Source of the DNA: a virus
Virus record (IMG/VR): IMGVR_UViG_3300043570_001980
Location: 248,001 to 312,000 of that record
DNA: 64,000 bases
Strand: one strand, 5' to 3'
The translations under genes were made by a program, and so were the position numbers. Below the pieces are notes generated by a model. It ran no database searches. It had not been told where the DNA came from and worked only from the letters and a program-made list of their open reading frames with translations. How positions within the stretch are numbered: the first letter of the stretch is position 1; every line of letters begins with the position of its first letter. Below are positions 1-64,000 of this stretch, piece after piece.

Positions 1-1
1 G

Positions 2-262
2 TACACAGGCCCAAAAGGCAAGGGTTTTATACAACCCTATGACAAAATAAAAGCCACAGAAAAATGGGTGGAGTATGCGCTAGACATTGTGGACATGAGC
101 CGTATAATAATGTCAGTGGACTTCAACACCAAATGGCGCCTGGCAGAGGCCCTGGAAGTAGCTGAACGCAAAAAGGCTTATATGTACCGGCACAAAAATT
201 TTGACGTTACTCGTGCCGCAAGACTTTTTGATGCAGTAAAAGATTTACCCAAAACTAAGTAA
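2..262 (+). CDS. Unknown protein, 5' end outside window
   Basis: The reading frame is open from the first bases of the window to a stop at 260-262, so only the C-terminal 86 residues or so are visible. The fragment begins YTGPKGKGFIQPYDKI and continues as a charged, probably helical segment rich in Arg, Lys and Glu, ending LPKTK. A GTG at 68 could be an internal start, but coding similarity in style continues upstream of it, so a truncated longer gene is preferred. It lies 8 nt before the next gene on the same strand and is probably co-transcribed with it. I do not recognise the family. Confidence 0.6.
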   Translation, partial: YTGPKGKGFIQPYDKIKATEKWVEYALDIVDMSRIIMSVDFNTKWRLAEALEVAERKKAYMYRHKNFDVTRAARLFDAVKDLPKTK

Positions 263-270
263 GGACTAAC

Positions 271-1416
271 ATGATTGCCCAAACTAAAATTAAACCACCC
301 AAGCCATTGAACCCACGTAGTGCAGATACCAATCACATGGGCCAGGAACCTGCTTGGACACATCAGCCCACAGACTATCGCATCAGTGCATTAAGCAAAG
401 CATTTGGTTGGTACAATTACTTTTACGGCAAAAAAGACGCCAAGGACATGATTGCATCCTATTTGGATCGGCGTGAACGTATCCGAGATGCCAAACAGAT
501 TCGCAGTCTTGGCGACAGCCAAATTCGTCTGACCACAGGATGGCTCTGTCGCATGAGTGATATGGGGCTTGAGTTAACTGAACAAGAGCAGATCAAGCTG
601 GATAATATGATTCTCGAACTGTTAGAGATCAAAGAAGAAAAGAAAGAAGAAGTAATGGCCGAGGATGCGTCAGTGGCCAGAATAACCATTCAGGACCGGT
701 TGCGTGAAAAAGTATCCGAGTGCGCTGGTGAAATCGAAGGCCTGTTTGATGACTTTGTTACCGAGGGTGCCAAAATGTCAGCCAATATCAAACCGATTGC
801 CACAATACGTGGCATGAATGTGGCACCACAAATGATCAGCACCATTTCTGACATTTGGAAAAAACGACTAGAAGAATTTGAAGAAGTTGCCAAAGGCAAA
901 GACTCACAATTGGTTGAAGCGTACAGTTGCTATAGCAAAATTGACATTCGTAATATGATCAAGTTCTGTGAAACAGTGATCAACGACTGTGGCGCCTATG
1001 TGCAGATTAAAAAGGTCGAGCGCAAGCCGCGCAAGTCCAAACCCATTGATCCTGCCAAACTCACAGCCAAATTCAAGTATCTCAAAGAGTTTGCAGAACT
1101 CAAACTCAAGTCAGTGCCTGTTACAGGCTTGGTGGGTGCTACAGAAGCCTGGTTGTACGACACCAAAAAACGCAAGTTGATCCATGTCACAGCAGACAGT
1201 CACATTGGCTCGCTTACTGTAAAAAGCAGTTCTATCATTGGGTTTGACGCCGCTACCAGTGTGCAAAAAACCCTGCGTAAGCCTGCAGAACAGATCAAAG
1301 CGTTGCTGTCAGTAGGAGCACCACAAGCTCGTAAGGTATTCAAGGACATCAAGGCCACAGATACCAAGTTTAACGGACGTGGCAATGAGAATTTGATACT
1401 GTTGAAGGTGCGCTAA
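271..1416 (+). CDS. Conserved phage protein of unknown function
   Basis: A 381-residue soluble protein with no signal peptide or membrane segment. It starts with a Pro/Lys-rich stretch (MIAQTKIKPPKPLNP), then has a helical, charged middle with Glu/Lys runs (IKEEKKEEV, about residue 120), a basic linker near residue 250 (KKVERKPRKSKP) and a beta-rich C-terminus ending NENLILLKVR. It precedes a neck-protein gene and a late-type -10 element lies across its stop codon, so it may be the last gene of the preceding unit. The style resembles hypothetical proteins of T4-like aquatic phages. No catalytic motif was seen. Confidence 0.7.
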   Translation: MIAQTKIKPPKPLNPRSADTNHMGQEPAWTHQPTDYRISALSKAFGWYNYFYGKKDAKDMIASYLDRRERIRDAKQIRSLGDSQIRLTTGWLCRMSDMGLELTEQEQIKLDNMILELLEIKEEKKEEVMAEDASVARITIQDRLREKVSECAGEIEGLFDDFVTEGAKMSANIKPIATIRGMNVAPQMISTISDIWKKRLEEFEEVAKGKDSQLVEAYSCYSKIDIRNMIKFCETVINDCGAYVQIKKVERKPRKSKPIDPAKLTAKFKYLKEFAELKLKSVPVTGLVGATEAWLYDTKKRKLIHVTADSHIGSLTVKSSSIIGFDAATSVQKTLRKPAEQIKALLSVGAPQARKVFKDIKATDTKFNGRGNENLILLKVR

Positions 1417-1419
1417 ATA
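1413..1419 (+). promoter_or_regulatory. Late-type promoter element CTAAATA
   Basis: CTAAATA lies 18 nt before the neck-protein ATG and matches the T4 late -10 core (TATAAATA). It is followed by a short hairpin carrying the ribosome binding site. Confidence 0.5.
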
Positions 1420-1436
1420 TAGGGCAAGGAGCCCTA
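1420..1436 (+). promoter_or_regulatory. Hairpin with the ribosome binding site in its loop
   Basis: TAGGGC and GCCCTA form a 6-bp stem around the loop AAGGA, just before the ATG at 1438. The purine-rich loop is the Shine-Dalgarno sequence, so the hairpin may present or modulate it. Confidence 0.4.
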
Positions 1437-1437
1437 C

Positions 1438-2202
1438 ATGGCAGATCAAACACTAGACCCGCTGAAGAAACAACTGATAGAATATGTGCAGTTACAACTA
1501 GCCAGTCAAATAATTGACATTGAGCTAGACCCGGCACACTTTGAAGCCGCTTATCAAAAAACCATAGGCACCTATCGCCAACGTGCGCAAAATGCCTATG
1601 AAGAAAGCTACAGCTTTATGGAATTGCTTAACGATGTAAATGAATACACGTTGCCACAAGAAGTCACACAGGTTCGACAAATTTTTAGACGCACAATTGG
1701 CCTCAGCACCGGAGGTGGTGGCACAAGCTTTGACCCGTTTGGCGCCGCAACTTTAAACACTTATCTATTGAATTTTAATCAGCAACAAGGCGGCCTTGCA
1801 ACCTACGATTTTTATCAACAGTATGTTGAACTGGCCGCTCGTATGTTTGGTGGATATATCAACTTTACCTGGAATCCTGTTACAAAAAAACTACAACTAA
1901 TTCGTGACCCAAAAGGCACTGGCGAAGTGGTGTTGTTATGGACCTACAATCTCAAACCTGAAATTACTCTGTTAAGCGACTTTCAGATTAGTCAATGGAT
2001 ACGTGATTTTATGGTTGCCGCCGCTAAAATGATCATTGGCGAAGCACGTGAAAAGTTTGGCACCATTGCAGGCCCTCAAGGCGGTGGCACTTTAAATGGA
2101 TCAGCAATGAAAAGCGAAGCACAAACTCAAATGGATAGATGTATAGAAGATCTAAAACTCTATGTAGATGGATCACAGCCGCTGACATTGGTCATTGGTT
2201 AA
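1438..2202 (+). CDS. Neck protein, gp13-like
   Basis: A 254-residue structural protein. Segments such as DIELDPAHFEAAYQKTIG, NEYTLPQEVTQVRQIFRR, YDFYQQYVELAARMFGG and INFTWNPVTKKLQLIRDP are characteristic of the neck protein (T4 gp13 type) of marine T4-like phages, which closes the head after packaging and carries the tail joint. Length agrees with the family (about 250-310 residues). It has a strong AAGGA ribosome binding site and a late promoter. The exact assignment to gp13 rather than gp14 is from memory of the family and is less certain than its being a neck/virion protein. Confidence 0.65.
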   Translation: MADQTLDPLKKQLIEYVQLQLASQIIDIELDPAHFEAAYQKTIGTYRQRAQNAYEESYSFMELLNDVNEYTLPQEVTQVRQIFRRTIGLSTGGGGTSFDPFGAATLNTYLLNFNQQQGGLATYDFYQQYVELAARMFGGYINFTWNPVTKKLQLIRDPKGTGEVVLLWTYNLKPEITLLSDFQISQWIRDFMVAAAKMIIGEAREKFGTIAGPQGGGTLNGSAMKSEAQTQMDRCIEDLKLYVDGSQPLTLVIG

Positions 2203-2228
2203 TAGATATCAATTTGAAAATATAACAG

Positions 2229-2257
2229 TTGACAGATACACTTGTATCTGTTACACT
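2229..2257 (+). promoter_or_regulatory. Sigma-70 promoter with operator-like palindrome
   Basis: TTGACA (2229-2234), 17-bp spacer, TACACT (2252-2257). The spacer and end of the -35 contain the perfect inverted repeat CAGATACA-CT-TGTATCTG (2233-2250), placed where a repressor would block RNA polymerase. It drives the radical SAM gene at 2286. Confidence 0.65.
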
Positions 2258-2285
2258 TGCTGGAATTGCCCTCAGACAACTAAAA

Positions 2286-3746
2286 ATGAATTTTACAAGC
2301 CTTAATAATATAAACAACGAAACCAAAGATATGGTCGTTCTTTCTGTTCCTTGGACAGAAACAACCTTTGCCATTATGGCTCCTGCGGCATTAAAACCGG
2401 TGGTTGAAAAGGCTGGGCTGTCATGCTTGGCAATAGATCTTAATGGTGACATTGTTAATCTAGTTAATAGCCATCCCAATAGGGAAGAAATTATTTCTTT
2501 TTTCTTTGATGGGTATGTTAATAAAAATATCGAATCCTGGTTGAATGATATGTTTATTTCTGCGGCAAGCCAGATTGTATCGTACAAACCAAAATATGTT
2601 GGCATTAGTGTTTTTAGCTATCTGGGTCAGCACAGTATGAAATGGCTGGCATATTTTATTAGAAAATTAGATCCAACAATTAAAATTATTATTGGTGGTC
2701 CTGGATGCTTACAACATAATTTTACTGGACCTGCACCACTGGCTGAAGAATTAGTAACCAATGGAATTGTTGATTATCACATTCGCGGAGATGGAGAACA
2801 TGCATTGTTTGAATTGCTCACTGGCAATGATGATTATTCAGGAATCAATGATCCCACATGGAAAGAACTAAACCGAGAAGAGTTATCTTTACTACCAATA
2901 CCTGATTACACTGACTATGATTTTTCAATCTACAATAAAAAAATTCTTGGAATTATGGGCAGTAGAGGCTGTGTTAGAAAATGTAAATTCTGTGATTACA
3001 TTGAAAACTGGAAAAACTTTACCTGGCGCACAGCCGATCATGTATTTTCAGAAATGATCGAACAAAATAAAAAGTACAACATACGAACATTTAAGTTTCA
3101 AGATGCTCTCACAAACGGAAATCTCAAAGAGTTTCATAGATTTACATCTTTGTTAAGCGAATATAATCGTGCAAACCCTGATAATTCTTTTTCTTGGTCG
3201 GGTTACTATATTTTTAGAGAAAGAATTCCAACATCAGAAAGAGACTGGGAGTTGGTAGCAGGAAGTGGTGCAGAAATTTTAATTGTTGGCATTGAAAATT
3301 TAAACGAACATATCCGATACCACATGGGCAAAAAGTTTTCAAATGCATCAATTGATTTCCACCTTGAGCAAGCACAAAAATACGGAATAAAAATTAATTT
3401 TCTTGCACTGGTTGGCTGGGTAAATGAAGTAAGAAAAGATATTGATTACACTAAAAAATGGCTAGACGAACATGTTCGGTTCAAAGACGTAATTACTTTT
3501 CAGTGGGGCGGCAGTTTAGGCATATTCACCAACACTTATTTAGATAGACACAAGGACGAACTTGGCATTACCATGATTGGGTCAAACCCGCAGGCCTGGA
3601 TCAATAAAGAAACCGGCAGTACACCAGAAGTTCGTGCAGAATGGGTCACTGAGTTAAACAATCACAGTAAAGCGTTGGGATATACTGTGCATGAACGATT
3701 AGATAATCATTTTATTCTTGAGACGTTAATGAATGCAAAAAATTAA
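2286..3746 (+). CDS. B12-binding-type radical SAM enzyme
   Basis: About 486 residues from the ATG at 2286; a TTG at 2229 would add 19 residues but coincides with the -35 box, so ATG is preferred. The N-terminal half has a Rossmann-like region typical of cobalamin-binding domains (KYVGISVFSYLG, then IKIIIGGPGCLQ). The second half has the [4Fe-4S] cluster motif CVRKCKFC (CX3CX2C) after GIMGSRG, the arrangement of B12-dependent radical SAM proteins that methylate or rearrange unactivated carbons. A C-terminal region of about 200 residues completes the TIM-barrel type domain. The classical DxHxxG cobalamin ligand motif is not evident, so B12 may not be bound. The substrate is unknown; the next gene overlaps it by 14 nt and may be a partner. 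Confidence 0.8.
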   Translation: MNFTSLNNINNETKDMVVLSVPWTETTFAIMAPAALKPVVEKAGLSCLAIDLNGDIVNLVNSHPNREEIISFFFDGYVNKNIESWLNDMFISAASQIVSYKPKYVGISVFSYLGQHSMKWLAYFIRKLDPTIKIIIGGPGCLQHNFTGPAPLAEELVTNGIVDYHIRGDGEHALFELLTGNDDYSGINDPTWKELNREELSLLPIPDYTDYDFSIYNKKILGIMGSRGCVRKCKFCDYIENWKNFTWRTADHVFSEMIEQNKKYNIRTFKFQDALTNGNLKEFHRFTSLLSEYNRANPDNSFSWSGYYIFRERIPTSERDWELVAGSGAEILIVGIENLNEHIRYHMGKKFSNASIDFHLEQAQKYGIKINFLALVGWVNEVRKDIDYTKKWLDEHVRFKDVITFQWGGSLGIFTNTYLDRHKDELGITMIGSNPQAWINKETGSTPEVRAEWVTELNNHSKALGYTVHERLDNHFILETLMNAKN

Positions 3747-4176
3747 TCATTGTTTTATTGAATTTGATCTTGAGTTTGGGTGCATTAATAATAAACTCAT
3801 GACTGTTACATTGTCTTCGGGCGATAATGTTACTCAGGTCCAGCCAGAGTTAGTCGATGGGCAGTATCTGTCTAAATCTAGGCTTTACATAGATCTACCA
3901 GCAGTGGTAAAGTTACGTTTCAGTGGTAAAGATCACAATACTGATGTGATTTTTGATCAGGATGGAAAAATCACACAAGACATGTATGTCAAAATACTCA
4001 GAGTTAATCTCGATGGGTTTAATCTAAATGAAAAATTCATTCATCAAGGATTAACCATTGACACCACAGACGGACAATCTTGGACCACAAGCTACATTGG
4101 TTTTAATGGTGAAATATTGTTAGATCTGTCAGAGCCAAACGTTTTCCTTCAATACTATTCAATTTTAAATAGGTAA
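3733..4176 (+). CDS. Unknown beta-rich protein
   Basis: A 147-residue protein with many short beta-type segments and few charged helices (IEFDLEFGCINNKL, VVKLRFSGKD, TWTTSYIGFNGEILLDL), no signal peptide and no Cys cluster. It overlaps the end of the radical SAM gene by 14 nt, suggesting translational coupling. Its stop codon lies inside a 19-bp palindrome. No family recognised; a binding-type beta-sandwich is a guess. Confidence 0.65.
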   Translation: MQKINHCFIEFDLEFGCINNKLMTVTLSSGDNVTQVQPELVDGQYLSKSRLYIDLPAVVKLRFSGKDHNTDVIFDQDGKITQDMYVKILRVNLDGFNLNEKFIHQGLTIDTTDGQSWTTSYIGFNGEILLDLSEPNVFLQYYSILNR

Positions 4177-4189
4177 TCATTGATTACCT
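4171..4189. promoter_or_regulatory. 19-bp palindrome at gene end, upstream of a promoter
   Basis: AGGTAATCA-T-TGATTACCT is a perfect 9+1+9 inverted repeat covering the stop codon of the gene ending at 4176 and ending 6 bp before the -35 box at 4196. There is no T-run, so an operator is as likely as a terminator. Confidence 0.5.
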
Positions 4190-4195
4190 AATATA

Positions 4196-4224
4196 TTGAC
4201 ACTGACAACAATTGGTGTTATACT
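4196..4224 (+). promoter_or_regulatory. Sigma-70 promoter for dexA-like gene
   Basis: TTGACA (4196-4201), exactly 17 bp, TATACT (4219-4224). The ATG at 4231 is only 6 nt beyond the -10, so transcription should begin at or next to the start codon. Confidence 0.75.
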
Positions 4225-4230
4225 ACTTTC

Positions 4231-4752
4231 ATGGATCTCATGATTGACATTGAAACAGTAGGCACAGGCCCAGAAGCTTGTATCTTAACTATTGCCGCAC
4301 AGGCATTTGATCCGTTTATTCGCGGATATTACAGCCAGCAGTACTATGCTAGAATTGATATTGAAAGCCAACAAGGGCGCAATATTGAACAAGGCACTAT
4401 AGATTGGTGGGCCACACAGCCTACTGCGGCCAGAGAAGAAGCATTTGCCGAAGACGGGCGAATACCACTAAAACAATCACTAGAAGAACTAGGCAAGCTT
4501 ATATGGCGTAGTAAGCGAATATGGGCTAATGGTCCTACATTTGATATGAACATTTTAGAACATGCTTACAAGAGTTATAGTATTCCGTTGCCCTGGAAAT
4601 TTTATGTTGTTCGGGATGCTAGAACAGTCTATGGGTTATGCCCGGGTCTTGACAAATATCCTGCCAGTCACCACGCCCTTGAAGATTGTCGCAGACAAAT
4701 TGACCTGTTACACGACAGTTTGGAAACCCTTAACATTAAGGAACTGGTCTAA
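4231..4752 (+). CDS. dexA: DEDD-family 3'-5' exonuclease, DexA-like
   Basis: A 173-residue exonuclease of the DnaQ/RNase H-like fold. Exo I is visible as MIDIETVG (Asp6, Glu8), Exo II as NGPTFDMNIL and Exo III as HHALEDC, the four acidic residues that hold two metal ions. The segment QGTIDWWATQP matches the position of the IDWW-type motif in T4 exonuclease A (DexA, 227 aa) and related exonucleases. T4 DexA degrades single-stranded DNA from the 3' end. The protein is somewhat shorter than DexA. It has its own strong sigma-70 promoter and no visible ribosome binding site, so it is probably translated from a leaderless mRNA. Confidence 0.8.
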   Translation: MDLMIDIETVGTGPEACILTIAAQAFDPFIRGYYSQQYYARIDIESQQGRNIEQGTIDWWATQPTAAREEAFAEDGRIPLKQSLEELGKLIWRSKRIWANGPTFDMNILEHAYKSYSIPLPWKFYVVRDARTVYGLCPGLDKYPASHHALEDCRRQIDLLHDSLETLNIKELV

Positions 4753-5360
4753 TGCCCAGCACATTGATAGTTGCTTTTGCCCCTGGCGCCAGAGGATTTA
4801 CACTGGGCAAGTGGTTACTAAACAATAAGATTGCTTGTGCTTGCATGAACAGTGGCTCAGAGTTTAACGAAGTTAATCATACGTTTGTTCCGTGGTATAA
4901 TGATGTTTTATTTCATTTCAACAGTGAAACTCGTGACACGTATTTAAAAATTAATGAATTACTGCTTGATACTAATTTAGAATCTAGTGAGTTAATGGAA
5001 TTAATTGGCACCAGTAAACATATACCTTTTAAAACTCAAACAATACCAGCATTGGTGTTGACACACCATGCAACACCTCAAGGCCTAATAAAATTAAAAA
5101 AAGCACTAAATGGAACTGTAATTAGAATTACATTTTCAGATGAAGAGCAAGCATCACAAAGTATGCATAGAAAAATGAAACTAGATAATGATTATCTGGT
5201 TGCAATGCAACTGGATAATGTAACAACATTCTATGAATCAACATATCAATCAGAATATATTCCTTTCTTAGAAGATTTTGATTTTGCAATTAATGTTAAA
5301 CTAGATCAAGTTAACTTGTTTGATTTAAATTTTTTAAAAGACAACATATCACAACAATAA
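4752..5360 (+). CDS. Unknown protein with N-terminal PGxRG motif
   Basis: A 202-residue protein starting at an ATG that overlaps the previous stop (TAATG). The N-terminus (LIVAFAPGARGFTLGKWLL) has a beta strand followed by a Gly-rich turn and helix, which recalls the start of nucleotide- or PAPS-binding folds but is not a true Walker A. Similar N-termini occur in the genes at 27892 and 45155. The rest is rich in Asn, Leu and Thr without recognisable catalytic residues. A sulfotransferase-like role is only a weak possibility. Confidence 0.6.
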   Translation: MPSTLIVAFAPGARGFTLGKWLLNNKIACACMNSGSEFNEVNHTFVPWYNDVLFHFNSETRDTYLKINELLLDTNLESSELMELIGTSKHIPFKTQTIPALVLTHHATPQGLIKLKKALNGTVIRITFSDEEQASQSMHRKMKLDNDYLVAMQLDNVTTFYESTYQSEYIPFLEDFDFAINVKLDQVNLFDLNFLKDNISQQ

Positions 5361-5368
5361 CTATTAGT

Positions 5369-6067
5369 ATGAAAAAAGTTTTAGTATCAGGATGTAGTTA
5401 CACAGTTAGACAACTGTGGCCTGAACATCTATTTCAAGGATGTGCAGTCACAAACAGGGCCCGTGGCGGAGCAGGCAATGACTTTATAAGTTTTAGTATA
5501 TTTGATGATATAAGAACTAATGGTAAACCTGATTTTGTCTTTATTCTGTGGTCAGGAATTCGCCGTAGAGAAGCATATTTTCCAAAAGAAACCAGGGACC
5601 TGGTATTTAAAGATGCGTTAATTGGACCAACACAGGATAGTATTGCAGTTTTTTCTGGTGGGAATTTTTTTAAATATAAAGGCAATGTTAAACCTTCTTA
5701 CCACCCGGAAGTTGATGATTTTTTTAAATTACAATATTCAAGTAGTAATGAACAGTTTTTAGTAGAGCAATCGTCACAAAAAATTTTAGCCTGTCATTCA
5801 TTCTTGGAGTCGCAGAAAATTGACTATAGATTTAGTTTTATATACAATATCTTTAGCAACGATTTTGATTGGGCTCCTGCGCTAGGATCAGCTGTGTCTA
5901 AGTCAGATGGTTATTTGAACTTTTTAGACTGGAACAAGTACATTAATATTACACCGTTTGAGTACGGAATTAAAAATGATTTAATGTCCAGTGACAATAT
6001 GCACTTGACTCATCCTGGTATGAACTCTTGGGCAGATGATATTTCTGTTCACCTACCTAAATTTTAA
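5369..6067 (+). CDS. SGNH/GDSL-like hydrolase domain protein
   Basis: A 232-residue protein beginning KKVLVSGCSYT, the block I pattern of SGNH hydrolases with Ser in a GxS turn, followed by a conserved-type Gly/Asn segment (ARGGAGNDF, block II/III-like) and a C-terminal DNMHLTHPG that would supply the catalytic Asp and His. SGNH enzymes are esterases or acetyl transferases on lipids and sugars. In phages such genes often accompany glycan genes. No signal peptide. A second protein of this type is at 50973. Activity is inferred from motifs only. Confidence 0.6.
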   Translation: MKKVLVSGCSYTVRQLWPEHLFQGCAVTNRARGGAGNDFISFSIFDDIRTNGKPDFVFILWSGIRRREAYFPKETRDLVFKDALIGPTQDSIAVFSGGNFFKYKGNVKPSYHPEVDDFFKLQYSSSNEQFLVEQSSQKILACHSFLESQKIDYRFSFIYNIFSNDFDWAPALGSAVSKSDGYLNFLDWNKYINITPFEYGIKNDLMSSDNMHLTHPGMNSWADDISVHLPKF

Positions 6068-6080
6068 CAAGGATTCTTTG

Positions 6081-6728
6081 ATGATTATTGGCATTTGTGG
6101 ATTTATTGGTAGTGGCAAAGATACTATTGCAGACTATCTAGTTAATATACATGAATTTAGACGAGAAAGCTTTGCAAATTCTCTTAAAGATGCAGTAGCC
6201 CATGTGTTTGGATGGAACCGAACAATGCTGGAAGGCCGCACAAAGACCGCACGTGAGTGGCGTGAGCAAGTGGACCCATGGTGGTCTGACCGCCTAAACA
6301 TGCCCGAACTAACTCCGCGCTTGATGCTACAACTTTGGGGTACTGAAGTATGCCGCAAAGGATTTCATGATGATATATGGATTGCTAGCTTAGAAGCACG
6401 TTTACGTAACAGCAAAGACAGTATTGTTATCAGTGATTGCCGCTTTCCTAATGAGATTAATGCTATTAAACAAGCTGGTGGAAAAGTTATTTGGGTTCAA
6501 CGGGGTGAGTTGCCAAGTTGGCATATTATGGCAGCAAAGGCAAACAAAGGTGATATACTCGCCAAAGAGAAGCTCAAAAGTCTAGGCGTACATGCTAGTG
6601 AAACAGCCTGGGTTGGTACAGACTTTGATGCTATAGTTGATAACAATGGAACTATGGATCATTTGTATAAACAGATCAATGATCTGGTGACAAGTCTCCG
6701 GGTTTCCACGGAAGATCAAGCCGACTAA
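6081..6728 (+). CDS. 1: Deoxynucleoside monophosphate kinase (T4 gp1-like)
   Basis: About 215 residues from the ATG at 6081, chosen over an upstream ATG at 6036 because it directly precedes the P-loop and follows an AAGGA ribosome binding site. The P-loop is IGICGFIGSGKDT. Following segments (FRRESFANSLKDAV, FGWNRTMLEG, LMLQLWGTEVCRKG, IVISDCRFPNEI) match the dNMP kinase family of T4 gp1, which phosphorylates dNMPs, including modified ones in T4, to feed phage DNA synthesis. T4 gp1 is 241 aa. Its 3' end overlaps the convergent HNH gene by 53 nt. In T4 the gene lies near structural genes, as here. Confidence 0.9.
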   Translation: MIIGICGFIGSGKDTIADYLVNIHEFRRESFANSLKDAVAHVFGWNRTMLEGRTKTAREWREQVDPWWSDRLNMPELTPRLMLQLWGTEVCRKGFHDDIWIASLEARLRNSKDSIVISDCRFPNEINAIKQAGGKVIWVQRGELPSWHIMAAKANKGDILAKEKLKSLGVHASETAWVGTDFDAIVDNNGTMDHLYKQINDLVTSLRVSTEDQAD

Positions 6729-7020
6729 TTTCTACAATACAATTAAGACAAATAGTTTTTAAATTTCTTAGCTCGGTACTGTTTAAATCACCATCAACGT
6801 GATATACCAGTAGCTGACTTGGATGCCTAGCTTTAAAGCCGCAACGGTCACATGCGGCTTTTTTCTTGTAACCATTTAACTGCCATCTTGGACTTTGCGG
6901 TTTAAGTTTTTTCTTCTTGCGTATACAAGCATTGCAACGTTTGCGATAATAAATCTTACTATTGTGGTAACCGTTTACAGCAGACAAGTTCTTTTTACAT
7001 ACTTCACATAATGGTCTCAT
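6676..7020 (-). CDS. HNH endonuclease-like zinc protein
   Basis: A 114-residue minus-strand protein. The N-terminal half has CEVC and CNAC pairs; the C-terminal half has CDRCGF, then YHVDGDLNSTELRNLKTICLNC, the H...N...C-x2-C pattern of small HNH nucleases. Small free-standing HNH genes in T4-like phages are usually homing-type endonucleases. It sits alone on the minus strand between dNMP kinase and the sheath gene, with its own TATAAATA late promoter 5 nt before the ATG and a + strand terminator hairpin embedded in its coding sequence. Confidence 0.7.
   Translation of the reverse strand: MRPLCEVCKKNLSAVNGYHNSKIYYRKRCNACIRKKKKLKPQSPRWQLNGYKKKAACDRCGFKARHPSQLLVYHVDGDLNSTELRNLKTICLNCIVEISRLDLPWKPGDLSPDH
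6835..6864 (+). terminator. Terminator for the dNMP kinase unit, inside HNH gene
   Basis: AAAGCCGCA and TGCGGCTTT form a 9-bp stem with a 9-nt loop, ending in TTTTTT (6859-6864). It would end + strand transcripts from upstream and lies within the zinc-ribbon codons of the minus-strand HNH gene. Confidence 0.6.
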
Positions 7021-7025
7021 ACAGT

Positions 7026-7033
7026 TATTTATA
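7026..7033 (-). promoter_or_regulatory. Late promoter TATAAATA for the HNH gene
   Basis: A perfect T4-type late promoter on the minus strand (TATTTATA on +), 5 nt before the HNH ATG at 7020. Transcription would begin at or beside the start codon. Confidence 0.65.
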
Positions 7034-7040
7034 TGGCGAA

Positions 7041-7065
7041 CCTTAATTAAGGCACCGGTTACCGG
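7041..7065. promoter_or_regulatory. Two adjacent palindromes between divergent genes
   Basis: CCTTAATTAAGG (7041-7052) and CCGGT-T-ACCGG (7055-7065) lie side by side between the HNH and sheath genes. Their role is unknown; protein binding sites are possible. Confidence 0.35.
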
Positions 7066-7084
7066 CTGAGTTTTGCCATAATTG

Positions 7085-7091
7085 CTAAATA
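7085..7091 (+). promoter_or_regulatory. Late-type element CTAAATA for tail sheath
   Basis: CTAAATA lies 28 nt before the sheath ATG, which also has an AAAAGGATG ribosome binding site. Confidence 0.5.
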
Positions 7092-7119
7092 TTGATAACC
7101 ATTTTAAAAGGATGAAATT

Positions 7120-10100
7120 ATGGCACTAGTATCCCCAGGCGTACAAGTCACAATTATTGACGAGTCTAATTATATACCTTCCGCGACAAATTCGGTACCG
7201 TATATCCTTCTTGCCACTGCGCAGAATAAAGTTTCAGGAACAGGAACTGGTGTTGCTGCCGGAACATTAAAAGCCAACGCAGGCAAAGTGTATTTAATCA
7301 CTAGCCAGCGAGATCTTGCCGCAACATTTGGCAATCCGTTCTTCTACAAAACCACAGCTGGTACACCAATCAACGGCTACGAGCTCAACGAGTACGGTTT
7401 ACTTGCCGCACACTCAGTGTTGGGTATCAGTAATCGTGCTTATGTTCAACGTGCTGACATTGACTTGTCTGAATTAACTGCCAGCCTGGTTCGCCCAACC
7501 GGTGCCCCAGCTAACGGCACGTACTGGTTAGATACAACTTCAAGCATCTGGGGCATCCTGCAATGGAATGCAACCACTGGTGCATTTAGTTCACAAACTC
7601 CAATAGTAATCACAGACACAGCAGACTTAACTTCAGGCGTGCCTAAAACAAGCATTGGATCAATTGGTGACTATGCTGTAGTTGCAACAAATAACAAGAA
7701 CCCAGTTTACTATAAGTCAACTGACAATGCTTGGTACTTGGTTGGTAGTATGGATTGGCAACAACAATGGCCAACAGTACTGGGCACTAACTCTGTCACA
7801 TTCCAAATGACTGCGACGCAGGCTATGATCATTAACGGAGTTTCAGTCTCAACAAGATCGGCACCAAATGCCACTCTGGCAAACTTAGTAACTGACATTA
7901 ATGCTGCCGCAATTCCAGGTGTGGTTGCATCTGCCAACAGTAGTAATCGACTTATTTTAGCCGCAAATTCTGATGCAGAAAGCGATGGCTCTTCAGCTGA
8001 TGGCGGTATCATCAACATTGATCCTGCCAGCTCAGACGTTATGCTGTCAGAGTTAGGTATTCAAGATGGCATTTATTATGCTCCAACATTACAACAAAGT
8101 CCAAACTACACAGTTCCACGTTGGGGCTCTAGTCAAACTCAACCACGTCCAACTGGATCAGTTTGGAATATGATAACTGCTGTAAATGCAGGTGCAAGTA
8201 TTGTTGTTAAAGAATACAGTACTGTGTTGGCTAGCTTTGTTACAAAAACTGCTCCAATTTACCAAGATGATGCAGCCGCTAACAAAGGACTTGATCCATC
8301 GGGTGGTGGTAGAAACATCACTGCTGGTAGTGTTTATGTACAATATAACGTGGCACCCGAACTACCAAATAACAATAATACATTTACTCTGGAAATTTTT
8401 GAGAGACTGACCACAGGTGCTACCACTATCACTGGCGATACAACCACTCCAACATTTACTAACGGTAGTCAATTTGATATTTCTGCCAGCGCACCAAATA
8501 GTAGTGTGATGAGTACTCCAGTTGAAGTAACAATTAGCGGAACTACAGCGGCTGCATTTGTTGCCGCAGTTTCAAGTGCAAATGTTCCTTATGTTTCTGC
8601 AAATATAAACTCAGACGGATCAATTTCTATGGTTCATAGTCGTGGCGGTGTAATTGAATTACTCAGCACAACTAACGATCCAGTTGGTGATGCTGGTTTT
8701 AACACCACAGTAACTGGCGTTCGTTTGTCAAACGCAGATGATGTTGATAGTGCATTAGTTCTTTCAAACTGGATTGCATTAGAGTATACTGCCAGCGCAA
8801 ATGCTCCAGATCAAGATCCTGCAAACGGACGTGACTGGTACTACTCATCAGCTACACAAGTTGATATCATGATTCAAGACGGAAACGGTTGGGCTGGTTA
8901 TAGAACAGTTGACAATGATGTTCGCGGATATAACCTAACAGTAACTGATCCCAATGGACCTATCATCAGCGCATCACAACCGGCTACACAAACAGACGGC
9001 ACACCGTTGGTGTATGGAGATTTGTGGATTGACACATCTGATTTAGAAAATTATCCATTGATTTATCGTTATGAAGAAGTTGACGGTGCTGATACCTGGG
9101 TTGCTATTAACAACACGGATCAAACTACCCAGAACGGTGTATTGTTTGCTGACGCACGTTGGGCACCAAACGGCACAACTGACCCAGTATCTGGCGCATA
9201 CCCAACAATCACAAGTTTGTTAGCCAGCAACTATCTAGATTTAGATGCACCCGAAGCTGACTTATATCCAGCTGGTATGTTGTTATGGAATACTCGTCGC
9301 AGTGGATACAATGTCAAACAGTTCAGCGTTGATTATTTCAATGCACAAGACTTCAGCGTTAATCCATACTCGTCCCAGACTGCTTATCTAGTAGGAGACA
9401 AAGCTCTGTACAACGGCGTAATTTATGTATGTACTGCCAACAGCACTGGCAATTTGCCAACTAACAGCAGTTTTTGGGCATTGCTTGAAACCAATGCCTG
9501 GACAACTGTTAGTGGTAACAAGATTGATGGCAGTCCATACATGGGACGTAAAGCACAACGTGCAATCATTGTTGCCGCATTAAAATCAGCAGTTGATACG
9601 CAGGATACACTACGTGAAGAGCAACAACAATTTAACTTGATTGCTTGCCCACAGTATCCAGAACTAATGATCAACATGGTGGCTCTAAACAACGAGCGCA
9701 ACAATACTGCGTTTGTTATTGGTGACACACCATTACGTCTTGGACCTAGTGGTAACAGTTTGGTTGACTGGGCCACAAACCAAGGCGGCCTAGGCATTGG
9801 TGGCGAAGATGGTATTACCACCAGCGATCCATATCTTGGCGTGTTCTATCCACAATGTCAGACCACTGACTTGAGTGGTGGTCAGGTTGTTCAGCCATCA
9901 AGTCACATGATGTTACGTACAATTGTTCGCAGTGACGAAGTGGCATTTCCATGGTTAGCACCGGCTGGTGTACGTCGCGGTATTGTTGACAATGCAGAAC
10001 GTATTGGTTACATTGACAGTCTAACTGGTGAGTTTGTGACTATTGCTACAGGTCAAAGTGTAAGAGATATCTTGTATGAAAACAAGATTAACCCAATTAC

Positions 10101-10500
10101 ATTCATTCCAGGCGTGGGCATTACAAACTATGGTAACAAGACCGAAAGTGCTGTGATTAGTGCAATGGATCGTATTAACGTGGCACGTTTAGTTGCATTC
10201 ATCCGTGGACGATTGATGGAGATTGGTAAGCAATATGTGTTTGAACCAAACGATCAAATTACTCGTAACGAAATCAGCAATGCAATTGATGGTCTAATGA
10301 TTGACCTGGTAGCAAAACGCGGTATCTATGATTACCTGGTGGTATGTGACGAAAGTAACAACACACCAGCTCGTATTGATCGTAATGAATTGTATGTTGA
10401 TATTGCAATTGAGCCTGTCAAGGCAGTTGAATTTATCTACATTCCGGTTCGTATTCAGAACACTGGTACTATTTCCGGTGGCGGTGCAGCCGCTGCCTAA
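7120..10500 (+). CDS. 18: Contractile tail sheath protein (gp18-like)
   Basis: A 1126-residue sheath protein. The N-terminus (ALVSPGVQVTIIDESNYIP) is the typical sheath start and the C-terminal domain (FIRGRLMEIGKQYVFEPND, then ITRNEISNAIDGLM and PVKAVEFIYIPVRI) is the conserved core that forms the contractile tube. T4 gp18 has 659 residues, so some 450 extra residues form inserted surface domains between roughly residues 110 and 800. One insertion near residues 749-787 (AYLVGDKALYNGVIYVC, ending SSFWAL) resembles carbohydrate-binding modules of the CBM5/12 type. Other insertions carry the repeated theme of a Trp-Asp-Thr turn (YWLDTTS, LWIDTSD). It is followed by a strong terminator, so it is probably a single-gene late transcript. 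Confidence 0.93.
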   Translation: MALVSPGVQVTIIDESNYIPSATNSVPYILLATAQNKVSGTGTGVAAGTLKANAGKVYLITSQRDLAATFGNPFFYKTTAGTPINGYELNEYGLLAAHSVLGISNRAYVQRADIDLSELTASLVRPTGAPANGTYWLDTTSSIWGILQWNATTGAFSSQTPIVITDTADLTSGVPKTSIGSIGDYAVVATNNKNPVYYKSTDNAWYLVGSMDWQQQWPTVLGTNSVTFQMTATQAMIINGVSVSTRSAPNATLANLVTDINAAAIPGVVASANSSNRLILAANSDAESDGSSADGGIINIDPASSDVMLSELGIQDGIYYAPTLQQSPNYTVPRWGSSQTQPRPTGSVWNMITAVNAGASIVVKEYSTVLASFVTKTAPIYQDDAAANKGLDPSGGGRNITAGSVYVQYNVAPELPNNNNTFTLEIFERLTTGATTITGDTTTPTFTNGSQFDISASAPNSSVMSTPVEVTISGTTAAAFVAAVSSANVPYVSANINSDGSISMVHSRGGVIELLSTTNDPVGDAGFNTTVTGVRLSNADDVDSALVLSNWIALEYTASANAPDQDPANGRDWYYSSATQVDIMIQDGNGWAGYRTVDNDVRGYNLTVTDPNGPIISASQPATQTDGTPLVYGDLWIDTSDLENYPLIYRYEEVDGADTWVAINNTDQTTQNGVLFADARWAPNGTTDPVSGAYPTITSLLASNYLDLDAPEADLYPAGMLLWNTRRSGYNVKQFSVDYFNAQDFSVNPYSSQTAYLVGDKALYNGVIYVCTANSTGNLPTNSSFWALLETNAWTTVSGNKIDGSPYMGRKAQRAIIVAALKSAVDTQDTLREEQQQFNLIACPQYPELMINMVALNNERNNTAFVIGDTPLRLGPSGNSLVDWATNQGGLGIGGEDGITTSDPYLGVFYPQCQTTDLSGGQVVQPSSHMMLRTIVRSDEVAFPWLAPAGVRRGIVDNAERIGYIDSLTGEFVTIATGQSVRDILYENKINPITFIPGVGITNYGNKTESAVISAMDRINVARLVAFIRGRLMEIGKQYVFEPNDQITRNEISNAIDGLMIDLVAKRGIYDYLVVCDESNNTPARIDRNELYVDIAIEPVKAVEFIYIPVRIQNTGTISGGGAAAA

Positions 10501-10529
10501 TAGGCTGGTTGTATGGCATTACAATGCAG

Positions 10530-10557
10530 AAAAATGGGGCCTATGCCCCATTTTTTT
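10530..10557 (+). terminator. Strong terminator after tail sheath
   Basis: AAAATGGGGC-CTAT-GCCCCATTTT followed by a 7-T run, a classical intrinsic terminator. Confidence 0.85.
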
Positions 10558-10570
10558 AGACATCACTTGC

Positions 10571-10578
10571 CATAAATA
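10571..10578 (+). promoter_or_regulatory. Late promoter CATAAATA for tail tube
   Basis: CATAAATA lies 22 nt before the tube ATG, leaving room for the AGGAG ribosome binding site. Confidence 0.6.
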
Positions 10579-10600
10579 ATTACATATAGGAGATTTTAAT

Positions 10601-11218
10601 ATGGCCGTAGCATCTATTAGCAGAATGACAGTTCCTTTGGCAAGTGATCAAAGTAATCCCAACCAAGGTCTGTTAATGCCAAAACTTAAATATCGCTTTC
10701 GTGCGATATTTGAAAACTTCGGTATTGCAACACCGCGTACTGAATTGACCAAGCAGGTGGTTGACTTTACTCGCCCATCGGTAACATTTGAAGAAATTCC
10801 AATTGATATCTATAACAGCAAATTATATGTTGCTGGTAAACACAGTTGGGAACAGGTTACTGTTAACCTACGTGACGACGCTAGTGGTCAAGTTGCTCGT
10901 TTAGTCGGGGAACAACTACAGAAGCAGTTGGATTTCTATGAGCAGGCTAGTGCCGCTTCAGGTATTGACTACAAGTTCACTACCAAGTGTGAAATTCTAG
11001 ACGGTGGAAACGGTGCATATACTCCAGTGGTTCTTGAGACTTGGGAATTGTATGGTTGCTACTTGTCTAATGTTAACTACAATGACTTGAATTATGCATC
11101 AAGTGAAGCTGTAACTATCACAATGCAGATTCGCTTCGACAACGCTCTCCAGACTCCACTTGGTTCTGGTGTTGGTGCTACTGTTGCACGTACTGTAAAC
11201 AACGTAGTCAGCGGCTAA
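10601..11218 (+). CDS. 19: Tail tube protein (gp19-like)
   Basis: A 205-residue tube protein. Segments such as MPKLKYRFRAIFENFG, FTRPSVTFEEIPIDIYNSK and WEQVTVNLRDDASG are typical of gp19-like tubes of marine T4-like phages, which stack as hexamers to line the contractile tail. The position directly after the sheath gene is the T4 order (18-19). T4 gp19 is 163 aa, so this one is slightly longer. It has its own late promoter and AGGAG ribosome binding site, in line with a highly produced protein. Confidence 0.88.
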   Translation: MAVASISRMTVPLASDQSNPNQGLLMPKLKYRFRAIFENFGIATPRTELTKQVVDFTRPSVTFEEIPIDIYNSKLYVAGKHSWEQVTVNLRDDASGQVARLVGEQLQKQLDFYEQASAASGIDYKFTTKCEILDGGNGAYTPVVLETWELYGCYLSNVNYNDLNYASSEAVTITMQIRFDNALQTPLGSGVGATVARTVNNVVSG

Positions 11219-11225
11219 TTAGCAC

Positions 11226-12365
11226 ATGGCATTTGGGCAGGACTTTCTTAAAACATTCTTTGGGAACGATTATCTCAAAGATTATACACATGCGAGTAAA
11301 ACATTTCGTACCAATGGTTACGAAAACCTGCCCAGATTTAAGTTTCTTTTCCACGTTTATTTTAATATCAACACCACTGAAATTCCTTCTTTGAGACAGG
11401 TCTTTCAGGCAGGAACACAATCAACAGTTGGACTTTTGGTAAAAAATATTCAACTGCCGCAGTTCAATATCGAAGTAGAAACACTAAACCAGTACAATAG
11501 AAAACGTCTGGTACAGAAAAAAATTAACTATCAGCCTTGTCAAGTGGACTTTCATGATGACGGCGGAGATTTAATTCGCACAATGTGGTATAACTACTAC
11601 AGCTACTACTACAAAGATCCTAGTCAACCTTATCGAGGACAAACGTCCACAAACGGCTCCATGGGTGCAAATGCCAACAGAACAGCCGGATTTGGATACA
11701 ATACTCGAGACATCTATGCCAATGATAGATTCATCAACGACTGGGGTTATATTGGAGAAGCCTATGCTGATGGTACCAATGCCGCAGGCGGAAAGCCTGC
11801 GTTCTTTAGAGACATTTCGATATACGGATTTAATCAACACAAGTTTGTTGAATACGTATTAATCAACCCAATGATCTCTGATTGGTCACACGACACTTAT
11901 GATTACAGTCAAGGGGATGGCGTTATGCAAAACTCAATGACTATTAATTACGAAACTGTAAAATACTATAGTGGTGCAATTGGTGCAGTTAGACCGGACA
12001 CAAACGTTCAAGGCTTTGCTGATCCAAATTACTACGACCAGGAAAAGAGCCCACTAAGCCGTCCAGGCGGCACTTCCAGCATAATTGGCCAAGGTGGATT
12101 GTTGGATGCCGGTATTGGTATCTATGAAGACCTACAAAGTGGATCTGTTGCAGGTATTATTGGCGCAGTACAAAAAGCAGGCACAGCTTACGGCACATTC
12201 AAAGGAAAGAATCTTCAGAGTATTATCAAAGAAGAAGCCAATGCCGGACTCAAGGATGTATTGCGTACAACCATTCCGGCCGCCGTAAGAGCACAACCTG
12301 GCGGCCAGACCAGTATTCAGCAACGCTTACAAGCACCACTATTTCCAACTCCACCTAGGAACTAA
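11226..12365 (+). CDS. Tail-tube-fold protein, possible tube initiator
   Basis: A 379-residue virion protein 7 nt after the tube gene. Segments PRFKFLFHVYFNIN, VKNIQLPQFNIEVETLNQY and NYQPCQVDFHDDGGDLIR fit the tube-protein fold with longer loops. The family accompanies gp19 in aquatic T4-like phages; T4 uses gp54/gp48-type proteins to nucleate the tube on the baseplate, and this may be the equivalent. The C-terminal third is Gly/Ala/Gln-rich and probably extended. Assignment to a particular T4 protein is an inference. Confidence 0.65.
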   Translation: MAFGQDFLKTFFGNDYLKDYTHASKTFRTNGYENLPRFKFLFHVYFNINTTEIPSLRQVFQAGTQSTVGLLVKNIQLPQFNIEVETLNQYNRKRLVQKKINYQPCQVDFHDDGGDLIRTMWYNYYSYYYKDPSQPYRGQTSTNGSMGANANRTAGFGYNTRDIYANDRFINDWGYIGEAYADGTNAAGGKPAFFRDISIYGFNQHKFVEYVLINPMISDWSHDTYDYSQGDGVMQNSMTINYETVKYYSGAIGAVRPDTNVQGFADPNYYDQEKSPLSRPGGTSSIIGQGGLLDAGIGIYEDLQSGSVAGIIGAVQKAGTAYGTFKGKNLQSIIKEEANAGLKDVLRTTIPAAVRAQPGGQTSIQQRLQAPLFPTPPRN

Positions 12366-12367
12366 CA

Positions 12368-12730
12368 ATGGCACGTTCTATCAATGAAATCAATCCCAAG
12401 ATTGATCTAACTGTACGAATTTTTGATACTTTCTACAACTATTCTGAAGAAGTAGACACCAACGAGTACGACATTGTTTATAGTTTTTTCTTTCAGGCAA
12501 TGAAAGACAAATTAGCAGCTCAAAATTTTACAACAACTTTGTTTAGAATTGCTAGCAAAACACAAACACCAGTGCTGACAATCCTGGATGCAATCAGCGA
12601 TCAAGATCAACTACAATTGAACAGCACACTGGCCTACTATCTGAACGGCATGCGTAGTCCAGCAACGTTACTGGGAATTAACTCAGCAGTTGTTCCCAAT
12701 TACTATGCCGCACGTAATGTATTGATATGA
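12368..12730 (+). CDS. Small virion-block protein, unknown
   Basis: A 120-residue protein starting 2 nt after the tube-like gene and overlapping the gp4 gene by ATGA. It is mixed alpha/beta (LTVRIFDTFYNYSEEVDT, YSFFFQAMKDKLAAQNF) with no Cys and no membrane segment. Its location between tail-tube and head-completion genes suggests a structural or assembly role. No family recognised. Confidence 0.65.
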   Translation: MARSINEINPKIDLTVRIFDTFYNYSEEVDTNEYDIVYSFFFQAMKDKLAAQNFTTTLFRIASKTQTPVLTILDAISDQDQLQLNSTLAYYLNGMRSPATLLGINSAVVPNYYAARNVLI

Positions 12731-13158
12731 GTAAGTTTGCACAAGGTGTTTATAAAGTAGAAAACACACAAAAATATGTAGGTAACGGTAGCCCTCGTTA
12801 TCGCAGTGGCTGGGAATTAGCGTTTATGCGATTTTGCGACAGCAACGATAATATACTTCAATGGGCCAGTGAGTCTATTGTTATTCCTTATCGTCATCCA
12901 CTGACTGGTAAAATTTCTAATTACATTCCAGACTTTTTAGTTACATACAGAACAAAAAATAACAAAACCTTTGCTGAAGTAATTGAAATCAAACCCAAAA
13001 AGCAAAGTGTAATAGAAGGCAAAATGAGTGAACGTGACCGTGCTGTTGTTGCTGTAAACTACGCAAAATGGGATAGTGCCCAAAAATGGTGCCAGCGTCA
13101 AGGACTGGTTTTTAGAGTAATTACCGAAGACGATATATTCAAGAACGGTAACAAATAA
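12727..13158 (+). CDS. 4: Head completion protein (gp4-like nuclease fold)
   Basis: A 143-residue protein. KYVGNGSPRYRSGWELAFM, FCDSNDNILQWASESIVIPY and the PDFLVTY...EVIEIKPKKQ block match T4 gp4, the head-completion protein needed before tail joining. The E...D...ExK arrangement (Glu in WELAF, Asp in YIPDF, EIKPKK) is that of a TnsA/restriction-type nuclease fold. Length is close to T4 gp4 (about 150 aa). It may trim the packaged DNA end or stabilise the head. ATGA overlap with the gene before suggests coupling. Confidence 0.85.
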   Translation: MSKFAQGVYKVENTQKYVGNGSPRYRSGWELAFMRFCDSNDNILQWASESIVIPYRHPLTGKISNYIPDFLVTYRTKNNKTFAEVIEIKPKKQSVIEGKMSERDRAVVAVNYAKWDSAQKWCQRQGLVFRVITEDDIFKNGNK

Positions 13159-13174
13159 TGCGGTAAATACCGCA
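13159..13174 (+). promoter_or_regulatory. Late-type element TAAATA inside an inverted repeat
   Basis: TGCGGT-AAAT-ACCGCA is a perfect 6-bp inverted repeat containing TAAATA (13164-13169); its last base is the A of the ATG at 13174. The -10-like element is 4 nt from the start codon, predicting a leaderless mRNA for the small terminase. Confidence 0.45.
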
Positions 13175-13659
13175 TGACTCGTAAACTTGAATCTTTATTT
13201 GATCTTCCATCTTCAGACACTGAAGATACTGTTGTGACACCCGAGTCACAGCCCACTTTCCCAGTACTACCAGAAACTCTAGATGCCTTAGACAAGATTG
13301 AGGCAGCATTACCTGCGGTTCGAGGACTAGAAGCCAGTGATCAGGAAATGGATGAACTGGCAGCCAAGGCCACTAAAGAATTTGACAATCTCATGGATCT
13401 TGGCATGCAGGTAGACAGCCGTTTTGCCAGTGAAATTTTTAGCGTTGCCAGCCAGATGCTAGGCCATGCTATCACAGCAAAAACTGCCAAGATGAATAAA
13501 AAACTAAAGATGATTGATCTACAGTTAAAGAAAGCAAAACTAGATAAAGATGATGTTAACAATAACAACATCCCAACTGGTCAAGGTGCTGTGCTTGACC
13601 GTAATGAATTACTCAGCAGAATAGTCGATCGAACCAACACAAAGACGTCTGATCGATAA
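13174..13659 (+). CDS. 16: Small terminase subunit (gp16-like)
   Basis: A 161-residue acidic, mostly helical protein. The central segment EFDNLMDLGMQVDSRFAS followed by the helix with HAITAKTAKMNKKLKMIDL and a C-terminal Lys-rich coil matches gp16 of T4-like phages (164 aa in T4). It forms a ring that recognises concatemeric DNA and stimulates the large terminase. No Shine-Dalgarno sequence is seen; a late-type -10 lies 4 nt upstream. In T4 genes 16 and 17 overlap; here gp17 is 7.4 kb downstream with virion genes between. Confidence 0.8.
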   Translation: MTRKLESLFDLPSSDTEDTVVTPESQPTFPVLPETLDALDKIEAALPAVRGLEASDQEMDELAAKATKEFDNLMDLGMQVDSRFASEIFSVASQMLGHAITAKTAKMNKKLKMIDLQLKKAKLDKDDVNNNNIPTGQGAVLDRNELLSRIVDRTNTKTSDR

Positions 13660-13662
13660 ATA
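13655..13662 (+). promoter_or_regulatory. Late promoter GATAAATA
   Basis: GATAAATA overlaps the stop codon of the small terminase gene and lies 18 nt before the ATG at 13681. Confidence 0.55.
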
Positions 13663-13680
13663 TAATATAGGATCCTAAAT

Positions 13681-14280
13681 ATGAAAACATTTGCACAATA
13701 CTTGATTGAAAGTGCTCAAACCTTTGATTATCGTATTAAAATCATTGGTGATTTGCCAGGTGGTTTTATGAAAGCTTTTAACGAAAAGTTAAAAAAATTC
13801 GACCCAATCAAAATCTCTGAGCCAAAGAAAACCCCAATTTTATCCAAACCAGTTGGGTTCCCAGACCATGCCAATCAGTCTGTAAACATCATTGATGTTA
13901 GTTTCAAATACCCTGCTACTCCTCCACAGGTGATTCAGATTGCTGAACTACTGGGTCTTGATGCAAACAGCATTGTGATGGACCAACGTGACTGGGCTGA
14001 AGGTATGGACAAAGAGTTATTGGGCATTGAAAATCAAAAGGATCTGCTAACCACAGATTTGCCACCAACAGACGCCGAACAGAAAAAATTAAAAGCTGAT
14101 TATGCCGCTGAACCTAGCGAACATGAAGTTGTTAAAAATTCTGCCAAGGATGCCAACTGGACTGTGGCCGGAGGCAAGACTGCACCTGCACAGACAACAA
14201 ATCAATTGCCAATGGGAGTCAAAAGCCCAATGACAACAATTAAAAGACCACCCAAGCCTGCAACCGGCTTCATGAAATAA
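13681..14280 (+). CDS. Virion protein with capsid-targeting-like N-terminus
   Basis: A 199-residue protein beginning MKTFAQYLIES. This resembles the capsid-targeting sequence of T4 internal proteins (MKTYQEFIAE type), which the prohead protease gp21 cuts after (I/L)-x-E; here the cut would follow Glu10. The next part (FDYRIKIIGDLPGGFMKAF, then NIIDVSFKYPATPPQVIQIA) is a compact alpha/beta domain common to virion proteins of aquatic T4-like phages. The C-terminal third is Pro/Lys/Thr-rich and probably flexible. Its function in the head is unknown. Confidence 0.7.
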   Translation: MKTFAQYLIESAQTFDYRIKIIGDLPGGFMKAFNEKLKKFDPIKISEPKKTPILSKPVGFPDHANQSVNIIDVSFKYPATPPQVIQIAELLGLDANSIVMDQRDWAEGMDKELLGIENQKDLLTTDLPPTDAEQKKLKADYAAEPSEHEVVKNSAKDANWTVAGGKTAPAQTTNQLPMGVKSPMTTIKRPPKPATGFMK

Positions 14281-14290
14281 GGAAAACAAC

Positions 14291-16582
14291 ATGACATTTT
14301 TTTACGACTTAAACAAGAAGCTGAGTGACTTGGCTGATAAACAAACTCTAAATGAAGGCATGAGCCGTGCTGCCAAGGGCTATGAAAAATACGGCAAGGA
14401 AGGCATGGAAGCCTTGGCCAAGGCCGGACGTGAAGGCAAGGCATTGGATCCTGTTCGCAAAAAACACGACAAGTACGACGAAGGTATGATCGGAACTGGC
14501 ATTGGCGCAGGTCTTGGCGCACTGGCTCTTGGTCCACTAGGAGCAGTAGGCGGCGCAATTGCCGGCGACAAAATAGGTGATGCATTTGATGAAGACATGA
14601 GCAATGTAGTTAAAAAAATTGGCAGTGGTGTAAAGAAAGTTGGTCAGAAGGCCCTTGATACATTGGGCCATGGCAGTGACGAAGACATGATCCGTGACCT
14701 ACAACGCAAAGCAGGCTTGCCACAAACAGGCAAGAAGCCCACTGGTGCTAGACCTACCGGCCACCCAATGGACGAAGGCGACATGGAAGAAGGCAATGAA
14801 TTCAGCGGTGCATTACAAAACGCTAAAGCAACTGGACAAAAAGAATTTGAAGTTGACGGTAAAGAATATCCAGTCAAAGAAGCAGCCAAATGGCGCGATG
14901 CCAAGTACAAAGACAAACTGTACACACAAGAACCTCCTGACTATGAAAACGATGATTACAGCATGGATGACTACTACAATGGTCCAAAACCAGATGACTA
15001 TCCTGGCTCAAAGAATCTAAAAGGTGGTGGTGAATTTGATCACAACGATCCTTTACAAAAAGGACAAGGTATTGGCCGTAGCGGCATCAAGCACAACATA
15101 CTAGATCGTGGGCCAAGAAAAGGAATGCCATCAAGAGACCAAATCACCAGTCTCAAAGGCAGTATTAAGGATGCACACGGAACACATGCACGACCCAATC
15201 TACCCGAAGCTGATGCACCAATGACTGCTAAACAAAAGTCATTTGCCGCACTAGCCGAACCCAAAAACAAAATCACTTTTGCTGACAAGATTGCTGGCGC
15301 CAAGAAAGAAGTTGACGAAATGCTAGGTGACGTGGCTGCCGAAGCCATGAAGAAAGCACTAGGTGGCGGCATGGGCCGTAGTGCCGAAATGGAAGAAAAA
15401 GAAGATAACAGCCCATTCACAGCACACAAGCGTCCACGTGTAGAAAGACCCAAAGTTGGTAGTATTGAGCGTGGAGCATTGCATGACATCGAGCACACAG
15501 CAACTGGCCGCAAAGTAACACGCAGAGTTGATCCCAACACTGGCCACAGCGTGGGTACAGACGACACACCAGCCGCAGGAGACAAGCGCGGTAAAGGACG
15601 CCCAAAAGGCACAGGCAAAAGCATTGGAGCCAAAGGACCAAGCGGTACTTCTAAACTAATGACCAAAGAAGGTTCAGACTCAGGCCAAGCTCAAGAAATT
15701 TATAATGAACTTGCAGAACTACGTGCAATTGCTAAGAAAGCTCAGGGCGGAGGACAAATGCCACCAGGCTTTGCCAGTCGTCTTGAAAGCTCACTGTGGG
15801 CCGCAATGACAATGATTAAAAACAATCAGCCCGGTAATGCACAAGTTAGAGAAGAAGAATTGGACGAAAAAGCAACTAGCAAGAAGCAACAAAAGTTCAT
15901 GGGCATGGTTCATGCCGCACAAAAAGGCAAAAAGCCAGCATCAAAAGAAGTTGCTAAAACAGCCAAAAGCATGGGCAAGAAAGATGCAGAAGACTTTGCC
16001 AGCACCAAGCACAAAGGTTTGCCTGAAAAGAAAACCAAGAAAAAAGAAGTTGAAGAAACAACAGTGGCAGGTTCAGTTGCAACTGCACCCAGCACAGGCA
16101 AAGCCAACGGCATGTTTGGCAAAGGCGTGTACGAAGCAAAGTTAGCTGAAAGTTTCAATGCTAAAATGGCACAACTCAATGAAGGCATGAATATCAATGC
16201 TTCTACAGATTCCGAAGGACACAATAGCATTACTGTATCTGCCACAGATGAAGATGCAGGAAAACTAGCACAAATTTTAAAGTTGGCTGGCATGGGCGGT
16301 GGCAGTGACGGCTACTCAGAAGTTTGCTCATCCTGCGGTTCTAGAGAATGTGGTTGTAATCAAGTTGACGAAGAGTTGGCCAACAGCGCAGACAACACTG
16401 AGTATGCTGGAATTGACACAATGACCAAAACACTCAGTGGTGGATTAAACGGTCCTAAGACTACTGGACAAACAACAACTCCTGTGGTCAACCGTGATCC
16501 GGCTCGTGGATCAGTTGGTCCTGTGGCTGAAAGCCAAGAAGCCCGTTTGTGGGAATTATATCAACGTTATTCTACAAAATGA
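14291..16582 (+). CDS. Large Gly/Lys-rich virion protein, probable head-internal
   Basis: A 763-residue, highly charged, low-complexity protein. Residues 1-22 end in TLNE followed by Gly, a candidate prohead protease site. A short Gly/Ala glycine-zipper segment (IGAGLGALALGPLGAVGGAI) lies near residues 73-95. Several further (I/L)-x-E sites occur (KLAES, QLNEG). A Cys cluster, CSSCGSRECGC (near residue 680), could bind zinc. The C-terminus reads EARLWELYQRYSTK. The composition suits a prohead core or DNA-associated internal protein. It overlaps the next gene by ATGA. Confidence 0.7.
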   Translation: MTFFYDLNKKLSDLADKQTLNEGMSRAAKGYEKYGKEGMEALAKAGREGKALDPVRKKHDKYDEGMIGTGIGAGLGALALGPLGAVGGAIAGDKIGDAFDEDMSNVVKKIGSGVKKVGQKALDTLGHGSDEDMIRDLQRKAGLPQTGKKPTGARPTGHPMDEGDMEEGNEFSGALQNAKATGQKEFEVDGKEYPVKEAAKWRDAKYKDKLYTQEPPDYENDDYSMDDYYNGPKPDDYPGSKNLKGGGEFDHNDPLQKGQGIGRSGIKHNILDRGPRKGMPSRDQITSLKGSIKDAHGTHARPNLPEADAPMTAKQKSFAALAEPKNKITFADKIAGAKKEVDEMLGDVAAEAMKKALGGGMGRSAEMEEKEDNSPFTAHKRPRVERPKVGSIERGALHDIEHTATGRKVTRRVDPNTGHSVGTDDTPAAGDKRGKGRPKGTGKSIGAKGPSGTSKLMTKEGSDSGQAQEIYNELAELRAIAKKAQGGGQMPPGFASRLESSLWAAMTMIKNNQPGNAQVREEELDEKATSKKQQKFMGMVHAAQKGKKPASKEVAKTAKSMGKKDAEDFASTKHKGLPEKKTKKKEVEETTVAGSVATAPSTGKANGMFGKGVYEAKLAESFNAKMAQLNEGMNINASTDSEGHNSITVSATDEDAGKLAQILKLAGMGGGSDGYSEVCSSCGSRECGCNQVDEELANSADNTEYAGIDTMTKTLSGGLNGPKTTGQTTTPVVNRDPARGSVGPVAESQEARLWELYQRYSTK

Positions 16583-17640
16583 AAACATTAAAAGATTACC
16601 TAACTGAAGCCGAGGAGTGGTCCGCTACTCCTGCTGTGGGCGACACATTTGCCTTTGACTACGGAGATCAATGCCTGGTAGAAACTCACATTGTTGATGT
16701 GGTTGGAAACGATATTATTCTTCATGCTGATGCTCGTGCAATTGAACTGCTGGAATCTCACGGATTTACTTCTGAAGAAATTCGTCGTTATGGTGCAGTA
16801 GGAAATAGCCCAGGTATGGGATATAGCATTGGCGAAGACCAATCAGCTGGAGTACTGGCAGCAAAAGAAATAGACACAGATATCACTAATCCCATGCCAG
16901 GAGTACACGAAAGTTTGGACGATGAAACATCTCCGGCTGAACGTGCAATCTTACATCGTATTTTGATGCAACACTCGAGTTTGTTAGGTCGTCATGGACC
17001 ACAGGCAGTGATGGATGCTGTTAAAGATGTTGCCGAGTGGGTTGGGGATGTAGAAGAAATTGGATCCAGCGATGTTAGTGGTTGGGTACGAGACGTTATC
17101 CGCACACTAGATGATTCATCTGATCAAGTAAAAGAATCCGATATTGATGTGATTGACAGCGGAGAATACGACCAAGAAGGCGATATGGCCAAAGATGATC
17201 TTGAAACCATTGTTCGTGCCGCTCGTAGACTCACAGGCATGTTAGACGACAATGAAAACATGCCAGAATGGGTACAGTCAAAAATCAACAAAGCCGCAGA
17301 CTATGTTGACACAGCCGCAGATTATATTGAAAGCAATCAAGACGAGTCTGATGAAGTTGAAATGACCGAAGCTGAGTATCAAGGTCGTAACGTGCCGCTG
17401 AGCAAACCCATGCGTGGTGATGTTAAAAAGTTTAAAGTTTATGTCAAAGATCCCAGCACCGGTAACATTAAAAAAGTAAACTTTGGACATGGTGGCACAA
17501 GTGCTAAACGTGCTGGCCAAAAGACAATGAAGATCAAGAAATCTGACCCTGCACGTCGTAAGAGTTTTAGAGCAAGACACAACTGCGAAAACCCAGGGCC
17601 AAGAACTAAAGCACGTTATTGGTCTTGCCGAGCATGGTAA
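16579..17640 (+). CDS. Virion protein with capsid-targeting-like N-terminus and DUF5872-like C-terminus
   Basis: About 353 residues from the ATG at 16579, which overlaps the previous stop; an ATG at 16549 would add 10 residues and hide the typical MKTLKDYLTEAE start. That start resembles the T4 capsid-targeting sequence with a cut after Glu10. The middle contains two acidic helical parts, one with MPEWVQSKINKAADYVDTA, a motif frequent in virion proteins of aquatic phages. The C-terminus (KPMRGDVKKFKVYV... and SFRARHNCENPGPRTKARY) matches the basic, Cys-containing DUF5872-type domain common in phage proteins, possibly nucleic-acid binding. Confidence 0.7.
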   Translation: MKTLKDYLTEAEEWSATPAVGDTFAFDYGDQCLVETHIVDVVGNDIILHADARAIELLESHGFTSEEIRRYGAVGNSPGMGYSIGEDQSAGVLAAKEIDTDITNPMPGVHESLDDETSPAERAILHRILMQHSSLLGRHGPQAVMDAVKDVAEWVGDVEEIGSSDVSGWVRDVIRTLDDSSDQVKESDIDVIDSGEYDQEGDMAKDDLETIVRAARRLTGMLDDNENMPEWVQSKINKAADYVDTAADYIESNQDESDEVEMTEAEYQGRNVPLSKPMRGDVKKFKVYVKDPSTGNIKKVNFGHGGTSAKRAGQKTMKIKKSDPARRKSFRARHNCENPGPRTKARYWSCRAW

Positions 17641-17656
17641 AAAAGGAAAATAACAA

Positions 17657-17935
17657 ATGAGTCAAGCAAACGTTTATACATCAGCCAGTAGTCAAACATG
17701 GTACACAGATAAAGCTAGAATATCCACAGGTACAAACACAGTTACATACAATGTAAATTTAGTATATGGTCCGTCTACTGGTAATTTATATTCAAATCCC
17801 ATTGTGATTCCTGCAAACAATCGTGTGACTGTTTGGGTAGGAGTTGGCAATCAACTCACAATCACTGGGTCTAACGCCACTATACAAGAAGTTGGTACCG
17901 CAAGCTCAGGACAAGTTGGCGTCTGGCAGCCATAA
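17657..17935 (+). CDS. Small beta-rich structural protein
   Basis: A 92-residue Ser/Thr/Val-rich protein lacking Cys, Lys-poor, with strand-turn-strand pattern (NTVTYNVNLVYGPSTG, NNRVTVWVGVGNQLTI). This composition is typical of small capsid-decoration or tail-fibre accessory proteins. It lies between genes with capsid-targeting-like starts and overlaps the next ATG (TAATG). Function unknown. Confidence 0.6.
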   Translation: MSQANVYTSASSQTWYTDKARISTGTNTVTYNVNLVYGPSTGNLYSNPIVIPANNRVTVWVGVGNQLTITGSNATIQEVGTASSGQVGVWQP

Positions 17936-18306
17936 TGAGAGCACGTGAATTCATTGCGGAAAGAGACGGCACTATAGGCACACGCAGACAAGCTGCCACT
18001 GTGGGTCTTGATGTGTTCGGTGATGCTGAACGAACAAACAGTGACTATACTCTTAATCGCGTGATGATGGCAGTGGCCATGGCTGACGGATCAAACACAC
18101 CTATCAAGATGGATGCCAAAAGTTGGGTAGGTAAAAAACGCTCTGCACATCCTTATACCAAGATTGAACAAAACATGCTCAAGCAAGCTTTCAAAGCCGC
18201 TGGCGCAGACTACAAAGATTTAAACAATGGCGACCTGGACAGCGAAGAACATCCAGAAGTGAATACTGCAAGCCCTGTTGTGGGCTTCAAAGGTTATCCA
18301 AGATGA
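17935..18306 (+). CDS. Small internal-protein candidate (FKGYPR family, copy 1)
   Basis: A 123-residue protein with the start MRAREFIAERDG and the end SPVVGFKGYPR. The start resembles T4 capsid-targeting peptides, cut after Glu9. The body is basic and helical (SAHPYTKIEQNMLKQAFK). It forms a tandem pair with the next gene, which shares the same start and end but a different middle. Probably packaged in the head; function unknown. Confidence 0.65.
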   Translation: MRAREFIAERDGTIGTRRQAATVGLDVFGDAERTNSDYTLNRVMMAVAMADGSNTPIKMDAKSWVGKKRSAHPYTKIEQNMLKQAFKAAGADYKDLNNGDLDSEEHPEVNTASPVVGFKGYPR

Positions 18307-18695
18307 GAGCACGTGAGTTTATCACAGAACAGGCATCTGAATTGCCTCCCGAGCAGGCCGATCCCATGCGTTACACCTATGTGGTACCTGGGCTGTCAGC
18401 CGCTGACCCATATAGAAATTATAGATTTGGTGTAGCTCTAGCCCGAGCAAGAAGTGATGCTGGCAAAGCCGACGGAGTTAACCCCGACATACCTGAATGG
18501 CACAACGAGACTGCATTTGGGGAACACGGCATTGTTGCAGGCATGACCCCAGGAGTTGATCAACTCATTGATGCCGCATTACAAATGACCAACACACCTG
18601 GCGGTAAACGACTGGTGTCAAGTGGTCCCAGTGAAGAACCTGCCTTTGTAGATACACAAAGTCCTGTAAAGGCATTCAAAGGATATCCACGATAA
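18303..18695 (+). CDS. Small internal-protein candidate (FKGYPR family, copy 2)
   Basis: A 130-residue protein starting MRAREFITEQ and ending SPVKAFKGYPR, like its upstream neighbour. A prohead protease cut would follow Glu9. The middle has YRFGVALARARSDAG and is otherwise unrelated in sequence to copy 1. The ATG overlaps the previous stop and the next gene starts on its stop (TAATG), so the three are translationally coupled. Confidence 0.65.
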   Translation: MRAREFITEQASELPPEQADPMRYTYVVPGLSAADPYRNYRFGVALARARSDAGKADGVNPDIPEWHNETAFGEHGIVAGMTPGVDQLIDAALQMTNTPGGKRLVSSGPSEEPAFVDTQSPVKAFKGYPR

Positions 18696-18970
18696 TGGCA
18701 AACCCACCACCATACAACAACATCACAGGCATCAGCCGTGCTGTAATGAAAGACAACGCTCAGGTAACTCTCGCAAACTATGACGGCAATGCTAGACCCG
18801 GCGAGCTAGTTGTTGACCAAACTACCGATCAAGTGTTTATTGGCAATAGTTCAGGTGCATTAACACAGATTGCCGCAGGCATTGAGAACGGTGGATCCAG
18901 TGGATTGCCCGCAGGATTTTATCAAATGGCATACAATCCAACCACAGGTGAGATTGTTTACTACACTTAA
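18695..18970 (+). CDS. Small fibre-like structural protein
   Basis: A 91-residue protein with the segment RPGELVVDQTTDQVFIGNSS, a GELxxDxTTxxxxIGNxxG type turn found at the N-termini of phage tail fibre and adhesin proteins. The C-terminus is Gly/Pro-rich and ends GEIVYYT. It precedes the large fibre-like gene at 18997. The role as a fibre adaptor is inferred. Confidence 0.55.
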   Translation: MANPPPYNNITGISRAVMKDNAQVTLANYDGNARPGELVVDQTTDQVFIGNSSGALTQIAAGIENGGSSGLPAGFYQMAYNPTTGEIVYYT

Positions 18971-18996
18971 CGTTGTCAATATAAGAAAGAAACACA

Positions 18997-20556
18997 ATGG
19001 CAACACCAGACCCAACCCAAGTAGCACCGTGGTATCTACGCAACATTAATCAAGCATTAGAGCTTGACGAAACCACTGGCAATGTGTTTGTTCGCACAGG
19101 GCTAGCATCTGGTGGCAATATTGTTATCACAGGCAATGTCACAATACCTGGCGAGATAGACACACATATCACTGCCATTGGCACACTAGGGAATATCACA
19201 ACTCCCTACATGCCTATTGGCGGCAATGTGGTGGTCACCAGCGGAAATATCACAGCAGTTGTATCCGGCACGGTGGCAGTTTCCAGCATTTCTTCTAATG
19301 TCACAGTAGTAGACGGTGGCGGCTCAATCACAGTAGATGGCAATGTAAATGCTACGATTACAGGTGGCAATGTTACTACTACAATTACAGGAACTAACTT
19401 AGATGCATTTGGTCGTTTGCGTGTAAGCAATCCTGTTACCTTGTTTGACAGTCAGAACCGTTATATTGACGGAGAACAATTCTCCAGCATTACTGCTACT
19501 AGTGGTAATGTAGTGTATGTGGCCAATGAAAGTTCATTCAATCTAAATGTATCTGCCGCCAGCGGGTCCAGTGTAATCAGACAAACCAAAACAGTTCAAG
19601 CATATCAACCAGGTAAAAGTTTGTTAACAATGAACACATTTGCTATGGCAACACTTAAAGCAAATTTAAGACAACGGGTGGGTTACTTCACAGCTGACAA
19701 TGGTATATATTTTGAAGCTAATGGAACATCGTTATTTCTTGTTATTCGCAGTAGCACAACTGGTGTAGTGGTTGAAGAACGAATTGCTCAAGCAAGTTGG
19801 AATGGAGATACCTTAAATGGTGCTGGATCAAGTGGTATAACATTAGATCCAACATTAACACAAATCTTTTGGAATGATGTTGAATGGTTAGGTGTAGGTA
19901 ATGTAAGAGCAGGATTTGTTATTAACGGTGAATTCATTGTGTGTCACACATTCCAACATGCCAATCAGCCGGGCAACACCACGGTGTACATGACCACTGC
20001 CACACTAAATCCACGCTATGAAATAACCAACACTGGTGCTACCTCAGGCGCCAGTACCATGAAACAAATTTGTAGCACGGTGATAAGCGAAGGCGGTTAT
20101 ACACCCTCTACCAAAATAGGTTATGTAACCAACAACACAGTTCCAACTCGAGTCAGTTCGGCCAACACCGTCACAGCCTTGTGCAGTATCCGATTGAATC
20201 CGGCTTATCCTGACGCAGTAGTTGTGCCAGCGCAATTGGATCTTCTGTTAATTGATGTTAGATACGGCCAGTTCCAACTGATTGAAAATGCCACCTTTAC
20301 AACCAGCTGGAGTAATGTTGCTGGATCAGTGGTACAAACAGCCATACACAGCAATGTGATCACAGATGGCACCGTGGTCTATTCTGGTCTGACCAGCAGC
20401 CGAGACGAAGTAGAAATTGGCGATGATGTTAAAAAACGAATTCAATTATGGAGAACAGCGGCTGGAACACCCAGCACCTTGACTCTAGCAGTGGCCTACA
20501 CAGCCGCCAACGCTGACCTGCTTTGGAAAATGGGCTGGGAAGAACTAACTAACTAA
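18997..20556 (+). CDS. Fibre/appendage-type virion structural protein
   Basis: A 519-residue protein. Residues 35-140 consist of short repeats rich in Gly, Asn, Val and Thr (such as GGNVVVTSGNITAVV), typical of a beta-helix or fibre shaft. Residues 145-519 form a larger domain beginning GRLRVSNPVTLFDSQNRY, a pattern widespread in virion proteins of aquatic phages. No catalytic motif. It likely contributes to head or tail appendages that contact the host; which appendage is not evident. Confidence 0.7.
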   Translation: MATPDPTQVAPWYLRNINQALELDETTGNVFVRTGLASGGNIVITGNVTIPGEIDTHITAIGTLGNITTPYMPIGGNVVVTSGNITAVVSGTVAVSSISSNVTVVDGGGSITVDGNVNATITGGNVTTTITGTNLDAFGRLRVSNPVTLFDSQNRYIDGEQFSSITATSGNVVYVANESSFNLNVSAASGSSVIRQTKTVQAYQPGKSLLTMNTFAMATLKANLRQRVGYFTADNGIYFEANGTSLFLVIRSSTTGVVVEERIAQASWNGDTLNGAGSSGITLDPTLTQIFWNDVEWLGVGNVRAGFVINGEFIVCHTFQHANQPGNTTVYMTTATLNPRYEITNTGATSGASTMKQICSTVISEGGYTPSTKIGYVTNNTVPTRVSSANTVTALCSIRLNPAYPDAVVVPAQLDLLLIDVRYGQFQLIENATFTTSWSNVAGSVVQTAIHSNVITDGTVVYSGLTSSRDEVEIGDDVKKRIQLWRTAAGTPSTLTLAVAYTAANADLLWKMGWEELTN

Positions 20557-20560
20557 AATT

Positions 20561-20998
20561 ATGAAAAAACTCTTAACTCTCTTACTCATTGTGCCATGCT
20601 TGGCCTTTGCACAACCCAAACAAAAACCTGGTGTTGTTTATGATGCTGTGATCACCAGAGTCATAGACGGCGACACAGTGGGTATTCAGGCCACCTGGTT
20701 ACCTGCACCACTCAAACAGGAACTCAGTATTCGTGTGTTTGGAGTTGATACTCCTGAAAAAGGACATAGAGCCATGTGTCCTAGTGAAGCTCAACGTGGT
20801 GAGGCAGCTTCGGCGTTTACTAAACAAATGATTGCCAACAGCCAAAAGCGACAGATTGTGCTTATGGACTGGGACAAGTATGGCGGCCGTGTGCTGGGCG
20901 ATGTCATACTAAACGGTGTCAGTCTACGTCAGCAATTGATTGCCAATGGTTTTGCACGTGAATACTACGGCGAAGCCAAAACTAGTTGGTGTAATTAA
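20561..20998 (+). CDS. Secreted thermonuclease-family (SNase) nuclease
   Basis: A 145-residue protein with an N-terminal signal peptide (MKKLLTLLLIVPCLAFAQP, cleavage likely after AFA) followed by a complete staphylococcal-nuclease domain. Visible are VIDGDT (Asp36, Asp38), Arg58, DTPE (Asp63, Glu66) and DKYGGR (Arg110). The Arg-Glu-Arg catalytic spacing (8 and 44 residues) is the same as in S. aureus nuclease, so activity is likely. It would act in the periplasm or outside the cell on DNA or RNA, for scavenging nucleotides or for blocking incoming competitor phage DNA. It stands between a virion gene and the large terminase gene. Confidence 0.85.
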   Translation: MKKLLTLLLIVPCLAFAQPKQKPGVVYDAVITRVIDGDTVGIQATWLPAPLKQELSIRVFGVDTPEKGHRAMCPSEAQRGEAASAFTKQMIANSQKRQIVLMDWDKYGGRVLGDVILNGVSLRQQLIANGFAREYYGEAKTSWCN

Positions 20999-21036
20999 AA
21001 CTCTGGCTCAACTGCCTTTTTACCATATATATTGAT

Positions 21037-22605
21037 ATGAGTAAGTCTTTAGAAGGCGTTTTAATCAAGCCACCCCATCTACGTGTTAACTATACCGAGC
21101 AACAGCTTGATGAATTCATTGCCTGTGCCGATCCTGCTAGTGGTCCACTTTATTTTATGGACCACTTTTTCTACATACAACACCCTACCCAAGGTCGAAT
21201 GTTGTATCATCCATTTGAATATCAACGCAGGCTAATTCACACTTATCATAATTATCGATACAGCATTAGTTTAATGCCTCGACAAACTGGTAAGTCAACA
21301 TCAGCCGCAGGCTATCTACTCTGGTACGCAATGTTTGTACCTGATTCAACCATATTAGTTGCGGCACACAAATACACAGGCGCACAAGAGATCATGCAAC
21401 GTGTGAGGTACGCCTATGAATCAGTACCTGATCATATTCGTGCTGGTGTCACCAGCTACAACAAAGGTAGTTTGGAATTTGACAACGGCTCACGTATAGT
21501 GTCGGCAACAACCACAGAAAATACCGGTCGTGGTATGAGTATATCATTACTATACGCAGACGAATTTGCATTTGTTCGACCCACAATTGCCACAGAGTTT
21601 TGGACTTCTATCAGTCCCACACTGGCCACTGGTGGTAAAGCAATTATCACAAGTACTCCCAACAGTGACGAAGACCAGTTTGCTCTGTTATGGAAAGGCG
21701 CCAATCGTTGTGAAGACGAATTTGGTAATCCTACTGAAATTGGTGTCAATGGCTTCAAAGCCTATCGTAGCTTCTGGAATGAGCATCCTGACCGTGACGA
21801 ATCTTGGGCAACACAACAACGTGCGGCCTTAGGGTCAGATCGTTTCCGACGTGAAATGGATTGTGAATTCATCATCAATGATGAAACGCTGATTGCCCCA
21901 ACCACATTAATTGACTTACAAGGTGTAGACCCAGTTTATAAAACTGGTGAAGTCAGATGGTATCAACGAATAGATCCTGAAAAAATCTATGTTGTTGCAC
22001 TTGATCCTAGTCTGGGCACCGGCGGTGATCCAGCGGCAATTCAGATATTTGATGCAAACTCTACACTACAGGTTGGAGAGTGGAGACATAATAAAACTGA
22101 CATTCCTGGACAGGTTAGAATACTAGCTGATATTATTCGACACATTAACGAAACTGTGCGAGATCCAAAAAGTATATATTTTTCAGTAGAAAATAACACC
22201 ATTGGAGAAGCCGCACTAATTTCTATTGCTGAATACGGAGAAGAAAACATACAAGGCTATTTCCTTAGTGAACCTGGAGTTAGTGTTAGTCGTAGATTCC
22301 GTAAAGGATTTAACACAACCAACAAGTCAAAGCTATCTGCTTGCGCCAAGTTAAAACATCTGGTTGAATCAAAGCGCATGAAAATCAACAGTAAAAGCCT
22401 GATCAGCGAACTTAAAAACTTTGTTGCGTCGGGCGCAAGCTATGCGGCAAAACTGGGAGAAACAGACGATCTAGTGATGTCAACCTTGCTGGTGGTTAGA
22501 ATGATGCAGTTATTGCAGAGTTATCACCAGAATCTTGATGATCAAATGCGCGATCACCAGGACGTGGTAATCGAACCGCTGCCGTTTGTTATGACAATGA
22601 TGTAA
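21037..22605 (+). CDS. 17: Large terminase subunit (gp17-like)
   Basis: A 522-residue packaging motor. The ATPase has Walker A SLMPRQTGKSTSA (about residues 86-98) and Walker B SLLYADEFAF (about 170-179); a coupling motif ITSTPNS follows. The C-terminal RNase H-like nuclease begins VVALDPSLGTGGDPAAI (first catalytic Asp) with a second acidic site near ISVEN-type FSVENNTIGEA. T4 gp17 is 610 aa, so this is a shorter version typical of aquatic T4-like phages. It pumps DNA into proheads and cuts the concatemer. It follows the nuclease gene by 38 nt. Confidence 0.93.
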   Translation: MSKSLEGVLIKPPHLRVNYTEQQLDEFIACADPASGPLYFMDHFFYIQHPTQGRMLYHPFEYQRRLIHTYHNYRYSISLMPRQTGKSTSAAGYLLWYAMFVPDSTILVAAHKYTGAQEIMQRVRYAYESVPDHIRAGVTSYNKGSLEFDNGSRIVSATTTENTGRGMSISLLYADEFAFVRPTIATEFWTSISPTLATGGKAIITSTPNSDEDQFALLWKGANRCEDEFGNPTEIGVNGFKAYRSFWNEHPDRDESWATQQRAALGSDRFRREMDCEFIINDETLIAPTTLIDLQGVDPVYKTGEVRWYQRIDPEKIYVVALDPSLGTGGDPAAIQIFDANSTLQVGEWRHNKTDIPGQVRILADIIRHINETVRDPKSIYFSVENNTIGEAALISIAEYGEENIQGYFLSEPGVSVSRRFRKGFNTTNKSKLSACAKLKHLVESKRMKINSKSLISELKNFVASGASYAAKLGETDDLVMSTLLVVRMMQLLQSYHQNLDDQMRDHQDVVIEPLPFVMTMM

Positions 22606-22611
22606 TAAATA
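22604..22611 (+). promoter_or_regulatory. Late promoter AATAAATA
   Basis: AATAAATA overlaps the terminase stop codon and ends 6 nt before the ATG at 22618. No ribosome binding site fits between, so the mRNA would be leaderless. Confidence 0.5.
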
Positions 22612-22617
22612 TAAGAT

Positions 22618-25080
22618 ATGAATCAGAATACGCCAGCTACAGAACTTAACGACTTACTAGTCACACGCAACCTTGATCCTGAATTACTGGATAATTCAGG
22701 CAAGCCTGTTTCTGACCCTAATCAAACAGAGATCTTTAGCTTTGATTGGAAAACAGAAAATAAAAACTACGGAACTGTGGTTGTTTTACTAGGCCCTAAC
22801 AATACACTACAGGTGTTTTTTGGGGACAATGTTGGCCGCACCATGGAAGGTGATGATAAATCTGATTGGTACAAGTTCCTAGAACAGCTTAAAAATTTTG
22901 CAACTAGAAATTTATTAAGTTTTGAGTTGAACAATCTAAGCAGATTAAAGTACACCATGCAAGGTATGGCAGCCATCAAAGAAGGCTTGTTTGAAGGCTA
23001 CTACGGTAAAAAGAACATAAGCTACAGTGACCAGCCTATGGAAGCACGACTAATGATCAAGCACAGCCGTGACATTGCAGAAGGCGAAGCACGATTCCGG
23101 GCCATTGAAAGTTTGTTTGTGGAAACAGCAGATGGCAGTCGATACAAGTTGCCACATAAGAATCTCATGTGCGGCAAGGTCATGGCCAGACATTGTTCCG
23201 AAGGCGGCCATCCTTACGATGCACTTGGACAGCACATCAACGGCATGGTAGTAGAACTAAACACTTTAGGTAGATTTATTCGTGCCGCACGACACAAAAA
23301 CCTAAACAATGATGCCATTGGTATGGTTGAGTCGGCAGTAAGACATTATACTGAACTCAAGAACAAAGCCAAACACATGATCAGCCGTCGTGGATATTTA
23401 GAAACACGTGACACATTTGACCCTGCTGAAATTAGCGAAAAAGATCATGCAGTAGAATCCATACGTGACCTGTTTGTTGAACAATCAATAGACCAGCGCA
23501 TAGAAGAAGCGTTACCAATTCTGGCAAAATTAGCCAATAAGGAAGATAAAATGAAAGAAGTAGATCAATTTGAATCATGGGCCGACAACGTCATGGAGGG
23601 CACCTGGGCATTACCTGACACGCCTGAATCAGACGCAAAACTTAAAGAATTAATGAGTAAGCCGTTGATTGTGGGTGCTGATGCAACCAATGCAACAGAA
23701 CAATTGTATGACCTAGTTGGTGATGACATCTTGTTTGATCGTTTGAATGACCTAGCTGACCGAGACCCCAATGCTGACTGCTGGGAAGATCCCGAAGTTA
23801 TCAATCGTCTAGGTGAGCTTGGTATTGATATTACCGCTACAGTGGGTCCAGACTCTGGTGAACAAGGTGTGGCGGAAGGAACCAGACAAGGTATCATGCT
23901 CAACGGTAAAGAAGTTGACATGCGTAGCTTAGAAATTGAAAACGTTGATTCTAGAGACTATCCAGATTTTAGTGATGCATATATTGGCCGTGCTTCATTT
24001 ACTGACGGAACAGATCTAAGTGATCAAGAAATGGACCAACTAAACGACGAGCATGGCGATCTTGTACATGAGTTGGCCTACGACAGTTTGCATGAATCAG
24101 ATCTTGGCGAAGACATTGACACCGATGGCGTAATGATGACCAAGTCCAGCAACATGAGCAGTGAAAGCGTTGAACGTATGCGTCAGTTGTCAGGATTAAA
24201 CGAAGGTTGGAAAGGCGAACTTGCAGGCGGAACAGCCGGCGGTGTCAGCGGAACAGTTGCTGGATCAGCACTGGGTGCATTAGCAGGTGGACCAGTTGGC
24301 GCCGCAATTGGTGGTGTAATTGGCGGTGCCGCTGGCGGAACAGCTGGACAAATGGCCGGTAGAGAACTAAGCAAAGAAAACAAACTGTCAGAAGCACAGC
24401 TTGATGAGATTGCTCCTATTGTTCCTGCATTGGCCGCAGGTGCAAGAATGTTGCTACCAATACTGTCTCGTGTTGGCCCGGCACTGGGTCGTATGGCATC
24501 CAAAACAGGCAAAGCTGGTGCTGATGTTGCTGGAAAAGCAGCCACAGGAGTTGGTAAAGGTGCTGTGGAAGTTGGTAAATCAGCCGCACAAGCAACAGCT
24601 CAAAATGCCGGCAAGGTTGGTGTTGGCGCCGGCATATATTCCATAGCAGATGAAATTGCTAAATCCATTCCACAAGGAATGAACAAAGTTTATACAGATG
24701 CAAAAGATGCTGCCAGCGCATTAACCAGTATTGTTGGCAATGCAGTTGACAGTAAAACTATTGGTGAGCTAGCAATGGCCGCCGCCAAGTATGCAATACC
24801 ATTAGGTTTGCTATTGGCTGTACTGTACGGTGGCAAGAAACTTATTGATCAGGTAATGAGCGAAGGTGCCGATGACACCAATATGGGTGCTCTTGGCAAA
24901 ATGGTTGGCTCGGGCACTCCAAACCCAAGTGACTTTGTACAAGGATTTAAGAAAACATTTGAAGAATCAACATCACTACAAGGCCAATACGGACACTCTG
25001 GTAAACTACAGAAGTTTGATGATATGGAGCAAGATGTTCTAAGCCGATTGCGTCAACTGTCTGGCATGATGAAATCATAA
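22618..25080 (+). CDS. Large virion protein with glycine-zipper segment
   Basis: An 820-residue protein. Residues 1-320 form a mixed alpha/beta domain (IFSFDWKTENKNYGTVVVLL, LMCGKVMARHCSEGG) seen in large virion proteins of aquatic T4-like phages. Residues about 520-580 contain a long Gly/Ala zipper (GGTAGGVSGTVAGSALGAL and continuing), then amphipathic Ala/Gly-rich helices and one clear hydrophobic helix (AMAAAKYAIPLGLLLAVLY, about 717-740). The peptide MRQLSGLNEG (about 515) recurs at the C-terminus as LRQLSGMMKS. Zipper and hydrophobic helix suggest membrane insertion, for example in DNA ejection, but this is inference. Confidence 0.65.
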   Translation: MNQNTPATELNDLLVTRNLDPELLDNSGKPVSDPNQTEIFSFDWKTENKNYGTVVVLLGPNNTLQVFFGDNVGRTMEGDDKSDWYKFLEQLKNFATRNLLSFELNNLSRLKYTMQGMAAIKEGLFEGYYGKKNISYSDQPMEARLMIKHSRDIAEGEARFRAIESLFVETADGSRYKLPHKNLMCGKVMARHCSEGGHPYDALGQHINGMVVELNTLGRFIRAARHKNLNNDAIGMVESAVRHYTELKNKAKHMISRRGYLETRDTFDPAEISEKDHAVESIRDLFVEQSIDQRIEEALPILAKLANKEDKMKEVDQFESWADNVMEGTWALPDTPESDAKLKELMSKPLIVGADATNATEQLYDLVGDDILFDRLNDLADRDPNADCWEDPEVINRLGELGIDITATVGPDSGEQGVAEGTRQGIMLNGKEVDMRSLEIENVDSRDYPDFSDAYIGRASFTDGTDLSDQEMDQLNDEHGDLVHELAYDSLHESDLGEDIDTDGVMMTKSSNMSSESVERMRQLSGLNEGWKGELAGGTAGGVSGTVAGSALGALAGGPVGAAIGGVIGGAAGGTAGQMAGRELSKENKLSEAQLDEIAPIVPALAAGARMLLPILSRVGPALGRMASKTGKAGADVAGKAATGVGKGAVEVGKSAAQATAQNAGKVGVGAGIYSIADEIAKSIPQGMNKVYTDAKDAASALTSIVGNAVDSKTIGELAMAAAKYAIPLGLLLAVLYGGKKLIDQVMSEGADDTNMGALGKMVGSGTPNPSDFVQGFKKTFEESTSLQGQYGHSGKLQKFDDMEQDVLSRLRQLSGMMKS

Positions 25081-25103
25081 AATAGTTATTAGAGCAAATG
25101 CGT

Positions 25104-25111
25104 CATAAATA
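25104..25111 (+). promoter_or_regulatory. Late-type element CATAAATA upstream of gene 32
   Basis: CATAAATA lies just before the sigma-70 -35 box at 25115, so gene 32 could have both early/middle and late transcription. It is 110 nt from the ATG and a hairpin intervenes, so its use is uncertain. Confidence 0.35.
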
Positions 25112-25114
25112 TCA

Positions 25115-25143
25115 TTGACGCTGACACTAAAAGCGTGTACACT
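25115..25143 (+). promoter_or_regulatory. Sigma-70 promoter for gene 32, overlapping a terminator
   Basis: TTGACG (25115-25120), 17 bp, TACACT (25138-25143). Transcription would start near 25150, inside the hairpin at 25129-25164, giving a leader of about 70 nt. Confidence 0.55.
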
Positions 25144-25164
25144 ACAACAGTGACACGCTTTTTT
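25129..25164 (+). terminator. Terminator after the 22618 gene
   Basis: AAAAGCGTGT pairs with ACACGCTTTT (10 bp), extended inside by CACT/AGTG, and ends in six Ts (25159-25164). It ends the terminase-side transcript and shares DNA with the gene 32 promoter. Confidence 0.75.
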
Positions 25165-25221
25165 ATTAGCATCACAGGCAACTTAGAAAACATTTTATAA
25201 CACTTAGAAAGGCAACTTAAA

Positions 25222-26211
25222 ATGGCATCATTATCAGAAATCCGCGCACGTCTCTCAGCCGCAGAGTCAAACAAAGGCGGTCAATCATCAGGCGGCGACA
25301 ACGCAATCTACCCACACTGGAACATGGACGAAGGAGCAAATGCTACTATTCGATTCTTACCAGACGCAAACTCTAAAAACACATTCTTCTGGGCCGAACG
25401 AGCCATGATTCGACTGCCATTCAATGGCATCAAAGGAGAAATGGATTCTAAACAGGTCATGGTACAAGTGCCCTGTGTTGAGATGTGGGGCGACGCTTGC
25501 CCAATCCTGGCAGAAGTACGCACATGGTTCAAGGACAAGAGCCTTGAAGACATGGGTCGTAAGTACTGGAAAAAACGCAGTTACATTTTCCAAGGCTTTG
25601 TTCGTGAGAACCCAATTGGTGACGACAAGACACCAGAAAATCCTATCCGTAGATTTATCATTGGTCCTCAAATCTTTAACATTATTAAAGGTGCATTGAT
25701 GGATCCTGAACTAGAAGAAATCCCAACAGATTTAATGCGTGGCCTAGACTTCCGTGTTAGTAAAACCAGCAAAGGCGGTTACGCTGACTACAGTACGTCT
25801 AAGTGGGCACGTAAAGAATCTGCACTGACAGAAGCAGAACAAACTGCCCTTGAATCACACGGATTGTTTGATCTTGCCAGCTTTTTACCCAAGAAGCCTG
25901 GTGAAGTTGAATTGAAAGTAATGAAGGAAATGTTTGAAGCAAGTGTAGATGGCAAGCCATACGATCTCGAACGTTGGGGTCAATACTTCCGTCCAGCAGG
26001 TGTACAAGCACCTGCAGGTAGTTCTACTGAAGTCGATGAGGATACACCTGCTCCGGTAGCAAAGGCAGCACCTGCTCCAGCACCTACTGCTGGTTCATCT
26101 CCGTTTGACGACGAAGACACACCGATTGCCACAGCACCTGTTGCTAAACCTGCAGGCGGACAAAATGCACAAGACATTTTGGCAATGATTCGCTCACGTC
26201 AACAAAAGTAA
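25222..26211 (+). CDS. 32: Single-stranded DNA-binding protein (gp32-like)
   Basis: A 329-residue gp32 homologue, which coats ssDNA in replication, recombination and repair. The N-terminus (LSEIRARLSAAESNKGG) is the basic self-association arm. The core contains WAERAMIRLPFNGIKG and PCVEMWGDACPIL, part of the zinc-binding region of T4 gp32, followed by the OB-fold type segment FIIGPQIFNIIKGALMDPE. The C-terminus is an acidic/Pro-rich tail (FDDEDTPIA), used in T4 to contact replication partners, ending DILAMIRSRQQK. T4 gp32 is 301 aa. Only two Cys are evident in the zinc region, so zinc binding may differ. Confidence 0.9.
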   Translation: MASLSEIRARLSAAESNKGGQSSGGDNAIYPHWNMDEGANATIRFLPDANSKNTFFWAERAMIRLPFNGIKGEMDSKQVMVQVPCVEMWGDACPILAEVRTWFKDKSLEDMGRKYWKKRSYIFQGFVRENPIGDDKTPENPIRRFIIGPQIFNIIKGALMDPELEEIPTDLMRGLDFRVSKTSKGGYADYSTSKWARKESALTEAEQTALESHGLFDLASFLPKKPGEVELKVMKEMFEASVDGKPYDLERWGQYFRPAGVQAPAGSSTEVDEDTPAPVAKAAPAPAPTAGSSPFDDEDTPIATAPVAKPAGGQNAQDILAMIRSRQQK

Positions 26212-26223
26212 TAAATTCTCATA

Positions 26224-26949
26224 ATGAGGGGCAATTTATCAATTGGTTGCACTGATACATCGTGTATCCCCCTAGTTAGTAAATTATTTGAGCTTGGATA
26301 TAGACCTGAAGAAATTCAGGTCTATCATCCGCCTAATCAGTTGCTGTTAACAAAATTTTGTGACCAATTGTTAATACAGCACACATCAATTTCAGATAAC
26401 AACGACTTTAATAAGTATGTTACACAATCTGCAGAGTTGATGTTAAACATCAGTGGTATTCCTTTTTTAATATCTGAAGATAATATTAAAAAATTTCCAA
26501 ATGGCATTATAAATTTACATACAGGGTTGCTTGAAGAATATCGAGGACGATGGATGTCAAGCTGGGCATTAATTAACAATGAAAAATTTACCGGCTATAC
26601 CTGGCACTATGTTAACAGTCAATTTGATGCTGGCAATATTATATTTCAACAGAAATTTTTAATCTCCAAACAAGACACAGCATTTAGTTTAAATTTTAAA
26701 ATACTAAACCATGCAATTGAATCAATTGAGCATGTATTAACAAAGAATTTAGGAACACCTCCAACAAAACTTGGACGTTATTATAATAAAGAAAAACCAT
26801 TTAACGGAATTATACAGGATGGTTGGTCCAACAATCAAATTAACCAATTTATTAAAGCAATGTACTATCCTCCGTATGAGCCAGCTATATTTTTAAAAAA
26901 TAATGTTAAACATTATGTAAATACCTTTGATGAATACAAAAATATATGA
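26224..26949 (+). CDS. Formyltransferase-family protein
   Basis: A 241-residue member of the N10-formyltetrahydrofolate-dependent formyltransferase fold. The catalytic triad is visible: Asn97 and His99 in INLHTGLLEEYRG and Asp135 in SQFDAGNI, with the same His-Asp spacing (36) as methionyl-tRNA formyltransferase. The region WALINNEKFTGYTWHYV is the expected core. The C-terminal part (FNGIIQDGWSNNQI) is shorter than in tRNA formyltransferases and resembles sugar N-formyltransferases. The glycan genes at 30.5-42 kb make a sugar substrate plausible. It starts 12 nt after gene 32 and overlaps the next gene by ATGA. Confidence 0.75.
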   Translation: MRGNLSIGCTDTSCIPLVSKLFELGYRPEEIQVYHPPNQLLLTKFCDQLLIQHTSISDNNDFNKYVTQSAELMLNISGIPFLISEDNIKKFPNGIINLHTGLLEEYRGRWMSSWALINNEKFTGYTWHYVNSQFDAGNIIFQQKFLISKQDTAFSLNFKILNHAIESIEHVLTKNLGTPPTKLGRYYNKEKPFNGIIQDGWSNNQINQFIKAMYYPPYEPAIFLKNNVKHYVNTFDEYKNI

Positions 26950-27905
26950 TATCATTGCCCCCTCGTGTTTATGATAAAATATTACAAGACCCAAGTTGGG
27001 TACCTGATAAATTTTTATTCAACGACCACATGGGCGGATTTGATATTAATTTGCAAAATAAAATCCTAAAAAGATTAAATGATTTTGCCAGTCAAGAGAA
27101 TAAGATTTTTGACATCACAGTCCATCAAATTTTTACCAACAACATAACATCAACGTACCCAAATCTTAAAATTACATTTTCAATAGAAAATCAGGAAAGA
27201 ATTAATACTGGTCATTTTTATAATTATAATATGCATCCGGAACTGAATTATAAAAATTTTGTTTGTAGTTTTAATGGATCACCACACGTTGGTAGAACAT
27301 TACTAGTTTCAATACTAGATAAATTTAAATGGTTTACTCCTGAGTATTGCAGTAAGAATTTTCAATTTACATCTGACAACATTGATGGGAACTTATTGGA
27401 TTATCTAACTCCTGACCAAGCTCGTGTTAGTGGTAAATTTTTTGTAAACAACAGTAATTTTCAAGAAACCGTATATAGTTTTGGACACGTTAGATTTGCT
27501 CATGCAGACAACATATATAATCTTGAAAGTAAATTAACACAAAGTTTTTTACATATAGTAAGCGAAACCTTGGCCACAAGTTATTATCCATTTGTAACAG
27601 AAAAATTTTTATACAGCGTAGTAACCAGAGGATTGTTCTTGACATACGCACAACCTGGCTGGCATGATTATGTGGAAAAATACTATGGATTCAAAAAATA
27701 CACTAAATTATTTGATTATCAATTTGACACAATTCAGAATCCAGTTATTAGATTACTAGAACTAGCATCAATGATATCAAAGTTTAGTTTATTGTCAGTA
27801 GAGGATTGGCAAGATTTATATCTATTAGAGCATGATACCATTGAGTATAATTACGATCACTATTTCAGCAAGAATTATTTAAAAGTATTTCATGATCAAA
27901 TCTGA
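26946..27905 (+). CDS. Glycosyltransferase-like protein of unknown specificity
   Basis: A 319-residue, Asn/Phe/Tyr-rich protein. The C-terminal region (SETLATSYYPFVTEKFLYS, YGFKKYTKLFDYQFDTIQNP) follows a pattern common in phage and giant-virus proteins, SET-x-FxTEK-...-GFKxxxxxFDxxYDxI, thought to be glycosyltransferase-related. The N-terminal half has no clear motif. It lies between the formyltransferase and a third unknown gene with ATGA and 14-nt overlaps. The glycosyltransferase assignment rests on this pattern alone. Confidence 0.5.
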   Translation: MISLPPRVYDKILQDPSWVPDKFLFNDHMGGFDINLQNKILKRLNDFASQENKIFDITVHQIFTNNITSTYPNLKITFSIENQERINTGHFYNYNMHPELNYKNFVCSFNGSPHVGRTLLVSILDKFKWFTPEYCSKNFQFTSDNIDGNLLDYLTPDQARVSGKFFVNNSNFQETVYSFGHVRFAHADNIYNLESKLTQSFLHIVSETLATSYYPFVTEKFLYSVVTRGLFLTYAQPGWHDYVEKYYGFKKYTKLFDYQFDTIQNPVIRLLELASMISKFSLLSVEDWQDLYLLEHDTIEYNYDHYFSKNYLKVFHDQI

Positions 27906-28722
27906 GCCACACAATTTTGTAATTATAAGATATCCTGCATTTACCGGCGGGAATTTTATTTGCAATTCTTTAACTCTAAGTCGTCACACGTTGGTTAAAA
28001 ATCCTAATTTCAATAAACATTTACTAAGGTACCCTGATGATTATGAGTACAGATTAAACGCAGTACTTACAACATTGCCTCCAAACAAGAGTGAAATGTT
28101 AAAGTGGGTGCCTAGATATCCCCAGGATGGATACGAGTGGAAAAATAGTGATTTATTCTGCAGGCAAGATATAACAGATTGGTCTCTTAGAGGGCAACGA
28201 TCAATCACTGGTGATTTTATATGGGAACAGTTGAACAGCGGGCTTGATTTATTTTTGACATTTCATCCTTATCAATTGAATCCTAGCAAAAAAGTTTTAA
28301 CTGCTTGGCCAAACGCTCGAATTATTAATTTAGTAAATTTTGAAAAATTTTGGGCTATTGCATCAGCATTAAAACAAACCGTTGGAGATCGTGTGTTAGG
28401 ATACGGATACAACGAATCAAAAGAAAAATATGCAATTCTTGCCAGTGAAAATTGGCCAAGCTGGAAAGAATTTGAACGTTCAGGATTTGATATAAAGAAA
28501 TTTTCAAATTTGCCTGATAACATTCGAGAAGAAATAACAGAATTTTATCCACTACATACAAATAAAATTTTATCATTTGACATTGATAATAATATTTTTG
28601 TCAAAGAAAACTATCTTAATGCAATGAAAGAATTGTATTTAAAAATGGGCTACGATGATTTTAACTCTGACATAGTCTCTGCGTTTTGGCAAAAATACAT
28701 ACAATTACACATTGACATTTGA
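27892..28722 (+). CDS. Unknown protein with N-terminal FTGGNF motif
   Basis: A 276-residue protein with the N-terminus FVIIRYPAFTGGNFICNSL, a strand-Gly turn-helix pattern shared loosely with the proteins at 4752 and 45155. It later contains aromatic-rich and basic segments (WPSWKEFERSGFDIKKF). A sulfotransferase or kinase-like nucleotide-binding role is possible but the pattern is not a true P-loop. It ends just before the uvsX promoter, whose -35 box lies inside its last codons. Confidence 0.55.
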   Translation: MIKSEPHNFVIIRYPAFTGGNFICNSLTLSRHTLVKNPNFNKHLLRYPDDYEYRLNAVLTTLPPNKSEMLKWVPRYPQDGYEWKNSDLFCRQDITDWSLRGQRSITGDFIWEQLNSGLDLFLTFHPYQLNPSKKVLTAWPNARIINLVNFEKFWAIASALKQTVGDRVLGYGYNESKEKYAILASENWPSWKEFERSGFDIKKFSNLPDNIREEITEFYPLHTNKILSFDIDNNIFVKENYLNAMKELYLKMGYDDFNSDIVSAFWQKYIQLHIDI

Positions 28723-28740
28723 CTTAATTTTTAGTATAAT
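28712..28740 (+). promoter_or_regulatory. Consensus sigma-70 promoter for uvsX
   Basis: TTGACA (28712-28717), exactly 17 bp, TATAAT (28735-28740): a perfect consensus promoter. The leader of about 20 nt carries TTTTAGGAAAAC, giving uvsX a good ribosome binding site. Confidence 0.85.
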
Positions 28741-28766
28741 TAACTTTACATTTTTAGGAAAACATA

Positions 28767-29825
28767 ATGGCAAAACCATTTGACGTAAGCAAGTTCCGTA
28801 AGGAAATCACAAAAAGCATTGACGGCCTTTCAATTGGCTTCAATGATCCCACAGATTGGATCAGCACAGGCAACTATGCCTTAAACTATCTTATCTCTGG
28901 TGACTTCAACCGCGGCATTCCGCTGGGCAAGGTAACAGTATTTGCTGGCGACTCGGGTGCAGGCAAGAGTTATATCTGTTCGGGCAACATTGTCAAGAAC
29001 GCACAAGAACAAGGTATCTTTGTAGTGCTAATCGACAGTGAGAATGCATTGGATGAAGACTGGCTCAAAGCACTAGGTGTTGACACCAGTGATAGTAAAC
29101 TGCTCAAGTTAAGTATGGCCATGATTGATGATGTTGCTAAAACAATCTCAACATTCATGAGTGACTACAAAGCCCTGCCCGATGGTGAACGTCCCAAGGT
29201 CATGTTTGTAATTGACTCATTGGGTATGTTGTTGACTCCCACAGACGTTAACCAATTTGACGCAGGCGAAATGAAAGGTGACTTGGGTCGTAAACCCAAA
29301 GCACTCACAGCACTTGTTCGTAATTGTGTAAACATGTTTGGTAGCTACAATGTTGGTCTGGTATGTACCAATCACACATACGCAAGTCAAGACATGTTTG
29401 ATCCAGATGACAAGATCTCAGGTGGACAAGGCTTTATCTATGCCAGTTCAATTGTGGTTGCTATGAAGAAGATGAAACTCAAAGAAGATGAAGACGGCAA
29501 CAAAGTATCCGAAGTAAACGGCATTCGCGCTGGTTGCAAAGTTATGAAAACACGCTATGCCAAGCCTTTTGAAGGCGTTCAGGTTAAAATCCCTTACACA
29601 ACAGGCATGAGCCCTTACTCAGGTCTTACTGATTTGATTGAGAAAAAGGGTCTGCTTAAAAAAGAAGGCAACAGCCTTGTGTTTACCACCAGTGCTGGAG
29701 AGATCATCAAGAAGTTCCGTAAAGGTTGGGAACGCAACGATGACTCATGCTTGGATGTTGTGATGAAAGACTTTGGTAATCAGACAGAAACGGTAAGTAC
29801 TGAAGAATCTGATCAGGGAGAATAA
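28767..29825 (+). CDS. uvsX: UvsX, RecA-family recombinase
   Basis: A 352-residue strand-exchange protein. The Walker A is FAGDSGAGKSYIC (about residues 60-72) and the Walker B is VMFVIDSLGML (about 145-155); DSENALDEDWL and the C-terminal region follow the UvsX pattern of T4-like phages (T4 UvsX 391 aa). It forms filaments on ssDNA with UvsY and gp32 for recombination-dependent replication and repair. The genes uvsX, an acidic protein and uvsY are consecutive. A consensus promoter directly upstream implies early, strong expression. Confidence 0.95.
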   Translation: MAKPFDVSKFRKEITKSIDGLSIGFNDPTDWISTGNYALNYLISGDFNRGIPLGKVTVFAGDSGAGKSYICSGNIVKNAQEQGIFVVLIDSENALDEDWLKALGVDTSDSKLLKLSMAMIDDVAKTISTFMSDYKALPDGERPKVMFVIDSLGMLLTPTDVNQFDAGEMKGDLGRKPKALTALVRNCVNMFGSYNVGLVCTNHTYASQDMFDPDDKISGGQGFIYASSIVVAMKKMKLKEDEDGNKVSEVNGIRAGCKVMKTRYAKPFEGVQVKIPYTTGMSPYSGLTDLIEKKGLLKKEGNSLVFTTSAGEIIKKFRKGWERNDDSCLDVVMKDFGNQTETVSTEESDQGE

Positions 29826-29830
29826 TACAA

Positions 29831-30088
29831 ATGCATTTAGATTTAGTAGCAGAAATTTGGAGCGAATTAAAACGCTATATTGGTACAATTGATCGCAGTG
29901 AAGCGGCAGATAGTTTTATCAATATGCTAATTGACCACGACTATTCTCCAGAAGACATTCGAACAACATTTAAATCAGACAGCGATATTAAAAAAGCACT
30001 AGTCAACTATATTCAAAACGATTCTGAAGAACAGGATGAAGACGAAGAGTATGAAGAAGAAGAGGACTGGGACGGTGAAGATTATTAA
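29831..30088 (+). CDS. Small acidic protein between uvsX and uvsY
   Basis: An 85-residue protein with a helical N-terminus (DLVAEIWSELKRYIGTID) and a very acidic tail (about 18 Asp/Glu in the last 25 residues). The tail resembles DNA-mimic or protein-protein interaction tails such as that of gp32. Its place between uvsX and uvsY, conserved in marine T4-like phages as I recall, suggests a role in recombination. Function not known. Confidence 0.65.
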   Translation: MHLDLVAEIWSELKRYIGTIDRSEAADSFINMLIDHDYSPEDIRTTFKSDSDIKKALVNYIQNDSEEQDEDEEYEEEEDWDGEDY

Positions 30089-30090
30089 TC

Positions 30091-30543
30091 ATGTACTATA
30101 GCAAGGTAGTAGCAAGTCTTTCGGCTATTCCGGATTTTATTGCACATTATGAACGAGAGCTAGGCTTGGCCAAGAGAGAATGTGTAATAGGCGGACTAGT
30201 TGAAAAAAATATTAAAGAATTGCCGGGTATTACGGAACATCGTTTTAATCAGCTTCAGGAAATAGAAGCAGTACTCAATCTTCTTAATATACAATTACGC
30301 AAAATCCGTCGACGCCATTTCCAAAAATATCTGGAAGGATATGCTCGTGCATTAACATCTCGAGACGCTGAAAAATATGTAGATGGTGAGGATGAGGTTA
30401 TTGATTTTGAAACTATTATCAACGAAGTGGCTCTATTGCGTAATAAATGGCTGGGTATTATGAAAGGACTTGATACTAAACAATGGCAAATGGGCCATAT
30501 TGTTAGATTACGAACGTCCGGTATGGAAGACATTCAAGTATGA
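30091..30543 (+). CDS. uvsY: UvsY, recombination mediator
   Basis: A 150-residue helical protein. The C-terminal half (EVALLRNKWLGIMKGLDTK, HIVRLRTSGMEDIQ) matches T4 UvsY (137 aa), whose C-terminal helices form a ring that loads UvsX on gp32-coated ssDNA. The central segment NIQLRKIRRRHFQKYLEGYAR is strongly basic, in line with DNA binding. It overlaps the next gene by ATGA. Confidence 0.8.
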   Translation: MYYSKVVASLSAIPDFIAHYERELGLAKRECVIGGLVEKNIKELPGITEHRFNQLQEIEAVLNLLNIQLRKIRRRHFQKYLEGYARALTSRDAEKYVDGEDEVIDFETIINEVALLRNKWLGIMKGLDTKQWQMGHIVRLRTSGMEDIQV

Positions 30544-31304
30544 ACAAAACTTATTTTATTTCTCCAGAAGAGAGTCATCAACACAGTTTGCAAACATTAA
30601 ATCAGTTATATGCATATGATGACTTTATGGAAAGTATTACCACAGTAGCCGACATGGGTTGCGGACGTGGATTAGACATTGAATGGTGGGCCACCAGAAC
30701 CACCAGGGATGAACGTGCTGACCCTTTAAATATTAAATGTTACGGAATTGATCAATTTGAACAATTTCCAATGGCTAGAAAATATCACAATACACAATAT
30801 CAACGACAAGACTTTGAAGACCCAATTACAATACACAAAACAATGTTTGATGTGATTTGGTCGCATGACTCATTTCAGTATGTTATAAACCCGTTTCGAA
30901 CATTGACCAACTGGAAAAAAGTCATGAATCCAAATGCCACATTGGTCATAATCTTGCCCCAGACTACCAACATGGAATTTAATACACAGGCGTTTGATCA
31001 GTTAGATTTTCAATATTACAATTGGACAATGGTCAGCCTAATTCATACCCTGGCAGTTTCGGGATTTGATTGCAGAGATGGTTATTTTTTAAAACAGCCA
31101 GATAGTCCCTGGTTACATGCAGTTGTGTACAACAGTGATCAATCTCCAAAAAATCCAAAAACCACTACCTGGTATGAATTAGCCGAGGCAAAGTTATTGC
31201 CAGTCACGGCTGTTGATAGCATAAACAAATATGGGTACGTAAAACAACGAGACCTAACACTACCCTGGATTAACAAAGCGTTAACCTGGTTAGGTAAAGA
31301 ATAA
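30540..31304 (+). CDS. SAM-dependent methyltransferase
   Basis: A 254-residue class I methyltransferase. Motif I is VADMGCGRGLDIEWWA (about residues 40-55), motif II-like acidic residue follows in CYGIDQFEQ, and FDVIWSHDSFQYVINP is the motif IV region. The C-terminal part varies. The family includes small-molecule and sugar methyltransferases. It is the first gene of the glycan block and directly follows uvsY. Confidence 0.8.
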   Translation: MNKTYFISPEESHQHSLQTLNQLYAYDDFMESITTVADMGCGRGLDIEWWATRTTRDERADPLNIKCYGIDQFEQFPMARKYHNTQYQRQDFEDPITIHKTMFDVIWSHDSFQYVINPFRTLTNWKKVMNPNATLVIILPQTTNMEFNTQAFDQLDFQYYNWTMVSLIHTLAVSGFDCRDGYFLKQPDSPWLHAVVYNSDQSPKNPKTTTWYELAEAKLLPVTAVDSINKYGYVKQRDLTLPWINKALTWLGKE

Positions 31305-31313
31305 GAGGAACCA

Positions 31314-32291
31314 ATGAAAAAAACTGCTTTTGTTACCGGAATGACCGGCCAGGATGGTCCGTACTTGGCAAAGTTATTGCTTGAAAAAGATTATCAAGTG
31401 TTTGGACTAGTTAAAAGATATAGCAATCCAAATCTTGACAATATTAAATGGTTAGGAATTGAAAATGATATTGAACTAGTAACTGGTGACATCACCGACG
31501 AAAACTCAATGAATCATCTGATTAGAAGTTTAAAGCCAGTGGAAATATATAATCTTGCGGCACAGAGCTTTGTTGGAATTAGTTGGGATTTGAACAAGTT
31601 AACTACAGAAGTCAATTCAATAGGCCCTCTTAATATCCTTAACGCAATTAAAACGCATAGTCCAAATAGTCGTTTTTATCAAGCAAGCACCAGCGAAATG
31701 TTTGGTAATGCTATAACAAACACTCAAAACGAAACCACACCATTTACTCCTCGTAGTCCGTATGGGGTTAGTAAATTGTATAGTCACTGGATGACTGTGA
31801 ACTTTCGAGAAAGCTATAGTCTCTATGCTTGCTCAGGAGTATTATTCAATCACGAAAGCCCATTACGTGGGAAAGAATTTGTTACACGCAAAGTTACAGA
31901 TGCAGTGGCCCGTATTAAACTAGGATTGCAGGAAACAATTACACTGGGTAACATTGACAGTCGTCGGGATTGGGGCTTTGCTGGAGACTTTGTTGAAGCA
32001 ATGTGGCTAATGTTACAGCAAGCCGAAGCTAAAGATTACGTTATTGCCACAGGAGAACAACATACTATTCGAGAACTATTAGATGTTGCGTTTAATTATG
32101 TCAATATTCCTGACTGGGAATCCAAAGTACTAACTGATCCACGATTTAAAAGACCTGCTGAGTTGTATAGTCTGTGCGGGGACAGTACCAGAGCCCGCAG
32201 TTTATTAGATTGGAAACCAAAAACAACATTTAAACAAATGATTGAAGATATGGTTAATGCAGATCTACAGAGATACCAAGTTCGGCAATAA
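31314..32291 (+). CDS. gmd: GDP-mannose 4,6-dehydratase-like enzyme
   Basis: A 325-residue short-chain dehydratase of the GMD type, which converts GDP-mannose to GDP-4-keto-6-deoxymannose, the precursor of fucose, rhamnose, perosamine and related sugars. NAD(P) site GMTGQDGPYLA (residues 9-19); catalytic region QASTSEMFG and SPYGVSKLYSH (YxxxK); NHESPLRG and LGNIDSRRDWGFAGDF are strongly conserved in Gmd. Bacterial Gmd is about 370 aa, so this is slightly shortened. Its end overlaps the convergent gene by 27 nt. Confidence 0.88.
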   Translation: MKKTAFVTGMTGQDGPYLAKLLLEKDYQVFGLVKRYSNPNLDNIKWLGIENDIELVTGDITDENSMNHLIRSLKPVEIYNLAAQSFVGISWDLNKLTTEVNSIGPLNILNAIKTHSPNSRFYQASTSEMFGNAITNTQNETTPFTPRSPYGVSKLYSHWMTVNFRESYSLYACSGVLFNHESPLRGKEFVTRKVTDAVARIKLGLQETITLGNIDSRRDWGFAGDFVEAMWLMLQQAEAKDYVIATGEQHTIRELLDVAFNYVNIPDWESKVLTDPRFKRPAELYSLCGDSTRARSLLDWKPKTTFKQMIEDMVNADLQRYQVRQ

Positions 32292-33092
32292 ACGTTGAAT
32301 AGGATAGCCCTTGGCAATCTCGTCCAAGGTCCATTCAGAATGTGCTATCATATTCAACCAACTACTACGATCCGGCATTGCCGGATTTTCTATTTCTGCT
32401 AGATTAAATCCAGCAATTGGTGCAGCCAAACTGCTAGGGCCAACAAACGCAGGCACACCATTTATAATTGATTGCGGTCCAGGTCCGCTACTCCAGTTAA
32501 TAACTGCCCATGCGTTTTCCAATGATTGATCAAAATCAAAACAATCGTAGGAATTGGCAATTTTATTTGGAGAAATAGCTGTTGATATTATTTTTTGTCT
32601 TGGGTGGGATCTAATAACAATTGGACGATTTGTGTATTTTTTTAAACGACTGCACACATCATTGACCCATGTTTGTGTATCCGGTAATCCAACCCATTGT
32701 TGACTGTCCTGACGTTGTAATGCAATCACAATGTGATCACCTGAGGTTCTCCAGGGCACTGGTGTTAATCCAAGATCCAGCGTCCTTGATTCAGTTAAAT
32801 CAATAAAATTATAACAAGATATTCCAGTACCGTTTAGTCCAATTTTCCATGTGTCTCCCCGACGCAACATTCCAATTTCAGCAACAATAACAGGCTTGTG
32901 CTGATATGCTTTCCATACATCTCGATTGCCTTGCATCCGACCTGTCCATAACATCGACCATATCACAGCGACATCAGCATCATACTCGTTGTGGACCACT
33001 TGATGGCCGAGAGATTTCAGACCTTGTTCTATGGCAGCAAATACTGGTGCCGAGTTCAATGCACCAAAGTTATTAAATAGACTAAATTTCAT
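32265..33092 (-). CDS. KpsC/S-like putative glycosyltransferase (paralog 1)
   Basis: A 275-residue protein. It shares with the genes at 35993 and 36952 a central GDHIVIALQRQ / RPIVIRSHPRQ pair and a C-terminal block WAVINWSSGPGPQSIINGVP, then NLAEIENPAMPDR and a final W...E...G. This resembles the C-terminal signature of capsule-type glycosyltransferases of the KpsC/KpsS family. The paralogy is seen directly; glycosyltransferase function is inferred. Convergent with gmd and divergent from the FkbM gene. Confidence 0.6.
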   Translation of the reverse strand: MKFSLFNNFGALNSAPVFAAIEQGLKSLGHQVVHNEYDADVAVIWSMLWTGRMQGNRDVWKAYQHKPVIVAEIGMLRRGDTWKIGLNGTGISCYNFIDLTESRTLDLGLTPVPWRTSGDHIVIALQRQDSQQWVGLPDTQTWVNDVCSRLKKYTNRPIVIRSHPRQKIISTAISPNKIANSYDCFDFDQSLENAWAVINWSSGPGPQSIINGVPAFVGPSSLAAPIAGFNLAEIENPAMPDRSSWLNMIAHSEWTLDEIAKGYPIQRLLPNLVSL

Positions 33093-33097
33093 TTGTG

Positions 33098-33103
33098 TAA
33101 ATA
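33098..33103 (+). promoter_or_regulatory. Late-type element TAAATA for FkbM gene
   Basis: TAAATA lies 7 nt before the ATG at 33111 in the 18-nt gap between divergent genes. There is no ribosome binding site between them. Confidence 0.4.
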
Positions 33104-33110
33104 GTTATAT

Positions 33111-33758
33111 ATGTATAAAATCAATTCACTCTGGTATTCTCCCGAACCTCTTAATGGATTCTTTAGCGAGCGTTTGCAGGATGCTGTAGACGTTCATTAT
33201 CAGCAACGCTACAGGTATTATGTATTTCAAAATATTCCACGCAAAAGAACCATGATTGACATTGGCGCCAATATTGGCATATTTGCTAGACCTAGTGCAG
33301 AACATTTTGAACATGTAATATGTTTTGAACCAGTGCTTAAAAACTTCGAAGTCCTGCAAAAAAATCTAGAAAATTATAAAAATGTGGAATTGCATAACCT
33401 GGGTCTTGGCGATAGAGATCAGACAGCAATATTTGAATTACAAACTCTCAAGTGTGGGCATACCAAACAAGTGGCAGAGTTTGTGCCCAACCCAGAGTTT
33501 GAACAACACACTGGAGTGTTGACCACACTGGATCGATTCAATTTTCAATCTGTTGACTGGATCAAGATTGATGTTGAAGGTTTTGAAAATGCAGTCCTTG
33601 AAGGAAGTCGCAATACTATACGTCAGAACAGACCTTGGTTGTTAATTGAGGACAACGGCCAACGAGATCAACACAGGCAATGGCTCAATGATTTATGCGG
33701 ACCATATGAATCCGCGCCAGTTAAAAGTAAGAGCAACACAATTTGGACCCCATTATGA
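33111..33758 (+). CDS. FkbM-family methyltransferase
   Basis: A 215-residue class I methyltransferase of the FkbM family. MIDIGANIGIFARPSAEHF is motif I, VICFEPVLKNFEVLQKNL the Glu-containing motif II, and WIKIDVEGFENAVLEGSR the typical FkbM block. FkbM-type enzymes methylate hydroxyl groups on sugars or polyketides; in polysaccharide clusters they cap glycans. Next to glycosyltransferases here, so a sugar O-methyltransferase is likely. ATGA overlap with the next gene. Confidence 0.85.
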   Translation: MYKINSLWYSPEPLNGFFSERLQDAVDVHYQQRYRYYVFQNIPRKRTMIDIGANIGIFARPSAEHFEHVICFEPVLKNFEVLQKNLENYKNVELHNLGLGDRDQTAIFELQTLKCGHTKQVAEFVPNPEFEQHTGVLTTLDRFNFQSVDWIKIDVEGFENAVLEGSRNTIRQNRPWLLIEDNGQRDQHRQWLNDLCGPYESAPVKSKSNTIWTPL

Positions 33759-34471
33759 AACATTTACCGTATGAACGACAAGGTTTTAGTCAACATGACG
33801 AAACTGGAATTATTGAATATATGTTGGCAGGAATATCTGACCCAAAAAAAACTTTTGTAGAGATTGGCTTTGGCGACGGAACACAAAATATGACTCTGGA
33901 TTTGCTACATCAAGGGTATTGTGGTGTTGGCATAGACGGATGGGACTGGGATCCATCCGTGATCGAACGGTGGCCAGATCAATTGATTAAAATACAGAGA
34001 ATGATTTCTCCAGACGATGTTGTACAATACATACCAGAACAGTATTGGCAACCGGACTTTTTTAGCCTAGACATTGACAGTTTTGATTATGAAGTAGCGT
34101 CAGTCCTATTGCAATCAGGATTCTGCCCGGCCACTGTGTGTTGCGAGATCAACAAGAACTTTGGTAACGACTGGGCCAGTTTTCCTTATGTTGAAAAAAC
34201 AATGAAAAAAGGCACATACAATAGGAAGTTTCATTATGGCTGTTCACTGTCAAAGTACAAAGACTTGTGGTCACAATATGGCTATGAGTTTTTTACATTT
34301 GACACAAGAGCAGTAAACGCATTTTGGTTTCACCCAGACCGAGTTGATATAAATTTAGATGTTCCTAGAAATCAAACACTTGATCAGATAGATACCTCTA
34401 TTATAAAACAACAAATTTCCGATCACCAGTATTGGAACAATAAAGAAAAAGAAATTTATCAAACACTATGA
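33755..34471 (+). CDS. Methyltransferase-like protein
   Basis: About 238 residues from the ATG at 33755, which overlaps the previous stop; an ATG at 33743 is less likely. TFVEIGFGDGTQNMTLDLL is a motif I, GVGIDGWDWD gives the acidic motif II residue, and PDFFSLDIDSFDYEVASVL corresponds to the DIDS-type motif of FkbM-related enzymes. ATGA overlaps on both sides place it in an operon with the FkbM and GT-A genes. Substrate unknown. Confidence 0.7.
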   Translation: MKHLPYERQGFSQHDETGIIEYMLAGISDPKKTFVEIGFGDGTQNMTLDLLHQGYCGVGIDGWDWDPSVIERWPDQLIKIQRMISPDDVVQYIPEQYWQPDFFSLDIDSFDYEVASVLLQSGFCPATVCCEINKNFGNDWASFPYVEKTMKKGTYNRKFHYGCSLSKYKDLWSQYGYEFFTFDTRAVNAFWFHPDRVDINLDVPRNQTLDQIDTSIIKQQISDHQYWNNKEKEIYQTL

Positions 34472-35295
34472 AATATTCAGTACTAACAACATTCCATGCC
34501 ACTGGTTATCAAAAATATGCTAGCCGCATGATTGATACATTTTTACAAAATTGGCCTCAAGAAGTTGACCTATATGTTTACACAGAAGATTGCACTATTA
34601 CCCAATCTGCACCTAACTTATATGTGAGAGACCTGCATGCTGTGAGTCCAGAGATTGTAGCATTTAAACAGCGTTGGGGCAATGATCCACGAGCCAACGG
34701 TTTAGTTGCCACAGGTCCTGTAGATCACAAAGGCAAGGCTCCTGGCCTGGGATTTAGATGGGATGCAATTCGTTTTAGTCATAAAATTTATTCTGTGTGC
34801 CACGCCGCGAAAAATACCAATGCTGATATACTGTTTTGGATGGACGCTGACATGGTATGTCATACTCCTATCACAATAGATTTTATCAACAAACAAATCA
34901 CACCAGATGTAGGCCTGGCGTTTTTAGGTCGCGAAAAGAAATTTACAGAATGTGGATTGTATGCAATGAATTTAAAAAACTCAACCACACAAGAATGGCT
35001 TAAAGAATTCCAGTTGGCATACGACTCGGACCGAGTTATGACCATGGCTGAATACAACGACTGTTGGGTATTTGATGAAACACGCAAAGAAGTACAGGTA
35101 AAGCATCCGGACTGGAAACAACTAAATTGGTCCAAGGGATTGATCAAGGGCGAAGGGCACCCGTTGATTAATACACCCTGGGGAGCATATCTTGATCATC
35201 TTAAAGGCAAGCGTAAAGACGTAGGACGTAGTAATCTTAAAGATTTGGTACGTCCTAGAAGTGAATCTTATTGGTCCTCGTCGGTACCAGTCTGA
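34468..35295 (+). CDS. GT-A-type glycosyltransferase
   Basis: A 275-residue protein with the metal- and nucleotide-sugar-binding DxD in ILFWMDADMVCHTP (about residue 125-135), the hallmark of GT-A glycosyltransferases. The N-terminus MKYSVLTTFHATGYQKYA begins with the usual strand. The C-terminus ends in a Lys/Arg/Ser-rich tail. It is the last gene of a three-gene run on the + strand and overlaps the convergent glycosyltransferase gene by 28 nt. Confidence 0.75.
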   Translation: MKYSVLTTFHATGYQKYASRMIDTFLQNWPQEVDLYVYTEDCTITQSAPNLYVRDLHAVSPEIVAFKQRWGNDPRANGLVATGPVDHKGKAPGLGFRWDAIRFSHKIYSVCHAAKNTNADILFWMDADMVCHTPITIDFINKQITPDVGLAFLGREKKFTECGLYAMNLKNSTTQEWLKEFQLAYDSDRVMTMAEYNDCWVFDETRKEVQVKHPDWKQLNWSKGLIKGEGHPLINTPWGAYLDHLKGKRKDVGRSNLKDLVRPRSESYWSSSVPV

Positions 35296-35996
35296 CTGTA
35301 GTGTTCTTTGCTGTGTTTGGCTTTGTGATGAGTCAGATACGGGCCGAGAACAGTATGTCTCATGGGTGTTTTATAAGGTTTAGCAAAGTCAGCGCATAGA
35401 TCAGTGCAGTCGGCCTTGGACAATTTGATTGCCGCACCAAATACATCATTGTCATAGAATCGTCTGAGATCTTTGTAGTCTCTTTTCTTATATCTACGAA
35501 TGTATTCAGATTTAAATAATTTAAATTTTGGATGATGCGTATTAACAGCAAACACCCCAGTTTCGGGTACTAACCAATTGCCTGGATTGCCTTGTTTATC
35601 TTCGGTATATGATACTCCCAAATACAAAGATAAATGTGACGGATCAAGAATTTTATTCCAAAAATCCCACGGCATGGTACTTTCCGTAATTACATCTGCG
35701 TCGATCCATAATATCCACTGTTTGTCAGTGTTATTCATGGCATGGATAAAACTATATGCCTTCTTTGCAAATCTTTTAACACTTCTATGAAAGTCTTCTT
35801 GTTGTAATGCGTAATAGTCCTTGTCTAATTGATCAAATTGAATTTGTTTAATTCTGTAATTATTAGAAAATGAAAAATCCTCAACATAACAAGTGAGTTT
35901 ATAATATGGGTTCCAATGTTTCAACCAGGAGTTGACACAGTCTTTACCAATCAAATCATAATATCGTTGATCAAAACTAGTGATAATTTCTATCAT
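35268..35996 (-). CDS. GT-A-type glycosyltransferase
   Basis: About 242 residues from the ATG at 35996, overlapping the stop of the upstream minus gene; a longer start exists at 36029. The DxD is in QWILWIDADVITE. Later PETGVFAVNTHHPKF and HTVLGPYLTHHKAKH resemble the acceptor-side blocks of small GT-A enzymes in phages. It belongs to a minus-strand run of five genes (39190 to 35268) with overlapping starts and stops. Sugar and acceptor are unknown. Confidence 0.75.
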   Translation of the reverse strand: MIEIITSFDQRYYDLIGKDCVNSWLKHWNPYYKLTCYVEDFSFSNNYRIKQIQFDQLDKDYYALQQEDFHRSVKRFAKKAYSFIHAMNNTDKQWILWIDADVITESTMPWDFWNKILDPSHLSLYLGVSYTEDKQGNPGNWLVPETGVFAVNTHHPKFKLFKSEYIRRYKKRDYKDLRRFYDNDVFGAAIKLSKADCTDLCADFAKPYKTPMRHTVLGPYLTHHKAKHSKEHYSQTGTDEDQ

Positions 35997-36955
35997 TTGT
36001 TGGCCCATCTTTTCATGTGTCTCCAGCAATGCCCAGATTTAAGTTCACTATGGCTCCAGTGGAATTGACTTATGCGTTTTATCCACGACTCTCGGTCGTA
36101 CATAATAGGATTTTCTATATTTGCTAGATTAATGTTGGCAATTTCTTTGCACTGACTTCGGTCCGGATCAGTAACAAACACCGGAATGCCCTGTAATGCA
36201 GATGCAACTGCAGGACTACTGTTATGATTAACCATGGCCCAACATCGATTAAGGTCATCTTCTAATCTTTCATTGGTGCTAAAATGAACATTAAGCAATG
36301 CTCTTCCTCTACAAAGTTTTAGTAGACGCTCGCAGTATTTTTTTGCTCGTTTGTCTCCAGGGTGAGCTCTTATACGAATACTTCTTTGTGTAAACTTTCT
36401 TAATGTTGTTATGACATTTAGTGCCCAATCAACCACATTCCATCCTGCCATACTCCAACCACCATCTCGTTGAAGACAAATCAAAATATGGTCTCCATTT
36501 TTTCGCCAGGGGCTTAGTTCAACACCAATGGCTTGTTTTATAATCTCCCATCTGATGGGATCTGGTTCATGATCGCAATACTCGCCAGTGGTTGGAAAAA
36601 CTCCATCGTAGCTATAACGCAACCAGTATCCAGGATTGGTAGTGTTTTTGTACAAAAACAAATTGCTATCTGCAATAACAGTTCTACCACCAATGGCTTT
36701 TTGACGATCAATGATTTCTTGTCTAAACGCCAGATGAGCACCAGTTTTACCGTTCTCGTGAACCCAGCCCAATATCATTGCAACATCGGCTGGTTCGTAT
36801 TGCATAGTTTCAATCACCTGTCCTTCATCCCCGACGTTAATTACCCCGTCGATAAAATATCTTAGTGTATTTGCCTTGTTATTTTGTTTTTGCAAAGACT
36901 CAGGTGTGGGCTCTTGTTTCTTAGGCAAGGTTGCTAGATAACTTATAACTTTCAT
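35993..36955 (-). CDS. KpsC/S-like putative glycosyltransferase (paralog 2)
   Basis: A 320-residue protein with the same layout as the genes at 32265 and 36952: GDHILICLQRDGGWSMAGW, RSIRIRAHPGDKRA, CWAMVNHNSSPAVASALQG and NLANIENPIMYDRESW, ending with W...E...GHCW. The N-terminal 90 residues are distinct. The C-terminal signature is like that of KpsC/KpsS capsule transferases, which add Kdo linkers. Function inferred from similarity of pattern only. Confidence 0.6.
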   Translation of the reverse strand: MKVISYLATLPKKQEPTPESLQKQNNKANTLRYFIDGVINVGDEGQVIETMQYEPADVAMILGWVHENGKTGAHLAFRQEIIDRQKAIGGRTVIADSNLFLYKNTTNPGYWLRYSYDGVFPTTGEYCDHEPDPIRWEIIKQAIGVELSPWRKNGDHILICLQRDGGWSMAGWNVVDWALNVITTLRKFTQRSIRIRAHPGDKRAKKYCERLLKLCRGRALLNVHFSTNERLEDDLNRCWAMVNHNSSPAVASALQGIPVFVTDPDRSQCKEIANINLANIENPIMYDRESWIKRISQFHWSHSELKSGHCWRHMKRWANK

Positions 36956-37761
36956 TTTGTCAAAATCCTAAATGCAGTACCATCTCGTAACTCGTCTACA
37001 TGAAACTGCCCATAGGCAAGATGATGTGCCCATGCATGGAGTTTATCTCTATCAGGATAGTAGGGTGTTTCAATCTTGCTGAGATCTGTGTTGCCAACCG
37101 GCATTGCCGCATTTGATGGAGCCAACACAAATGCTGGAACTCCCTGCATGACTGCTTCTGTGGCCGCAACGCTGTTAAATGTTACTAATGCATGGACATC
37201 TCTTGCCAAGATAGCAGATAATGGATTCAATTGTACACGGTCTATTCTTTTTGGCTCACGTTGTCTGATAATAATTGGCCGGTCTGTGTATTTTTTTAAA
37301 GTTGCCACAGTTTCAATGAGCCAGGTTTCCAAATCAATTCCATAAAACTTGCAGGGTTTTTCGTCAGGCGCCGCAACAATTATTACTTTTCCATATTTTC
37401 TTGGGTGCAATTGAATTCGAAGTTTTTTCCATCTATCATCAGGCCTGGGAACTATTTCGTTGTGTTGAAGATCATTTTTTACAATTCTGTGCCAATTCTT
37501 CCACCCTTGCGGATTCTGATCATTTGGTTGATTACCAAAGTAGCCGCTGTCCATGTAATAGAATGTTTTATTATCTTCCCAGCAACTGCGCATAATTTTG
37601 TGTTTTAAAATCCCACGCAGTACCACGGGCCTATCATCAACTACTACATCATAATAATAATCAAAGTCGTCGGAGTTGGTTATTTTTCCTCCGCATCCTT
37701 GGGCAAACATATTGATATATTCATCTTTGCCGTTCTTACTAAGAAATAACCACTCGCTCAT
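36952..37761 (-). CDS. KpsC/S-like putative glycosyltransferase (paralog 3)
   Basis: About 269 residues from the ATG at 37761 that overlaps the previous stop (TAATG); an upstream ATG at 37782 is possible. Shared blocks are RPIIIRQREPKRI, HALVTFNSVAATEAVMQGVP, AFVLAPSNAAMPV and YYPDRDKLHAWAHHLAYGQF. This copy has the fullest version of the NSVAATEAVMQGVPAFV signature common to capsule-type glycosyltransferases. It overlaps the next minus gene by ATGA. Specificity unknown. Confidence 0.6.
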   Translation of the reverse strand: MSEWLFLSKNGKDEYINMFAQGCGGKITNSDDFDYYYDVVVDDRPVVLRGILKHKIMRSCWEDNKTFYYMDSGYFGNQPNDQNPQGWKNWHRIVKNDLQHNEIVPRPDDRWKKLRIQLHPRKYGKVIIVAAPDEKPCKFYGIDLETWLIETVATLKKYTDRPIIIRQREPKRIDRVQLNPLSAILARDVHALVTFNSVAATEAVMQGVPAFVLAPSNAAMPVGNTDLSKIETPYYPDRDKLHAWAHHLAYGQFHVDELRDGTAFRILTK

Positions 37762-38438
37762 TATAATGTCCTTTGTAAACAATACTCAGTGAGTATGCGT
37801 TCTCTGTGCCACTCTTCACTTTGTGGTGTGTCAGCAAACTCGTGGAAGCATGGAGTGCCCAAGGTATAGTGCAAGAGCTTGGCCGCGGGGTTTGGCCCGT
37901 ATTCATCGGGCAACCAATTCCATTCAGGCGGCAGTTCGCCAAGTCGTTCATCATCGATCCAGGTAAATCGATGTAGTTCAGCCCCTGTGGCTTTCTGTAT
38001 AAATCCTGGGGTTAGCTTACGATTAGGAAAACTTCCGCAGTTCCACAAGATAACGCTACTCCAATTTTTTCTAGGATAATCTTCATTTTTTGATCCAAGA
38101 TATTTCTCAGTCATCTTTGTTTTATAATCATGTTTGACTACCAATACATCCTTGTAGGGGTTCTGTAATTCCCATAATTTAGTAATGTCGTCACGCACAA
38201 CCATATCACCATCTATAAAAATGGCCCACCCTGTAAATTGCATCAAGTGCGGCACAAGGAAACGACTGTAGATAAATTGATTGCTACCATCTGTGTGTGT
38301 TTCTTTATAGTCTTTAAATAAATTTAATGCCAGCGGGATAATCTGTACTGGTTGTGTTGCATGCCTAATAATACTATTAGCACAGGTATGAAACGCAATT
38401 GCTTCTCTAGGATCGTATCCTATGAAAATTGGAATCAT
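37761..38438 (-). CDS. GT8-like glycosyltransferase
   Basis: A 225-residue protein starting MIPIFIGYDPREAIAFHTC, the start of GT8-like transferases acting on nucleotide sugars. The DxD is in WAIFIDGDMVVRDDI; NWSSVILWNCG and the C-terminal LLHYTLGTPCFHEF (HxxG-type metal ligand His) are also of this family. Retaining galactosyl or glucosyl transfer is the family norm, but the sugar is not known here. ATGA overlap with the nucleotidyltransferase-cupin gene suggests joint expression. Confidence 0.8.
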   Translation of the reverse strand: MIPIFIGYDPREAIAFHTCANSIIRHATQPVQIIPLALNLFKDYKETHTDGSNQFIYSRFLVPHLMQFTGWAIFIDGDMVVRDDITKLWELQNPYKDVLVVKHDYKTKMTEKYLGSKNEDYPRKNWSSVILWNCGSFPNRKLTPGFIQKATGAELHRFTWIDDERLGELPPEWNWLPDEYGPNPAAKLLHYTLGTPCFHEFADTPQSEEWHRERILTEYCLQRTL

Positions 38439-39190
38439 TTTCTTTCAATGTCCTCTTCGATACAGTTCTCACCGTATTGAATTTCAATTAATTTTAACGG
38501 CTGGTTGGTTTCGTTACACAGCATGTGCCATTGGCCTTTGTCGATAAACACATATTCGTGCAGACCGTATGTGCCAACCAGATCGTGATCACTGCTGGAG
38601 TCTAGTGTATAAACTGCGGCTTCACCTTCAGCAACAAACCAAAACTCTGCACGTTGATCATGACGTTGCATGCTCAAACATGTCTTGGGCGTCACTGTTA
38701 GTTCTTTGAGTTTGGTGTTTGCGCCTACTTCGTGTAACACACGATAGTATCCCCAGGCACGTGAGGTCCGGGGCTTCTTCCAATCCTCGAGAATCCATGA
38801 ACTAGAATTCTTCTTGTCCTCTCCACCAACACCAAACACAAACTCTACGTCATCGAACACCATTTCTGGAATGTTATTCTGGGTACGATCGCCGCCGTTG
38901 GCAAACACAATAGTATCAGTTGGGTAACGTTGTTTGATTAACTCAATTGCATTGCAACTGGAGTTGTCATCATCGTTGTAAACCACAACTTCGTCAACAA
39001 TGCTCAACGCACTGATTAGTTCAAAACGTTCACTCATAGGCATAAAAGGCCTACCTTTTTTACGAGTAAGCCATTCATCAGAGTTGAGTCCGACAATCAA
39101 TATGTCGCCTAGTTGTTTTGCTGATTTAAAGTAAGCAAGGTGCCCGGAGTGTATGGGATCAAACCCACCTGTAACAAGTACGATTTTCAT
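38435..39190 (-). CDS. Nucleotidyltransferase-cupin fusion for nucleotide-sugar synthesis
   Basis: A 251-residue two-domain protein. Residues 1-140 form a HIGH-superfamily cytidylyltransferase-like domain (VTGGFDPIHSGHLAYF, GLNSDEW, and KKGRPFMPMSERFEL in place of the ISSTxxR-type motif), like the nucleotidyl-transferring half of HldE. Residues about 165-250 form a type II mannose-6-phosphate isomerase cupin (MQRHDQRAEFWFVAEGEA, then EYVFIDKGQWHML). Together they suggest an enzyme making or trimming NDP-mannose or heptose-like sugars. This domain pairing is unusual. It is the first gene of the minus-strand run, with a late promoter. Confidence 0.75.
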   Translation of the reverse strand: MKIVLVTGGFDPIHSGHLAYFKSAKQLGDILIVGLNSDEWLTRKKGRPFMPMSERFELISALSIVDEVVVYNDDDNSSCNAIELIKQRYPTDTIVFANGGDRTQNNIPEMVFDDVEFVFGVGGEDKKNSSSWILEDWKKPRTSRAWGYYRVLHEVGANTKLKELTVTPKTCLSMQRHDQRAEFWFVAEGEAAVYTLDSSSDHDLVGTYGLHEYVFIDKGQWHMLCNETNQPLKLIEIQYGENCIEEDIERK

Positions 39191-39195
39191 AGAAA

Positions 39196-39203
39196 TATTT
39201 ATC
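39196..39203 (-). promoter_or_regulatory. Late promoter GATAAATA for the minus glycan operon
   Basis: On the minus strand GATAAATA ends 5 nt before the ATG at 39190, predicting a leaderless start for the five-gene minus operon. Confidence 0.55.
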
Positions 39204-39217
39204 TATGTATATTATGG

Positions 39218-39223
39218 TAAATA
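39218..39223 (+). promoter_or_regulatory. Late-type element TAAATA for the plus glycan genes
   Basis: GGTAAATA with TAAATA at 39218-39223 lies 4 nt before the ATG at 39228, facing away from the minus-strand promoter 15 nt to the left. Confidence 0.5.
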
Positions 39224-39227
39224 TAAT

Positions 39228-39809
39228 ATGGACCACTTTTATCAAGACATAGACGGATTTATGAGCGTTAGAAACACAATCATGCTTGACATGGTGTTAG
39301 AACAATTTCCTAAAAAAGGCACATGGGTTGAGCTAGGATCATGGACAGGTCGTAGCGCGGCATATTGTGTGGTTGAGTTAATCAATCGAGATAAACTAGG
39401 TGAATTCTATTGTGTAGACAGCTGGCAGGGCGAAACTGACATAGCATACGATCAAGGCGTGATACAGGACATGGAAAATATTTTCCGTAAAAATGTCAAT
39501 CCAGTGATAGATTCAATTACCATGTTGACCATGATGAGTTGGGCCGCCGCAGAAAAATTCAAAGATGAATCTGTGGATTTTTGTTATGTGGATGCTGGAC
39601 ATAGTTACGAAGCAGTAACAAAAGATCTCACTGCATGGTGGCCAAAACTGTGCCCTGGTGCCATGTTTGGTGGTGATGACTACACAAAAGGTTATCCAGG
39701 AGTGCAACAAGCAGTTTGGGACTTTTTTGGACCAATGAATATAAAAGTACGCAGATCAGGACGTTGTTGGTTGGTCACAAAACCAACAGCCGGTAATAAT
39801 TTAATTTAA
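39228..39809 (+). CDS. Class I methyltransferase (Methyltransf_24-like)
   Basis: About 193 residues from the ATG at 39228; an earlier ATG at 39153 would run back through the opposite gene and the promoter region. TWVELGSWTGRSAAYCV is motif I, FYCVDSWQGETD motif II, and SVDFCYVDAGHSYEAVTKDL the VDAxHxYxxVxxDL block of Methyltransf_24 enzymes, which act on sugars and small hydroxylated molecules. MFGGDDYTKGYPGVQQAV follows as in this family. Start of a four-gene + strand run. Confidence 0.8.
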   Translation: MDHFYQDIDGFMSVRNTIMLDMVLEQFPKKGTWVELGSWTGRSAAYCVVELINRDKLGEFYCVDSWQGETDIAYDQGVIQDMENIFRKNVNPVIDSITMLTMMSWAAAEKFKDESVDFCYVDAGHSYEAVTKDLTAWWPKLCPGAMFGGDDYTKGYPGVQQAVWDFFGPMNIKVRRSGRCWLVTKPTAGNNLI

Positions 39810-39816
39810 ATAAAGA

Positions 39817-40455
39817 ATGAAACAAGACTGGTTAGAGTTTTACCGAAAAAACTATTACAATTTATTAAACCCACGTGTTAGCGCAATAAAGCGAGGGTTA
39901 GTCGATGGCTTATATCAAAGAGCACACGGATTTAACATTATGTTTGCTGAACTGGTAACACGCGGTCAAGATCAGTATCATATAATTGAAACTGGCACTC
40001 TACGAAATCCCGGAAACTGGAAAGACGGCCAGAGTGCAAAATTATTCACTGAATTTGTGGACATTCACAACGGATCTGTAAGGTCAGTAGATATTGATCC
40101 GGGTGCATGTTCCTCAGCATCAGCCGCAATACGGTCCAAGAACTTTACAGTTACCTGTAGTGACAGCGTAACTTGGTTAAGCAAACAACCAGATTTATCT
40201 ACAGTTGATTTGTTCTACTTAGATTCGTGGGACGTCAAGTGGGAAAATGATCTGGACAGCGCCGAGCACCATTTAAGCGAATTTAAGGCAATTGAACCTT
40301 ACTTGAAATCTGGATGTATTGTGGCCATAGATGACAACAGTAGATTCAAAAACACAAACCAAAGAACTGGCAAAGGTCGTAGGATTGTTGAATACCTTGA
40401 GTCAAAAGGTAAACACCCTGTATACGACGAATACCAAATAATTTATAAGTTTTAA
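39817..40455 (+). CDS. Methyltransferase-like protein
   Basis: A 212-residue protein with a methyltransferase-type core: HIIETGTLRNPGNWKDGQ (motif I-like), SVDIDPGACSSASA (acidic motif II), and VDLFYLDSWDVKWENDL (motif IV-like). CIVAIDDNSRF follows as in Methyltransf_24 relatives. The N-terminal 40 residues are basic and aromatic. It lies between a clear methyltransferase and a GT17 gene; substrate unknown. Confidence 0.7.
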   Translation: MKQDWLEFYRKNYYNLLNPRVSAIKRGLVDGLYQRAHGFNIMFAELVTRGQDQYHIIETGTLRNPGNWKDGQSAKLFTEFVDIHNGSVRSVDIDPGACSSASAAIRSKNFTVTCSDSVTWLSKQPDLSTVDLFYLDSWDVKWENDLDSAEHHLSEFKAIEPYLKSGCIVAIDDNSRFKNTNQRTGKGRRIVEYLESKGKHPVYDEYQIIYKF

Positions 40456-40456
40456 A

Positions 40457-41248
40457 ATGATCATCGATACCTTATTGTTTAACAACGAATTTGACATGCT
40501 AGACATACATCTAGCCATTACCAACCACTATGTAGATCGCTGGATAGTGTTGGAAGCAAGTAGAACATTCAGTGGCATTGAAAAACCCTACCACCTGACT
40601 GACAATTTGAAAAAGTACAATGAAAAGTATCCGGGAAGAATACAAGTAATTCAACAACCACTGACTGCTGATCAAACCAACCTAATCTGCGAAACCACAA
40701 TGAGACAAGGATTTAAAACTGCACTCAGCAGTTGCAGTTTGGATGATATTGTTATTCACGGAGACCTTGACGAAGTCATTGATCCAACCAAGTGGAGTAA
40801 AATTCTTAATCAGATGGATCAACATAATCGGCCAGTGAGTTGTGGATTTGATATGTATATGTACCGAGTTGATCAACGTGCAGATCGTGGCTGGAAAGGT
40901 AGTGTAGTTGCCAGGCGGCGCATGTTTGAAACACCACATGACTTATACAAAGGCGACCGAGCAGTGGTCAAAAGAAAAAACCGCAATCATTGTGTTGGCA
41001 TAAACGAATCAGTTGGTTGGCATTGGACCTGGATGGGCAGTGACGATCTAATAAAAAACAAAGTGATTAGCTGTATTGAAAGTCAGCACAGAGATCCCGA
41101 ACAAGTACTACATGCTTTTAAACAGTTAGACACAATATCAGCTATCAATCACAAGTGTACTACTCATGTTGTGCCTACTGTGTATCCTGATCCTGTACAA
41201 CAAGTATTACAACAATATCCACACTTCTGGCATAACCCACCTTTATGA
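40457..41248 (+). CDS. GT17-family glycosyltransferase
   Basis: A 263-residue protein that starts MIIDTLLFNNEFDMLDIHL and continues VDRWIVLEASRTFSGIEKP, the distinctive N-terminal pattern of GT17 (beta-1,4-N-acetylglucosaminyltransferase family). The DxD equivalent is VIHGDLDEVIDPTKW. Later WHWTWMG is a conserved type of GT17 block. GT17 proteins are scattered in phages and giant viruses. It would add a sugar, possibly GlcNAc, to a glycan. ATGA overlap with the next glycosyltransferase. Confidence 0.82.
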   Translation: MIIDTLLFNNEFDMLDIHLAITNHYVDRWIVLEASRTFSGIEKPYHLTDNLKKYNEKYPGRIQVIQQPLTADQTNLICETTMRQGFKTALSSCSLDDIVIHGDLDEVIDPTKWSKILNQMDQHNRPVSCGFDMYMYRVDQRADRGWKGSVVARRRMFETPHDLYKGDRAVVKRKNRNHCVGINESVGWHWTWMGSDDLIKNKVISCIESQHRDPEQVLHAFKQLDTISAINHKCTTHVVPTVYPDPVQQVLQQYPHFWHNPPL

Positions 41249-41964
41249 CCACAGTTGACTGTGCATGTTTGATACATGGAGACAAATATAACTGGTCCTA
41301 TGTTGATACTTTATACCATATGATCTGTAGAAACGTCAGCATGGACGTACGGTTTCATGTTTACACAGAAGCTTCTCGTGGTGTACCGTCACCTTTTATC
41401 AAACACGAATTAATAGATTGGCCAGGAGTTTCTGGACCTAGACAAAGTTGGTGGTACAAGTTACAACTTTTTAACCCTGAACATTTTCAAGGCAGAATGT
41501 TGTACCTAGATCTTGACACCGTTATATTTGAAAACATAGACTGTTTATGGAGCGATAGTAGCAAGTATTTTTGGACAATTAAAGATTTTAAATACCTATG
41601 GCGTGATTGGGCAGGAATTAACTCAAGTTTAATGCTTTGGGACACAGTTAAATTTAGCTACATCTGGAACGATTTTTTGACACAAGATCTGTCAGACGTA
41701 ATAAAAAAATACCCAGGAGACCAAGATTATTTGTCCGCAATATTAAACCCAAGAGACATACGGTTTTTTGACAGTAATTTAATTAAAAGCTGGCGCTGGC
41801 AGTTGTTGGACGGAGGACTTGATTTTAAAACAAGAAAATACCGTCGACCAGGCGCAGGCACATTGTTAGACCCCACAACACGTATTGCTATTTTTCACGG
41901 AAATCCCAAACCTCATGAAATTACTGACCCGGTTGTGCAGAAGTTCTGGATCAAGTATAAATAA
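41245..41964 (+). CDS. GT-A-type glycosyltransferase
   Basis: A 239-residue protein with the DxD in RMLYLDLDTVIFENI (about residues 88-102) and the C-terminal AIFHGNPKPHEI that supplies the metal-binding His in this phage-type family. The middle has GINSSLMLWD, the acceptor-side loop. The family is common in aquatic phages and resembles GT8 and capsular transferases. Last gene of the glycan run; a late promoter overlaps its end. Confidence 0.8.
   Translation: MTTVDCACLIHGDKYNWSYVDTLYHMICRNVSMDVRFHVYTEASRGVPSPFIKHELIDWPGVSGPRQSWWYKLQLFNPEHFQGRMLYLDLDTVIFENIDCLWSDSSKYFWTIKDFKYLWRDWAGINSSLMLWDTVKFSYIWNDFLTQDLSDVIKKYPGDQDYLSAILNPRDIRFFDSNLIKSWRWQLLDGGLDFKTRKYRRPGAGTLLDPTTRIAIFHGNPKPHEITDPVVQKFWIKYK
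41956..41963 (+). promoter_or_regulatory. Perfect late promoter TATAAATA
   Basis: TATAAATA overlaps the stop codon of the last glycan gene and lies 21 nt before the ATG at 41985, which has a TTGGAGATAA ribosome binding site. Confidence 0.75.
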
Positions 41965-41984
41965 CTATAATTGGAGATAACACA

Positions 41985-42551
41985 ATGGCTACACGCACAT
42001 TTAAGTTTTATGGCAAAGCATTCACTACAGGTGGTCCTGTAACAGTGAGTTTAAATTTTAACAATCAACCAGTGTTTACAGGCGCTGTTTCTGCATCAAC
42101 AGGAGCAACCCCTGGGAATAATAACGAAGGCCTATCAGAACTGTTTACATTTGAAGCAGACACTTCTGTATATGGTGACATTCCTTTGACTTTAACTGTG
42201 ACCGGTGGTGATTTATTCTACGGCAGAATTACTGCTAATTACGGCGGCGACGTATACACAGTAGATCCAAGTCGTTTACCAGACAGAAACAATCCCGACT
42301 CTATTCCTGCTGGACCAATTTTTAGTGCTGATGATCCAGGAAGAACCTTTGTAACTGCATCTGTGGATAATTATGTACCAGTAGATTATAATGTCACCGA
42401 TGGAAGAGAAAACGTTCAGATTAACGGAGTAGCGGTTCCTGATAAAAATCCAACTGACCCTGCACAAGTTGGTAGATGGCAATATTTAATTACTAACGAA
42501 AGCACATTGACTTGCACACAGAAAGTTGTTAGGGCATTGCCTATTGAATAA
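41985..42551 (+). CDS. Virion structural protein, beta-rich
   Basis: A 188-residue Thr/Gly/Val-rich protein (TRTFKFYGKAFTTGGPVTVS, FEADTSVYGDIPLTLTV) of beta-sandwich appearance with no signal peptide. A perfect late promoter, a good ribosome binding site and a strong terminator mark it as a highly expressed single late gene, as expected for a decoration or fibre protein. Sequence family not recognised. Confidence 0.65.
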   Translation: MATRTFKFYGKAFTTGGPVTVSLNFNNQPVFTGAVSASTGATPGNNNEGLSELFTFEADTSVYGDIPLTLTVTGGDLFYGRITANYGGDVYTVDPSRLPDRNNPDSIPAGPIFSADDPGRTFVTASVDNYVPVDYNVTDGRENVQINGVAVPDKNPTDPAQVGRWQYLITNESTLTCTQKVVRALPIE

Positions 42552-42552
42552 A

Positions 42553-42569
42553 TGCTTAAAAATTAAGCA
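42553..42569 (+). repeat. Small hairpin before the terminator
   Basis: TGCTTAA-AAA-TTAAGCA, a 7-bp stem just after the stop codon, 12 nt before the main terminator. It may stabilise the mRNA 3' end. Confidence 0.4.
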
Positions 42570-42580
42570 GTTTTCTTATC

Positions 42581-42605
42581 AAACCCTACTACTAGTAGGG
42601 TTTTT
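42581..42605 (+). terminator. Terminator after the 41985 gene
   Basis: AAACCCTACTA-C-TAGTAGGGTTT is an 11-bp near-palindrome followed by TTTTTCTTTT. Confidence 0.75.
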
Positions 42606-42664
42606 CTTTTGTTGCACAAAAACAACACCCAAAAACTGCTTAAAAAATAGGCAAAAAATCCTGG

Positions 42665-42693
42665 TTGACCATTAAATAGGGTTTTGCTATAAT
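42665..42693 (+). promoter_or_regulatory. Sigma-70 promoter, first of a tandem pair
   Basis: TTGACC (42665-42670), 17 bp ending TTTTGC, TATAAT (42688-42693). It lies about 125 bp before the AAA ATPase gene and 92 bp before an almost identical second promoter. Confidence 0.75.
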
Positions 42694-42756
42694 TATACAA
42701 TAATAAGTAGCAAGGAATACAAGTTTTGTATTGTTTGCAACAAGATCAACTAACAG

Positions 42757-42785
42757 TTGACCGGTAATTCACAGTTTGCTATAAT
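42757..42785 (+). promoter_or_regulatory. Sigma-70 promoter, second of a tandem pair
   Basis: TTGACC (42757-42762), 17 bp ending GTTTGC, TATAAT (42780-42785). The leader of about 25 nt carries AACAGGAGCC as ribosome binding site for the ATG at 42819. Confidence 0.8.
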
Positions 42786-42818
42786 ATAGCATAACTTAAC
42801 AAAACAGGAGCCAGATCA

Positions 42819-43850
42819 ATGACGCAAGTACTCGTTCGTAGCGGTAACTACCGCAAACAAACTGTTCGTGGTGTTACTTTTACACTAGTTAAAGACTACA
42901 CACAAGGCGCTCGAGGTGGCTTTGTGACAGTAGAAAGCAATGGCTACTTTGGCGCAGAACACAATGTGGTACGCATCAAAGTTGATAGCATTCAAGATAT
43001 AGAAATTGTTGGAGATAACATGCCCAGTGTAAAAGAAACTAAGGTAGTAGAATTTAAACATACTGCTCCGGTGGAAACCGAAGAGCAAGCAATGGATCGT
43101 ATTCGTGAGCGATTTGATATCCTGCACGACATGACCAAAGCCTGTGTCAGCGGCGATATCCGTGCTATGATTGTGAGCGGCCCACCCGGCGTAGGCAAAA
43201 GCTTTGGTGTGGAGCAAGAAATTGACAAGGCCTGCTTGTTTGACAAATTGGCTAGCAAACGACTTCGTGCCGAGGTAGTTAAAGGTAGTGCCACTCCAAT
43301 TGGTTTGTATCAAACACTTTACAAATTTAGTGACGCCAATTGCGTAGTTGTTTTTGACGACTGTGACAGCATCTTGTTAGATGACGTTGCTCTTAACTTG
43401 CTCAAGGGTGCCCTGGACTCCGGCAAGAAGCGTACTATTTCATGGCTGTCAGAGTCTAGTGCTTTGCGTCGTGAAGGTATCCCAGACCGTTTTGAGTTTA
43501 AAGGTAGTGTTATCTTTATTACAAACTTAAAGTTTGACCAAATGAAATCGCAAAAATTGCGGGATCACTTGGACGCATTGCAAAGTCGTTGCCACTATCT
43601 GGACTTGACCCTGGACACCATGCGTGACAAACTGTTGCGCATCAAACAGATTGCCAAAGATGGTGTGTTGTTTGCAGACTACGACTTTAACGAGTATGCA
43701 CAAGATGACATTATTGACTTTATGCATGTCAACAAAGAACGCCTGCGTGAGGTAAGTCTGCGTATGGCGCTGAAGATTGCAGACTTGCGCAAGAGCTTTC
43801 CTAACAACTGGAAGCGCATGAGCGAGACAACATGTATGAAGAGTGCCTAA
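42819..43850 (+). CDS. AAA-type ATPase
   Basis: A 343-residue protein. Residues 1-75 form a small N-terminal domain (GNYRKQTVRGVTFTLVKDYT). The ATPase domain has Walker A GPPGVGKS (121-128) and Walker B VVVFDDCDS (177-184), then a sensor 1-like VIFITNLKF and an arginine-rich segment (LQSRCHYLDL). It is not T4 gp44 by pattern; such ATPases act as chaperones, replication or transcription helpers in phages. Two strong sigma-70 promoters suggest early, abundant production. Followed by a terminator. Confidence 0.8.
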   Translation: MTQVLVRSGNYRKQTVRGVTFTLVKDYTQGARGGFVTVESNGYFGAEHNVVRIKVDSIQDIEIVGDNMPSVKETKVVEFKHTAPVETEEQAMDRIRERFDILHDMTKACVSGDIRAMIVSGPPGVGKSFGVEQEIDKACLFDKLASKRLRAEVVKGSATPIGLYQTLYKFSDANCVVVFDDCDSILLDDVALNLLKGALDSGKKRTISWLSESSALRREGIPDRFEFKGSVIFITNLKFDQMKSQKLRDHLDALQSRCHYLDLTLDTMRDKLLRIKQIAKDGVLFADYDFNEYAQDDIIDFMHVNKERLREVSLRMALKIADLRKSFPNNWKRMSETTCMKSA

Positions 43851-43868
43851 TTAGCAGGTAAGGTTACC

Positions 43869-43902
43869 GGATCATCATTTTAGTCTAGCTCCTAGATGAT
43901 CC
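43869..43902 (+). repeat. Hairpin after the AAA ATPase gene
   Basis: GGATCATC (43869-43876) and GATGATCC (43895-43902) form a perfect 8-bp stem with an 18-nt loop, 5 nt before the terminator stem. There is no T-run. Confidence 0.45.
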
Positions 43903-43906
43903 GTTT

Positions 43907-43935
43907 AAGGGGTACCTTAGGGTACCTCTTTTTTT
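43907..43935 (+). terminator. Terminator after the AAA ATPase gene
   Basis: AAGGGGTACC and GGTACCTCTT pair over 10 positions with one G-U, followed by a 7-T run. Confidence 0.75.
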
Positions 43936-43959
43936 ATTTGTATGTGTTGACGAGTGCCG

Positions 43960-43965
43960 TAAATA
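43960..43965 (+). promoter_or_regulatory. Late-type element TAAATA
   Basis: CCGTAAATAC lies 9 nt before the ATG at 43975, after the terminator of the ATPase unit. Confidence 0.4.
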
Positions 43966-43974
43966 CAAAATCTT

Positions 43975-44505
43975 ATGAATATTACGTTTGAAAAACATCC
44001 TAAAGTATGGCGACACCCAAATTGGGGAAGACTACAGCTACGACTATTTGCAGAGGAGTGCAAAATTCGCAGGGAAAAGAACATTGAGGATTATATCATT
44101 AACAATGGTATCAGCAAAGTTCATGTACTCAAAGATAATAAAATATTGGATAAGTTTTTTGATAAACACAATGTTCAACTGGTATCACCAGGTGACGCTG
44201 AACTAGTTGTCATCACTGACCAACGATTTAGCAGGCTCACAGTAAAAAATATGATTACAGAACTAAATTTGTTATTGGATTTATGTCCTAGGATTTACTT
44301 TTGTTTAAACCGTTATTATTTAAATGCCGCAGAAACATTTGTTGACCCAGGGTTACCTGAGCATTTTGATACAGCTATTGTTAAATGGTTAGAAAACAAT
44401 CTTCGAGATACTGTTGTATTAAATCGTAGCGAAATATTTGTCGAAGACGGTAGTTGTTTTACCTGGGTAGTGCCATCATGTGAGTTATTATTATGTCGAA
44501 AGTAA
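43975..44505 (+). CDS. Unknown protein, first of three before uvsW
   Basis: A 176-residue protein, basic at the N-terminus (MNITFEKHPKVWRHPNW) with a central alternating strand-helix pattern (SKVHVLKDNKILDKFFDK, AELVVITDQRFSRLTVKNM) that resembles a Rossmann-type fold. There are no catalytic motifs I can name. It overlaps the next gene by 13 nt; three such genes separate the AAA ATPase from uvsW. Confidence 0.6.
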   Translation: MNITFEKHPKVWRHPNWGRLQLRLFAEECKIRREKNIEDYIINNGISKVHVLKDNKILDKFFDKHNVQLVSPGDAELVVITDQRFSRLTVKNMITELNLLLDLCPRIYFCLNRYYLNAAETFVDPGLPEHFDTAIVKWLENNLRDTVVLNRSEIFVEDGSCFTWVVPSCELLLCRK

Positions 44506-45158
44506 TTGGAAAATATGCAGACGCAGTTCTAAGAACAGACTTTAGAACCAGTTACACAAGATGGAAATTTAGCAAACCTAAACATAACTATTTTGTAAGA
44601 AATCGTCATTCAAAAGAAATCATACTTGACAACTACGACAAGTACATCATTGATCATCTGAGTCCAGGTAAGACTATTACATATGATGGTGCTGGATATT
44701 ATCTTGACCCTGCAATTGACAATTTAACAGTAATCGAACTAGTACCTTTGGTACTGTCCTGGTATCCAAAGGCCGTTATTGACACAGGAGAAGATTCTGT
44801 TAAACATTTGTACAACCAAGCTGACAATTTTATTGTTAACAACACCATAAGACTAAGGTGGAAAACATTTGATGAGTATACCGAGTATTGGCAATTCCAA
44901 ACTAGGTTCTTTAAGCCAGGCACACAAATATTTTTCTCTTTTAGGGATATCTTTATTTTTCATAATCGATTAAAACACAATTTTAGCATATTACTGCAAG
45001 CCTGGTTGTTAAGTATGGAACAATACGGATTTAAGTTGTTGTGGGTCAATTATGATCTGATTAAAATAAATGACACTCTTGTTGATTACACCTGGCTACC
45101 TGAGGTTGATGATATGATCAATGGCAATGTTAAAATACATTGGGAGTATTGTCCGTGA
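44493..45158 (+). CDS. Unknown protein, second of three before uvsW
   Basis: A 221-residue protein. KTITYDGAGYYLDPAIDNL recalls the Gly-rich loop of a methyltransferase-like fold, with LTVIELVPLVLSWYPKAV next, but the acidic motif II residue is not in the standard place. The C-terminal half contains many aromatic residues (IFFSFRDIFIFHNRLKHNF). It overlaps both neighbours by 4-13 nt. Function unknown. Confidence 0.6.
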   Translation: MSKVIGKYADAVLRTDFRTSYTRWKFSKPKHNYFVRNRHSKEIILDNYDKYIIDHLSPGKTITYDGAGYYLDPAIDNLTVIELVPLVLSWYPKAVIDTGEDSVKHLYNQADNFIVNNTIRLRWKTFDEYTEYWQFQTRFFKPGTQIFFSFRDIFIFHNRLKHNFSILLQAWLLSMEQYGFKLLWVNYDLIKINDTLVDYTWLPEVDDMINGNVKIHWEYCP

Positions 45159-45700
45159 ACATTATTTGTTACACAGGAGGAACTTGCGGTCATGTGTTAG
45201 CGGCCATAATAGATTCCACCAACTGCAAATTATCAAAAACAGCAGTTAGGATGCCTGCAGAAAGATGTCGTCTAAATAAACCTCACACCTTTTTAAATGA
45301 TTTAGAAAAAACTCAGTATGTACAAAACATTAGTTTAGTGTATAATAGCTTACCCAGTCATGATTTAACCTATCATGTTAGTGCTGGTCAAGATTTTATT
45401 ACTGTTACTGTAAATAAATTTGACACAGCATTGTGGGCCGCAGAAAGATTTAAACAGTTGCACAGACCAAATGTGTGGGAAGAGATGCAACAGTTTTGCG
45501 GTGCAAATGACGTTGCAGGATATGCAAAAACATTAATAGACTACTCTAATATGGTAAAGACACATACAAAAAAGATTGTTACACTTGAACGCATACTATC
45601 GGGGTATGCCGTTGAGGATCTTGCTAACTATGTAGAATCACCTGAACTGGATAATAACTTTTACCAAGAATGGCTGAAACTACAAAACTATGCAGGCTAA
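45155..45700 (+). CDS. Unknown protein with N-terminal GGTCGH motif
   Basis: About 181 residues from the GTG at 45155, which overlaps the previous stop (GTGA) and has a GGGAG ribosome binding site 8 nt upstream; a TTG at 45140 is less likely. The start NIICYTGGTCGHVLAAIID has the strand-Gly turn-helix pattern seen in the proteins at 4752 and 27892. The rest is mostly helical (TALWAAERFKQLHRPNVWEEM). It overlaps uvsW by 11 nt. Confidence 0.6.
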   Translation: MNIICYTGGTCGHVLAAIIDSTNCKLSKTAVRMPAERCRLNKPHTFLNDLEKTQYVQNISLVYNSLPSHDLTYHVSAGQDFITVTVNKFDTALWAAERFKQLHRPNVWEEMQQFCGANDVAGYAKTLIDYSNMVKTHTKKIVTLERILSGYAVEDLANYVESPELDNNFYQEWLKLQNYAG

Positions 45701-47156
45701 ATTAATAATCAGAGACGAAGTAAATTTAAAGATTGAAGGACTTGATTTAACTGCTAGGCGTGCCTTAGTAAATAAATTCAAGTTTGATGTTCCTTATGCA
45801 CGATATCTACCAGCGGTAAGACTGGGCAGATGGGATGGTAAGGTCAGCTTCTTCCAACTAGGTGGCAGTACCTATGTAAATCTACTGCCTGAGATCATTC
45901 CCATCCTAGAAGACTACAACTACGACATTGACGTAGAGGATTTGCGCGAATATCGTACCACCTTTGATTTTACGCTAGTCAAGGAAGATACCTTTGCTGA
46001 AACAAATTGGCCCAAGAATCATCCGATGGAAGGCCAACCAATTATGTTGCGTGACTATCAGGTAGAGATAGTCAACAACTTTTTACAAAACCCACAATGC
46101 ATACAAGAAGTGGCCACAGGCGCAGGCAAGACAATTATGACTGCGGCTATGAGTTACAGCATACAACAATACGGACGTAGTATTATCATTGTTCCCAACA
46201 AAGACCTAGTGAGACAAACAGAAAAAGATTACATTAATCTTGGACTTGACGTTGGAGTATATTTTGGAGACCGAAAAGAGTATAACAAGACACACACAAT
46301 CTGTACCTGGCAGAGTCTAAACAACATGATGAAGAACACCAAGTCCGGCGAAGCAGAAGTTAGCATTGGGGATTTCATTGAGGGTGTGGTGTGCGTTATT
46401 GTAGATGAAGTACACATGGCCAAAGCAGATGCACTAAAAACGTTGTTGACCAGTGTTATGTCTGAAGTGCCAATTCGGTGGGGATTAACCGGTACAGTTC
46501 CCAAGGAACGATTTGAATTTGAAGCATTGCATGTTAGCCTTGGACCAGTTATTAGTAAGTTGGCCGCCAGTGAATTGCAAGACAGGGGTGTGCTGGCACA
46601 ATGTCATGTGAACATTGTACAGCTAGTTGATCATGTTGAATACAGCAATTACCAAAGTGAGTTAAAATACCTACTAGAAGAATCAGGCAGGCTAGATACA
46701 ATTGCCAGCTTAGTTAAACAGGTCAACGAGACTGGTAACACATTGGTTCTGGTTGACCGTATCAGTGCAGGACAATCACTGGCCGATCGTCTTGGGGACA
46801 AAGCAGTATTTGTTTCGGGCGCAACCAAAGGTACAAAAAGGCAAGAACACTATGATGAAATTGCAGAATCAACAGGCAAAATTATTGTTGCCACTTACGG
46901 GGTGGCGGCGGTTGGTATTAATATACCACGAATCTTTAACTTGGTGCTGATTGAGCCCGGAAAAAGTTTTGTAAGGGTTATCCAATCAATTGGTAGGGGC
47001 ATTAGAAAAGCAGAAGATAAAGACCATGTTCAAATTTGGGACATAACCAGTACCTGCAAATTTGCAAAGCGGCACATGACCAAACGAAAACAGTTTTACA
47101 AAGAAGCCAACTACCCATTCTCTGCTGAAAAATTAGAATGGATGACCATCAAGTAA
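45690..47156 (+). CDS. uvsW: UvsW, DNA/RNA helicase
   Basis: A 488-residue SF2 helicase. A small N-terminal domain (LTARRALVNKFKFDVPYARY, VRLGRWDGKVSFF) matches that of T4 UvsW. Walker A is EVATGAGKTIMTAAM, motif II VIVDEVHMA, motif III GLTGTVPK, and motif VI QSIGRGIRKAE. T4 UvsW (about 500 aa) unwinds R-loops and branched DNA, switching from origin- to recombination-dependent replication and driving fork regression. The ATG overlaps the preceding gene. Confidence 0.93.
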   Translation: MQAKLIIRDEVNLKIEGLDLTARRALVNKFKFDVPYARYLPAVRLGRWDGKVSFFQLGGSTYVNLLPEIIPILEDYNYDIDVEDLREYRTTFDFTLVKEDTFAETNWPKNHPMEGQPIMLRDYQVEIVNNFLQNPQCIQEVATGAGKTIMTAAMSYSIQQYGRSIIIVPNKDLVRQTEKDYINLGLDVGVYFGDRKEYNKTHTICTWQSLNNMMKNTKSGEAEVSIGDFIEGVVCVIVDEVHMAKADALKTLLTSVMSEVPIRWGLTGTVPKERFEFEALHVSLGPVISKLAASELQDRGVLAQCHVNIVQLVDHVEYSNYQSELKYLLEESGRLDTIASLVKQVNETGNTLVLVDRISAGQSLADRLGDKAVFVSGATKGTKRQEHYDEIAESTGKIIVATYGVAAVGINIPRIFNLVLIEPGKSFVRVIQSIGRGIRKAEDKDHVQIWDITSTCKFAKRHMTKRKQFYKEANYPFSAEKLEWMTIK

Positions 47157-47159
47157 CTG

Positions 47160-47187
47160 TTGACTTTCTGCAATAATACTGTATAAT
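47160..47187 (+). promoter_or_regulatory. Sigma-70 promoter after uvsW
   Basis: TTGACT (47160-47165), 16 bp, TATAAT (47182-47187). The ATG at 47195 is 7 nt beyond the -10, so the mRNA would be leaderless. Confidence 0.65.
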
Positions 47188-47194
47188 ACTTACT

Positions 47195-47695
47195 ATGAGA
47201 ATACTAACACTAGATAATGCCTGCTACGATTTAGACACATTGCCTGACGAAGTCGATGACATGCGTTTTGCAATACTAGATAACAGCGATCCATCAAACC
47301 CAGATTATCATTATATTCCTTTGATCTTTTTGGAAAGTTTTAATAGTCCAGCACTGGTATTACGTATTGGTGAAAATCAAATTCGTATGCCAGTTGATTG
47401 GCAAATTTTAATTGGAGAACCCGACATAGGAGACCTCGAGGTACTGCCTCTGACGTCTATTAATGATCGTGGCTTCAAAGCCTTCCAGTTTAACCCACTG
47501 ACCAGTTTTAGACCTAGTTTTCCTGATATTGAAATCATTGATGTTTACCACGAAGTTGCTTGGTATGCGCCTAAACTCAAGAATGGGCAAATGCTAGCAG
47601 TTCCAATTCAGGATGGAGAAAATCCTGAGTGCATATATTTTGTAAAGGATGTTAGTCGCAACTGTGAAATTGTTGACTACAACAAAGCTTGGTAA
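47195..47695 (+). CDS. Conserved phage protein of unknown function
   Basis: A 166-residue acidic protein. Segments IFLESFNSPALVLRIGENQI, LEVLPLTSINDRGFKAFQFN and FRPSFPDIEIIDVYHEV form a pattern I associate with a conserved gene near uvsW and the clamp-loader genes of marine T4-like phages. It is beta-rich with no Cys cluster. Its own leaderless-type promoter and position at the head of the gp62 operon suggest a replication or regulatory role; none is established. Confidence 0.7.
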   Translation: MRILTLDNACYDLDTLPDEVDDMRFAILDNSDPSNPDYHYIPLIFLESFNSPALVLRIGENQIRMPVDWQILIGEPDIGDLEVLPLTSINDRGFKAFQFNPLTSFRPSFPDIEIIDVYHEVAWYAPKLKNGQMLAVPIQDGENPECIYFVKDVSRNCEIVDYNKAW

Positions 47696-47899
47696 ATGAA
47701 ACTGTTGATATTACAATTATTAACAAGTTTAACTGCAACCGGAATGATTACATTCACAGTTACTCACATGCACCAAGACTACTTTCACTTAGAAGCAATA
47801 CTATGGGCAATACATTGGATAACAGCTTGGCCAATTGCTTTTGTAACCATTCGGTGGATTTCTCCAGTGTACCAAAAATTTATTAATAGGTTTTATTAA
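47696..47899 (+). CDS. Small membrane protein, DUF2798-like
   Basis: A 67-residue protein with two hydrophobic helices (LLILQLLTSLTATGMITFTV and WAIHWITAWPIAFVTIRWI) and a short basic end. The second helix, with its WITAWPIAF core followed by PVYQKF, resembles DUF2798 inner-membrane proteins. The alternative frame starting at 47689 gives a less plausible peptide. It starts directly at the previous stop and is followed without gap by the next gene. Function unknown. Confidence 0.65.
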   Translation: MKLLILQLLTSLTATGMITFTVTHMHQDYFHLEAILWAIHWITAWPIAFVTIRWISPVYQKFINRFY

Positions 47900-48103
47900 A
47901 TGGAACAATACAAAGACGAATCAGACAGACCACGAGTGCCGGTTATTCTAAAAAAAGAAATCAACCCCATTGACACTCGGATCGCAGAACTAGAAGAAAA
48001 ACTCAAACAACAGGCCAGCGAAATTGAACGTATTCATCGAGAGCATGGCCGTATGAAAAACCATATTAATATATTGTCAAAGGCAATTGGTAATGTCAGA
48101 TAA
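47900..48103 (+). CDS. Small coiled-coil protein
   Basis: A 67-residue basic/acidic protein with a heptad pattern from about residue 25 on (DTRIAELEEKLKQQASEIER and onwards to MKNHINILSKAIG). It overlaps the clamp-loader gene by 11 nt. It may be an adaptor within the replication operon; no family recognised. Confidence 0.6.
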   Translation: MEQYKDESDRPRVPVILKKEINPIDTRIAELEEKLKQQASEIERIHREHGRMKNHINILSKAIGNVR

Positions 48104-48536
48104 ACTAAACATCAATAATGAAATGCGCCAGCTTGATACCAAGAATCGTAATTTCTATGATAGTTTAACTCCGGAAGAATTAAAAAAGTTCAGCAACTAT
48201 CTTATGATACGTTGGGGTAGTAGTGTTGAGGATAGCAGTGAGATACAAGCATACTATGTGCGTAGTTGTAATCATTACTTAAACAAACATTTTTTTGCTA
48301 TAAACAAACATCCCAAACTTCAGTGGTTGTGTGCCACTGCTATTAGTCCTGACCTAGGAACACCACGACATCCTTGGATTGCTCCAAAGAAAAAAGAAGC
48401 AGGTGCTGGAAGTATTAAGAAGCAGTTGGCAGAATTATATCCAACCAAAAAAATGGACGAGATAGAATTGCTTAGTAAGTTAATTACTAAAAAAGAACTA
48501 GATGAATACGTTAAAGATCACGGTCAGGAAAAATGA
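48093..48536 (+). CDS. 62: Clamp-loader small subunit (gp62-like)
   Basis: About 147 residues from the ATG at 48093; a TTG at 48087 is less likely. The segments NRNFYDSLTPEELKKFSNYL, NKHPKLQWLCATAISPDLG and RHPWIAPKKK match gp62 of marine T4-like phages. With gp44 it loads the sliding clamp gp45 onto DNA; gp44 and gp45 are not in this window. T4 gp62 is 187 aa. The ATG overlaps the previous stop region; the next gene starts by ATGA overlap. Confidence 0.78.
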   Translation: MSDKLNINNEMRQLDTKNRNFYDSLTPEELKKFSNYLMIRWGSSVEDSSEIQAYYVRSCNHYLNKHFFAINKHPKLQWLCATAISPDLGTPRHPWIAPKKKEAGAGSIKKQLAELYPTKKMDEIELLSKLITKKELDEYVKDHGQEK

Positions 48537-49207
48537 CATACCAATGCCAGTATTGTAAAAAAGACTTTTCTAGAGAAAGTAGTTTGGCAGTACACGTCTG
48601 TGAACAAAAGAAACGTAGACAAGATCAGAATGAACGTGGAGTCCAACTGGGATTTCAAGCATATTTAAAATTCTACGAAGTCACACAAGGGTCAGCTAAA
48701 TTAAAAACATTTGATGACTTTGCTGATAGTTCGTATTATCGAGCATTTGCTAAGTTTGGCAGATACTGTGTAGATATTCGAGCAATCAATCCTGCAAGGT
48801 TCACCGAATGGGTGGTTAAACAAAATAAAAAACTTGATTATTGGTGCAAGGATACTATCTACACAGAATACCTGTTATGGTATCTTAAAATTGAGTCTGT
48901 TAATGATGCATTGGCCAGGTCTATTGAACATAGTATTGACTGGGAAGAGAAGAATGGTCATGCATCAAAAGATTATCTAAGATACGGTAACACTAATATA
49001 ATTTGTCATGCAATTACTACTGGCAAGATCAGTCCCTGGGTAATTTACAACTGTGACAGTGGCCGGGAGTTCTTAAACGGACTTGATGAAAAACAAATTG
49101 CAATGATATGGTCATACATTGACGCAGATGTATGGCAACAAAAATTTAAAGATTATATGGCAGATCAAGAATACGCCAAGGACATTTTATCAAAGGCAGG
49201 ATGGTAA
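48533..49207 (+). CDS. Zinc-finger protein of unknown function
   Basis: A 224-residue protein with an N-terminal C2H2-like finger (CQYCKKDFSRESSLAVHVC), then a basic region (QKKRRQDQNERG) and a mostly helical body (YRAFAKFGRYCVDIRAINPARF and others) with many Tyr and Trp. The size and place in the replication operon are reminiscent of the T4 helicase loader gp59 (217 aa), but the sequence does not match it. It overlaps gp62 and the DnaE-like gene. Confidence 0.65.
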   Translation: MTYQCQYCKKDFSRESSLAVHVCEQKKRRQDQNERGVQLGFQAYLKFYEVTQGSAKLKTFDDFADSSYYRAFAKFGRYCVDIRAINPARFTEWVVKQNKKLDYWCKDTIYTEYLLWYLKIESVNDALARSIEHSIDWEEKNGHASKDYLRYGNTNIICHAITTGKISPWVIYNCDSGREFLNGLDEKQIAMIWSYIDADVWQQKFKDYMADQEYAKDILSKAGW

Positions 49208-49806
49208 TGAGCGCAGATATCGACATTGACTTTGCTGACAGAGAAACAGTATTAAAATTAGTAAAGCACATTCCTGCACGACAATCAGTTAATGAACAAG
49301 TGCGTCGACACAACAGTGGTGTTTACGTTACTGATATTCCATTCGATCCAGTGAATCAGTGTGCTGCCATAGACTATGAAGAAGCCGAACAACGTGGTTA
49401 CTTTAAGATAGACTTTTTAAACATGAGTGTTTATCAGTTGGTTAAAAGTCCTGAACATTATGATCAAATGATCAAAACTGCACCTCCATGGACAAGACTA
49501 TGGACAGATAACGCATGGGCTTCTCGGTTGGTACACGTCGGAAACTATACAGAATTGTTAAAGTCGATGCAACCAGATTCAATAGCTAGGATGGCTGCGT
49601 TTATCAGTATTATTAGGCCAGGAAAAGCACACTTACAAAATAAAGATTGGAACACAGTCTTTGCTGGTGTGTGGGACGGAGATGATAGTCGCGGGTACAC
49701 GTTTAAAAAATCACATGCAATTAGCTATGCTGTGTTAGTTGCCCTACACATGAATTTGCTACACGAAGCAGATCAACTTGAAAAATTAATCAATCTTTCT
49801 GACTAG
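49207..49806 (+). CDS. Small DnaE-like protein (polymerase III alpha motifs)
   Basis: About 199 residues from the ATG at 49207 (TAATG overlap); an ATG at 49201 adds two residues. Five blocks occur in the same order as in the C-family polymerase DnaE: DIDIDF (residues 4-9, the two catalytic Asp of the palm), HNSGVY (35-40, like HAAGVV), FKIDFL (66-71, third Asp), SIIRPGK (134-140, like ALxRPGP) and FKKSHAISYA (166-175, like FNKSHAAAYA). DnaE itself has over 1100 residues; fingers, PHP and clamp-binding parts are missing. Whether it polymerises is unknown; it could be a cofactor or a decoy. Confidence 0.65.
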   Translation: MSADIDIDFADRETVLKLVKHIPARQSVNEQVRRHNSGVYVTDIPFDPVNQCAAIDYEEAEQRGYFKIDFLNMSVYQLVKSPEHYDQMIKTAPPWTRLWTDNAWASRLVHVGNYTELLKSMQPDSIARMAAFISIIRPGKAHLQNKDWNTVFAGVWDGDDSRGYTFKKSHAISYAVLVALHMNLLHEADQLEKLINLSD

Positions 49807-50163
49807 TGTAATTGATTTACGTTTACTTTTTCTGCGAGTGATATCACTTAAACTGCAAACAGGTCCGTGTAATATTTCAAGGTCTTTGTTGGCAAAAGTT
49901 CTTAAATATGGCTTAAATGGAGTCCACTCTGCTTTTAAGTATATGTTAATAGGTATACTGTGGTTACTTTCCCACCACCAATCATTGGCCAACTCAATAA
50001 ACAGCTTTTTTAGTTCAGGGTCAGTAACATCACCAAAGTCGTAGATTGTTGTAATCGCGTCATCTCGATTTTGTATAATTCCCACGTATTCCGTCCCTGC
50101 ATACAAGCACAGAGTTATAAACGGATACTTTTCAGTCAATTTTGTAAAGATATTATCACCCAT
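49786..50163 (-). CDS. Conserved phage protein, minus strand
   Basis: About 125 residues from the ATG at 50163 (the longer start at 50184 runs into the + gene). It reads GDNIFTKLTEKYPFITLCLY, EYVGIIQNRDDAITTIYDFG and WWWESNHSIPINIYLKAEW, ending in a Lys/Arg-rich tail (RRKSKRKSITLVRKID). A protein of this pattern recurs in marine T4-like phages; its function is not known to me. It is convergent with the DnaE-like gene (21-nt overlap). The late promoter of the divergent structural gene overlaps its start codon. Confidence 0.7.
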   Translation of the reverse strand: MGDNIFTKLTEKYPFITLCLYAGTEYVGIIQNRDDAITTIYDFGDVTDPELKKLFIELANDWWWESNHSIPINIYLKAEWTPFKPYLRTFANKDLEILHGPVCSLSDITRRKSKRKSITLVRKID

Positions 50164-50168
50164 AAATA
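50161..50168 (+). promoter_or_regulatory. Late promoter CATAAATA
   Basis: CATAAATA overlaps the start codon of the minus-strand gene and lies 16 nt before the ATG at 50185, with TTGGAGATCC as ribosome binding site. Confidence 0.6.
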
Positions 50169-50184
50169 TTAGTTGGAGATCCAA

Positions 50185-50976
50185 ATGTATTCAACCACTG
50201 CCTATTTATATCAGCAAATCCAACAGGTAATTCTGATTGACACGTCAGGCATTGGCTCAACTTTTGATAGAAGGTGGCAACCAGTGTACGCAAAAGACTT
50301 AAAATTAAATTTAGGAGTGGATAATGTTATTTTATTCCAGTTCCTAAACCAGGACCAAAAACCTGTAAACATCACAGGCGCAACGTTTACGTTCCGTATG
50401 ATTAGTCAAAACGGAGAAAATTTGTTATATGCCAAAGAGCTTGTGACACTTAATGCACCAACAGGCAGAGCTAAAGTAACTGTCACTGCCGAAGAGACAA
50501 CATATTTCCAAGCACAACCCGCTAGTTGGAGTTTAGAAATTACGTCAGGTGTTTTAAATCAAGCAGTATTCACAGACGACTATGCCGGCGCCCGTGGTAA
50601 TATTGATATTGTAGACAGCGTATTTCCAGCTTTTGTTGCCAGCCAAGAATTAACTATCCCAAGCCAAGCCCCTGACAGTTCTATCCATTACACCAGTACA
50701 ATTACCACAAATGGTACACGTATTACTACATTTCAAATTGATCCAGTGGACTTTACTGGCACACTTCAAGTACAAGGGTCATCAGATGCCACAGCTAATA
50801 CTGTTGAGTGGTATGACGTGGACTTTGAAGATTTAAAAACAGGTAATACTGTTTCAGAAATAAACTTCATTCATGCAATTGAAAGATTGGGTATCAATGT
50901 TGAAGGATATCATCCTTATCTAAGATTATCATTTGGCATGTCCGACGGGAACATTGATTTAATACAGTACCGATGA
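50185..50976 (+). CDS. Baseplate/fibre-type structural protein
   Basis: About 263 residues from the ATG at 50185. The N-terminal part (LKLNLGVDNVILFQFLNQDQ, ITGATFTFRMIS) follows the beta-sandwich pattern of BppU-like baseplate proteins; the second half (SSIHYTSTITTNGTRITTFQ) is also beta-rich. It is late, with its own promoter. It probably belongs to the baseplate or fibre network. ATGA overlap with the SGNH gene after it. Confidence 0.65.
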   Translation: MYSTTAYLYQQIQQVILIDTSGIGSTFDRRWQPVYAKDLKLNLGVDNVILFQFLNQDQKPVNITGATFTFRMISQNGENLLYAKELVTLNAPTGRAKVTVTAEETTYFQAQPASWSLEITSGVLNQAVFTDDYAGARGNIDIVDSVFPAFVASQELTIPSQAPDSSIHYTSTITTNGTRITTFQIDPVDFTGTLQVQGSSDATANTVEWYDVDFEDLKTGNTVSEINFIHAIERLGINVEGYHPYLRLSFGMSDGNIDLIQYR

Positions 50977-51710
50977 AATTTAAAAAAATTGTTGGATTTG
51001 GGGACAGTTGGGTCTGGGGCGACGAGTTAATTGATCCAGAGTTGTTAAAACACAATTCTGATGCGCATCCAAGTCTAGTAGAGAATACGTCTTATCGTGA
51101 ACGAAAATGCTTCCTGGGATTACTTGGTAGACATTATCAATTGCCCACAAAAAACTTTGGCATACCCGGCGGCAGTTTACAAAGCACCATGTGGACTTTT
51201 TTGTGGTGGTTACGCAACGAACCCAGTCCCGAAGAATGTATTGTTCTAGTAGGATTAACCGAAGGTAGTCGAATGAGTTTTTATAACCCTAGTCATGAAA
51301 CTTACCCTAATGCTCCTACGTGGGATAGATTTGTTCACAGTTCGTGGGTACATGCTGGAGTCCAAGACGGTGCTGTGACTCGCGAATGGACCGATATGAT
51401 TAAACGATACATGGTACTGAGTGAAAGTGATCCATTGTCAATGCTAAACTACGAACAAGCGTTGTACTTTTTTGATGGTGTGGCAGCCAGAAGAAATCTA
51501 CCAATGTTGATCTGGGACATAAGCCCGCCACAAGAAGAAATTACAGTTCCTTCTAAGATATTGCCAGGATTTAATTTTGTACATTGGCTACGACGACATC
51601 CAAACGAAATGGAATTAACGTTTCCGGGCGGCCACCCTAATGAAAACGGACACATAATACTGCGAGATATGTTGCAACAAGAGATAGATTGTGTTATAAT
51701 GTCTAAGTGA
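50973..51710 (+). CDS. SGNH/GDSL-like hydrolase domain protein
   Basis: A 245-residue protein starting KKIVGFGDSWVWGDEL, a GDSx block I of SGNH hydrolases, with NFGIPGGSLQS as block II (catalytic Gly) and GHPNENGHIILRD at the C-terminus supplying catalytic Asp/His-type residues. It resembles the protein at 5369. Such enzymes remove or add acetyl groups on glycans. It follows a baseplate-type gene, so a virion-borne esterase is possible. Its stop overlaps the primase start (GTGA). Confidence 0.65.
   Translation: MKFKKIVGFGDSWVWGDELIDPELLKHNSDAHPSLVENTSYRERKCFLGLLGRHYQLPTKNFGIPGGSLQSTMWTFLWWLRNEPSPEECIVLVGLTEGSRMSFYNPSHETYPNAPTWDRFVHSSWVHAGVQDGAVTREWTDMIKRYMVLSESDPLSMLNYEQALYFFDGVAARRNLPMLIWDISPPQEEITVPSKILPGFNFVHWLRRHPNEMELTFPGGHPNENGHIILRDMLQQEIDCVIMSK
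51672..51700 (+). promoter_or_regulatory. Sigma-70 promoter for primase
   Basis: TTGCAA (51672-51677), 17 bp, TATAAT (51695-51700), inside the end of the SGNH gene. The GTG start at 51707 is 6 nt beyond the -10, predicting a leaderless mRNA. Confidence 0.6.
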
Positions 51711-52696
51711 TAGACATAATCAATTACCTGCCTGCTAAAAGAAAAACTAGTCCACAGGGCTGGACTAGTTTTAATGCTGTGTGTTGCACCCATAATGGTA
51801 ACTCACAAGACAAACGTGGCCGAGGCGGCATCAAAGTCACCGACCAAGGTTGGAGTTACCACTGCTTCAATTGCGGCTACACAGCTAGCTTTGTACTAGG
51901 GCGTACTTTAAGTTTTAAAGCCAAACGATTGCTAGGTTGGATGGGTGTGCCGGACAACGAGATTGAAATGCTCAATCTTGAAAGTCTAAGACATCGCAAC
52001 ATACACGGAATTTTAGAAGATAGACAACGAGTATCCAACACACTGAGCGCAATTGAGTTTGGTGAGTCCGATGACTTTCCGCCTTACGCAGAAGTAGTTA
52101 CTCCAGAATTTCCAACATACTGGGACTACATCCGCCATCGCGGCGTGCCAGAAGATTTTCCTGTAATGACTTCTATCAAGACTGATGGAGTTCATTGGAC
52201 CAGACCGTATGTGTTGATACCGTTTACATACGACAACAAAGTAATAGGTTGGTGTGCTAGATTCTTAGATAACAAGATTCCCAAGTATATCAATCATAGC
52301 CAACCGGGCTATGTATTTGGCACAGACCTACAACATAATGACTGGCAGTATGTGATTGTTACAGAAGGTATATTTGATGCACTAAGCATTAGCGGCCTTG
52401 CACTAATGCACAACACCATCAGCGACAGTCAAGCTAGACTGATACGTAGCTTGGGCAAGGAAGTAGTTGTGGTTCCGGACCAAGACACAGCAGGTGTAGA
52501 ACTGATTGACCGTGCTGTAGAATTAGGATATAGTGTTAGTATACCTACATGGCCAGACGACTGTAAAGACGTTAATGATGCAGTGATAAAGTTGGGCAAG
52601 TTAGGAGCCTTGCTAACTATTATGCAAGCAAAAGAGACCAGTAAGATAAAAATTGAAATAAGGAAAAAGCAACTTGTTAAAAGATTACGGACTTGA
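51707..52696 (+). CDS. 61: DNA primase (gp61-like)
   Basis: A 329-residue primase starting at a GTG that overlaps the previous stop. The N-terminal zinc site is CCTHNG...CFNCGY; the TOPRIM domain includes VIVTEGIFDALSI (catalytic Glu) and EVVVVPDQDTAGVEL (the DxD). It makes RNA primers for lagging-strand synthesis together with the gp41 helicase, whose gene follows with a 23-nt overlap. T4 gp61 is 342 aa. Confidence 0.88.
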   Translation: MIDIINYLPAKRKTSPQGWTSFNAVCCTHNGNSQDKRGRGGIKVTDQGWSYHCFNCGYTASFVLGRTLSFKAKRLLGWMGVPDNEIEMLNLESLRHRNIHGILEDRQRVSNTLSAIEFGESDDFPPYAEVVTPEFPTYWDYIRHRGVPEDFPVMTSIKTDGVHWTRPYVLIPFTYDNKVIGWCARFLDNKIPKYINHSQPGYVFGTDLQHNDWQYVIVTEGIFDALSISGLALMHNTISDSQARLIRSLGKEVVVVPDQDTAGVELIDRAVELGYSVSIPTWPDDCKDVNDAVIKLGKLGALLTIMQAKETSKIKIEIRKKQLVKRLRT

Positions 52697-54116
52697 TGTC
52701 CAACGATTATTCCTAGAGATGATGTTAGAAGACGCATCGAGTTATGTGCGTGTTCAAAATATTTATAACCCAGCAAACTTTGACAAGAGTTTGAGACCTG
52801 CGGCTGAGTTCATTAAAGAACACTCAGACAAGCACAAGACCATGCCAGACAGGCTGCAGATTTCAGCCACCACAGGCGTTAAACTTGCACCAGTGCCGGA
52901 CTTGAACGAAGGTCATTACGATTGGTTCATGGGCGAGTTTGAATTGTTTACTAAACGTCAGGAACTTGAACGTGCTATTCTTAAATCAGCAGACTTGTTA
53001 GAAAAAGGCGAGTTTGAACCAGTTGAGAAACTGATCAAAGATGCTGTGCAGATTAGTTTAACCAAAGACATGGGCACAGACTACTTTGCTGATCCTGCGG
53101 CTCGCATCAACAAATACTTTAATTCAGGTGGACAAGTGTCAACAGGATGGCCACAACTGGACAAGTTGTTGTATGGTGGATTCAGTCGCGGTGAACTAAA
53201 CATCTTTGCAGGTGGATCAGGATCTGGCAAATCACTTGTGATGATGAACATTGCATTAAACTGGTTGCAACAAGGTCTCAGTGGAGTATACATTACACTA
53301 GAACTTTCGGAAGAGCTTACTAGTTTAAGAACAGATGCTATGTTAACCAGCATGAGTACCAAAGACATCCGCAAAGACATTGACACTACTACAATGAAGG
53401 TTCGCCTGGTCAGTAAAAAATCTGGTCAATATCGAGTCAAGGCATTGCCGGCACAGAGCAACATTAATGATATCCGCAGTTATGTCAAAGAAGTGCAGAT
53501 ACAAACAGGTATCAAAATTGACTTTATGATGATTGACTATCTGGACTTGTTGATGCCTGTTAGTGCAAAGGTCAGTCCAAACGATTTGTTTGTAAAAGAC
53601 AAGTATGTGAGTGAAGAACTACGAAACTTGGCCAAAGAGCTAGGTATGTTAATGGTAACAGCGTCACAGTTGAATCGTAGTGCTGTGGAAGAAATTGAGT
53701 TTGATCACTCGCACATTTCAGGTGGTATTTCCAAGATTAATACTGCTGACAACGTGTTTGGTATCTTTACGTCACGTGCTATGAAAGAGCGTGGCAAGTA
53801 TCAGATCCAGTGTATGAAAAGTCGTAGTTCTACAGGCGTAGGACAAAAGATTGATTTGGAATACAACATTGAAACCATGCGTATTACTGACCCAGGAGTG
53901 TCTGACAACGATAATTTCCGTGGCGGTGCAAAACCTAGTATCATGGACTCATTCAAAACAAAAAGTACAGTAACTGACAATACGGCTGAAACCACATCAT
54001 CAACTAAATGGGAAAGGCCTACAGGAACACCAGCATGGGAACAACCACCTAAGGTATCAGCTGATGTGCAAAGTGCCAAATTAAAACAACTGTTGGGACA
54101 AATTAAACAGTCATGA
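52674..54116 (+). CDS. 41: Replicative DNA helicase (gp41-like)
   Basis: A 480-residue DnaB-type helicase beginning at a TTG with an AAGGA ribosome binding site. Walker A is NIFAGGSGSGKSLVM (about residues 175-190), preceded by STGWPQLDKLLYGGFSRGEL; Walker B is FMMIDYLDLLMPV, and VTASQLNRSA is the motif H3 region. T4 gp41 is 475 aa. It forms a hexamer on the lagging strand and works with gp61. The acidic/Ser-rich C-terminal 60 residues are likely flexible. ATGA overlap with the radical SAM gene that follows. Confidence 0.92.
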   Translation: MLKDYGLDVQRLFLEMMLEDASSYVRVQNIYNPANFDKSLRPAAEFIKEHSDKHKTMPDRLQISATTGVKLAPVPDLNEGHYDWFMGEFELFTKRQELERAILKSADLLEKGEFEPVEKLIKDAVQISLTKDMGTDYFADPAARINKYFNSGGQVSTGWPQLDKLLYGGFSRGELNIFAGGSGSGKSLVMMNIALNWLQQGLSGVYITLELSEELTSLRTDAMLTSMSTKDIRKDIDTTTMKVRLVSKKSGQYRVKALPAQSNINDIRSYVKEVQIQTGIKIDFMMIDYLDLLMPVSAKVSPNDLFVKDKYVSEELRNLAKELGMLMVTASQLNRSAVEEIEFDHSHISGGISKINTADNVFGIFTSRAMKERGKYQIQCMKSRSSTGVGQKIDLEYNIETMRITDPGVSDNDNFRGGAKPSIMDSFKTKSTVTDNTAETTSSTKWERPTGTPAWEQPPKVSADVQSAKLKQLLGQIKQS

Positions 54117-55249
54117 AATACTGCCCGGATGTTTGGAAAAGTTTATACATAGAGAAAAAATCTAAAAATACAATCGGTGTGGGATTTTGTTGTCAAAATC
54201 AGGTTGTTTACATTCCGGCCAATATAGAAGAGCTTCGCTCAACTATAGAAAAAAAACAACACGATTTTAAAAACAATTCAGAACCGACGCAATGTAACAA
54301 TTGCTGGAGAATTGAAAAAACTGGATCACCCAGTCGCAGGCATGCTTCGATTGATTGGTTTGATAATAATCAGATAGATAATAATACCGACAACAAACTA
54401 ATATCTCTAGATTGGAATAGTGAAAATGTTTGCAATCTTGCATGTATTTCCTGTGGCCCAAAGTATAGCAGTCGCTGGCGTCAAGAAATTTTAAATTATA
54501 GTTTTAACAACCTGTCGTCAGAAAAATATATTAACAATCTTAAAGATAATAAATTTTGGAAATCGTTAGATTTGCGCCATCTTAAAAGATTATATTTTAA
54601 CGGAGGCGAACCGTTGATGAATTCTGATCACAAAGAAATATTGTCTCATCTAAGAGAGATAGGACAGTTATCAGAACTTGAGCTTTCTTATAATACCAAC
54701 GGAACAATTATTCCCAACGACGAAGTATTAGATTATTGGAAAAATGTTGGACTACTGAGAATTTCTATTAGCATAGATGCAACTACTCAAGCTTTTGATT
54801 TTATACGTTGGCCCGCCAAATGGGAGCAAATTTTAACTTTTATTGAATTTATAAATCAGCAATCATTTAATATCATTATTGATATAACTTGCACAGTTGG
54901 CATCCACAATATTTTAGAAGTTGATAAATTAATTGCATGGCAAAAAACTAATTTATCAACCAATGCGCAAGGAGATCCAGTAGGTCTTAATTTTCAAATG
55001 GCTGGCCCAATCAGCCACGGTGGAACTGTACTAAAATTAAATACTATCAGTAAAAATCTTGCCACATGCATATTACCGCAATTAATTGAAATAAAAAAAT
55101 ACGGCATCTGGTCAGCCATTGAGAATAGCTTATTAAATGCCAACGGTAATGACTTGTGGGTTGAGTACTTAGATGAACTGTCTGCTCGACGACATATTAA
55201 CTGGAAAGATCAGTTACCAACATTGGCAGAATCATTGAGAATTTCTTAA
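54113..55249 (+). CDS. Twitch-type radical SAM protein
   Basis: A 378-residue protein. The SAM cluster motif is NVCNLACISCGPK (C-x3-C-x2-C, about residues 104-115), followed by LYFNGGEPLM (GGE motif) and LSYNTNGT. The N-terminus has GFCCQN and CNNCWRIEKTG, extra Cys for a second cluster, as in SPASM/twitch-type enzymes that modify peptides. The same layout occurs in the convergent gene 55254-56315. Substrate unknown; the partner peptide is not evident. It overlaps the helicase gene by ATGA. Confidence 0.82.
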   Translation: MKYCPDVWKSLYIEKKSKNTIGVGFCCQNQVVYIPANIEELRSTIEKKQHDFKNNSEPTQCNNCWRIEKTGSPSRRHASIDWFDNNQIDNNTDNKLISLDWNSENVCNLACISCGPKYSSRWRQEILNYSFNNLSSEKYINNLKDNKFWKSLDLRHLKRLYFNGGEPLMNSDHKEILSHLREIGQLSELELSYNTNGTIIPNDEVLDYWKNVGLLRISISIDATTQAFDFIRWPAKWEQILTFIEFINQQSFNIIIDITCTVGIHNILEVDKLIAWQKTNLSTNAQGDPVGLNFQMAGPISHGGTVLKLNTISKNLATCILPQLIEIKKYGIWSAIENSLLNANGNDLWVEYLDELSARRHINWKDQLPTLAESLRIS

Positions 55250-55253
55250 ATTA

Positions 55254-56315
55254 TCAAAACAAATTAACAAGTTCTGGCAGATAGTCTTTGATTAAGATAT
55301 TCTTTGAAGAATCTTGTAATTTGATATTTTCCAACATTAAATTAAAATTTTGTTGGTCTTGGTCTGTGTGTACTGCCCCCACAAACATGTTATAGTCCAT
55401 TGGTCTGAGCTTTTCTTTAAGCACTTGTTTGATGTCTGCGGACAAGGCTCTCGGTTGTAACCATTTTGGATTATAAATTGGATTTACAGAATATACTATA
55501 TTATTTTGGTCAAACCATTTTTTTGTTTGGTTATGGTACAGCACATTCAAGTTACTTAATGTGTAATTTGAACTAACATTTTTTGAAATTTCTTTAAAGA
55601 ATTGAAGATTTTGGTTCAGCTGGTCCCATTTCAATGGAAATCTGAGATACTCGAACACAGGTCCGACTCCGTCGATACTGAGAGAAAAATTAAGATTTTT
55701 AAATTTTGACAGTATTCTTTTTTGTTTATCTGACAGTACAACACTTCCGTTTGTTATCATACTTACAAATAGTTGATCGTTACCTGTATCAATTAAATGT
55801 TCTAATAATTCGAAGTTTTTCTTTTCGTACAGCGGTTCACCACCTAGCAAACTTAGCATTTTTAATTCTTTAAAATCTACATCTTGTTTGATTTTTTCTA
55901 TGTCAATGAATTTGTATTTTTTAATTGGTATAGTTGGGTCTGTCTGACGATCGAGTTGTGCCCAACTACTACTGGCTCCGGCGCCACAGCTTACACAGGT
56001 AGCATTACAGGTGTAACTGGTTGTTAATTTTAGTATGCGGGTAGGAGTAATACCGTGTGTGGCATCTTGTATGATTTTTGTTAAGTCTTTATCCCAATAA
56101 AAATCTAAAGATTTGTTTTTAACCTGACGATCACTTTTTAAACCTTGATCTTCCAATGACCAGCATTTTTGACAAGCAGATGATCTTTGACCAGATAATA
56201 AATCTTTTTTAATTTCTTCAAGATTGTGATTCTTGGGCAATAAACAACAGGGTGTTTTGTTATTGTTATAATCAATTTCTTTACTAAACCACGGTAATAC
56301 GCAAAATGTATCCAT
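55254..56315 (-). CDS. Twitch-type radical SAM protein, convergent copy
   Basis: A 353-residue minus-strand protein related in layout to its neighbour: N-terminal TPCCLLPKN and ACQKCWSLEDQG (extra Cys), SAM cluster SYTCNATCVSCGAG (C-x3-C-x2-C), LLGGEPLYEKK and MITNGSVVLS. The family resembles radical SAM proteins of cyanophages and pelagiphages annotated without function. It ends 5 nt from the stop of the gene at 54113. A late-type -10 (TAAATA) lies 4 nt before its ATG. Confidence 0.82.
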   Translation of the reverse strand: MDTFCVLPWFSKEIDYNNNKTPCCLLPKNHNLEEIKKDLLSGQRSSACQKCWSLEDQGLKSDRQVKNKSLDFYWDKDLTKIIQDATHGITPTRILKLTTSYTCNATCVSCGAGASSSWAQLDRQTDPTIPIKKYKFIDIEKIKQDVDFKELKMLSLLGGEPLYEKKNFELLEHLIDTGNDQLFVSMITNGSVVLSDKQKRILSKFKNLNFSLSIDGVGPVFEYLRFPLKWDQLNQNLQFFKEISKNVSSNYTLSNLNVLYHNQTKKWFDQNNIVYSVNPIYNPKWLQPRALSADIKQVLKEKLRPMDYNMFVGAVHTDQDQQNFNLMLENIKLQDSSKNILIKDYLPELVNLF

Positions 56316-56316
56316 A

Positions 56317-56345
56317 TTGTATTTACAGACAAACTATGTTATAAT
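56317..56345 (+). promoter_or_regulatory. Sigma-70-like promoter
   Basis: TTGTAT (56317-56322), 17 bp, TATAAT (56340-56345), in the divergent gap before the ATG at 56379. A weaker -35 than the others; the AATAAATA at 56349 could also serve as a late element. Confidence 0.5.
56320..56325 (-). promoter_or_regulatory. Late-type element TAAATA for minus radical SAM gene
   Basis: TAAATA on the minus strand ends 4 nt before the ATG at 56315. Confidence 0.4.
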
Positions 56346-56378
56346 CAAATAAATAATATCAAAGGTCCTGAGCAAATT

Positions 56379-56639
56379 ATGCAAAAGAAAACACGTAGCA
56401 TTCTTGAAGAATTAGATGGTTTATACAATGATCGACATAAAGATCAGGATAAACGCTATATCATTGAAAGCCGAGCTGACCATGTTATAGCATCTGCTAT
56501 AAGATTGATTGAACAAATCGAGTCATCATTTACGCCTGAGCAGTCAGAAAATCTAATTCGTAAACTGTTCAATGCTATGCGGGACAAAGACCCAAGTAAA
56601 TTTACTAGAACAGTGAGAAGAACAAATGCAGATTCATGA
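56379..56639 (+). CDS. Small helical conserved phage protein
   Basis: An 86-residue helical, charged protein (SILEELDGLYNDRHKDQDKR, VIASAIRLIEQIESSF) with a basic C-terminus. The pattern is familiar from small conserved genes of marine T4-like phages. It overlaps the next gene by 14 nt. Function not known. Confidence 0.65.
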   Translation: MQKKTRSILEELDGLYNDRHKDQDKRYIIESRADHVIASAIRLIEQIESSFTPEQSENLIRKLFNAMRDKDPSKFTRTVRRTNADS

Positions 56640-57624
56640 GCTAACAAAACTTACCGAAGCAGGTGTTATGGATTATTTAAAAGCGGCTGTGAGCCGTGAT
56701 CCTGCATTGGCAAACATGAGCTACGATCAAAAAATCAAAGCCATGCAAAACGACGAGTCAATGAAAAAGTTAGCACAAGTTGCCTCTCAAAATTGGATTA
56801 ACAAAACTGTAAATCTGCAACGTGCTAATATGGGACAACCCATTAGTGATCAGGAATATACTGCTAACCTTACTGATTTTGTTAACAAAGTTATGCTAGG
56901 TGGTCAAATGAATCAACTTGACCCAACCAGCAAAGCCCGTGTAGATCAAGCCATTCAGTATGTTGCATCTAAGAAAAATACTCCCAAGGAGTTACCTGCG
57001 GCATTTCAGTCGTTGGCAGTTAGAACTAGTGCCGCACGTATGCAACAAAGACAACCCAAAGGTCAACGCGGCGGAAATAATCCTGCAAAGCCACCAGCAA
57101 CAACACCAACAACAGCTACTACTCCAACAACAGCTACTACTCCAGCAACGCCACCGGCTACTACTCCAGCAACACCAACAACAGCTACTACTCCGGCAAC
57201 GCCTGCTCAACCAACACCTGCACAAATTAGACAACAAAAGCAAGCGTCCGCTGCCACCACTGCACAACAACAAATGGCGCCTAATCCAACTACTACACCA
57301 GCACAAACACCTGCACAAATTAGACAACAAAAGCAAACCGCTGCCGCCGGTACCGCACAGCAACAAATGGCAAGCGGCACAACTCCAACGGCAACTCCTG
57401 CGTCTGCCCCGGCAGCACCAGTAAAACCAAATTCAAATGAGTTTGCAGAAAAGATTACCAAGATGTTTGATGAGTTTGCAGATGCTGATGGATCCACTGG
57501 CTCTCCAGCTGTGAGATCAGCCATACGAAATATGTGGATGCGCACAGGAGGTACTGACTTAAAAGAGAGTAGAGTCAAGAAAAAGAAAAAAACAACAGTG
57601 GTTGAATCTAAAGGTAAAAAATGA
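56626..57624 (+). CDS. Probable internal/prohead protein with Pro-Thr-Ala repeats
   Basis: A 332-residue protein starting MQIHELTKLTEAGVMDYL; LTE followed by Ala is a candidate prohead protease site after Glu11. Residues 1-140 are helical; 150-250 are low-complexity Pro/Thr/Ala/Gln with repeats (ATTPTTATTPTT and a duplicated TPAQIRQQKQ...AQQQMA block). The C-terminal part (EFAEKITKMFDEFADADGS) is helical again and ends in a Lys-rich tail (KKKKKTTVVESKGKK). Charge and repeats suit a DNA-binding or scaffold-like head protein. ATGA overlap with the next gene. Confidence 0.6.
   Translation: MQIHELTKLTEAGVMDYLKAAVSRDPALANMSYDQKIKAMQNDESMKKLAQVASQNWINKTVNLQRANMGQPISDQEYTANLTDFVNKVMLGGQMNQLDPTSKARVDQAIQYVASKKNTPKELPAAFQSLAVRTSAARMQQRQPKGQRGGNNPAKPPATTPTTATTPTTATTPATPPATTPATPTTATTPATPAQPTPAQIRQQKQASAATTAQQQMAPNPTTTPAQTPAQIRQQKQTAAAGTAQQQMASGTTPTATPASAPAAPVKPNSNEFAEKITKMFDEFADADGSTGSPAVRSAIRNMWMRTGGTDLKESRVKKKKKTTVVESKGKK
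57091..57210 (+). repeat. Thr-Pro-coding tandem repeat region
   Basis: Short imperfect repeats of the type ACAACAGCTACTACTCCA encode the Thr/Pro/Ala stretch in the protein at 56626. Such repeats vary in copy number by slippage. Confidence 0.6.
57214..57372 (+). repeat. Duplicated 66-bp unit
   Basis: Two copies, 57214-57279 and 57307-57372 (93-bp spacing), each begin ACACCTGCACAAATTAGACA and encode TPAQIRQQKQ...AQQQMA. Confidence 0.65.
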
Positions 57625-59573
57625 TCAACAGGTTGCTAGAAGGCGGCAACGTGTTTAAAGATGCACAGGGTCAGCCATTAACACAGCGTATTAGTCAAGG
57701 TGATGTTCCAGCAACCATTAAATGGTTAGAAGGAGTCACAGGTCTTGATCTAAGCGACGACAAAGATCCATCCACTGGATATCCGCGACGCTGGTTGGGC
57801 AGTACAGGAAAAAAACCCACATCCGGAGACCTGGACCTTGCAGTTGATAGCAACGAAATCAGTAAACCACAGTTAAAAGCAAATCTAGACCAGTTCATTA
57901 TTAAAATGAAACAAGACCCAAAAGAATGGGTAAAATTAAGCGGCGAAGCAGTACATTTTAAAACTCCTATTGCAGGAGACCCAACAAAAGGATTTGTGCA
58001 AACGGACTTTATGTTAATGCCCAATCTCAATTGGGGTACTTTTTGGTTAGGTGGAGGCGCCGGTTCAGAATACAAAGGCATGTATAGAAATGTCTTGATG
58101 AGTAGCGTGGCCAAAGCATTGGGACTCAAGGCCAGTGCCAAAGGAATCATTAGTCGTGCCACAGAAAATGTGTTAACTCTGGATCCTGATCAAGCGGCAA
58201 AAAGTTTACTTGGCCCCACAGCTACTGCCAAAGATCTAGCCACAGTTGAAAATATCTATGCCGCATTGTCTAAAGATCCTGACCGTGAAGCCAAGTTACA
58301 GGACTTTAGAGAATACCTAGCTAGGGACGGCCTTCAAGAGCCAGGGCAAGTGCAAGAAAGTGATGTAAGTTTTATTGCAAAACTTCGTGACAGAATTGTT
58401 AATCAAGGCATGCAACCCTTGGTTGAAGCCGACACAACAATGCCTGCCAAGAAAGATCCAAGAATTCCGCACCCCGAAGATGCTTTCTTTATGGGCAATA
58501 GCCAAGCCGCATCTCGAGCCATACAAGGCCTAGAAGCTGCCGCTAGCAATGACAAAAATATCACAATCAAATGGGACGGTAAACCTGCATTGGTCTTTGG
58601 GCGCTTGCCCAATGGACGTCTGTCTATAATGGACAAGTACATGTTCGACGCTGGCTATGCCGCACAAAGCCCTGAAGATTGGATCAAATACGATCAACAA
58701 AAGAAAAGTGGCAATTTAAGAACAGATTTATATCCTAAGTTAAAAGCTATTTGGCCAGGTCTAGATGCGGCTACTAAAGGTTCAGGATTTTACTGGGGCG
58801 ATTTGTTGTGGGCAGGCCAGCTAACACCCACCAGCGGTGAATATCAGTTCAGACCCAATTTGGTTCAATATTCTATTCCAGCCAACAGCCCCGAAGGGCA
58901 AATTATCAATGGCAAGTCGGGAGGCATTGTTGTGCATCAACACTTTAACAAGCTGGGTGATAAAACAGCACAAGTATGGGACGGACAAGGATTAGAGAAT
59001 GTACCGGGTGGAGTGGCTATATTAACACCGACCCTGGGTACAAAATTCAAACTGTCTAAGCCCAATCTTTCGGCGGCCAAAAAAGCAGTATCCGCATACG
59101 GCACAGCAGTAGACGAATTGTTGAACTCGCTTCCTGGCTCTGTCAGACAGAGAATTCAAACCTACTTCAATCAGCGCATCATTGGCGGCACAACGCTGAG
59201 CCTACACAACTGGCTCAAAGTCAATACCAGCGGCAAACAATATGCTGAGTTAGTGGCTGGCAATCCGGATGTTCAAGGACAATACAATGCTAAAACTGAC
59301 AACCTGCCAGGCAAATTGTTCACTTTAGATCGAGCAGGTAAAATTGTCCCTAGTCCTGCATACACAGGCCTACAACAAATTTGGGATGGCATTTATAATG
59401 CCAAGCTTGGCATGGCACAACAGCTTGAACAACAAGTCAATGGATTAAAACAAACCACAGCTGGTAAAGCCGAAGGCGAAGGGTTTGTAGTCAACACCCC
59501 GCACGGACTGGTCAAGCTGGTAAACCGTGGAGTTTTTTCAGCTGGGAACGCCCAACAAAACAATCCCAGATAA
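57621..59573 (+). CDS. Nucleotidyltransferase-ligase fusion, probable virion-carried repair enzyme
   Basis: A 650-residue two-domain protein. Residues 8-180 form a Pol beta-type nucleotidyltransferase: LGSTGKKPTSGDLDLAV (Gly60-Ser61, Asp70, Asp72) and VQTDFMLMP (Asp129) give the hG-S...DxD...D signature. Residues 290-635 form an ATP/GTP-type ligase domain: ITIKWDGKPALVFG (Lys317 in KxDG), a motif III-like FYWGDLLWAG (390-399), EGFVV (620-624) and VKLVN (Lys632). The start MINRLLEGGN has LLE followed by Gly, a prohead protease-like site; LVE followed by Ala at 267-270 lies between the two domains. A gap-filling polymerase plus ligase in one virion protein would be unusual. Substrates are unknown. 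Confidence 0.7.
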   Translation: MINRLLEGGNVFKDAQGQPLTQRISQGDVPATIKWLEGVTGLDLSDDKDPSTGYPRRWLGSTGKKPTSGDLDLAVDSNEISKPQLKANLDQFIIKMKQDPKEWVKLSGEAVHFKTPIAGDPTKGFVQTDFMLMPNLNWGTFWLGGGAGSEYKGMYRNVLMSSVAKALGLKASAKGIISRATENVLTLDPDQAAKSLLGPTATAKDLATVENIYAALSKDPDREAKLQDFREYLARDGLQEPGQVQESDVSFIAKLRDRIVNQGMQPLVEADTTMPAKKDPRIPHPEDAFFMGNSQAASRAIQGLEAAASNDKNITIKWDGKPALVFGRLPNGRLSIMDKYMFDAGYAAQSPEDWIKYDQQKKSGNLRTDLYPKLKAIWPGLDAATKGSGFYWGDLLWAGQLTPTSGEYQFRPNLVQYSIPANSPEGQIINGKSGGIVVHQHFNKLGDKTAQVWDGQGLENVPGGVAILTPTLGTKFKLSKPNLSAAKKAVSAYGTAVDELLNSLPGSVRQRIQTYFNQRIIGGTTLSLHNWLKVNTSGKQYAELVAGNPDVQGQYNAKTDNLPGKLFTLDRAGKIVPSPAYTGLQQIWDGIYNAKLGMAQQLEQQVNGLKQTTAGKAEGEGFVVNTPHGLVKLVNRGVFSAGNAQQNNPR

Positions 59574-59592
59574 GCCATTTTTTCTGAATCGA

Positions 59593-59600
59593 CATAAATA
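59593..59600 (+). promoter_or_regulatory. Late promoter CATAAATA
   Basis: CATAAATA lies 42 nt before the ATG at 59643, with a clear AAGGAG ribosome binding site. Confidence 0.6.
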
Positions 59601-59642
59601 AAAGCAGGCCCAACAAGGCCACAAACATAAGGAGATTTTAAA

Positions 59643-60110
59643 ATGGCATATTTTCCACCATTCAACGGTACTGCGCAACCGGTATTTGCGTTAGACATCA
59701 ACAACGGTTCACAAACTGGCACAATTTCAGCTGATGCACTAGTGCAGATGCAAGGTCCAAAACTAGACTTTTTCAAAGTTCTAGTTAAAGACGGCTCAGC
59801 AAGTGCAATTGACCTACGTCCACAACTGGGTAACTACAGTGGCGGCGGCACAGTATTCAACCCAGGTGTTGTTGTTCAACTCAACCAGTCAATCCAGACT
59901 ACAGCTACTATTGCTATCTACCAAGTAGAAGGCGACAACACAGGTCAAATCAGCTATGCTGTTTACCCAAGTGGCGCTTATACTGCCGCAGACTTGCAGA
60001 CACAATTGCAAGCTCTTGGCAACGTTCAAATTACAGCATCAGACGGTACTGTAACTGGTGTTAGCGTTGCAGGTACACTTGTTACTAACCCAGGCTTCAA
60101 GTTGGCCTAA
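59643..60110 (+). CDS. Virion structural protein, beta-rich
   Basis: A 155-residue Gly/Thr/Val/Gln-rich protein without Cys or Trp (FPPFNGTAQPVFALDINNGS, TTATIAIYQVEGDNTGQISY). It has its own late promoter, a very good ribosome binding site and a terminator directly after it, as expected for an abundant single-gene late product such as a decoration or fibre protein. Family not recognised. Confidence 0.65.
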   Translation: MAYFPPFNGTAQPVFALDINNGSQTGTISADALVQMQGPKLDFFKVLVKDGSASAIDLRPQLGNYSGGGTVFNPGVVVQLNQSIQTTATIAIYQVEGDNTGQISYAVYPSGAYTAADLQTQLQALGNVQITASDGTVTGVSVAGTLVTNPGFKLA

Positions 60111-60132
60111 TCAACACTCACCGTGTAAAACT

Positions 60133-60160
60133 ACCCTGGATTTATTCCAGGGTTTTTTTT
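60133..60160 (+). terminator. Terminator after the 59643 gene
   Basis: ACCCTGGA-TTTAT-TCCAGGGT followed by an 8-T run. Confidence 0.85.
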
Positions 60161-60166
60161 GGCCGT

Positions 60167-60172
60167 TAAATA
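60167..60172 (+). promoter_or_regulatory. Late-type element TAAATA
   Basis: GTTAAATACC follows the terminator and ends 4 nt before the ATG at 60177. Confidence 0.45.
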
Positions 60173-60176
60173 CCAT

Positions 60177-60602
60177 ATGATAAGATTGAGATGTTATACG
60201 TATTTTGACATTACGCCAACTGGTATAAAAAGTCATTTTAAAGCCTCACAGATACCGTTAACAACAAAAACAGGTACAACTGTCAACAGTCAAAGCGACT
60301 GGCACCATGCTAGAAATCAACAGAGAAACTGGGAAACAGTTAATCAAATCATTAGTCTTAGAACCTCTCCTGTGGACATTACTGATCCTGTGACAGTGAC
60401 AGAAGATGGCAAAAAAATCTGGGAATTTGAATTCACGGTCGAACAACCAACAGCCTTACAATTAGGCAACGACAGCGTTGGCGCCCTATACTATGACTGT
60501 AATGGTGTTCCTATGCTGGTTAATCTAGAAGAAACAGATAGATTTGATGGTGTGTTAATCCCTAGAACAAACATTGTTTTTGAGTCTGCACACAATAAAT
60601 AA
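60177..60602 (+). CDS. Conserved phage protein, possibly structural
   Basis: About 141 residues from the ATG at 60177; a TTG at 60159 lies inside the terminator T-run and is rejected. The sequence is beta-rich with pairs of strands (RLRCYTYFDITPTGIKSHF, KKIWEFEFTVEQPTALQL) and ends near VLIPRTNIVFES. No ribosome binding site; a late element lies 4 nt before the ATG. Pattern of a small virion protein; function unknown. Confidence 0.6.
   Translation: MIRLRCYTYFDITPTGIKSHFKASQIPLTTKTGTTVNSQSDWHHARNQQRNWETVNQIISLRTSPVDITDPVTVTEDGKKIWEFEFTVEQPTALQLGNDSVGALYYDCNGVPMLVNLEETDRFDGVLIPRTNIVFESAHNK
60594..60601 (+). promoter_or_regulatory. Late-type element AATAAATA
   Basis: AATAAATA overlaps the stop codon of the 60177 gene and lies 19 nt before the ATG at 60621, which has TTGGGGAAAC as ribosome binding site. 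Confidence 0.45.
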
Positions 60603-60620
60603 CGTATTGGGGAAACAATC

Positions 60621-60881
60621 ATGGATACAACTGATATTGAAAAGAAAAGTTTAGAAGCGCACGTTGAACTGTGCGCAGAACGCTACAATGCATTGGAAAC
60701 TCGCATAGACAGCATGATTGTTTGCATAGACGAAATTAAAAATGACATTAAAGAAATGCATGTCATGATTCAGACAATGGCAGAAAAACGAAACTCTCAG
60801 TTGATCAATTGGGGCTTAGGAATTATTGGAACACTAACTGCTACAGTGGCTTGGTTAGTGACACAGTATATACTTAAATGA
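60621..60881 (+). CDS. XhlA-like tail-anchored membrane protein
   Basis: An 86-residue protein with a long coiled-coil (residues 5-55, containing ALETRIDSMIVCIDEIKNDI) and one C-terminal membrane helix (WGLGIIGTLTATVAWLVTQY). This is the layout of XhlA-like haemolysin/holin-associated proteins that phages use in lysis or membrane anchoring. No lysin gene is adjacent in this window. ATGA overlap with the next gene. Confidence 0.65.
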   Translation: MDTTDIEKKSLEAHVELCAERYNALETRIDSMIVCIDEIKNDIKEMHVMIQTMAEKRNSQLINWGLGIIGTLTATVAWLVTQYILK

Positions 60882-61405
60882 AAAAACAAACAATAAAAAA
60901 CGCACTGGTTCGTCTTGAGCAACTGGTTCAGCCTGAACTGGATTTGTTGAAAAACAATATGATTATTCCATTAGACGGAAGCAATCAATACCAGGTGTTT
61001 GACAAATACTTTATCTTTAAAGAAAACAACGTATTTGTAGTTAAAATAAGAGATACTGTTTGTGGGGAGTTTTCAACCATGCGCTATGCTATCAGTTGGT
61101 GCATCTCAGACAAATACAATCAGTATAACTTATCTAATACTATAAAAATGCTAGATGAAAAAATCACACATTTATCTAGGGACGTCAGTGTACGTGAATT
61201 ACTGGCTCGAAGTTTTAAAGATCAAAATCATAGAGAAATTGCATATCTTAAAGTTCAAAACAAAAAGATGCACATAGTATCTATAAAAGAACAGCTAGAC
61301 AAATGTGTAAATCTGGCTAAATACTGGCAAATTAGAGGATTCAATAATGAAACTGCAAGAACTGGACGCACGTCAAATTTCAAAACAGACCGAAAAGGTA
61401 CTTGA
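60878..61405 (+). CDS. Conserved phage protein of unknown function
   Basis: A 175-residue protein with a strongly patterned start (KKQTIKNALVRLEQLVQPEL), a mixed alpha/beta middle (YFIFKENNVFVVKIRDTVC) and a basic end. Similar genes precede the scaffold-like gene in marine T4-like phages as I recall. It overlaps the next gene by 59 nt in another frame, and the next ATG lies within it. Confidence 0.65.
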   Translation: MKKQTIKNALVRLEQLVQPELDLLKNNMIIPLDGSNQYQVFDKYFIFKENNVFVVKIRDTVCGEFSTMRYAISWCISDKYNQYNLSNTIKMLDEKITHLSRDVSVRELLARSFKDQNHREIAYLKVQNKKMHIVSIKEQLDKCVNLAKYWQIRGFNNETARTGRTSNFKTDRKGT

Positions 61406-62240
61406 AAACCGTTTAGGTTATTCTGTACACTTTGACCGGTTGAACACTGGCCAAACACGCCAGATGCTCGCACAGGTTAGAAACCTAATCAAGGAGCATC
61501 AAAGCACTCCTGCTTTTCACAAGAGTGAAAGACAGCCCGCTTACCTAAAGCTGATCATGCTTGAGCAAGGACTTGCTAGTAAACTTTCAGAGCAAATTCC
61601 TCCAGCACCTGGCACAGCCGGGGCTGTCCCTGGTCAGCCAGCAGTTAATCCTGCACAGATGGGTATGCAAATTGCCAAGCAGAAAAAAGCTCTACAAGAT
61701 CAACTGAAGGCAGCGCAGGAGCAAGTTCGTAATATTCAAAAGCAAATAAGCCAACCTAATCTAGGCATGGCAGAGACAACAAGAATTGCAAAACGTCGAT
61801 TAAGAGAAAGCGAAATTCAACAAGCTCAGGTTGTTTTAGCCGCACAGGACATGGTTGACCAGATTCAGAAAATGCTTGAACAGATCTCTGAAATGCAGTT
61901 CAAAGACTTACCAGCATTAACTGACAGCATTCGTAATGACATGGGTGTTGATCAAGCCACCAAGTTCCAAGCTGATGCCACAGCCGCATTGAGCACATTA
62001 CTAGGTGCTGTGCAAGCAGGCAAAACTCAACTCGAAGGCGCCCAAGCCGTATTAACTGGACAAGCACCTGTTGTTCCTGGCGAAGAAGATTTAGCCGCTG
62101 ACCCAGCTGCCGATCTTGATGCTAGTGCTGACCTAGATGGCGATGCCGCTGATCTTGACGCAGATGCCGCAGACTTAGATGTCGACGCTGCCGAAGATGA
62201 TTTACCTCCAGCGTCGTCACTGGGTCGTGATCGTCGATAA
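61347..62240 (+). CDS. Probable prohead/scaffold-like protein, acidic
   Basis: A 297-residue protein. Residues 1-75 form a conserved-type domain (MKLQELDARQISKQTEKVLE, HKSERQPAYLKLIMLEQGL) found in virion proteins of aquatic T4-like phages. Residues 100-240 are a long coiled coil (KQKKALQDQLKAAQEQVRNI). The C-terminal 50 residues are an Ala/Asp run (DLDASADLDGDAADLDADAA). Coiled coil plus acidic tail is typical of scaffold or prohead core proteins. This assignment is inferred. Confidence 0.6.
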   Translation: MKLQELDARQISKQTEKVLENRLGYSVHFDRLNTGQTRQMLAQVRNLIKEHQSTPAFHKSERQPAYLKLIMLEQGLASKLSEQIPPAPGTAGAVPGQPAVNPAQMGMQIAKQKKALQDQLKAAQEQVRNIQKQISQPNLGMAETTRIAKRRLRESEIQQAQVVLAAQDMVDQIQKMLEQISEMQFKDLPALTDSIRNDMGVDQATKFQADATAALSTLLGAVQAGKTQLEGAQAVLTGQAPVVPGEEDLAADPAADLDASADLDGDAADLDADAADLDVDAAEDDLPPASSLGRDRR

Positions 62241-62575
62241 TGCGACTAGACGAGATTGAACAAGGTGTTAATAATTCTGAACTTGAAGCGTTAACACAAT
62301 TTTTAATTGGTCGTGCGGGTGACACCAACGCCCAAAAACAAATATCAGTTGATGCCTTTTTAAGATTAGCCCAAAGTATGGGAATTAGTCTTAGTAAGGA
62401 TCAATTGATAACAGCAATACAACAACCTCCCCTTAGTAATCTAATAGATAATATTCAGGGCAACGACATCGTTTTTGCAGGAGCACAAGTCCCAGACTCT
62501 ACTATGTCTGTAGACAAGGCTAGAGACACAGTTGACAAAATGGCCAAACGAGCTTTGAACAAAAAAGGTTTATAA
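62240..62575 (+). CDS. Small conserved phage protein
   Basis: A 111-residue helical protein (QISVDAFLRLAQSMGISLSK, QLITAIQQPPLSNLIDNIQG) starting on the previous stop (TAATG). The segment QPPLSNLIDNIQGNDIVFAG is a pattern of conserved small genes following the scaffold-like gene in marine T4-like phages. Probably a partner of that protein. Function unknown. Confidence 0.65.
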   Translation: MRLDEIEQGVNNSELEALTQFLIGRAGDTNAQKQISVDAFLRLAQSMGISLSKDQLITAIQQPPLSNLIDNIQGNDIVFAGAQVPDSTMSVDKARDTVDKMAKRALNKKGL

Positions 62576-62580
62576 AAGAC

Positions 62581-62609
62581 TTGACTTAATCAGTTAAATC
62601 CTGTAAACT
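62581..62609 (+). promoter_or_regulatory. Sigma-70-like promoter for the His-rich protein gene
   Basis: TTGACT (62581-62586), 17 bp, TAAACT (62604-62609), 47 nt before the ATG at 62657. TATAAT also occurs at 62634-62639, without a good -35. Confidence 0.5.
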
Positions 62610-62656
62610 AATAACAGTTCTTAGGCGTTATATTATAATACTTTTGGAGAAATGTT

Positions 62657-62971
62657 ATGAAAAAATTATTCATCACTCTGGCATTAGCCTGTGCAACATT
62701 GCCAGCTGTGGCACAACATCATGGATACCACGGTAAAGGGCTTGGATCTTACCACCACAGACACCACGGCGGATCAAGTATTGGTTGGTGGGTTGCACCT
62801 GTTGTAACAGGTATGATTGGTTATGAAATTGCCAAACAACAGCGTGTCATTGTTCAACAGCCGGTAATTGTACAAAATCCTCCAGTGGTTGCGCAACAAA
62901 GTTGTAGTCTGTGGACAGAAACACAACACTCTGATGGAACAATCACACGCACACGGACCTGTTATCAATGA
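62657..62971 (+). CDS. Secreted His-rich protein
   Basis: A 104-residue protein with a signal peptide (MKKLFITLALACATLPAVAQ, cleavage likely after AVA), then a His/Gly-rich segment (HHGYHGKGLGSYHHRHHGG), one hydrophobic Gly-containing stretch (WWVAPVVTGMIGYEIA) and Val/Gln-rich repeats (IVQQPVIVQNPPVVAQQ). The His cluster could bind metal ions. It ends with two Cys (SCSLW...TCYQ). Similar periplasmic proteins occur in proteobacteria; in a phage it may have come from the host. It has its own promoter and a TTTTGGAG ribosome binding site. Confidence 0.7.
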   Translation: MKKLFITLALACATLPAVAQHHGYHGKGLGSYHHRHHGGSSIGWWVAPVVTGMIGYEIAKQQRVIVQQPVIVQNPPVVAQQSCSLWTETQHSDGTITRTRTCYQ

Positions 62972-63087
62972 TAGAAAAATTATTACAAAACAAGATCCTG
63001 TTAGTAACAACAGGATTATTGAGCACATACTTATTGTATAAGATAAGTTTAGAGCTATGGTGCATAGCCTACGGAATATTAAATTAA
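62968..63087 (+). CDS. Very small membrane protein
   Basis: A 39-residue frame starting at an ATG that overlaps the previous stop (ATGA). It is hydrophobic: MIEKLLQNKILLVTTGLLST then YLLYKISLELWCIAYGILN. One or two membrane helices. An 8-bp hairpin (ATCCTGTT...AACAGGAT, 62995-63016) lies within it. Coding status is plausible from coupling and composition but unproven. Confidence 0.45.
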   Translation: MIEKLLQNKILLVTTGLLSTYLLYKISLELWCIAYGILN

Positions 63088-63095
63088 GAAATCAC

Positions 63096-63482
63096 ATGGC
63101 GTACTCAAACAAGGTAATTGATCACTATGAAAATCCCAGGAATGTCGGATCTTTTGACAAGGCTGATACTGATATTGGTACTGGTATGGTTGGCGCACCT
63201 GCTTGCGGTGACGTGATGAAACTACAGATAAAGGTTGATAATGATACAGGTATTATTACAGATGCAAAATTTAAAACGTATGGCTGCGGATCGGCTATTG
63301 CGAGTTCGAGCCTCGTTACAGAATGGGTCAAAGGCATGCACATCGACCAAGCCAGCCAACTCAAAAATTCCGAAATTGCCGAAGAACTAGCTCTGCCTCC
63401 TGTTAAGATTCACTGTAGTATTCTAGCTGAAGACGCAATCAAAGCGGCTGTGGAAGATTATAAAAAAAGACATGCTAGATGA
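63096..63482 (+). CDS. iscU: IscU-type Fe-S cluster scaffold
   Basis: A 128-residue protein from the ATG at 63096; an upstream ATG at 63057 would overlap the small membrane gene and is rejected because AYSNKVIDHYENPRNVGSF is the standard IscU start. All three cluster Cys are present (Cys37 in GAPACGDV, Cys64 in TYGCGSA, Cys107 in IHCSIL with His106), and LPPVKIHCSIL is the chaperone-binding LPPVK motif. Similarity to E. coli IscU is very high by eye along the whole length. It would assemble [2Fe-2S]/[4Fe-4S] clusters, perhaps for the phage radical SAM enzymes. A likely transfer from a proteobacterial host. Confidence 0.93.
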   Translation: MAYSNKVIDHYENPRNVGSFDKADTDIGTGMVGAPACGDVMKLQIKVDNDTGIITDAKFKTYGCGSAIASSSLVTEWVKGMHIDQASQLKNSEIAEELALPPVKIHCSILAEDAIKAAVEDYKKRHAR

Positions 63483-64000
63483 TTTTAAGAAACATTCCAA
63501 ATTTTTTAACAAAAGATGAATTAGATTTGGCCTGGGCAGAAATTACAAACAATCCAAAGTGGCAATATTCTAAGAGATGTTCTTTTGATAATAGTGTAAC
63601 TAAAAATGTATGGCGTTATCGTGTGTTTTCTAGTTACTCAGGTAAAATATTACAATCAGACCCTAGCACATGGTTTGTAAATCAGCCCAATTGGCAGTCA
63701 ACTATATCTCCAATCTGGGTTACAATTCTAGATAAAGTTATGCAGGCATATGGCCCAAATTTTCAAATATTTAATTTTGTGATTAACGGGCTAACAAAAG
63801 GACAGGATGATGTAATTCATAGAGACCTGGAAGATGATATTTCCAGCTACGAATCAACTGTGATTTATTTAAACCCAACTTGGGAAAAAAGCTGGGGTGG
63901 CCCATTACTCTATTACGACACTGAGTTAAATGTTACAGAAAGAATTTTACCCGAGCCGGGTCAGCTAGTTGGGCACAACGGCTCTTGCCTACACCAACCA
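63479..64000 (+). CDS. 2-oxoglutarate/Fe(II) oxygenase, 3' end outside window
   Basis: An open frame of 174 residues running to the window edge, starting at an ATG overlapping the iscU stop (ATGA). The iron-binding triad is visible as VIHRDLEDD (HxD) and the distal HNGSCLHQP (His), with STVIYLNPTWEKSWGGPLLY between, typical of prolyl-hydroxylase-like 2OG-Fe(II) oxygenases. It hydroxylates an unknown substrate and belongs to the same transcription unit as iscU. Confidence 0.8.
   Translation, partial: MILRNIPNFLTKDELDLAWAEITNNPKWQYSKRCSFDNSVTKNVWRYRVFSSYSGKILQSDPSTWFVNQPNWQSTISPIWVTILDKVMQAYGPNFQIFNFVINGLTKGQDDVIHRDLEDDISSYESTVIYLNPTWEKSWGGPLLYYDTELNVTERILPEPGQLVGHNGSCLHQP

Follow-up and report, generated by a model that had tools for sequence, protein, structure and literature searches.

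Why should a T4-like jumbo phage that encodes a full B-family DNA polymerase also carry a short gene resembling the alpha subunit of bacterial DNA polymerase III (DnaE)? The question is raised by an open reading frame of 199 residues in a window of 64,000 nucleotides, taken from a phage record of 341,990 bases (bases 248001-312000). An earlier inspection of the letters alone (the sequence-only reading) had noticed five polymerase motifs in this protein in the same order as in DnaE, considered a second polymerase core of the C family unexpected next to gp43, and proposed that the protein could be a reduced polymerase, a decoy for the host replisome or a structural leftover. The protein is referred to here as the C-half, and the partner described below as the N-half.

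A DnaE-Like Protein of 199 Residues

The reading frame, the positions of the motifs (Table 1) and a shuffle test agreed on a DnaE-like protein with five polymerase motifs ordered as in DnaE. The five patterns were also found in order in E. coli DnaE, which served as the positive control, and they were found in order in none of the other reading frames of the 64-kb window and in 0 of 100,000 shuffles of the C-half protein. The three catalytic Asp positions that had been pointed out are present as D4, D6 and D69, and D8 corresponds to D405 of E. coli DnaE. The start codon of the C-half overlaps the stop codon of the gene upstream, an arrangement that is usual in phage operons.

Table 1. Coordinates of the C-half, its motifs, its neighbors and its proposed partner (positions in the window, except those that begin with G000:C1, which refer to the whole record)
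Feature	Position	Strand	Remarks
UvsW-like helicase, island marker	45690..47156	+	profile and synteny
PHROG 11058, 224 aa, N-terminal C2H2 zinc finger	48533..49207	+	upstream neighbor in 79/81 loci; Cys/His ligands invariant
C-half of split minimal DnaE, 199 aa, PHROG 11778	49207..49806	+	ATG 49207, stop 49804-49806; both metal-binding motifs, palm II strand, fingers remnants
DIDID motif, residues 4-8	49216..49230	+	D4, D6 = E. coli catalytic D401, D403; invariant in 57/57 homologues
HNSG motif, residues 35-38	49309..49320	+	= E. coli H511-G514; follows the missing thumb directly; H35, G38 invariant
K-I-D, residues 67-69	49405..49413	+	D69 = third catalytic Asp (E. coli D555), K67 = K553; both invariant
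RPGK, residues 137-140	49615..49626	+	= E. coli finger motif R639-P640; R137, P138, K140 invariant; hmmsearch and hhalign to DnaE
FKKSHAISY, residues 166-174	49702..49728	+	= E. coli F756-K758-H760; F166, H170, Y174 invariant
PHROG 11637, 132 aa	49786..50184	-	convergent, about 20 bases of overlap with the 3' end of the C-half; 76/76 loci
DNA primase (Toprim, gp61-like), island marker	51707..52696	+	profile and synteny
DnaB-like replicative helicase (gp41-like), island marker	52674..54116	+	profile and synteny
N-half, 174 aa	G000:C1:53315-53839	+	outside the window; GRGS
B-family polymerase, 886 aa	G000:C1:91397-94057		gp43-like; PHROG 262, 8.7e-192

Single-sequence searches of the PDB and Pfam with the C-half were weak (the Pfam finger match of the C-half by itself was sub-threshold at 0.073), and profiles and structure were used instead. 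The C-half matched PHROG 11778, annotated as "DNA polymerase," at 3.8e-55 and PHROG 405, the full-length phage DnaE family, at 7.4e-08. For the HNSG region, hhalign aligned the C-half to residues 508-642 of DnaE. Using tblastn, residues 18-146 matched a full-length Ignavibacteriales DnaE with 25% identity and an E value of 6e-7, which is relative to the candidate stretches only.

A Probable Distant Partner Gene and the Position of the Split

When the rest of the record was searched with the Pol III alpha profile PF07733, a single other site was found (G000:C1:53618-53833, 1.6e-8). It lies in the open reading frame of the N-half, which is located 244 kb from the C-half gene on one and the same 342-kb phage contig and carries the nucleotide-binding motif GRGS of DnaE. 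The N-half matched PF07733 at 5.7e-08, above the Pfam cut-off, and PHROG 11127 at 5.1e-39.

The N-half terminates with ...WGVGRGSSVASYVLYLLEVHQVDSLHYDLDPTEFLR and a stop codon. Its end aligns to residues 349-393 of E. coli DnaE and the C-half aligns from residue 401 onward; thus, the two halves abut with no overlap and no motif omitted, and the split is located in the short loop that connects the GRGS loop with the DxD strand. The N-terminus of the C-half, MSADIDIDF, corresponds to SMPDFDVDF at residues 398-406 of the E. coli protein, of which the N-half covers residues ~274-393 and the C-half ~399-775. By eye, the segment WYMP...YKNLDI of the N-half probably corresponds to the start of the E. 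coli palm (YFLPQFP...). Residues 1 to ~77 of the N-half (G000:C1:53315-53545) have no recognized relative and are not a PHP domain, and model confidence is low around residues 57-61. Judged by these alignments, the N-half and the C-half together rebuild the C-family palm, whose catalytic motifs GRGS, DxDxD and KxD are complete only when both proteins are combined. The proposal of a reduced polymerase is supported with one amendment: the C-half alone is a C-terminal half, and the GRGS half is encoded by a separate, distant gene.

Conservation and Selection

Among 57 diverse C-half homologues with identities to the query down to 33%, the invariant residues are D4, D6, D8, H35, G38, K67, D69, R137, P138, K140, F166, H170 and Y174. 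Conservation of the catalytic Asp among homologues, by which the sequence-only reading had suggested that its assignment be judged, was complete in the 57 C-halves. The chance that 11 motif residues would all fall among 22 invariant positions is ~2e-12. In the N-half, G140, G142, R143, G144 and S145 are invariant among 82 homologues. The median dN/dS is 0.10 for the C-half and N-half genes alike, a sign of strong purifying selection and an indication that neither half is decaying.

Relatives of the C-half were found in at least 581 IMG/VR stretches and in 91 GenBank phage records, and a search of plasmids for relatives gave no match. Three relatives (L300, L301 and L302) come from archaeal and Rickettsiales MAGs, on contigs of small size. 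Misbinning of phage contigs is the probable explanation, as L302, the one checked, carries the same phage island; a fourth match besides these three is a true bacterial DnaE. A TAG noted within one homologue proved to be the ordinary stop codon of the gene.

Predicted Structures and Missing Domains

The AlphaFold2 models, with input alignments built from loci outside the annotated phage collection, gave pLDDT values of 93.8 for the C-half and 85.4 for the N-half. Foldseek returned Pol III alpha as all 13 of the 13 best PDB matches of the C-half model (best E 1.6e-4, probability 1.00); the structures superpose in part (query-length TM 0.57, with an rmsd of 9.7 for an alignment with gaps). The predicted structure resembles Pol III alpha and not an unrelated fold, as expected from the motif-based assignment to DnaE. 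For the N-half model, the 15 best PDB matches were likewise all Pol III alpha or PolC, with weak E values (best 0.054), and for some PDB entries the superposition reaches 2.9-3.1 A across ~90 columns.

Even when combined, the two halves are without the PHP domain, the thumb, most of the fingers and the clamp-binding, OB and C-terminal domains. In place of the thumb, the C-half has 18 residues (17-34) from the DxD helix to HNSG, compared to roughly 88 (~423-510) in E. coli DnaE, and fewer than 30 residues separate RPGK from FKKSH in the fingers, compared to about 110. The C-half ends after the KSH helix. When the whole E. coli DnaE was searched against the record, the N-half was the only match and no further Pol III alpha domain was found, while a finger profile matched the C-half gene only, and no PHP domain was found in 10 genomes (the source phage and nine relatives). 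Of the features of C-family polymerases, the thumb, full fingers and tandem HhH/clamp-binding domain are absent here.

Co-Occurrence and Gene Neighborhood

In 32 large jumbo-phage records reached from either half, among them 121Q, GAP32, Paride, XaC1, XacN1, Munch, Atu_ph07, Phosso and SCTP-2, the N-half is present in 32/32, the C-half in 30/32 and a B-family polymerase in 32/32. Each half has one strong match per record, and the two records without a C-half are short contigs of 214 and 262 kb. The B-family polymerase itself occupies two separate open frames in Atu_ph07 (L087; 418 + 578 aa) and in Paride (L089; 825 + 379 aa), and split polymerase genes of two families may therefore co-exist in these phages.

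The C-half gene is part of an island with a conserved order. Upstream, in loci with room for each gene, are uvsW (56/58), PHROG 11279 (66/70), PHROG 11758 (76/77) and the zinc-finger protein (79/81); downstream are the convergent PHROG 11637 (76/76), a structural-like protein (63/68), the primase (47/48) and the helicase (38/39). XacN1 is an exception in which only part of the island is kept. Downstream of the N-half gene are a GroES-like gene (46/46) and the clamp loader gene gp44 (42/44), which is about 241 kb from the C-half. These conserved neighbors, uvsW, primase and helicase for the C-half and gp44 for the N-half, place both halves in replication gene clusters. The C-half had been assigned to a gp62-primase-helicase region; a primase and a helicase are indeed nearby, together with uvsW, but gp62 was not found nearby.

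The zinc-finger protein encoded immediately upstream (PHROG 11058) has invariant C5, C8, H21 and C23 and a conserved domain of ~190 aa, and is a candidate third partner. Its identity as a gp59 helicase loader is not claimed, as the match to PHROG 269 was weak (0.0046) and a PDB profile search returned essentially zinc fingers.

Elsewhere in the window, an AAA ATPase of PHROG 1250 at 42819-43850 (+) has a weak DnaC-like helicase-loader match. Two genes on opposite strands beside the helicase (54113-56315) have cysteine motifs that, by eye, suggest radical-SAM/SPASM enzymes. Also by eye, a long gene block at 30540-41964 resembles methyltransferases, glycosyltransferases and sugar-nucleotide enzymes, and the product of 63057-63482 (+) resembles an IscU-type iron-sulphur scaffold protein, which is unusual for a phage.

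Proposed Function and Alternative Explanations

In DnaE and PolC, it is established that the GRGS loop binds an incoming nucleotide by its triphosphate and that two metal ions are coordinated by the three Asp. We consider it probable that the C-half forms the C-terminal, catalytic part of a minimal C-family core made of two subunits, which would carry out distributive, short synthesis within a T4-type replisome. The homology, the complementarity of the halves, their co-occurrence, conservation and synteny and the predicted folds are results of computation; physical association and catalysis of the two halves are what we infer.

The proposed mechanism has several elements. First, the N-half would supply palm I with the triphosphate-binding GRGS loop, and the C-half would supply the DxD motif, the third Asp and the finger remnant. 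As GRGS and the three Asp sit on different chains, the enzyme could work only if the chains meet. Second, the halves would associate non-covalently to form one active site that is cut in the loop just before PDxDxDF; the co-occurrence and the matching ends make association the simplest reading. Third, with no thumb, few remains of the fingers and no part that binds the clamp, the enzyme would be weakly processive and probably distributive. The pair would thus make short stretches of DNA, for example in primer extension or gap filling, within the replisome of the B-family gp43, gp44, gp41/61 and UvsW, and gp43 would do the bulk synthesis. Given a full B-family replicase in the genome, our best guess is that short synthesis near the primosome or in repair would be the likeliest job.

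A more specific version, which we prefer among such jobs and regard as rather unlikely, is that a thumbless two-subunit polymerase of ~370 residues extends gp61 RNA primers briefly and then hands over to gp43. If true, phages would have a counterpart of the hand-off from DnaE to PolC or from Pol alpha to Pol delta, and the pair would be among the smallest C-family polymerases known. More generally, if the pair polymerizes, it would be a naturally minimal polymerase of the C family, with an active site that is split and assembled in trans without protein splicing, which is rare, and two unrelated polymerase families would share the work in one phage, as they do in many cells. The proposal is easily testable, as the two proteins are small and relatives are found in culturable phages of E. 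coli (121Q) and P. aeruginosa (Paride and Callisto).

Templated synthesis is not assured because the parts that hold the primer-template in DnaE, the thumb and most of the fingers, are missing. The assembled pair might retain its Pol-beta-like fold and metal site and yet perform no templated DNA synthesis, serving the B-family replisome as a sensor or regulatory subunit or acting as a nucleotidyltransferase with another substrate. The Pol-beta-like fold serves many non-polymerase reactions, no clamp-binding domain was seen, and the full B-family polymerase found in all 32 records would fit such a role. However, RPGK and F-K-x-H...Y, which are near the nucleotide or template in DnaE, are invariant or nearly so together with the metal ligands, and both halves lie within replication gene clusters; we give this explanation a limited chance.

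According to the decoy hypothesis, the fragment would bind the clamp, tau or epsilon of the host and poison its polymerase. DnaE binds epsilon through its PHP domain, the clamp through its HhH/C-terminal regions and tau through its C-terminal regions. All of these are absent from the pair, in which only palm and finger remnants are present, while the active-site residues are kept; a decoy could do without an invariant metal site and without a GRGS partner conserved alongside it. The hypothesis, for which only the resemblance to DnaE and the shortness speak, is therefore not supported and is very unlikely to be correct. The loss of most DnaE domains would also be expected if the C-half were a relic, the decaying remains of a dnaE gene of host origin, as in the leftover proposed earlier, but this is contradicted by the low dN/dS, the large number of related stretches and phage records, the invariant active site and the immediate neighbors that are fixed in 76-79 of ~80 loci, and we regard it as extremely unlikely. 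Finally, rejoining of the two products by a split intein, as in cyanobacterial DnaE, is scarcely conceivable: in nearly all N-half homologues the chain terminates within about 1-4 residues of EFL[RK], and in the C-halves DxDxD is preceded by 3 to about 20 residues, which leaves no room for intein pieces at either end.

Comparison with Known Systems

Iyer et al. 2021 (PMC7824862) described, from sequence, a split minimal Pol III in "group 2.2" jumbo phages and suggested it as a model of ancestral Pol III. The pair of the source phage is a further member of this split minimal Pol III already described in outline, because every feature tested fits that description. The two-part architecture, with distant genes and no other Pol III domains here, and the genome type, a T4-like jumbo phage with a B-family polymerase, are the same, and there is no essential difference, PHROG 11127 being the N-half and PHROG 11778 the C-half. 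Newly computed here are the exact position of the break, the conservation of residues, the synteny and the counts of co-occurrence. Thus, a second C-family core beside gp43 is unexpected when compared to phage T4 but not when compared to this literature. Other genome papers annotated single halves only (e.g., Atu_ph07 gp316), and a literature search, largely of journals open without subscription, found no laboratory study of the split minimal Pol III.

Compared to bacterial DnaE (1160 aa in E. coli), the phage version shares the palm core, with GRGS, DxDxD, KxD, RPG and FxKSH in order, and the predicted fold. However, it is split in trans into 174 + 199 aa and is without the PHP domain, thumb, most fingers, HhH/clamp-binding, OB and C-terminal domains. 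Full-length phage DnaE (PHROG 405, e.g., in Gordonia and Mycobacterium phages) is likewise a phage-borne C-family polymerase; while its members are single chains of ~1000 aa, the pair here is reduced, split and found beside a gp43-like polymerase. In other phages, the match positions of PHROG 13169 (463 aa) and PHROG 12219 (823 aa) suggest a larger DnaE broken near the GRGS/DxD loop, possibly an intermediate of the minimal split form. Cyanobacterial DnaE is likewise encoded by two distant genes, with a break near the KSH motif; in contrast, the phage pair has no intein, is broken before the DxD motif and is missing the remaining domains.

What the first reader, a model, noticed from the sequence alone, without database searches (positions are those of the whole stretch)
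57621..59573. Pol beta-type nucleotidyltransferase fused to a ligase domain, with protease-like sites at the start and between the domains
Seen: a GS...DLD...D nucleotidyltransferase signature (Ser61, Asp70, Asp72, Asp129) and a nucleic acid ligase signature (KWDG at 317-320, EGFVV at 620, VKLVN at 630-634) in one protein. The start MINRLLEGG and an internal LVE-Ala (267-270) fit (I/L)-x-E prohead protease cuts. Known: T4 gp21 cuts at such sites. Inferred: a head-packaged polymerase plus ligase, possibly released as two enzymes, to repair DNA or RNA after injection, an idea parallel to bacterial LigD.
Basis: partly seen in the sequence, partly recalled or inferred. Interest (0 to 1): 0.8.

Follow-up and report, generated by a model that had tools for sequence, protein, structure and literature searches.

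The report
Capsid-targeted phage polymerase-ligase fusion protein
A giant freshwater virus of bacteria carries one gene for a small family-X-like repair polymerase joined to a ligase-like enzyme, with tags that should pack it into the virus head and cut it apart there, so the infecting particle may bring its own nucleic-acid repair kit into the cell.

Summary
The 650-aa ORF at 57621-59573 is real and conserved, with intact catalytic motifs in both halves. The N-half has no family hit, but its confident model matches only family X DNA polymerases among the PDB hits shown, and its profile aligns to bacterial PolX, not to phage RlaP. The C-half is Pfam DUF6267 (unknown function). It has ligase motifs I, III, IV and V, invariant in about 190 relatives, and links through jumbo-phage relatives to RNA_ligase.

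The protease-site idea fits better than expected. The genome encodes a gp21-type prohead protease. [ILVF]xE stands directly before GG in 148 of 159 relatives, and a few relatives start at that GG. Where the halves are separate genes (38 loci), the DUF6267 gene mostly begins with its own T4-like capsid-targeting sequence, and fused proteins keep such a site at the junction. A homologue of the N-half is annotated as an MS-detected virion protein in phage PA5oct.

Most likely: a head-packaged, injected gap-filling polymerase plus ligase, cut in two. Fold, motifs and tags are shown; packaging here, cleavage, activity and substrate are inferred. Nearest precedents: PgVPolX, T4 injected head proteins, RlaP with RNA ligase. 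A new variant of known kinds; LigD is only an analogy.

The parts
57621..59573 (+). Gene for the 650-aa PolX-like / DUF6267 fusion protein
   Evidence: ORF; 28 relatives in viral contigs by direct search; 128 loci with the two domains fused, counting repeats and the window itself
57621..57641 (+). Residues 1-7 MINRLLE: likely capsid-targeting propeptide, cut expected after Glu7 (E|GG)
   Evidence: [ILVF]xE before GG in 148/159 relatives with prefixes of variable length; several homologues start directly at the GG; S77 protease in genome
57642..58160 (+). Residues 8-180: PolX-like palm and thumb
   Evidence: AF2 pLDDT 92.1; PDB Foldseek best E 5.7e-6, all 50 rows shown are PolX, pol lambda or pol mu; profile alignment to PolX
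57798..57848 (+). Residues 60-76: GSTGKKPTSGDLDLAVD, nucleotide-binding/metal motif with D70 and D72
   Evidence: G60, G69, D70, D72 invariant where covered, of 131 aligned relatives
58005..58007 (+). D129, third catalytic Asp (VQTDFMLMP, aligned with IQVDLRVVP of PolX)
58161..58415 (+). Residues 181-265: helical C-terminal extension of the N-half
   Evidence: AF2 secondary structure; no family
58419..58430 (+). Residues 267-270 LVEA: internal prohead-protease-like site between the halves
   Evidence: strict site in 50/67 fused linkers; same place as the N-terminal targeting sequence of separate DUF6267 proteins
58467..59549 (+). Residues 283-643: DUF6267 (PF19782), ligase-like domain
   Evidence: Pfam E 9.3e-24; AF2 pLDDT 92.3; BFVD Foldseek E 5.7e-5 to PA5oct 446-aa protein and 1.9e-3 to Atu_ph07 RNA ligase
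58569..58580 (+). KWDG 317-320, ligase motif I (nucleotidyl-lysine K317)
   Evidence: K, D, G invariant where covered, of 193 relatives
58797..58805 (+). GDL 393-395, motif III (Asp where ligases usually have Glu)
   Evidence: G and D invariant where covered
59070..59252 (+). Residues about 484-544: helical insertion between motifs III and IV
   Evidence: AF2 secondary structure
59478..59492 (+). EGFVV 620-624, motif IV
   Evidence: E, G invariant where covered
59511..59525 (+). VKLVN 631-635, motif V (K632)
   Evidence: K invariant where covered; matches PA5oct ...EGYVIRTPSMQVKIVD
56626..57624 (+). Upstream neighbour, 332 aa, starts MQIHELTKLTEA (targeting-sequence-like) and overlaps the fusion gene's start codon
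56379..56639 (+). 86-aa protein of phrog_11854 (virion structural protein)
   Evidence: E 7.6e-14
61347..62240 (+). 297-aa protein matching phrog_14154 (virion structural protein), downstream
   Evidence: E 1.7e-15
52674..54116 (+). DnaB-like helicase; the module lies close downstream of the replicative helicase also in Phosso, Atu_ph07, S-WAM1 and Melnitz

Best explanation
The gene makes a two-enzyme precursor: a minimal family-X-like polymerase (palm and thumb) followed by a DUF6267 domain, a divergent covalent nucleotidyltransferase of the ligase superfamily. The first seven residues act as a T4-style capsid-targeting propeptide, cut by the phage's gp21-type protease after Glu7. A second site of the same kind (LVE|A at 267-270), inherited from the targeting sequence of a once separate ligase gene, lets the protease separate the two enzymes in the prohead. 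The particle then delivers them with the genome, where they fill short gaps and seal nicks or breaks in nucleic acid: the incoming phage genome, or RNA cut by host defence. Shown here: gene, folds (N-half strongly, C-half moderately), conserved catalytic residues, conserved cleavage-type sites, protease in the genome, virion annotation of a homologue. Inferred: packaging in this phage, the cuts, injection, activities, substrate. DNA repair is preferred because the N-half matches PolX and not RlaP; RNA remains possible for the ligase half.
For: PolX: AF2 model pLDDT 92; 113 PDB hits at E<=0.001, best 5.7e-6, probability 1.00, all 50 rows shown are PolX/pol lambda/pol mu. hhalign to eight bacterial and archaeal PolX: score 36.8 against a null maximum of 20.1 over 100 column shuffles, with GS..GDxD, the third Asp and the thumb aligned; to RlaP: 12.3, no signal. 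Ligase: motifs invariant where covered; profile link to PA5oct EST35_0228, score 40.7 against null maximum 22.4; that protein matches the Atu_ph07/Phosso neighbour at 91.6%, and the Atu_ph07 one hits RNA_ligase at E 0.002, below the Pfam cut-off; Foldseek BFVD links. Pairing: fused in 128 loci, adjacent NT-then-DUF6267 in 38. Packaging: protease; sites; EST35_0231 annotated ESI-MS/MS; the cyanophage nucleotidyltransferase partner has a targeting sequence in 77/77 loci and is reported from virions (PMC3037559, PMC9602691, PMC9146016, PMC10665884).
Against: No activity or proteomics for this protein. The DUF6267 model has no significant PDB match, although ligases and a guanylyltransferase are frequent among the top weak hits; TM-scores for the PolX match are moderate (0.42-0.48), and hhalign gives it only 38% probability. 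Pfam finds no PolX or ligase family. The ligase half lacks a C-terminal OB domain and has Asp in motif III. The PolX half lacks fingers and 8-kDa domains. In PA5oct the ligase-like protein is not among those marked as MS-detected. 17 of 67 linkers lack the strict site. In cyanophages DUF6267 sits with an unrelated HIGH-type nucleotidyltransferase instead of PolX, which weakens a purely gap-filling reading. The genome already has a gp30-type DNA ligase.
Confidence: 0.5

Rival explanations
1. RNA repair kit: the Pol-beta domain adds nucleotides to RNA ends and the DUF6267 ligase seals tRNA or other RNA cut by host anticodon nucleases, like RlaP with Rnl1/Rnl2, but delivered in the head.
For: The nearest ligase family reached is RNA_ligase (E 0.002). 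RNA-ligase-associated Pol-beta enzymes (RlaP) are common in jumbo phages (PMC7824862). No OB domain, which DNA ligases have.
Against: The N-half resembles PolX, not RlaP. Atu_ph07 carries an RlaP in addition to the N-half homologue, so the two are not the same gene.
Confidence: 0.27
2. Injected effector: the nucleotidyltransferase modifies a host protein, tRNA or small molecule, and the ligase-like half is a nucleotidyl carrier or capping-type enzyme rather than a strand joiner.
For: DUF6267 also pairs with HIGH-type cytidylyl/NMN adenylyltransferase-like proteins carrying targeting sequences in cyanophages; Pol-beta domains of packaged polyvalent proteins have been predicted to modify proteins (PMC5512222).
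Against: Fold and motifs are PolX-like rather than of the effector families; all four ligase motifs tested are invariant.
Confidence: 0.12
3. A structural or scaffold role in the head, with catalytic residues kept only by descent.
For: The locus contains virion-structural families and the neighbour also has a targeting-like start.
Against: Catalytic residues are invariant where covered across deep families, which a purely structural role would not demand.
Confidence: 0.06
4. The (I/L)xE sites are coincidental and the protein is an ordinary early repair enzyme made in the cell.
For: Gene lies close to replication genes (DnaB-like helicase upstream); no proteomics for this phage.
Against: Sites conserved against variable flanks, and mature-start homologues; PA5oct homologue annotated as MS-detected in virions.
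Confidence: 0.12

Closest known systems
PgVPolX, the PolX-NAD+ DNA ligase fusion of Phaeocystis globosa virus (PMC5537341)
   Same: Same order, polymerase then ligase, in one viral protein; shown there to fill gaps and seal nicks for base excision repair
   Different: That ligase is a full NAD+-dependent DNA ligase and the polymerase has the 8-kDa domain; here DUF6267 without OB, minimal palm/thumb, phage, with capsid-targeting and cleavage sites
T4 internal head proteins and Alt with capsid-targeting sequences cut by gp21 (PMC9026906, PMC9958956)
   Same: Short N-terminal peptide ending L/I-x-E, gp21-type protease, T4-type head
   Different: Those proteins are not polymerase or ligase; an internal junction site between two enzymes is added here
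RlaP (PF10127) with Rnl1/Rnl2 RNA ligases of phages (PMC7824862)
   Same: Pol-beta-superfamily nucleotidyltransferase teamed with a ligase
   Different: Profile does not match RlaP, the PF10127 search finds none in this genome, head targeting and fusion
DUF6267 (PF19782) / phrog_455 of cyanophages
   Same: C-half is a member
   Different: Cyanophage members stand beside, or are fused to, a cytidylyltransferase-like domain; no PolX partner seen in the records checked
Bacterial LigD (own knowledge)
   Same: Polymerase plus ligase in one protein
   Different: LigD polymerase is primase-like, its ligase has an OB domain, it works with Ku; none of these found here

Membership tests
Family X DNA polymerase | GS...GDxD and third Asp on a Pol-beta palm, followed by thumb | tested here: met
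Family X DNA polymerase | Fingers (HhH) and 8-kDa domain | tested here: not met
   No room before the palm in the model; PMC5537341 names ASFV PolX as the known exception lacking the 8-kDa domain and fingers
Family X DNA polymerase | Curated profile match (PF14791 over own genome; all Pfam over members) | tested here: not met
   resemblance only at profile-profile and fold level
Family X DNA polymerase | Template-directed gap filling | not testable with these tools
   needs purified protein
RlaP | PF10127 profile | tested here: not met
DUF6267 | PF19782 above gathering score | tested here: met
   84.9 bits, cut-off 27
Ligase / covalent nucleotidyltransferase superfamily | Motifs I KxDG, III, IV EGxV, V in order on a nucleotidyltransferase core | tested here: met
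   motif III has Asp for Glu
Ligase / covalent nucleotidyltransferase superfamily | Significant fold match to solved ligases | tested here: inconclusive
   no E<=0.001 though ligases are frequent in the top rows; E 1.9e-3 to a predicted RNA ligase
ATP-dependent DNA ligase | OB domain with motif VI | tested here: not met
   Only one helix after motif V
LigD NHEJ system | Ku gene | tested here: not met
   (record may be a fragment)
T4-type capsid-targeted protein | Short N-terminal peptide ending [IL]xE | tested here: met
T4-type capsid-targeted protein | gp21-type protease and gp23-type capsid in the genome | tested here: met
T4-type capsid-targeted protein | Presence and processing in virions | tested here: inconclusive
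   PA5oct N-half homologue annotated ESI-MS/MS; nothing for this phage

The most novel reading that the evidence does not exclude
Tailed phages carry a head-packaged polymerase plus ligase repair kit, made as one precursor, targeted by one leader, cut in two by the prohead protease through an internal relic leader, and injected to mend the incoming genome (or cut RNA) before any phage gene is expressed; DUF6267 is the ligase core, which swaps nucleotidyltransferase partners (PolX-like or HIGH-type) between phage groups.
Probability: 0.38. Interest if true: 0.82.

Novelty: new variant of a known kind. Interest (0 to 1): 0.63.

Why it matters
It gives a testable function to DUF6267, a common unknown in cyanophages and freshwater jumbo phages, and proposes a PolX-like polymerase packaged in a phage head. 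If true, such phages bring DNA- or RNA-repair enzymes with the genome, acting before host nucleases or defence win; and a prohead protease would serve to split a fused enzyme, which is unusual. Because split and fused forms both occur, the targeting, cutting and partner exchange can be tested directly.

Tried and rejected
RlaP identity of the N-half: rejected by profile comparison. LigD/NHEJ membership: no Ku, no OB domain. Direct sequence hits to solved structures: none meaningful; weak hits to BACH1, symplekin and a small protein named NF7 judged chance. hhalign of DUF6267 to T4 Rnl1, Rnl2 and gp30: nothing, but known relatives gp30 and Rnl2 also fail to find each other this way, so it is uninformative. 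Enrichment of N-terminal [IL]xE[AGS] over the fetched stretches of this genome: 7 of 122 ORFs (5.7%) against 3.9% expected, no clear excess; the case rests on conservation within the family. The viral scans with the Phosso and PA5oct N-half proteins found no relative.

Full report
What is there. The ORF 57621-59573 (+, 650 aa) is as described. The window lies at 248001-312000 of a 341,990-base virus record with a gp23-type major capsid protein and a gp21-type prohead protease, so this is a T4-type jumbo phage. The gene follows a 332-aa ORF whose stop overlaps its start, lies about 3.5 kb downstream of a DnaB-like helicase, and has virion-structural families on both sides. The stated residues are correct except that VKLVN is at 631-635.

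N-half. No Pfam family fits, singly or over 59 relatives. The AF2 model has pLDDT 92. Foldseek against the PDB gives 113 hits at E<=0.001; the 50 rows shown are all PolX, pol lambda or pol mu. The TM-scores, 0.42-0.48, are moderate. Independently, the profile aligns with eight bacterial and archaeal PolX sequences at score 36.8; 100 column shuffles reach at most 20.1; the alignment pairs GS..SGDxD with GS..GDxD, VQTDFMLMP with IQVDLRVVP and the thumb region. The hhalign probability is only 38%, so the shuffles and the fold carry the weight. The known phage RNA-repair nucleotidyltransferase RlaP gives no signal (12.3), and Atu_ph07 has both an RlaP and the N-half homologue. The fingers and 8-kDa domains of PolX are missing.

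C-half. It is DUF6267 (PF19782, E 9.3e-24), abundant in marine cyanophages and of unknown function. Motifs I (KWDG), III (GDL), IV (EGFVV) and V (VKLVN) are in order, with key residues invariant where covered across 193 aligned sequences including cyanophage ones. The model has pLDDT 92. PDB Foldseek finds nothing at E<=0.001, but tRNA ligase, archaeal RNA ligase, DNA ligases and a guanylyltransferase are frequent among the top weak hits. In predicted viral structures it matches PA5oct's 446-aa protein (the length of EST35_0228; E 5.7e-5) and an Atu_ph07 RNA ligase (E 1.9e-3). hhalign repeats the first link (40.7, null maximum 22.4) and connects PA5oct to the Atu_ph07/Phosso neighbour at 91.6%; the Atu_ph07 neighbour hits RNA_ligase at E 0.002, below the curated cut-off. 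In Atu_ph07 and Phosso this ligase-like gene directly precedes the N-half homologue. I take DUF6267 as ligase-superfamily at about 0.85 and as an active strand-joining ligase at about 0.6.

Fusion and sites. Over the viral loci, 128 have the two domains fused and 38 have them as separate nearby genes, N-half first (loci partly overlap, so these are not independent counts). Separate DUF6267 genes of this group mostly begin like T4 targeting sequences: MYFEFVEYLMEA, MILDFINMLTEA, MKLDFINSILVEA. In fused proteins an [IL]xE[AGS] site remains at the junction in 50 of 67 distinct linkers, 1.3% expected. At the other end, prefixes of different length and sequence end in [ILVF]xE just before the conserved GG in 148 of 159, while L018, Phosso and Atu_ph07 simply start MGG and PA5oct MSGNAF. 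That is what a removable leader predicts. A general N-terminal excess over the fetched part of the genome was not clear (7 of 122).

Virion evidence. In PA5oct the N-half homologue EST35_0231 is annotated as a structural protein by ESI-MS/MS; the ligase-like EST35_0228 is not. I found no paper with the underlying list. In cyanophages DUF6267 adjoins or is fused to a cytidylyltransferase/NMNAT-like protein; 77 of 77 of these next genes start like MRFRQFIIEA, and homologues are reported from virions (PMC3037559, PMC9602691, PMC9146016, PMC10665884; the last warns that contamination cannot be excluded).

Mechanism. Best reading: precursor, targeting, two cuts, packaging, injection, gap filling and sealing. 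Only anatomy and conservation are shown. DNA is preferred because of PolX similarity and the PgVPolX precedent (PMC5537341); RNA is the main rival because the ligase chain leads to RNA_ligase and RNA repair is common in jumbo phages (PMC7824862). The HIGH-type partner in cyanophages keeps a small-molecule or effector reading open. A separate gp30-type ligase suggests a special role, for instance acting at entry.

Verdict. New variant of a known kind; interest 0.63.

Noticed in passing
window 13681-14280 and 16549-17640: Two further ORFs with classic T4-like targeting starts, MKTFAQYLIES|A and MKTLKDYLTEA; no Pfam family for either, the second hits phrog_7595 of unknown function. Candidates for other packaged, injected proteins.
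   Followed up: partly
window 54113-55249 (+) and 55254-56315 (-): Two convergent ORFs between helicase and module; the first is a radical SAM protein, the second has similar cysteine-rich motifs by eye; similar-looking ORFs stand in the same place in L024, L181, L182.
   Followed up: no
L033:5185-6237 and loci L186-L265: The cytidylyltransferase-like gene after DUF6267 in cyanophages starts with a T4-type targeting sequence in 77/77 loci, which fits its repeated detection in virions.
   Followed up: yes
L268 (S-PM2) 3995-5774: DUF6267 and the cytidylyltransferase appear as two annotated ORFs with the DUF6267 domain split between them; a 591-aa fused entry from S-PM2 appears in BFVD.
   Followed up: partly
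L177:1-1953: DUF6267 is fused to a different N-terminal domain with ligase-like motifs by eye (KVDG, EGLVLN, VKVT); profile comparison gave no support.
   Followed up: partly
L185:3778-6357: A DUF6267 gene followed by a 480-aa HIGH-type cytidylyltransferase-like protein (MKADQIFEDA start) instead of a PolX-like partner.
   Followed up: partly
window 38876-39175 (-): HIGH-type nucleotidyltransferase (CTP_transf_like E 2.2e-17), one of three matches in the genome.
   Followed up: no
window 57046-57450: The upstream neighbour has a long Pro/Thr/Ala/Gln-rich repetitive stretch.
   Followed up: no
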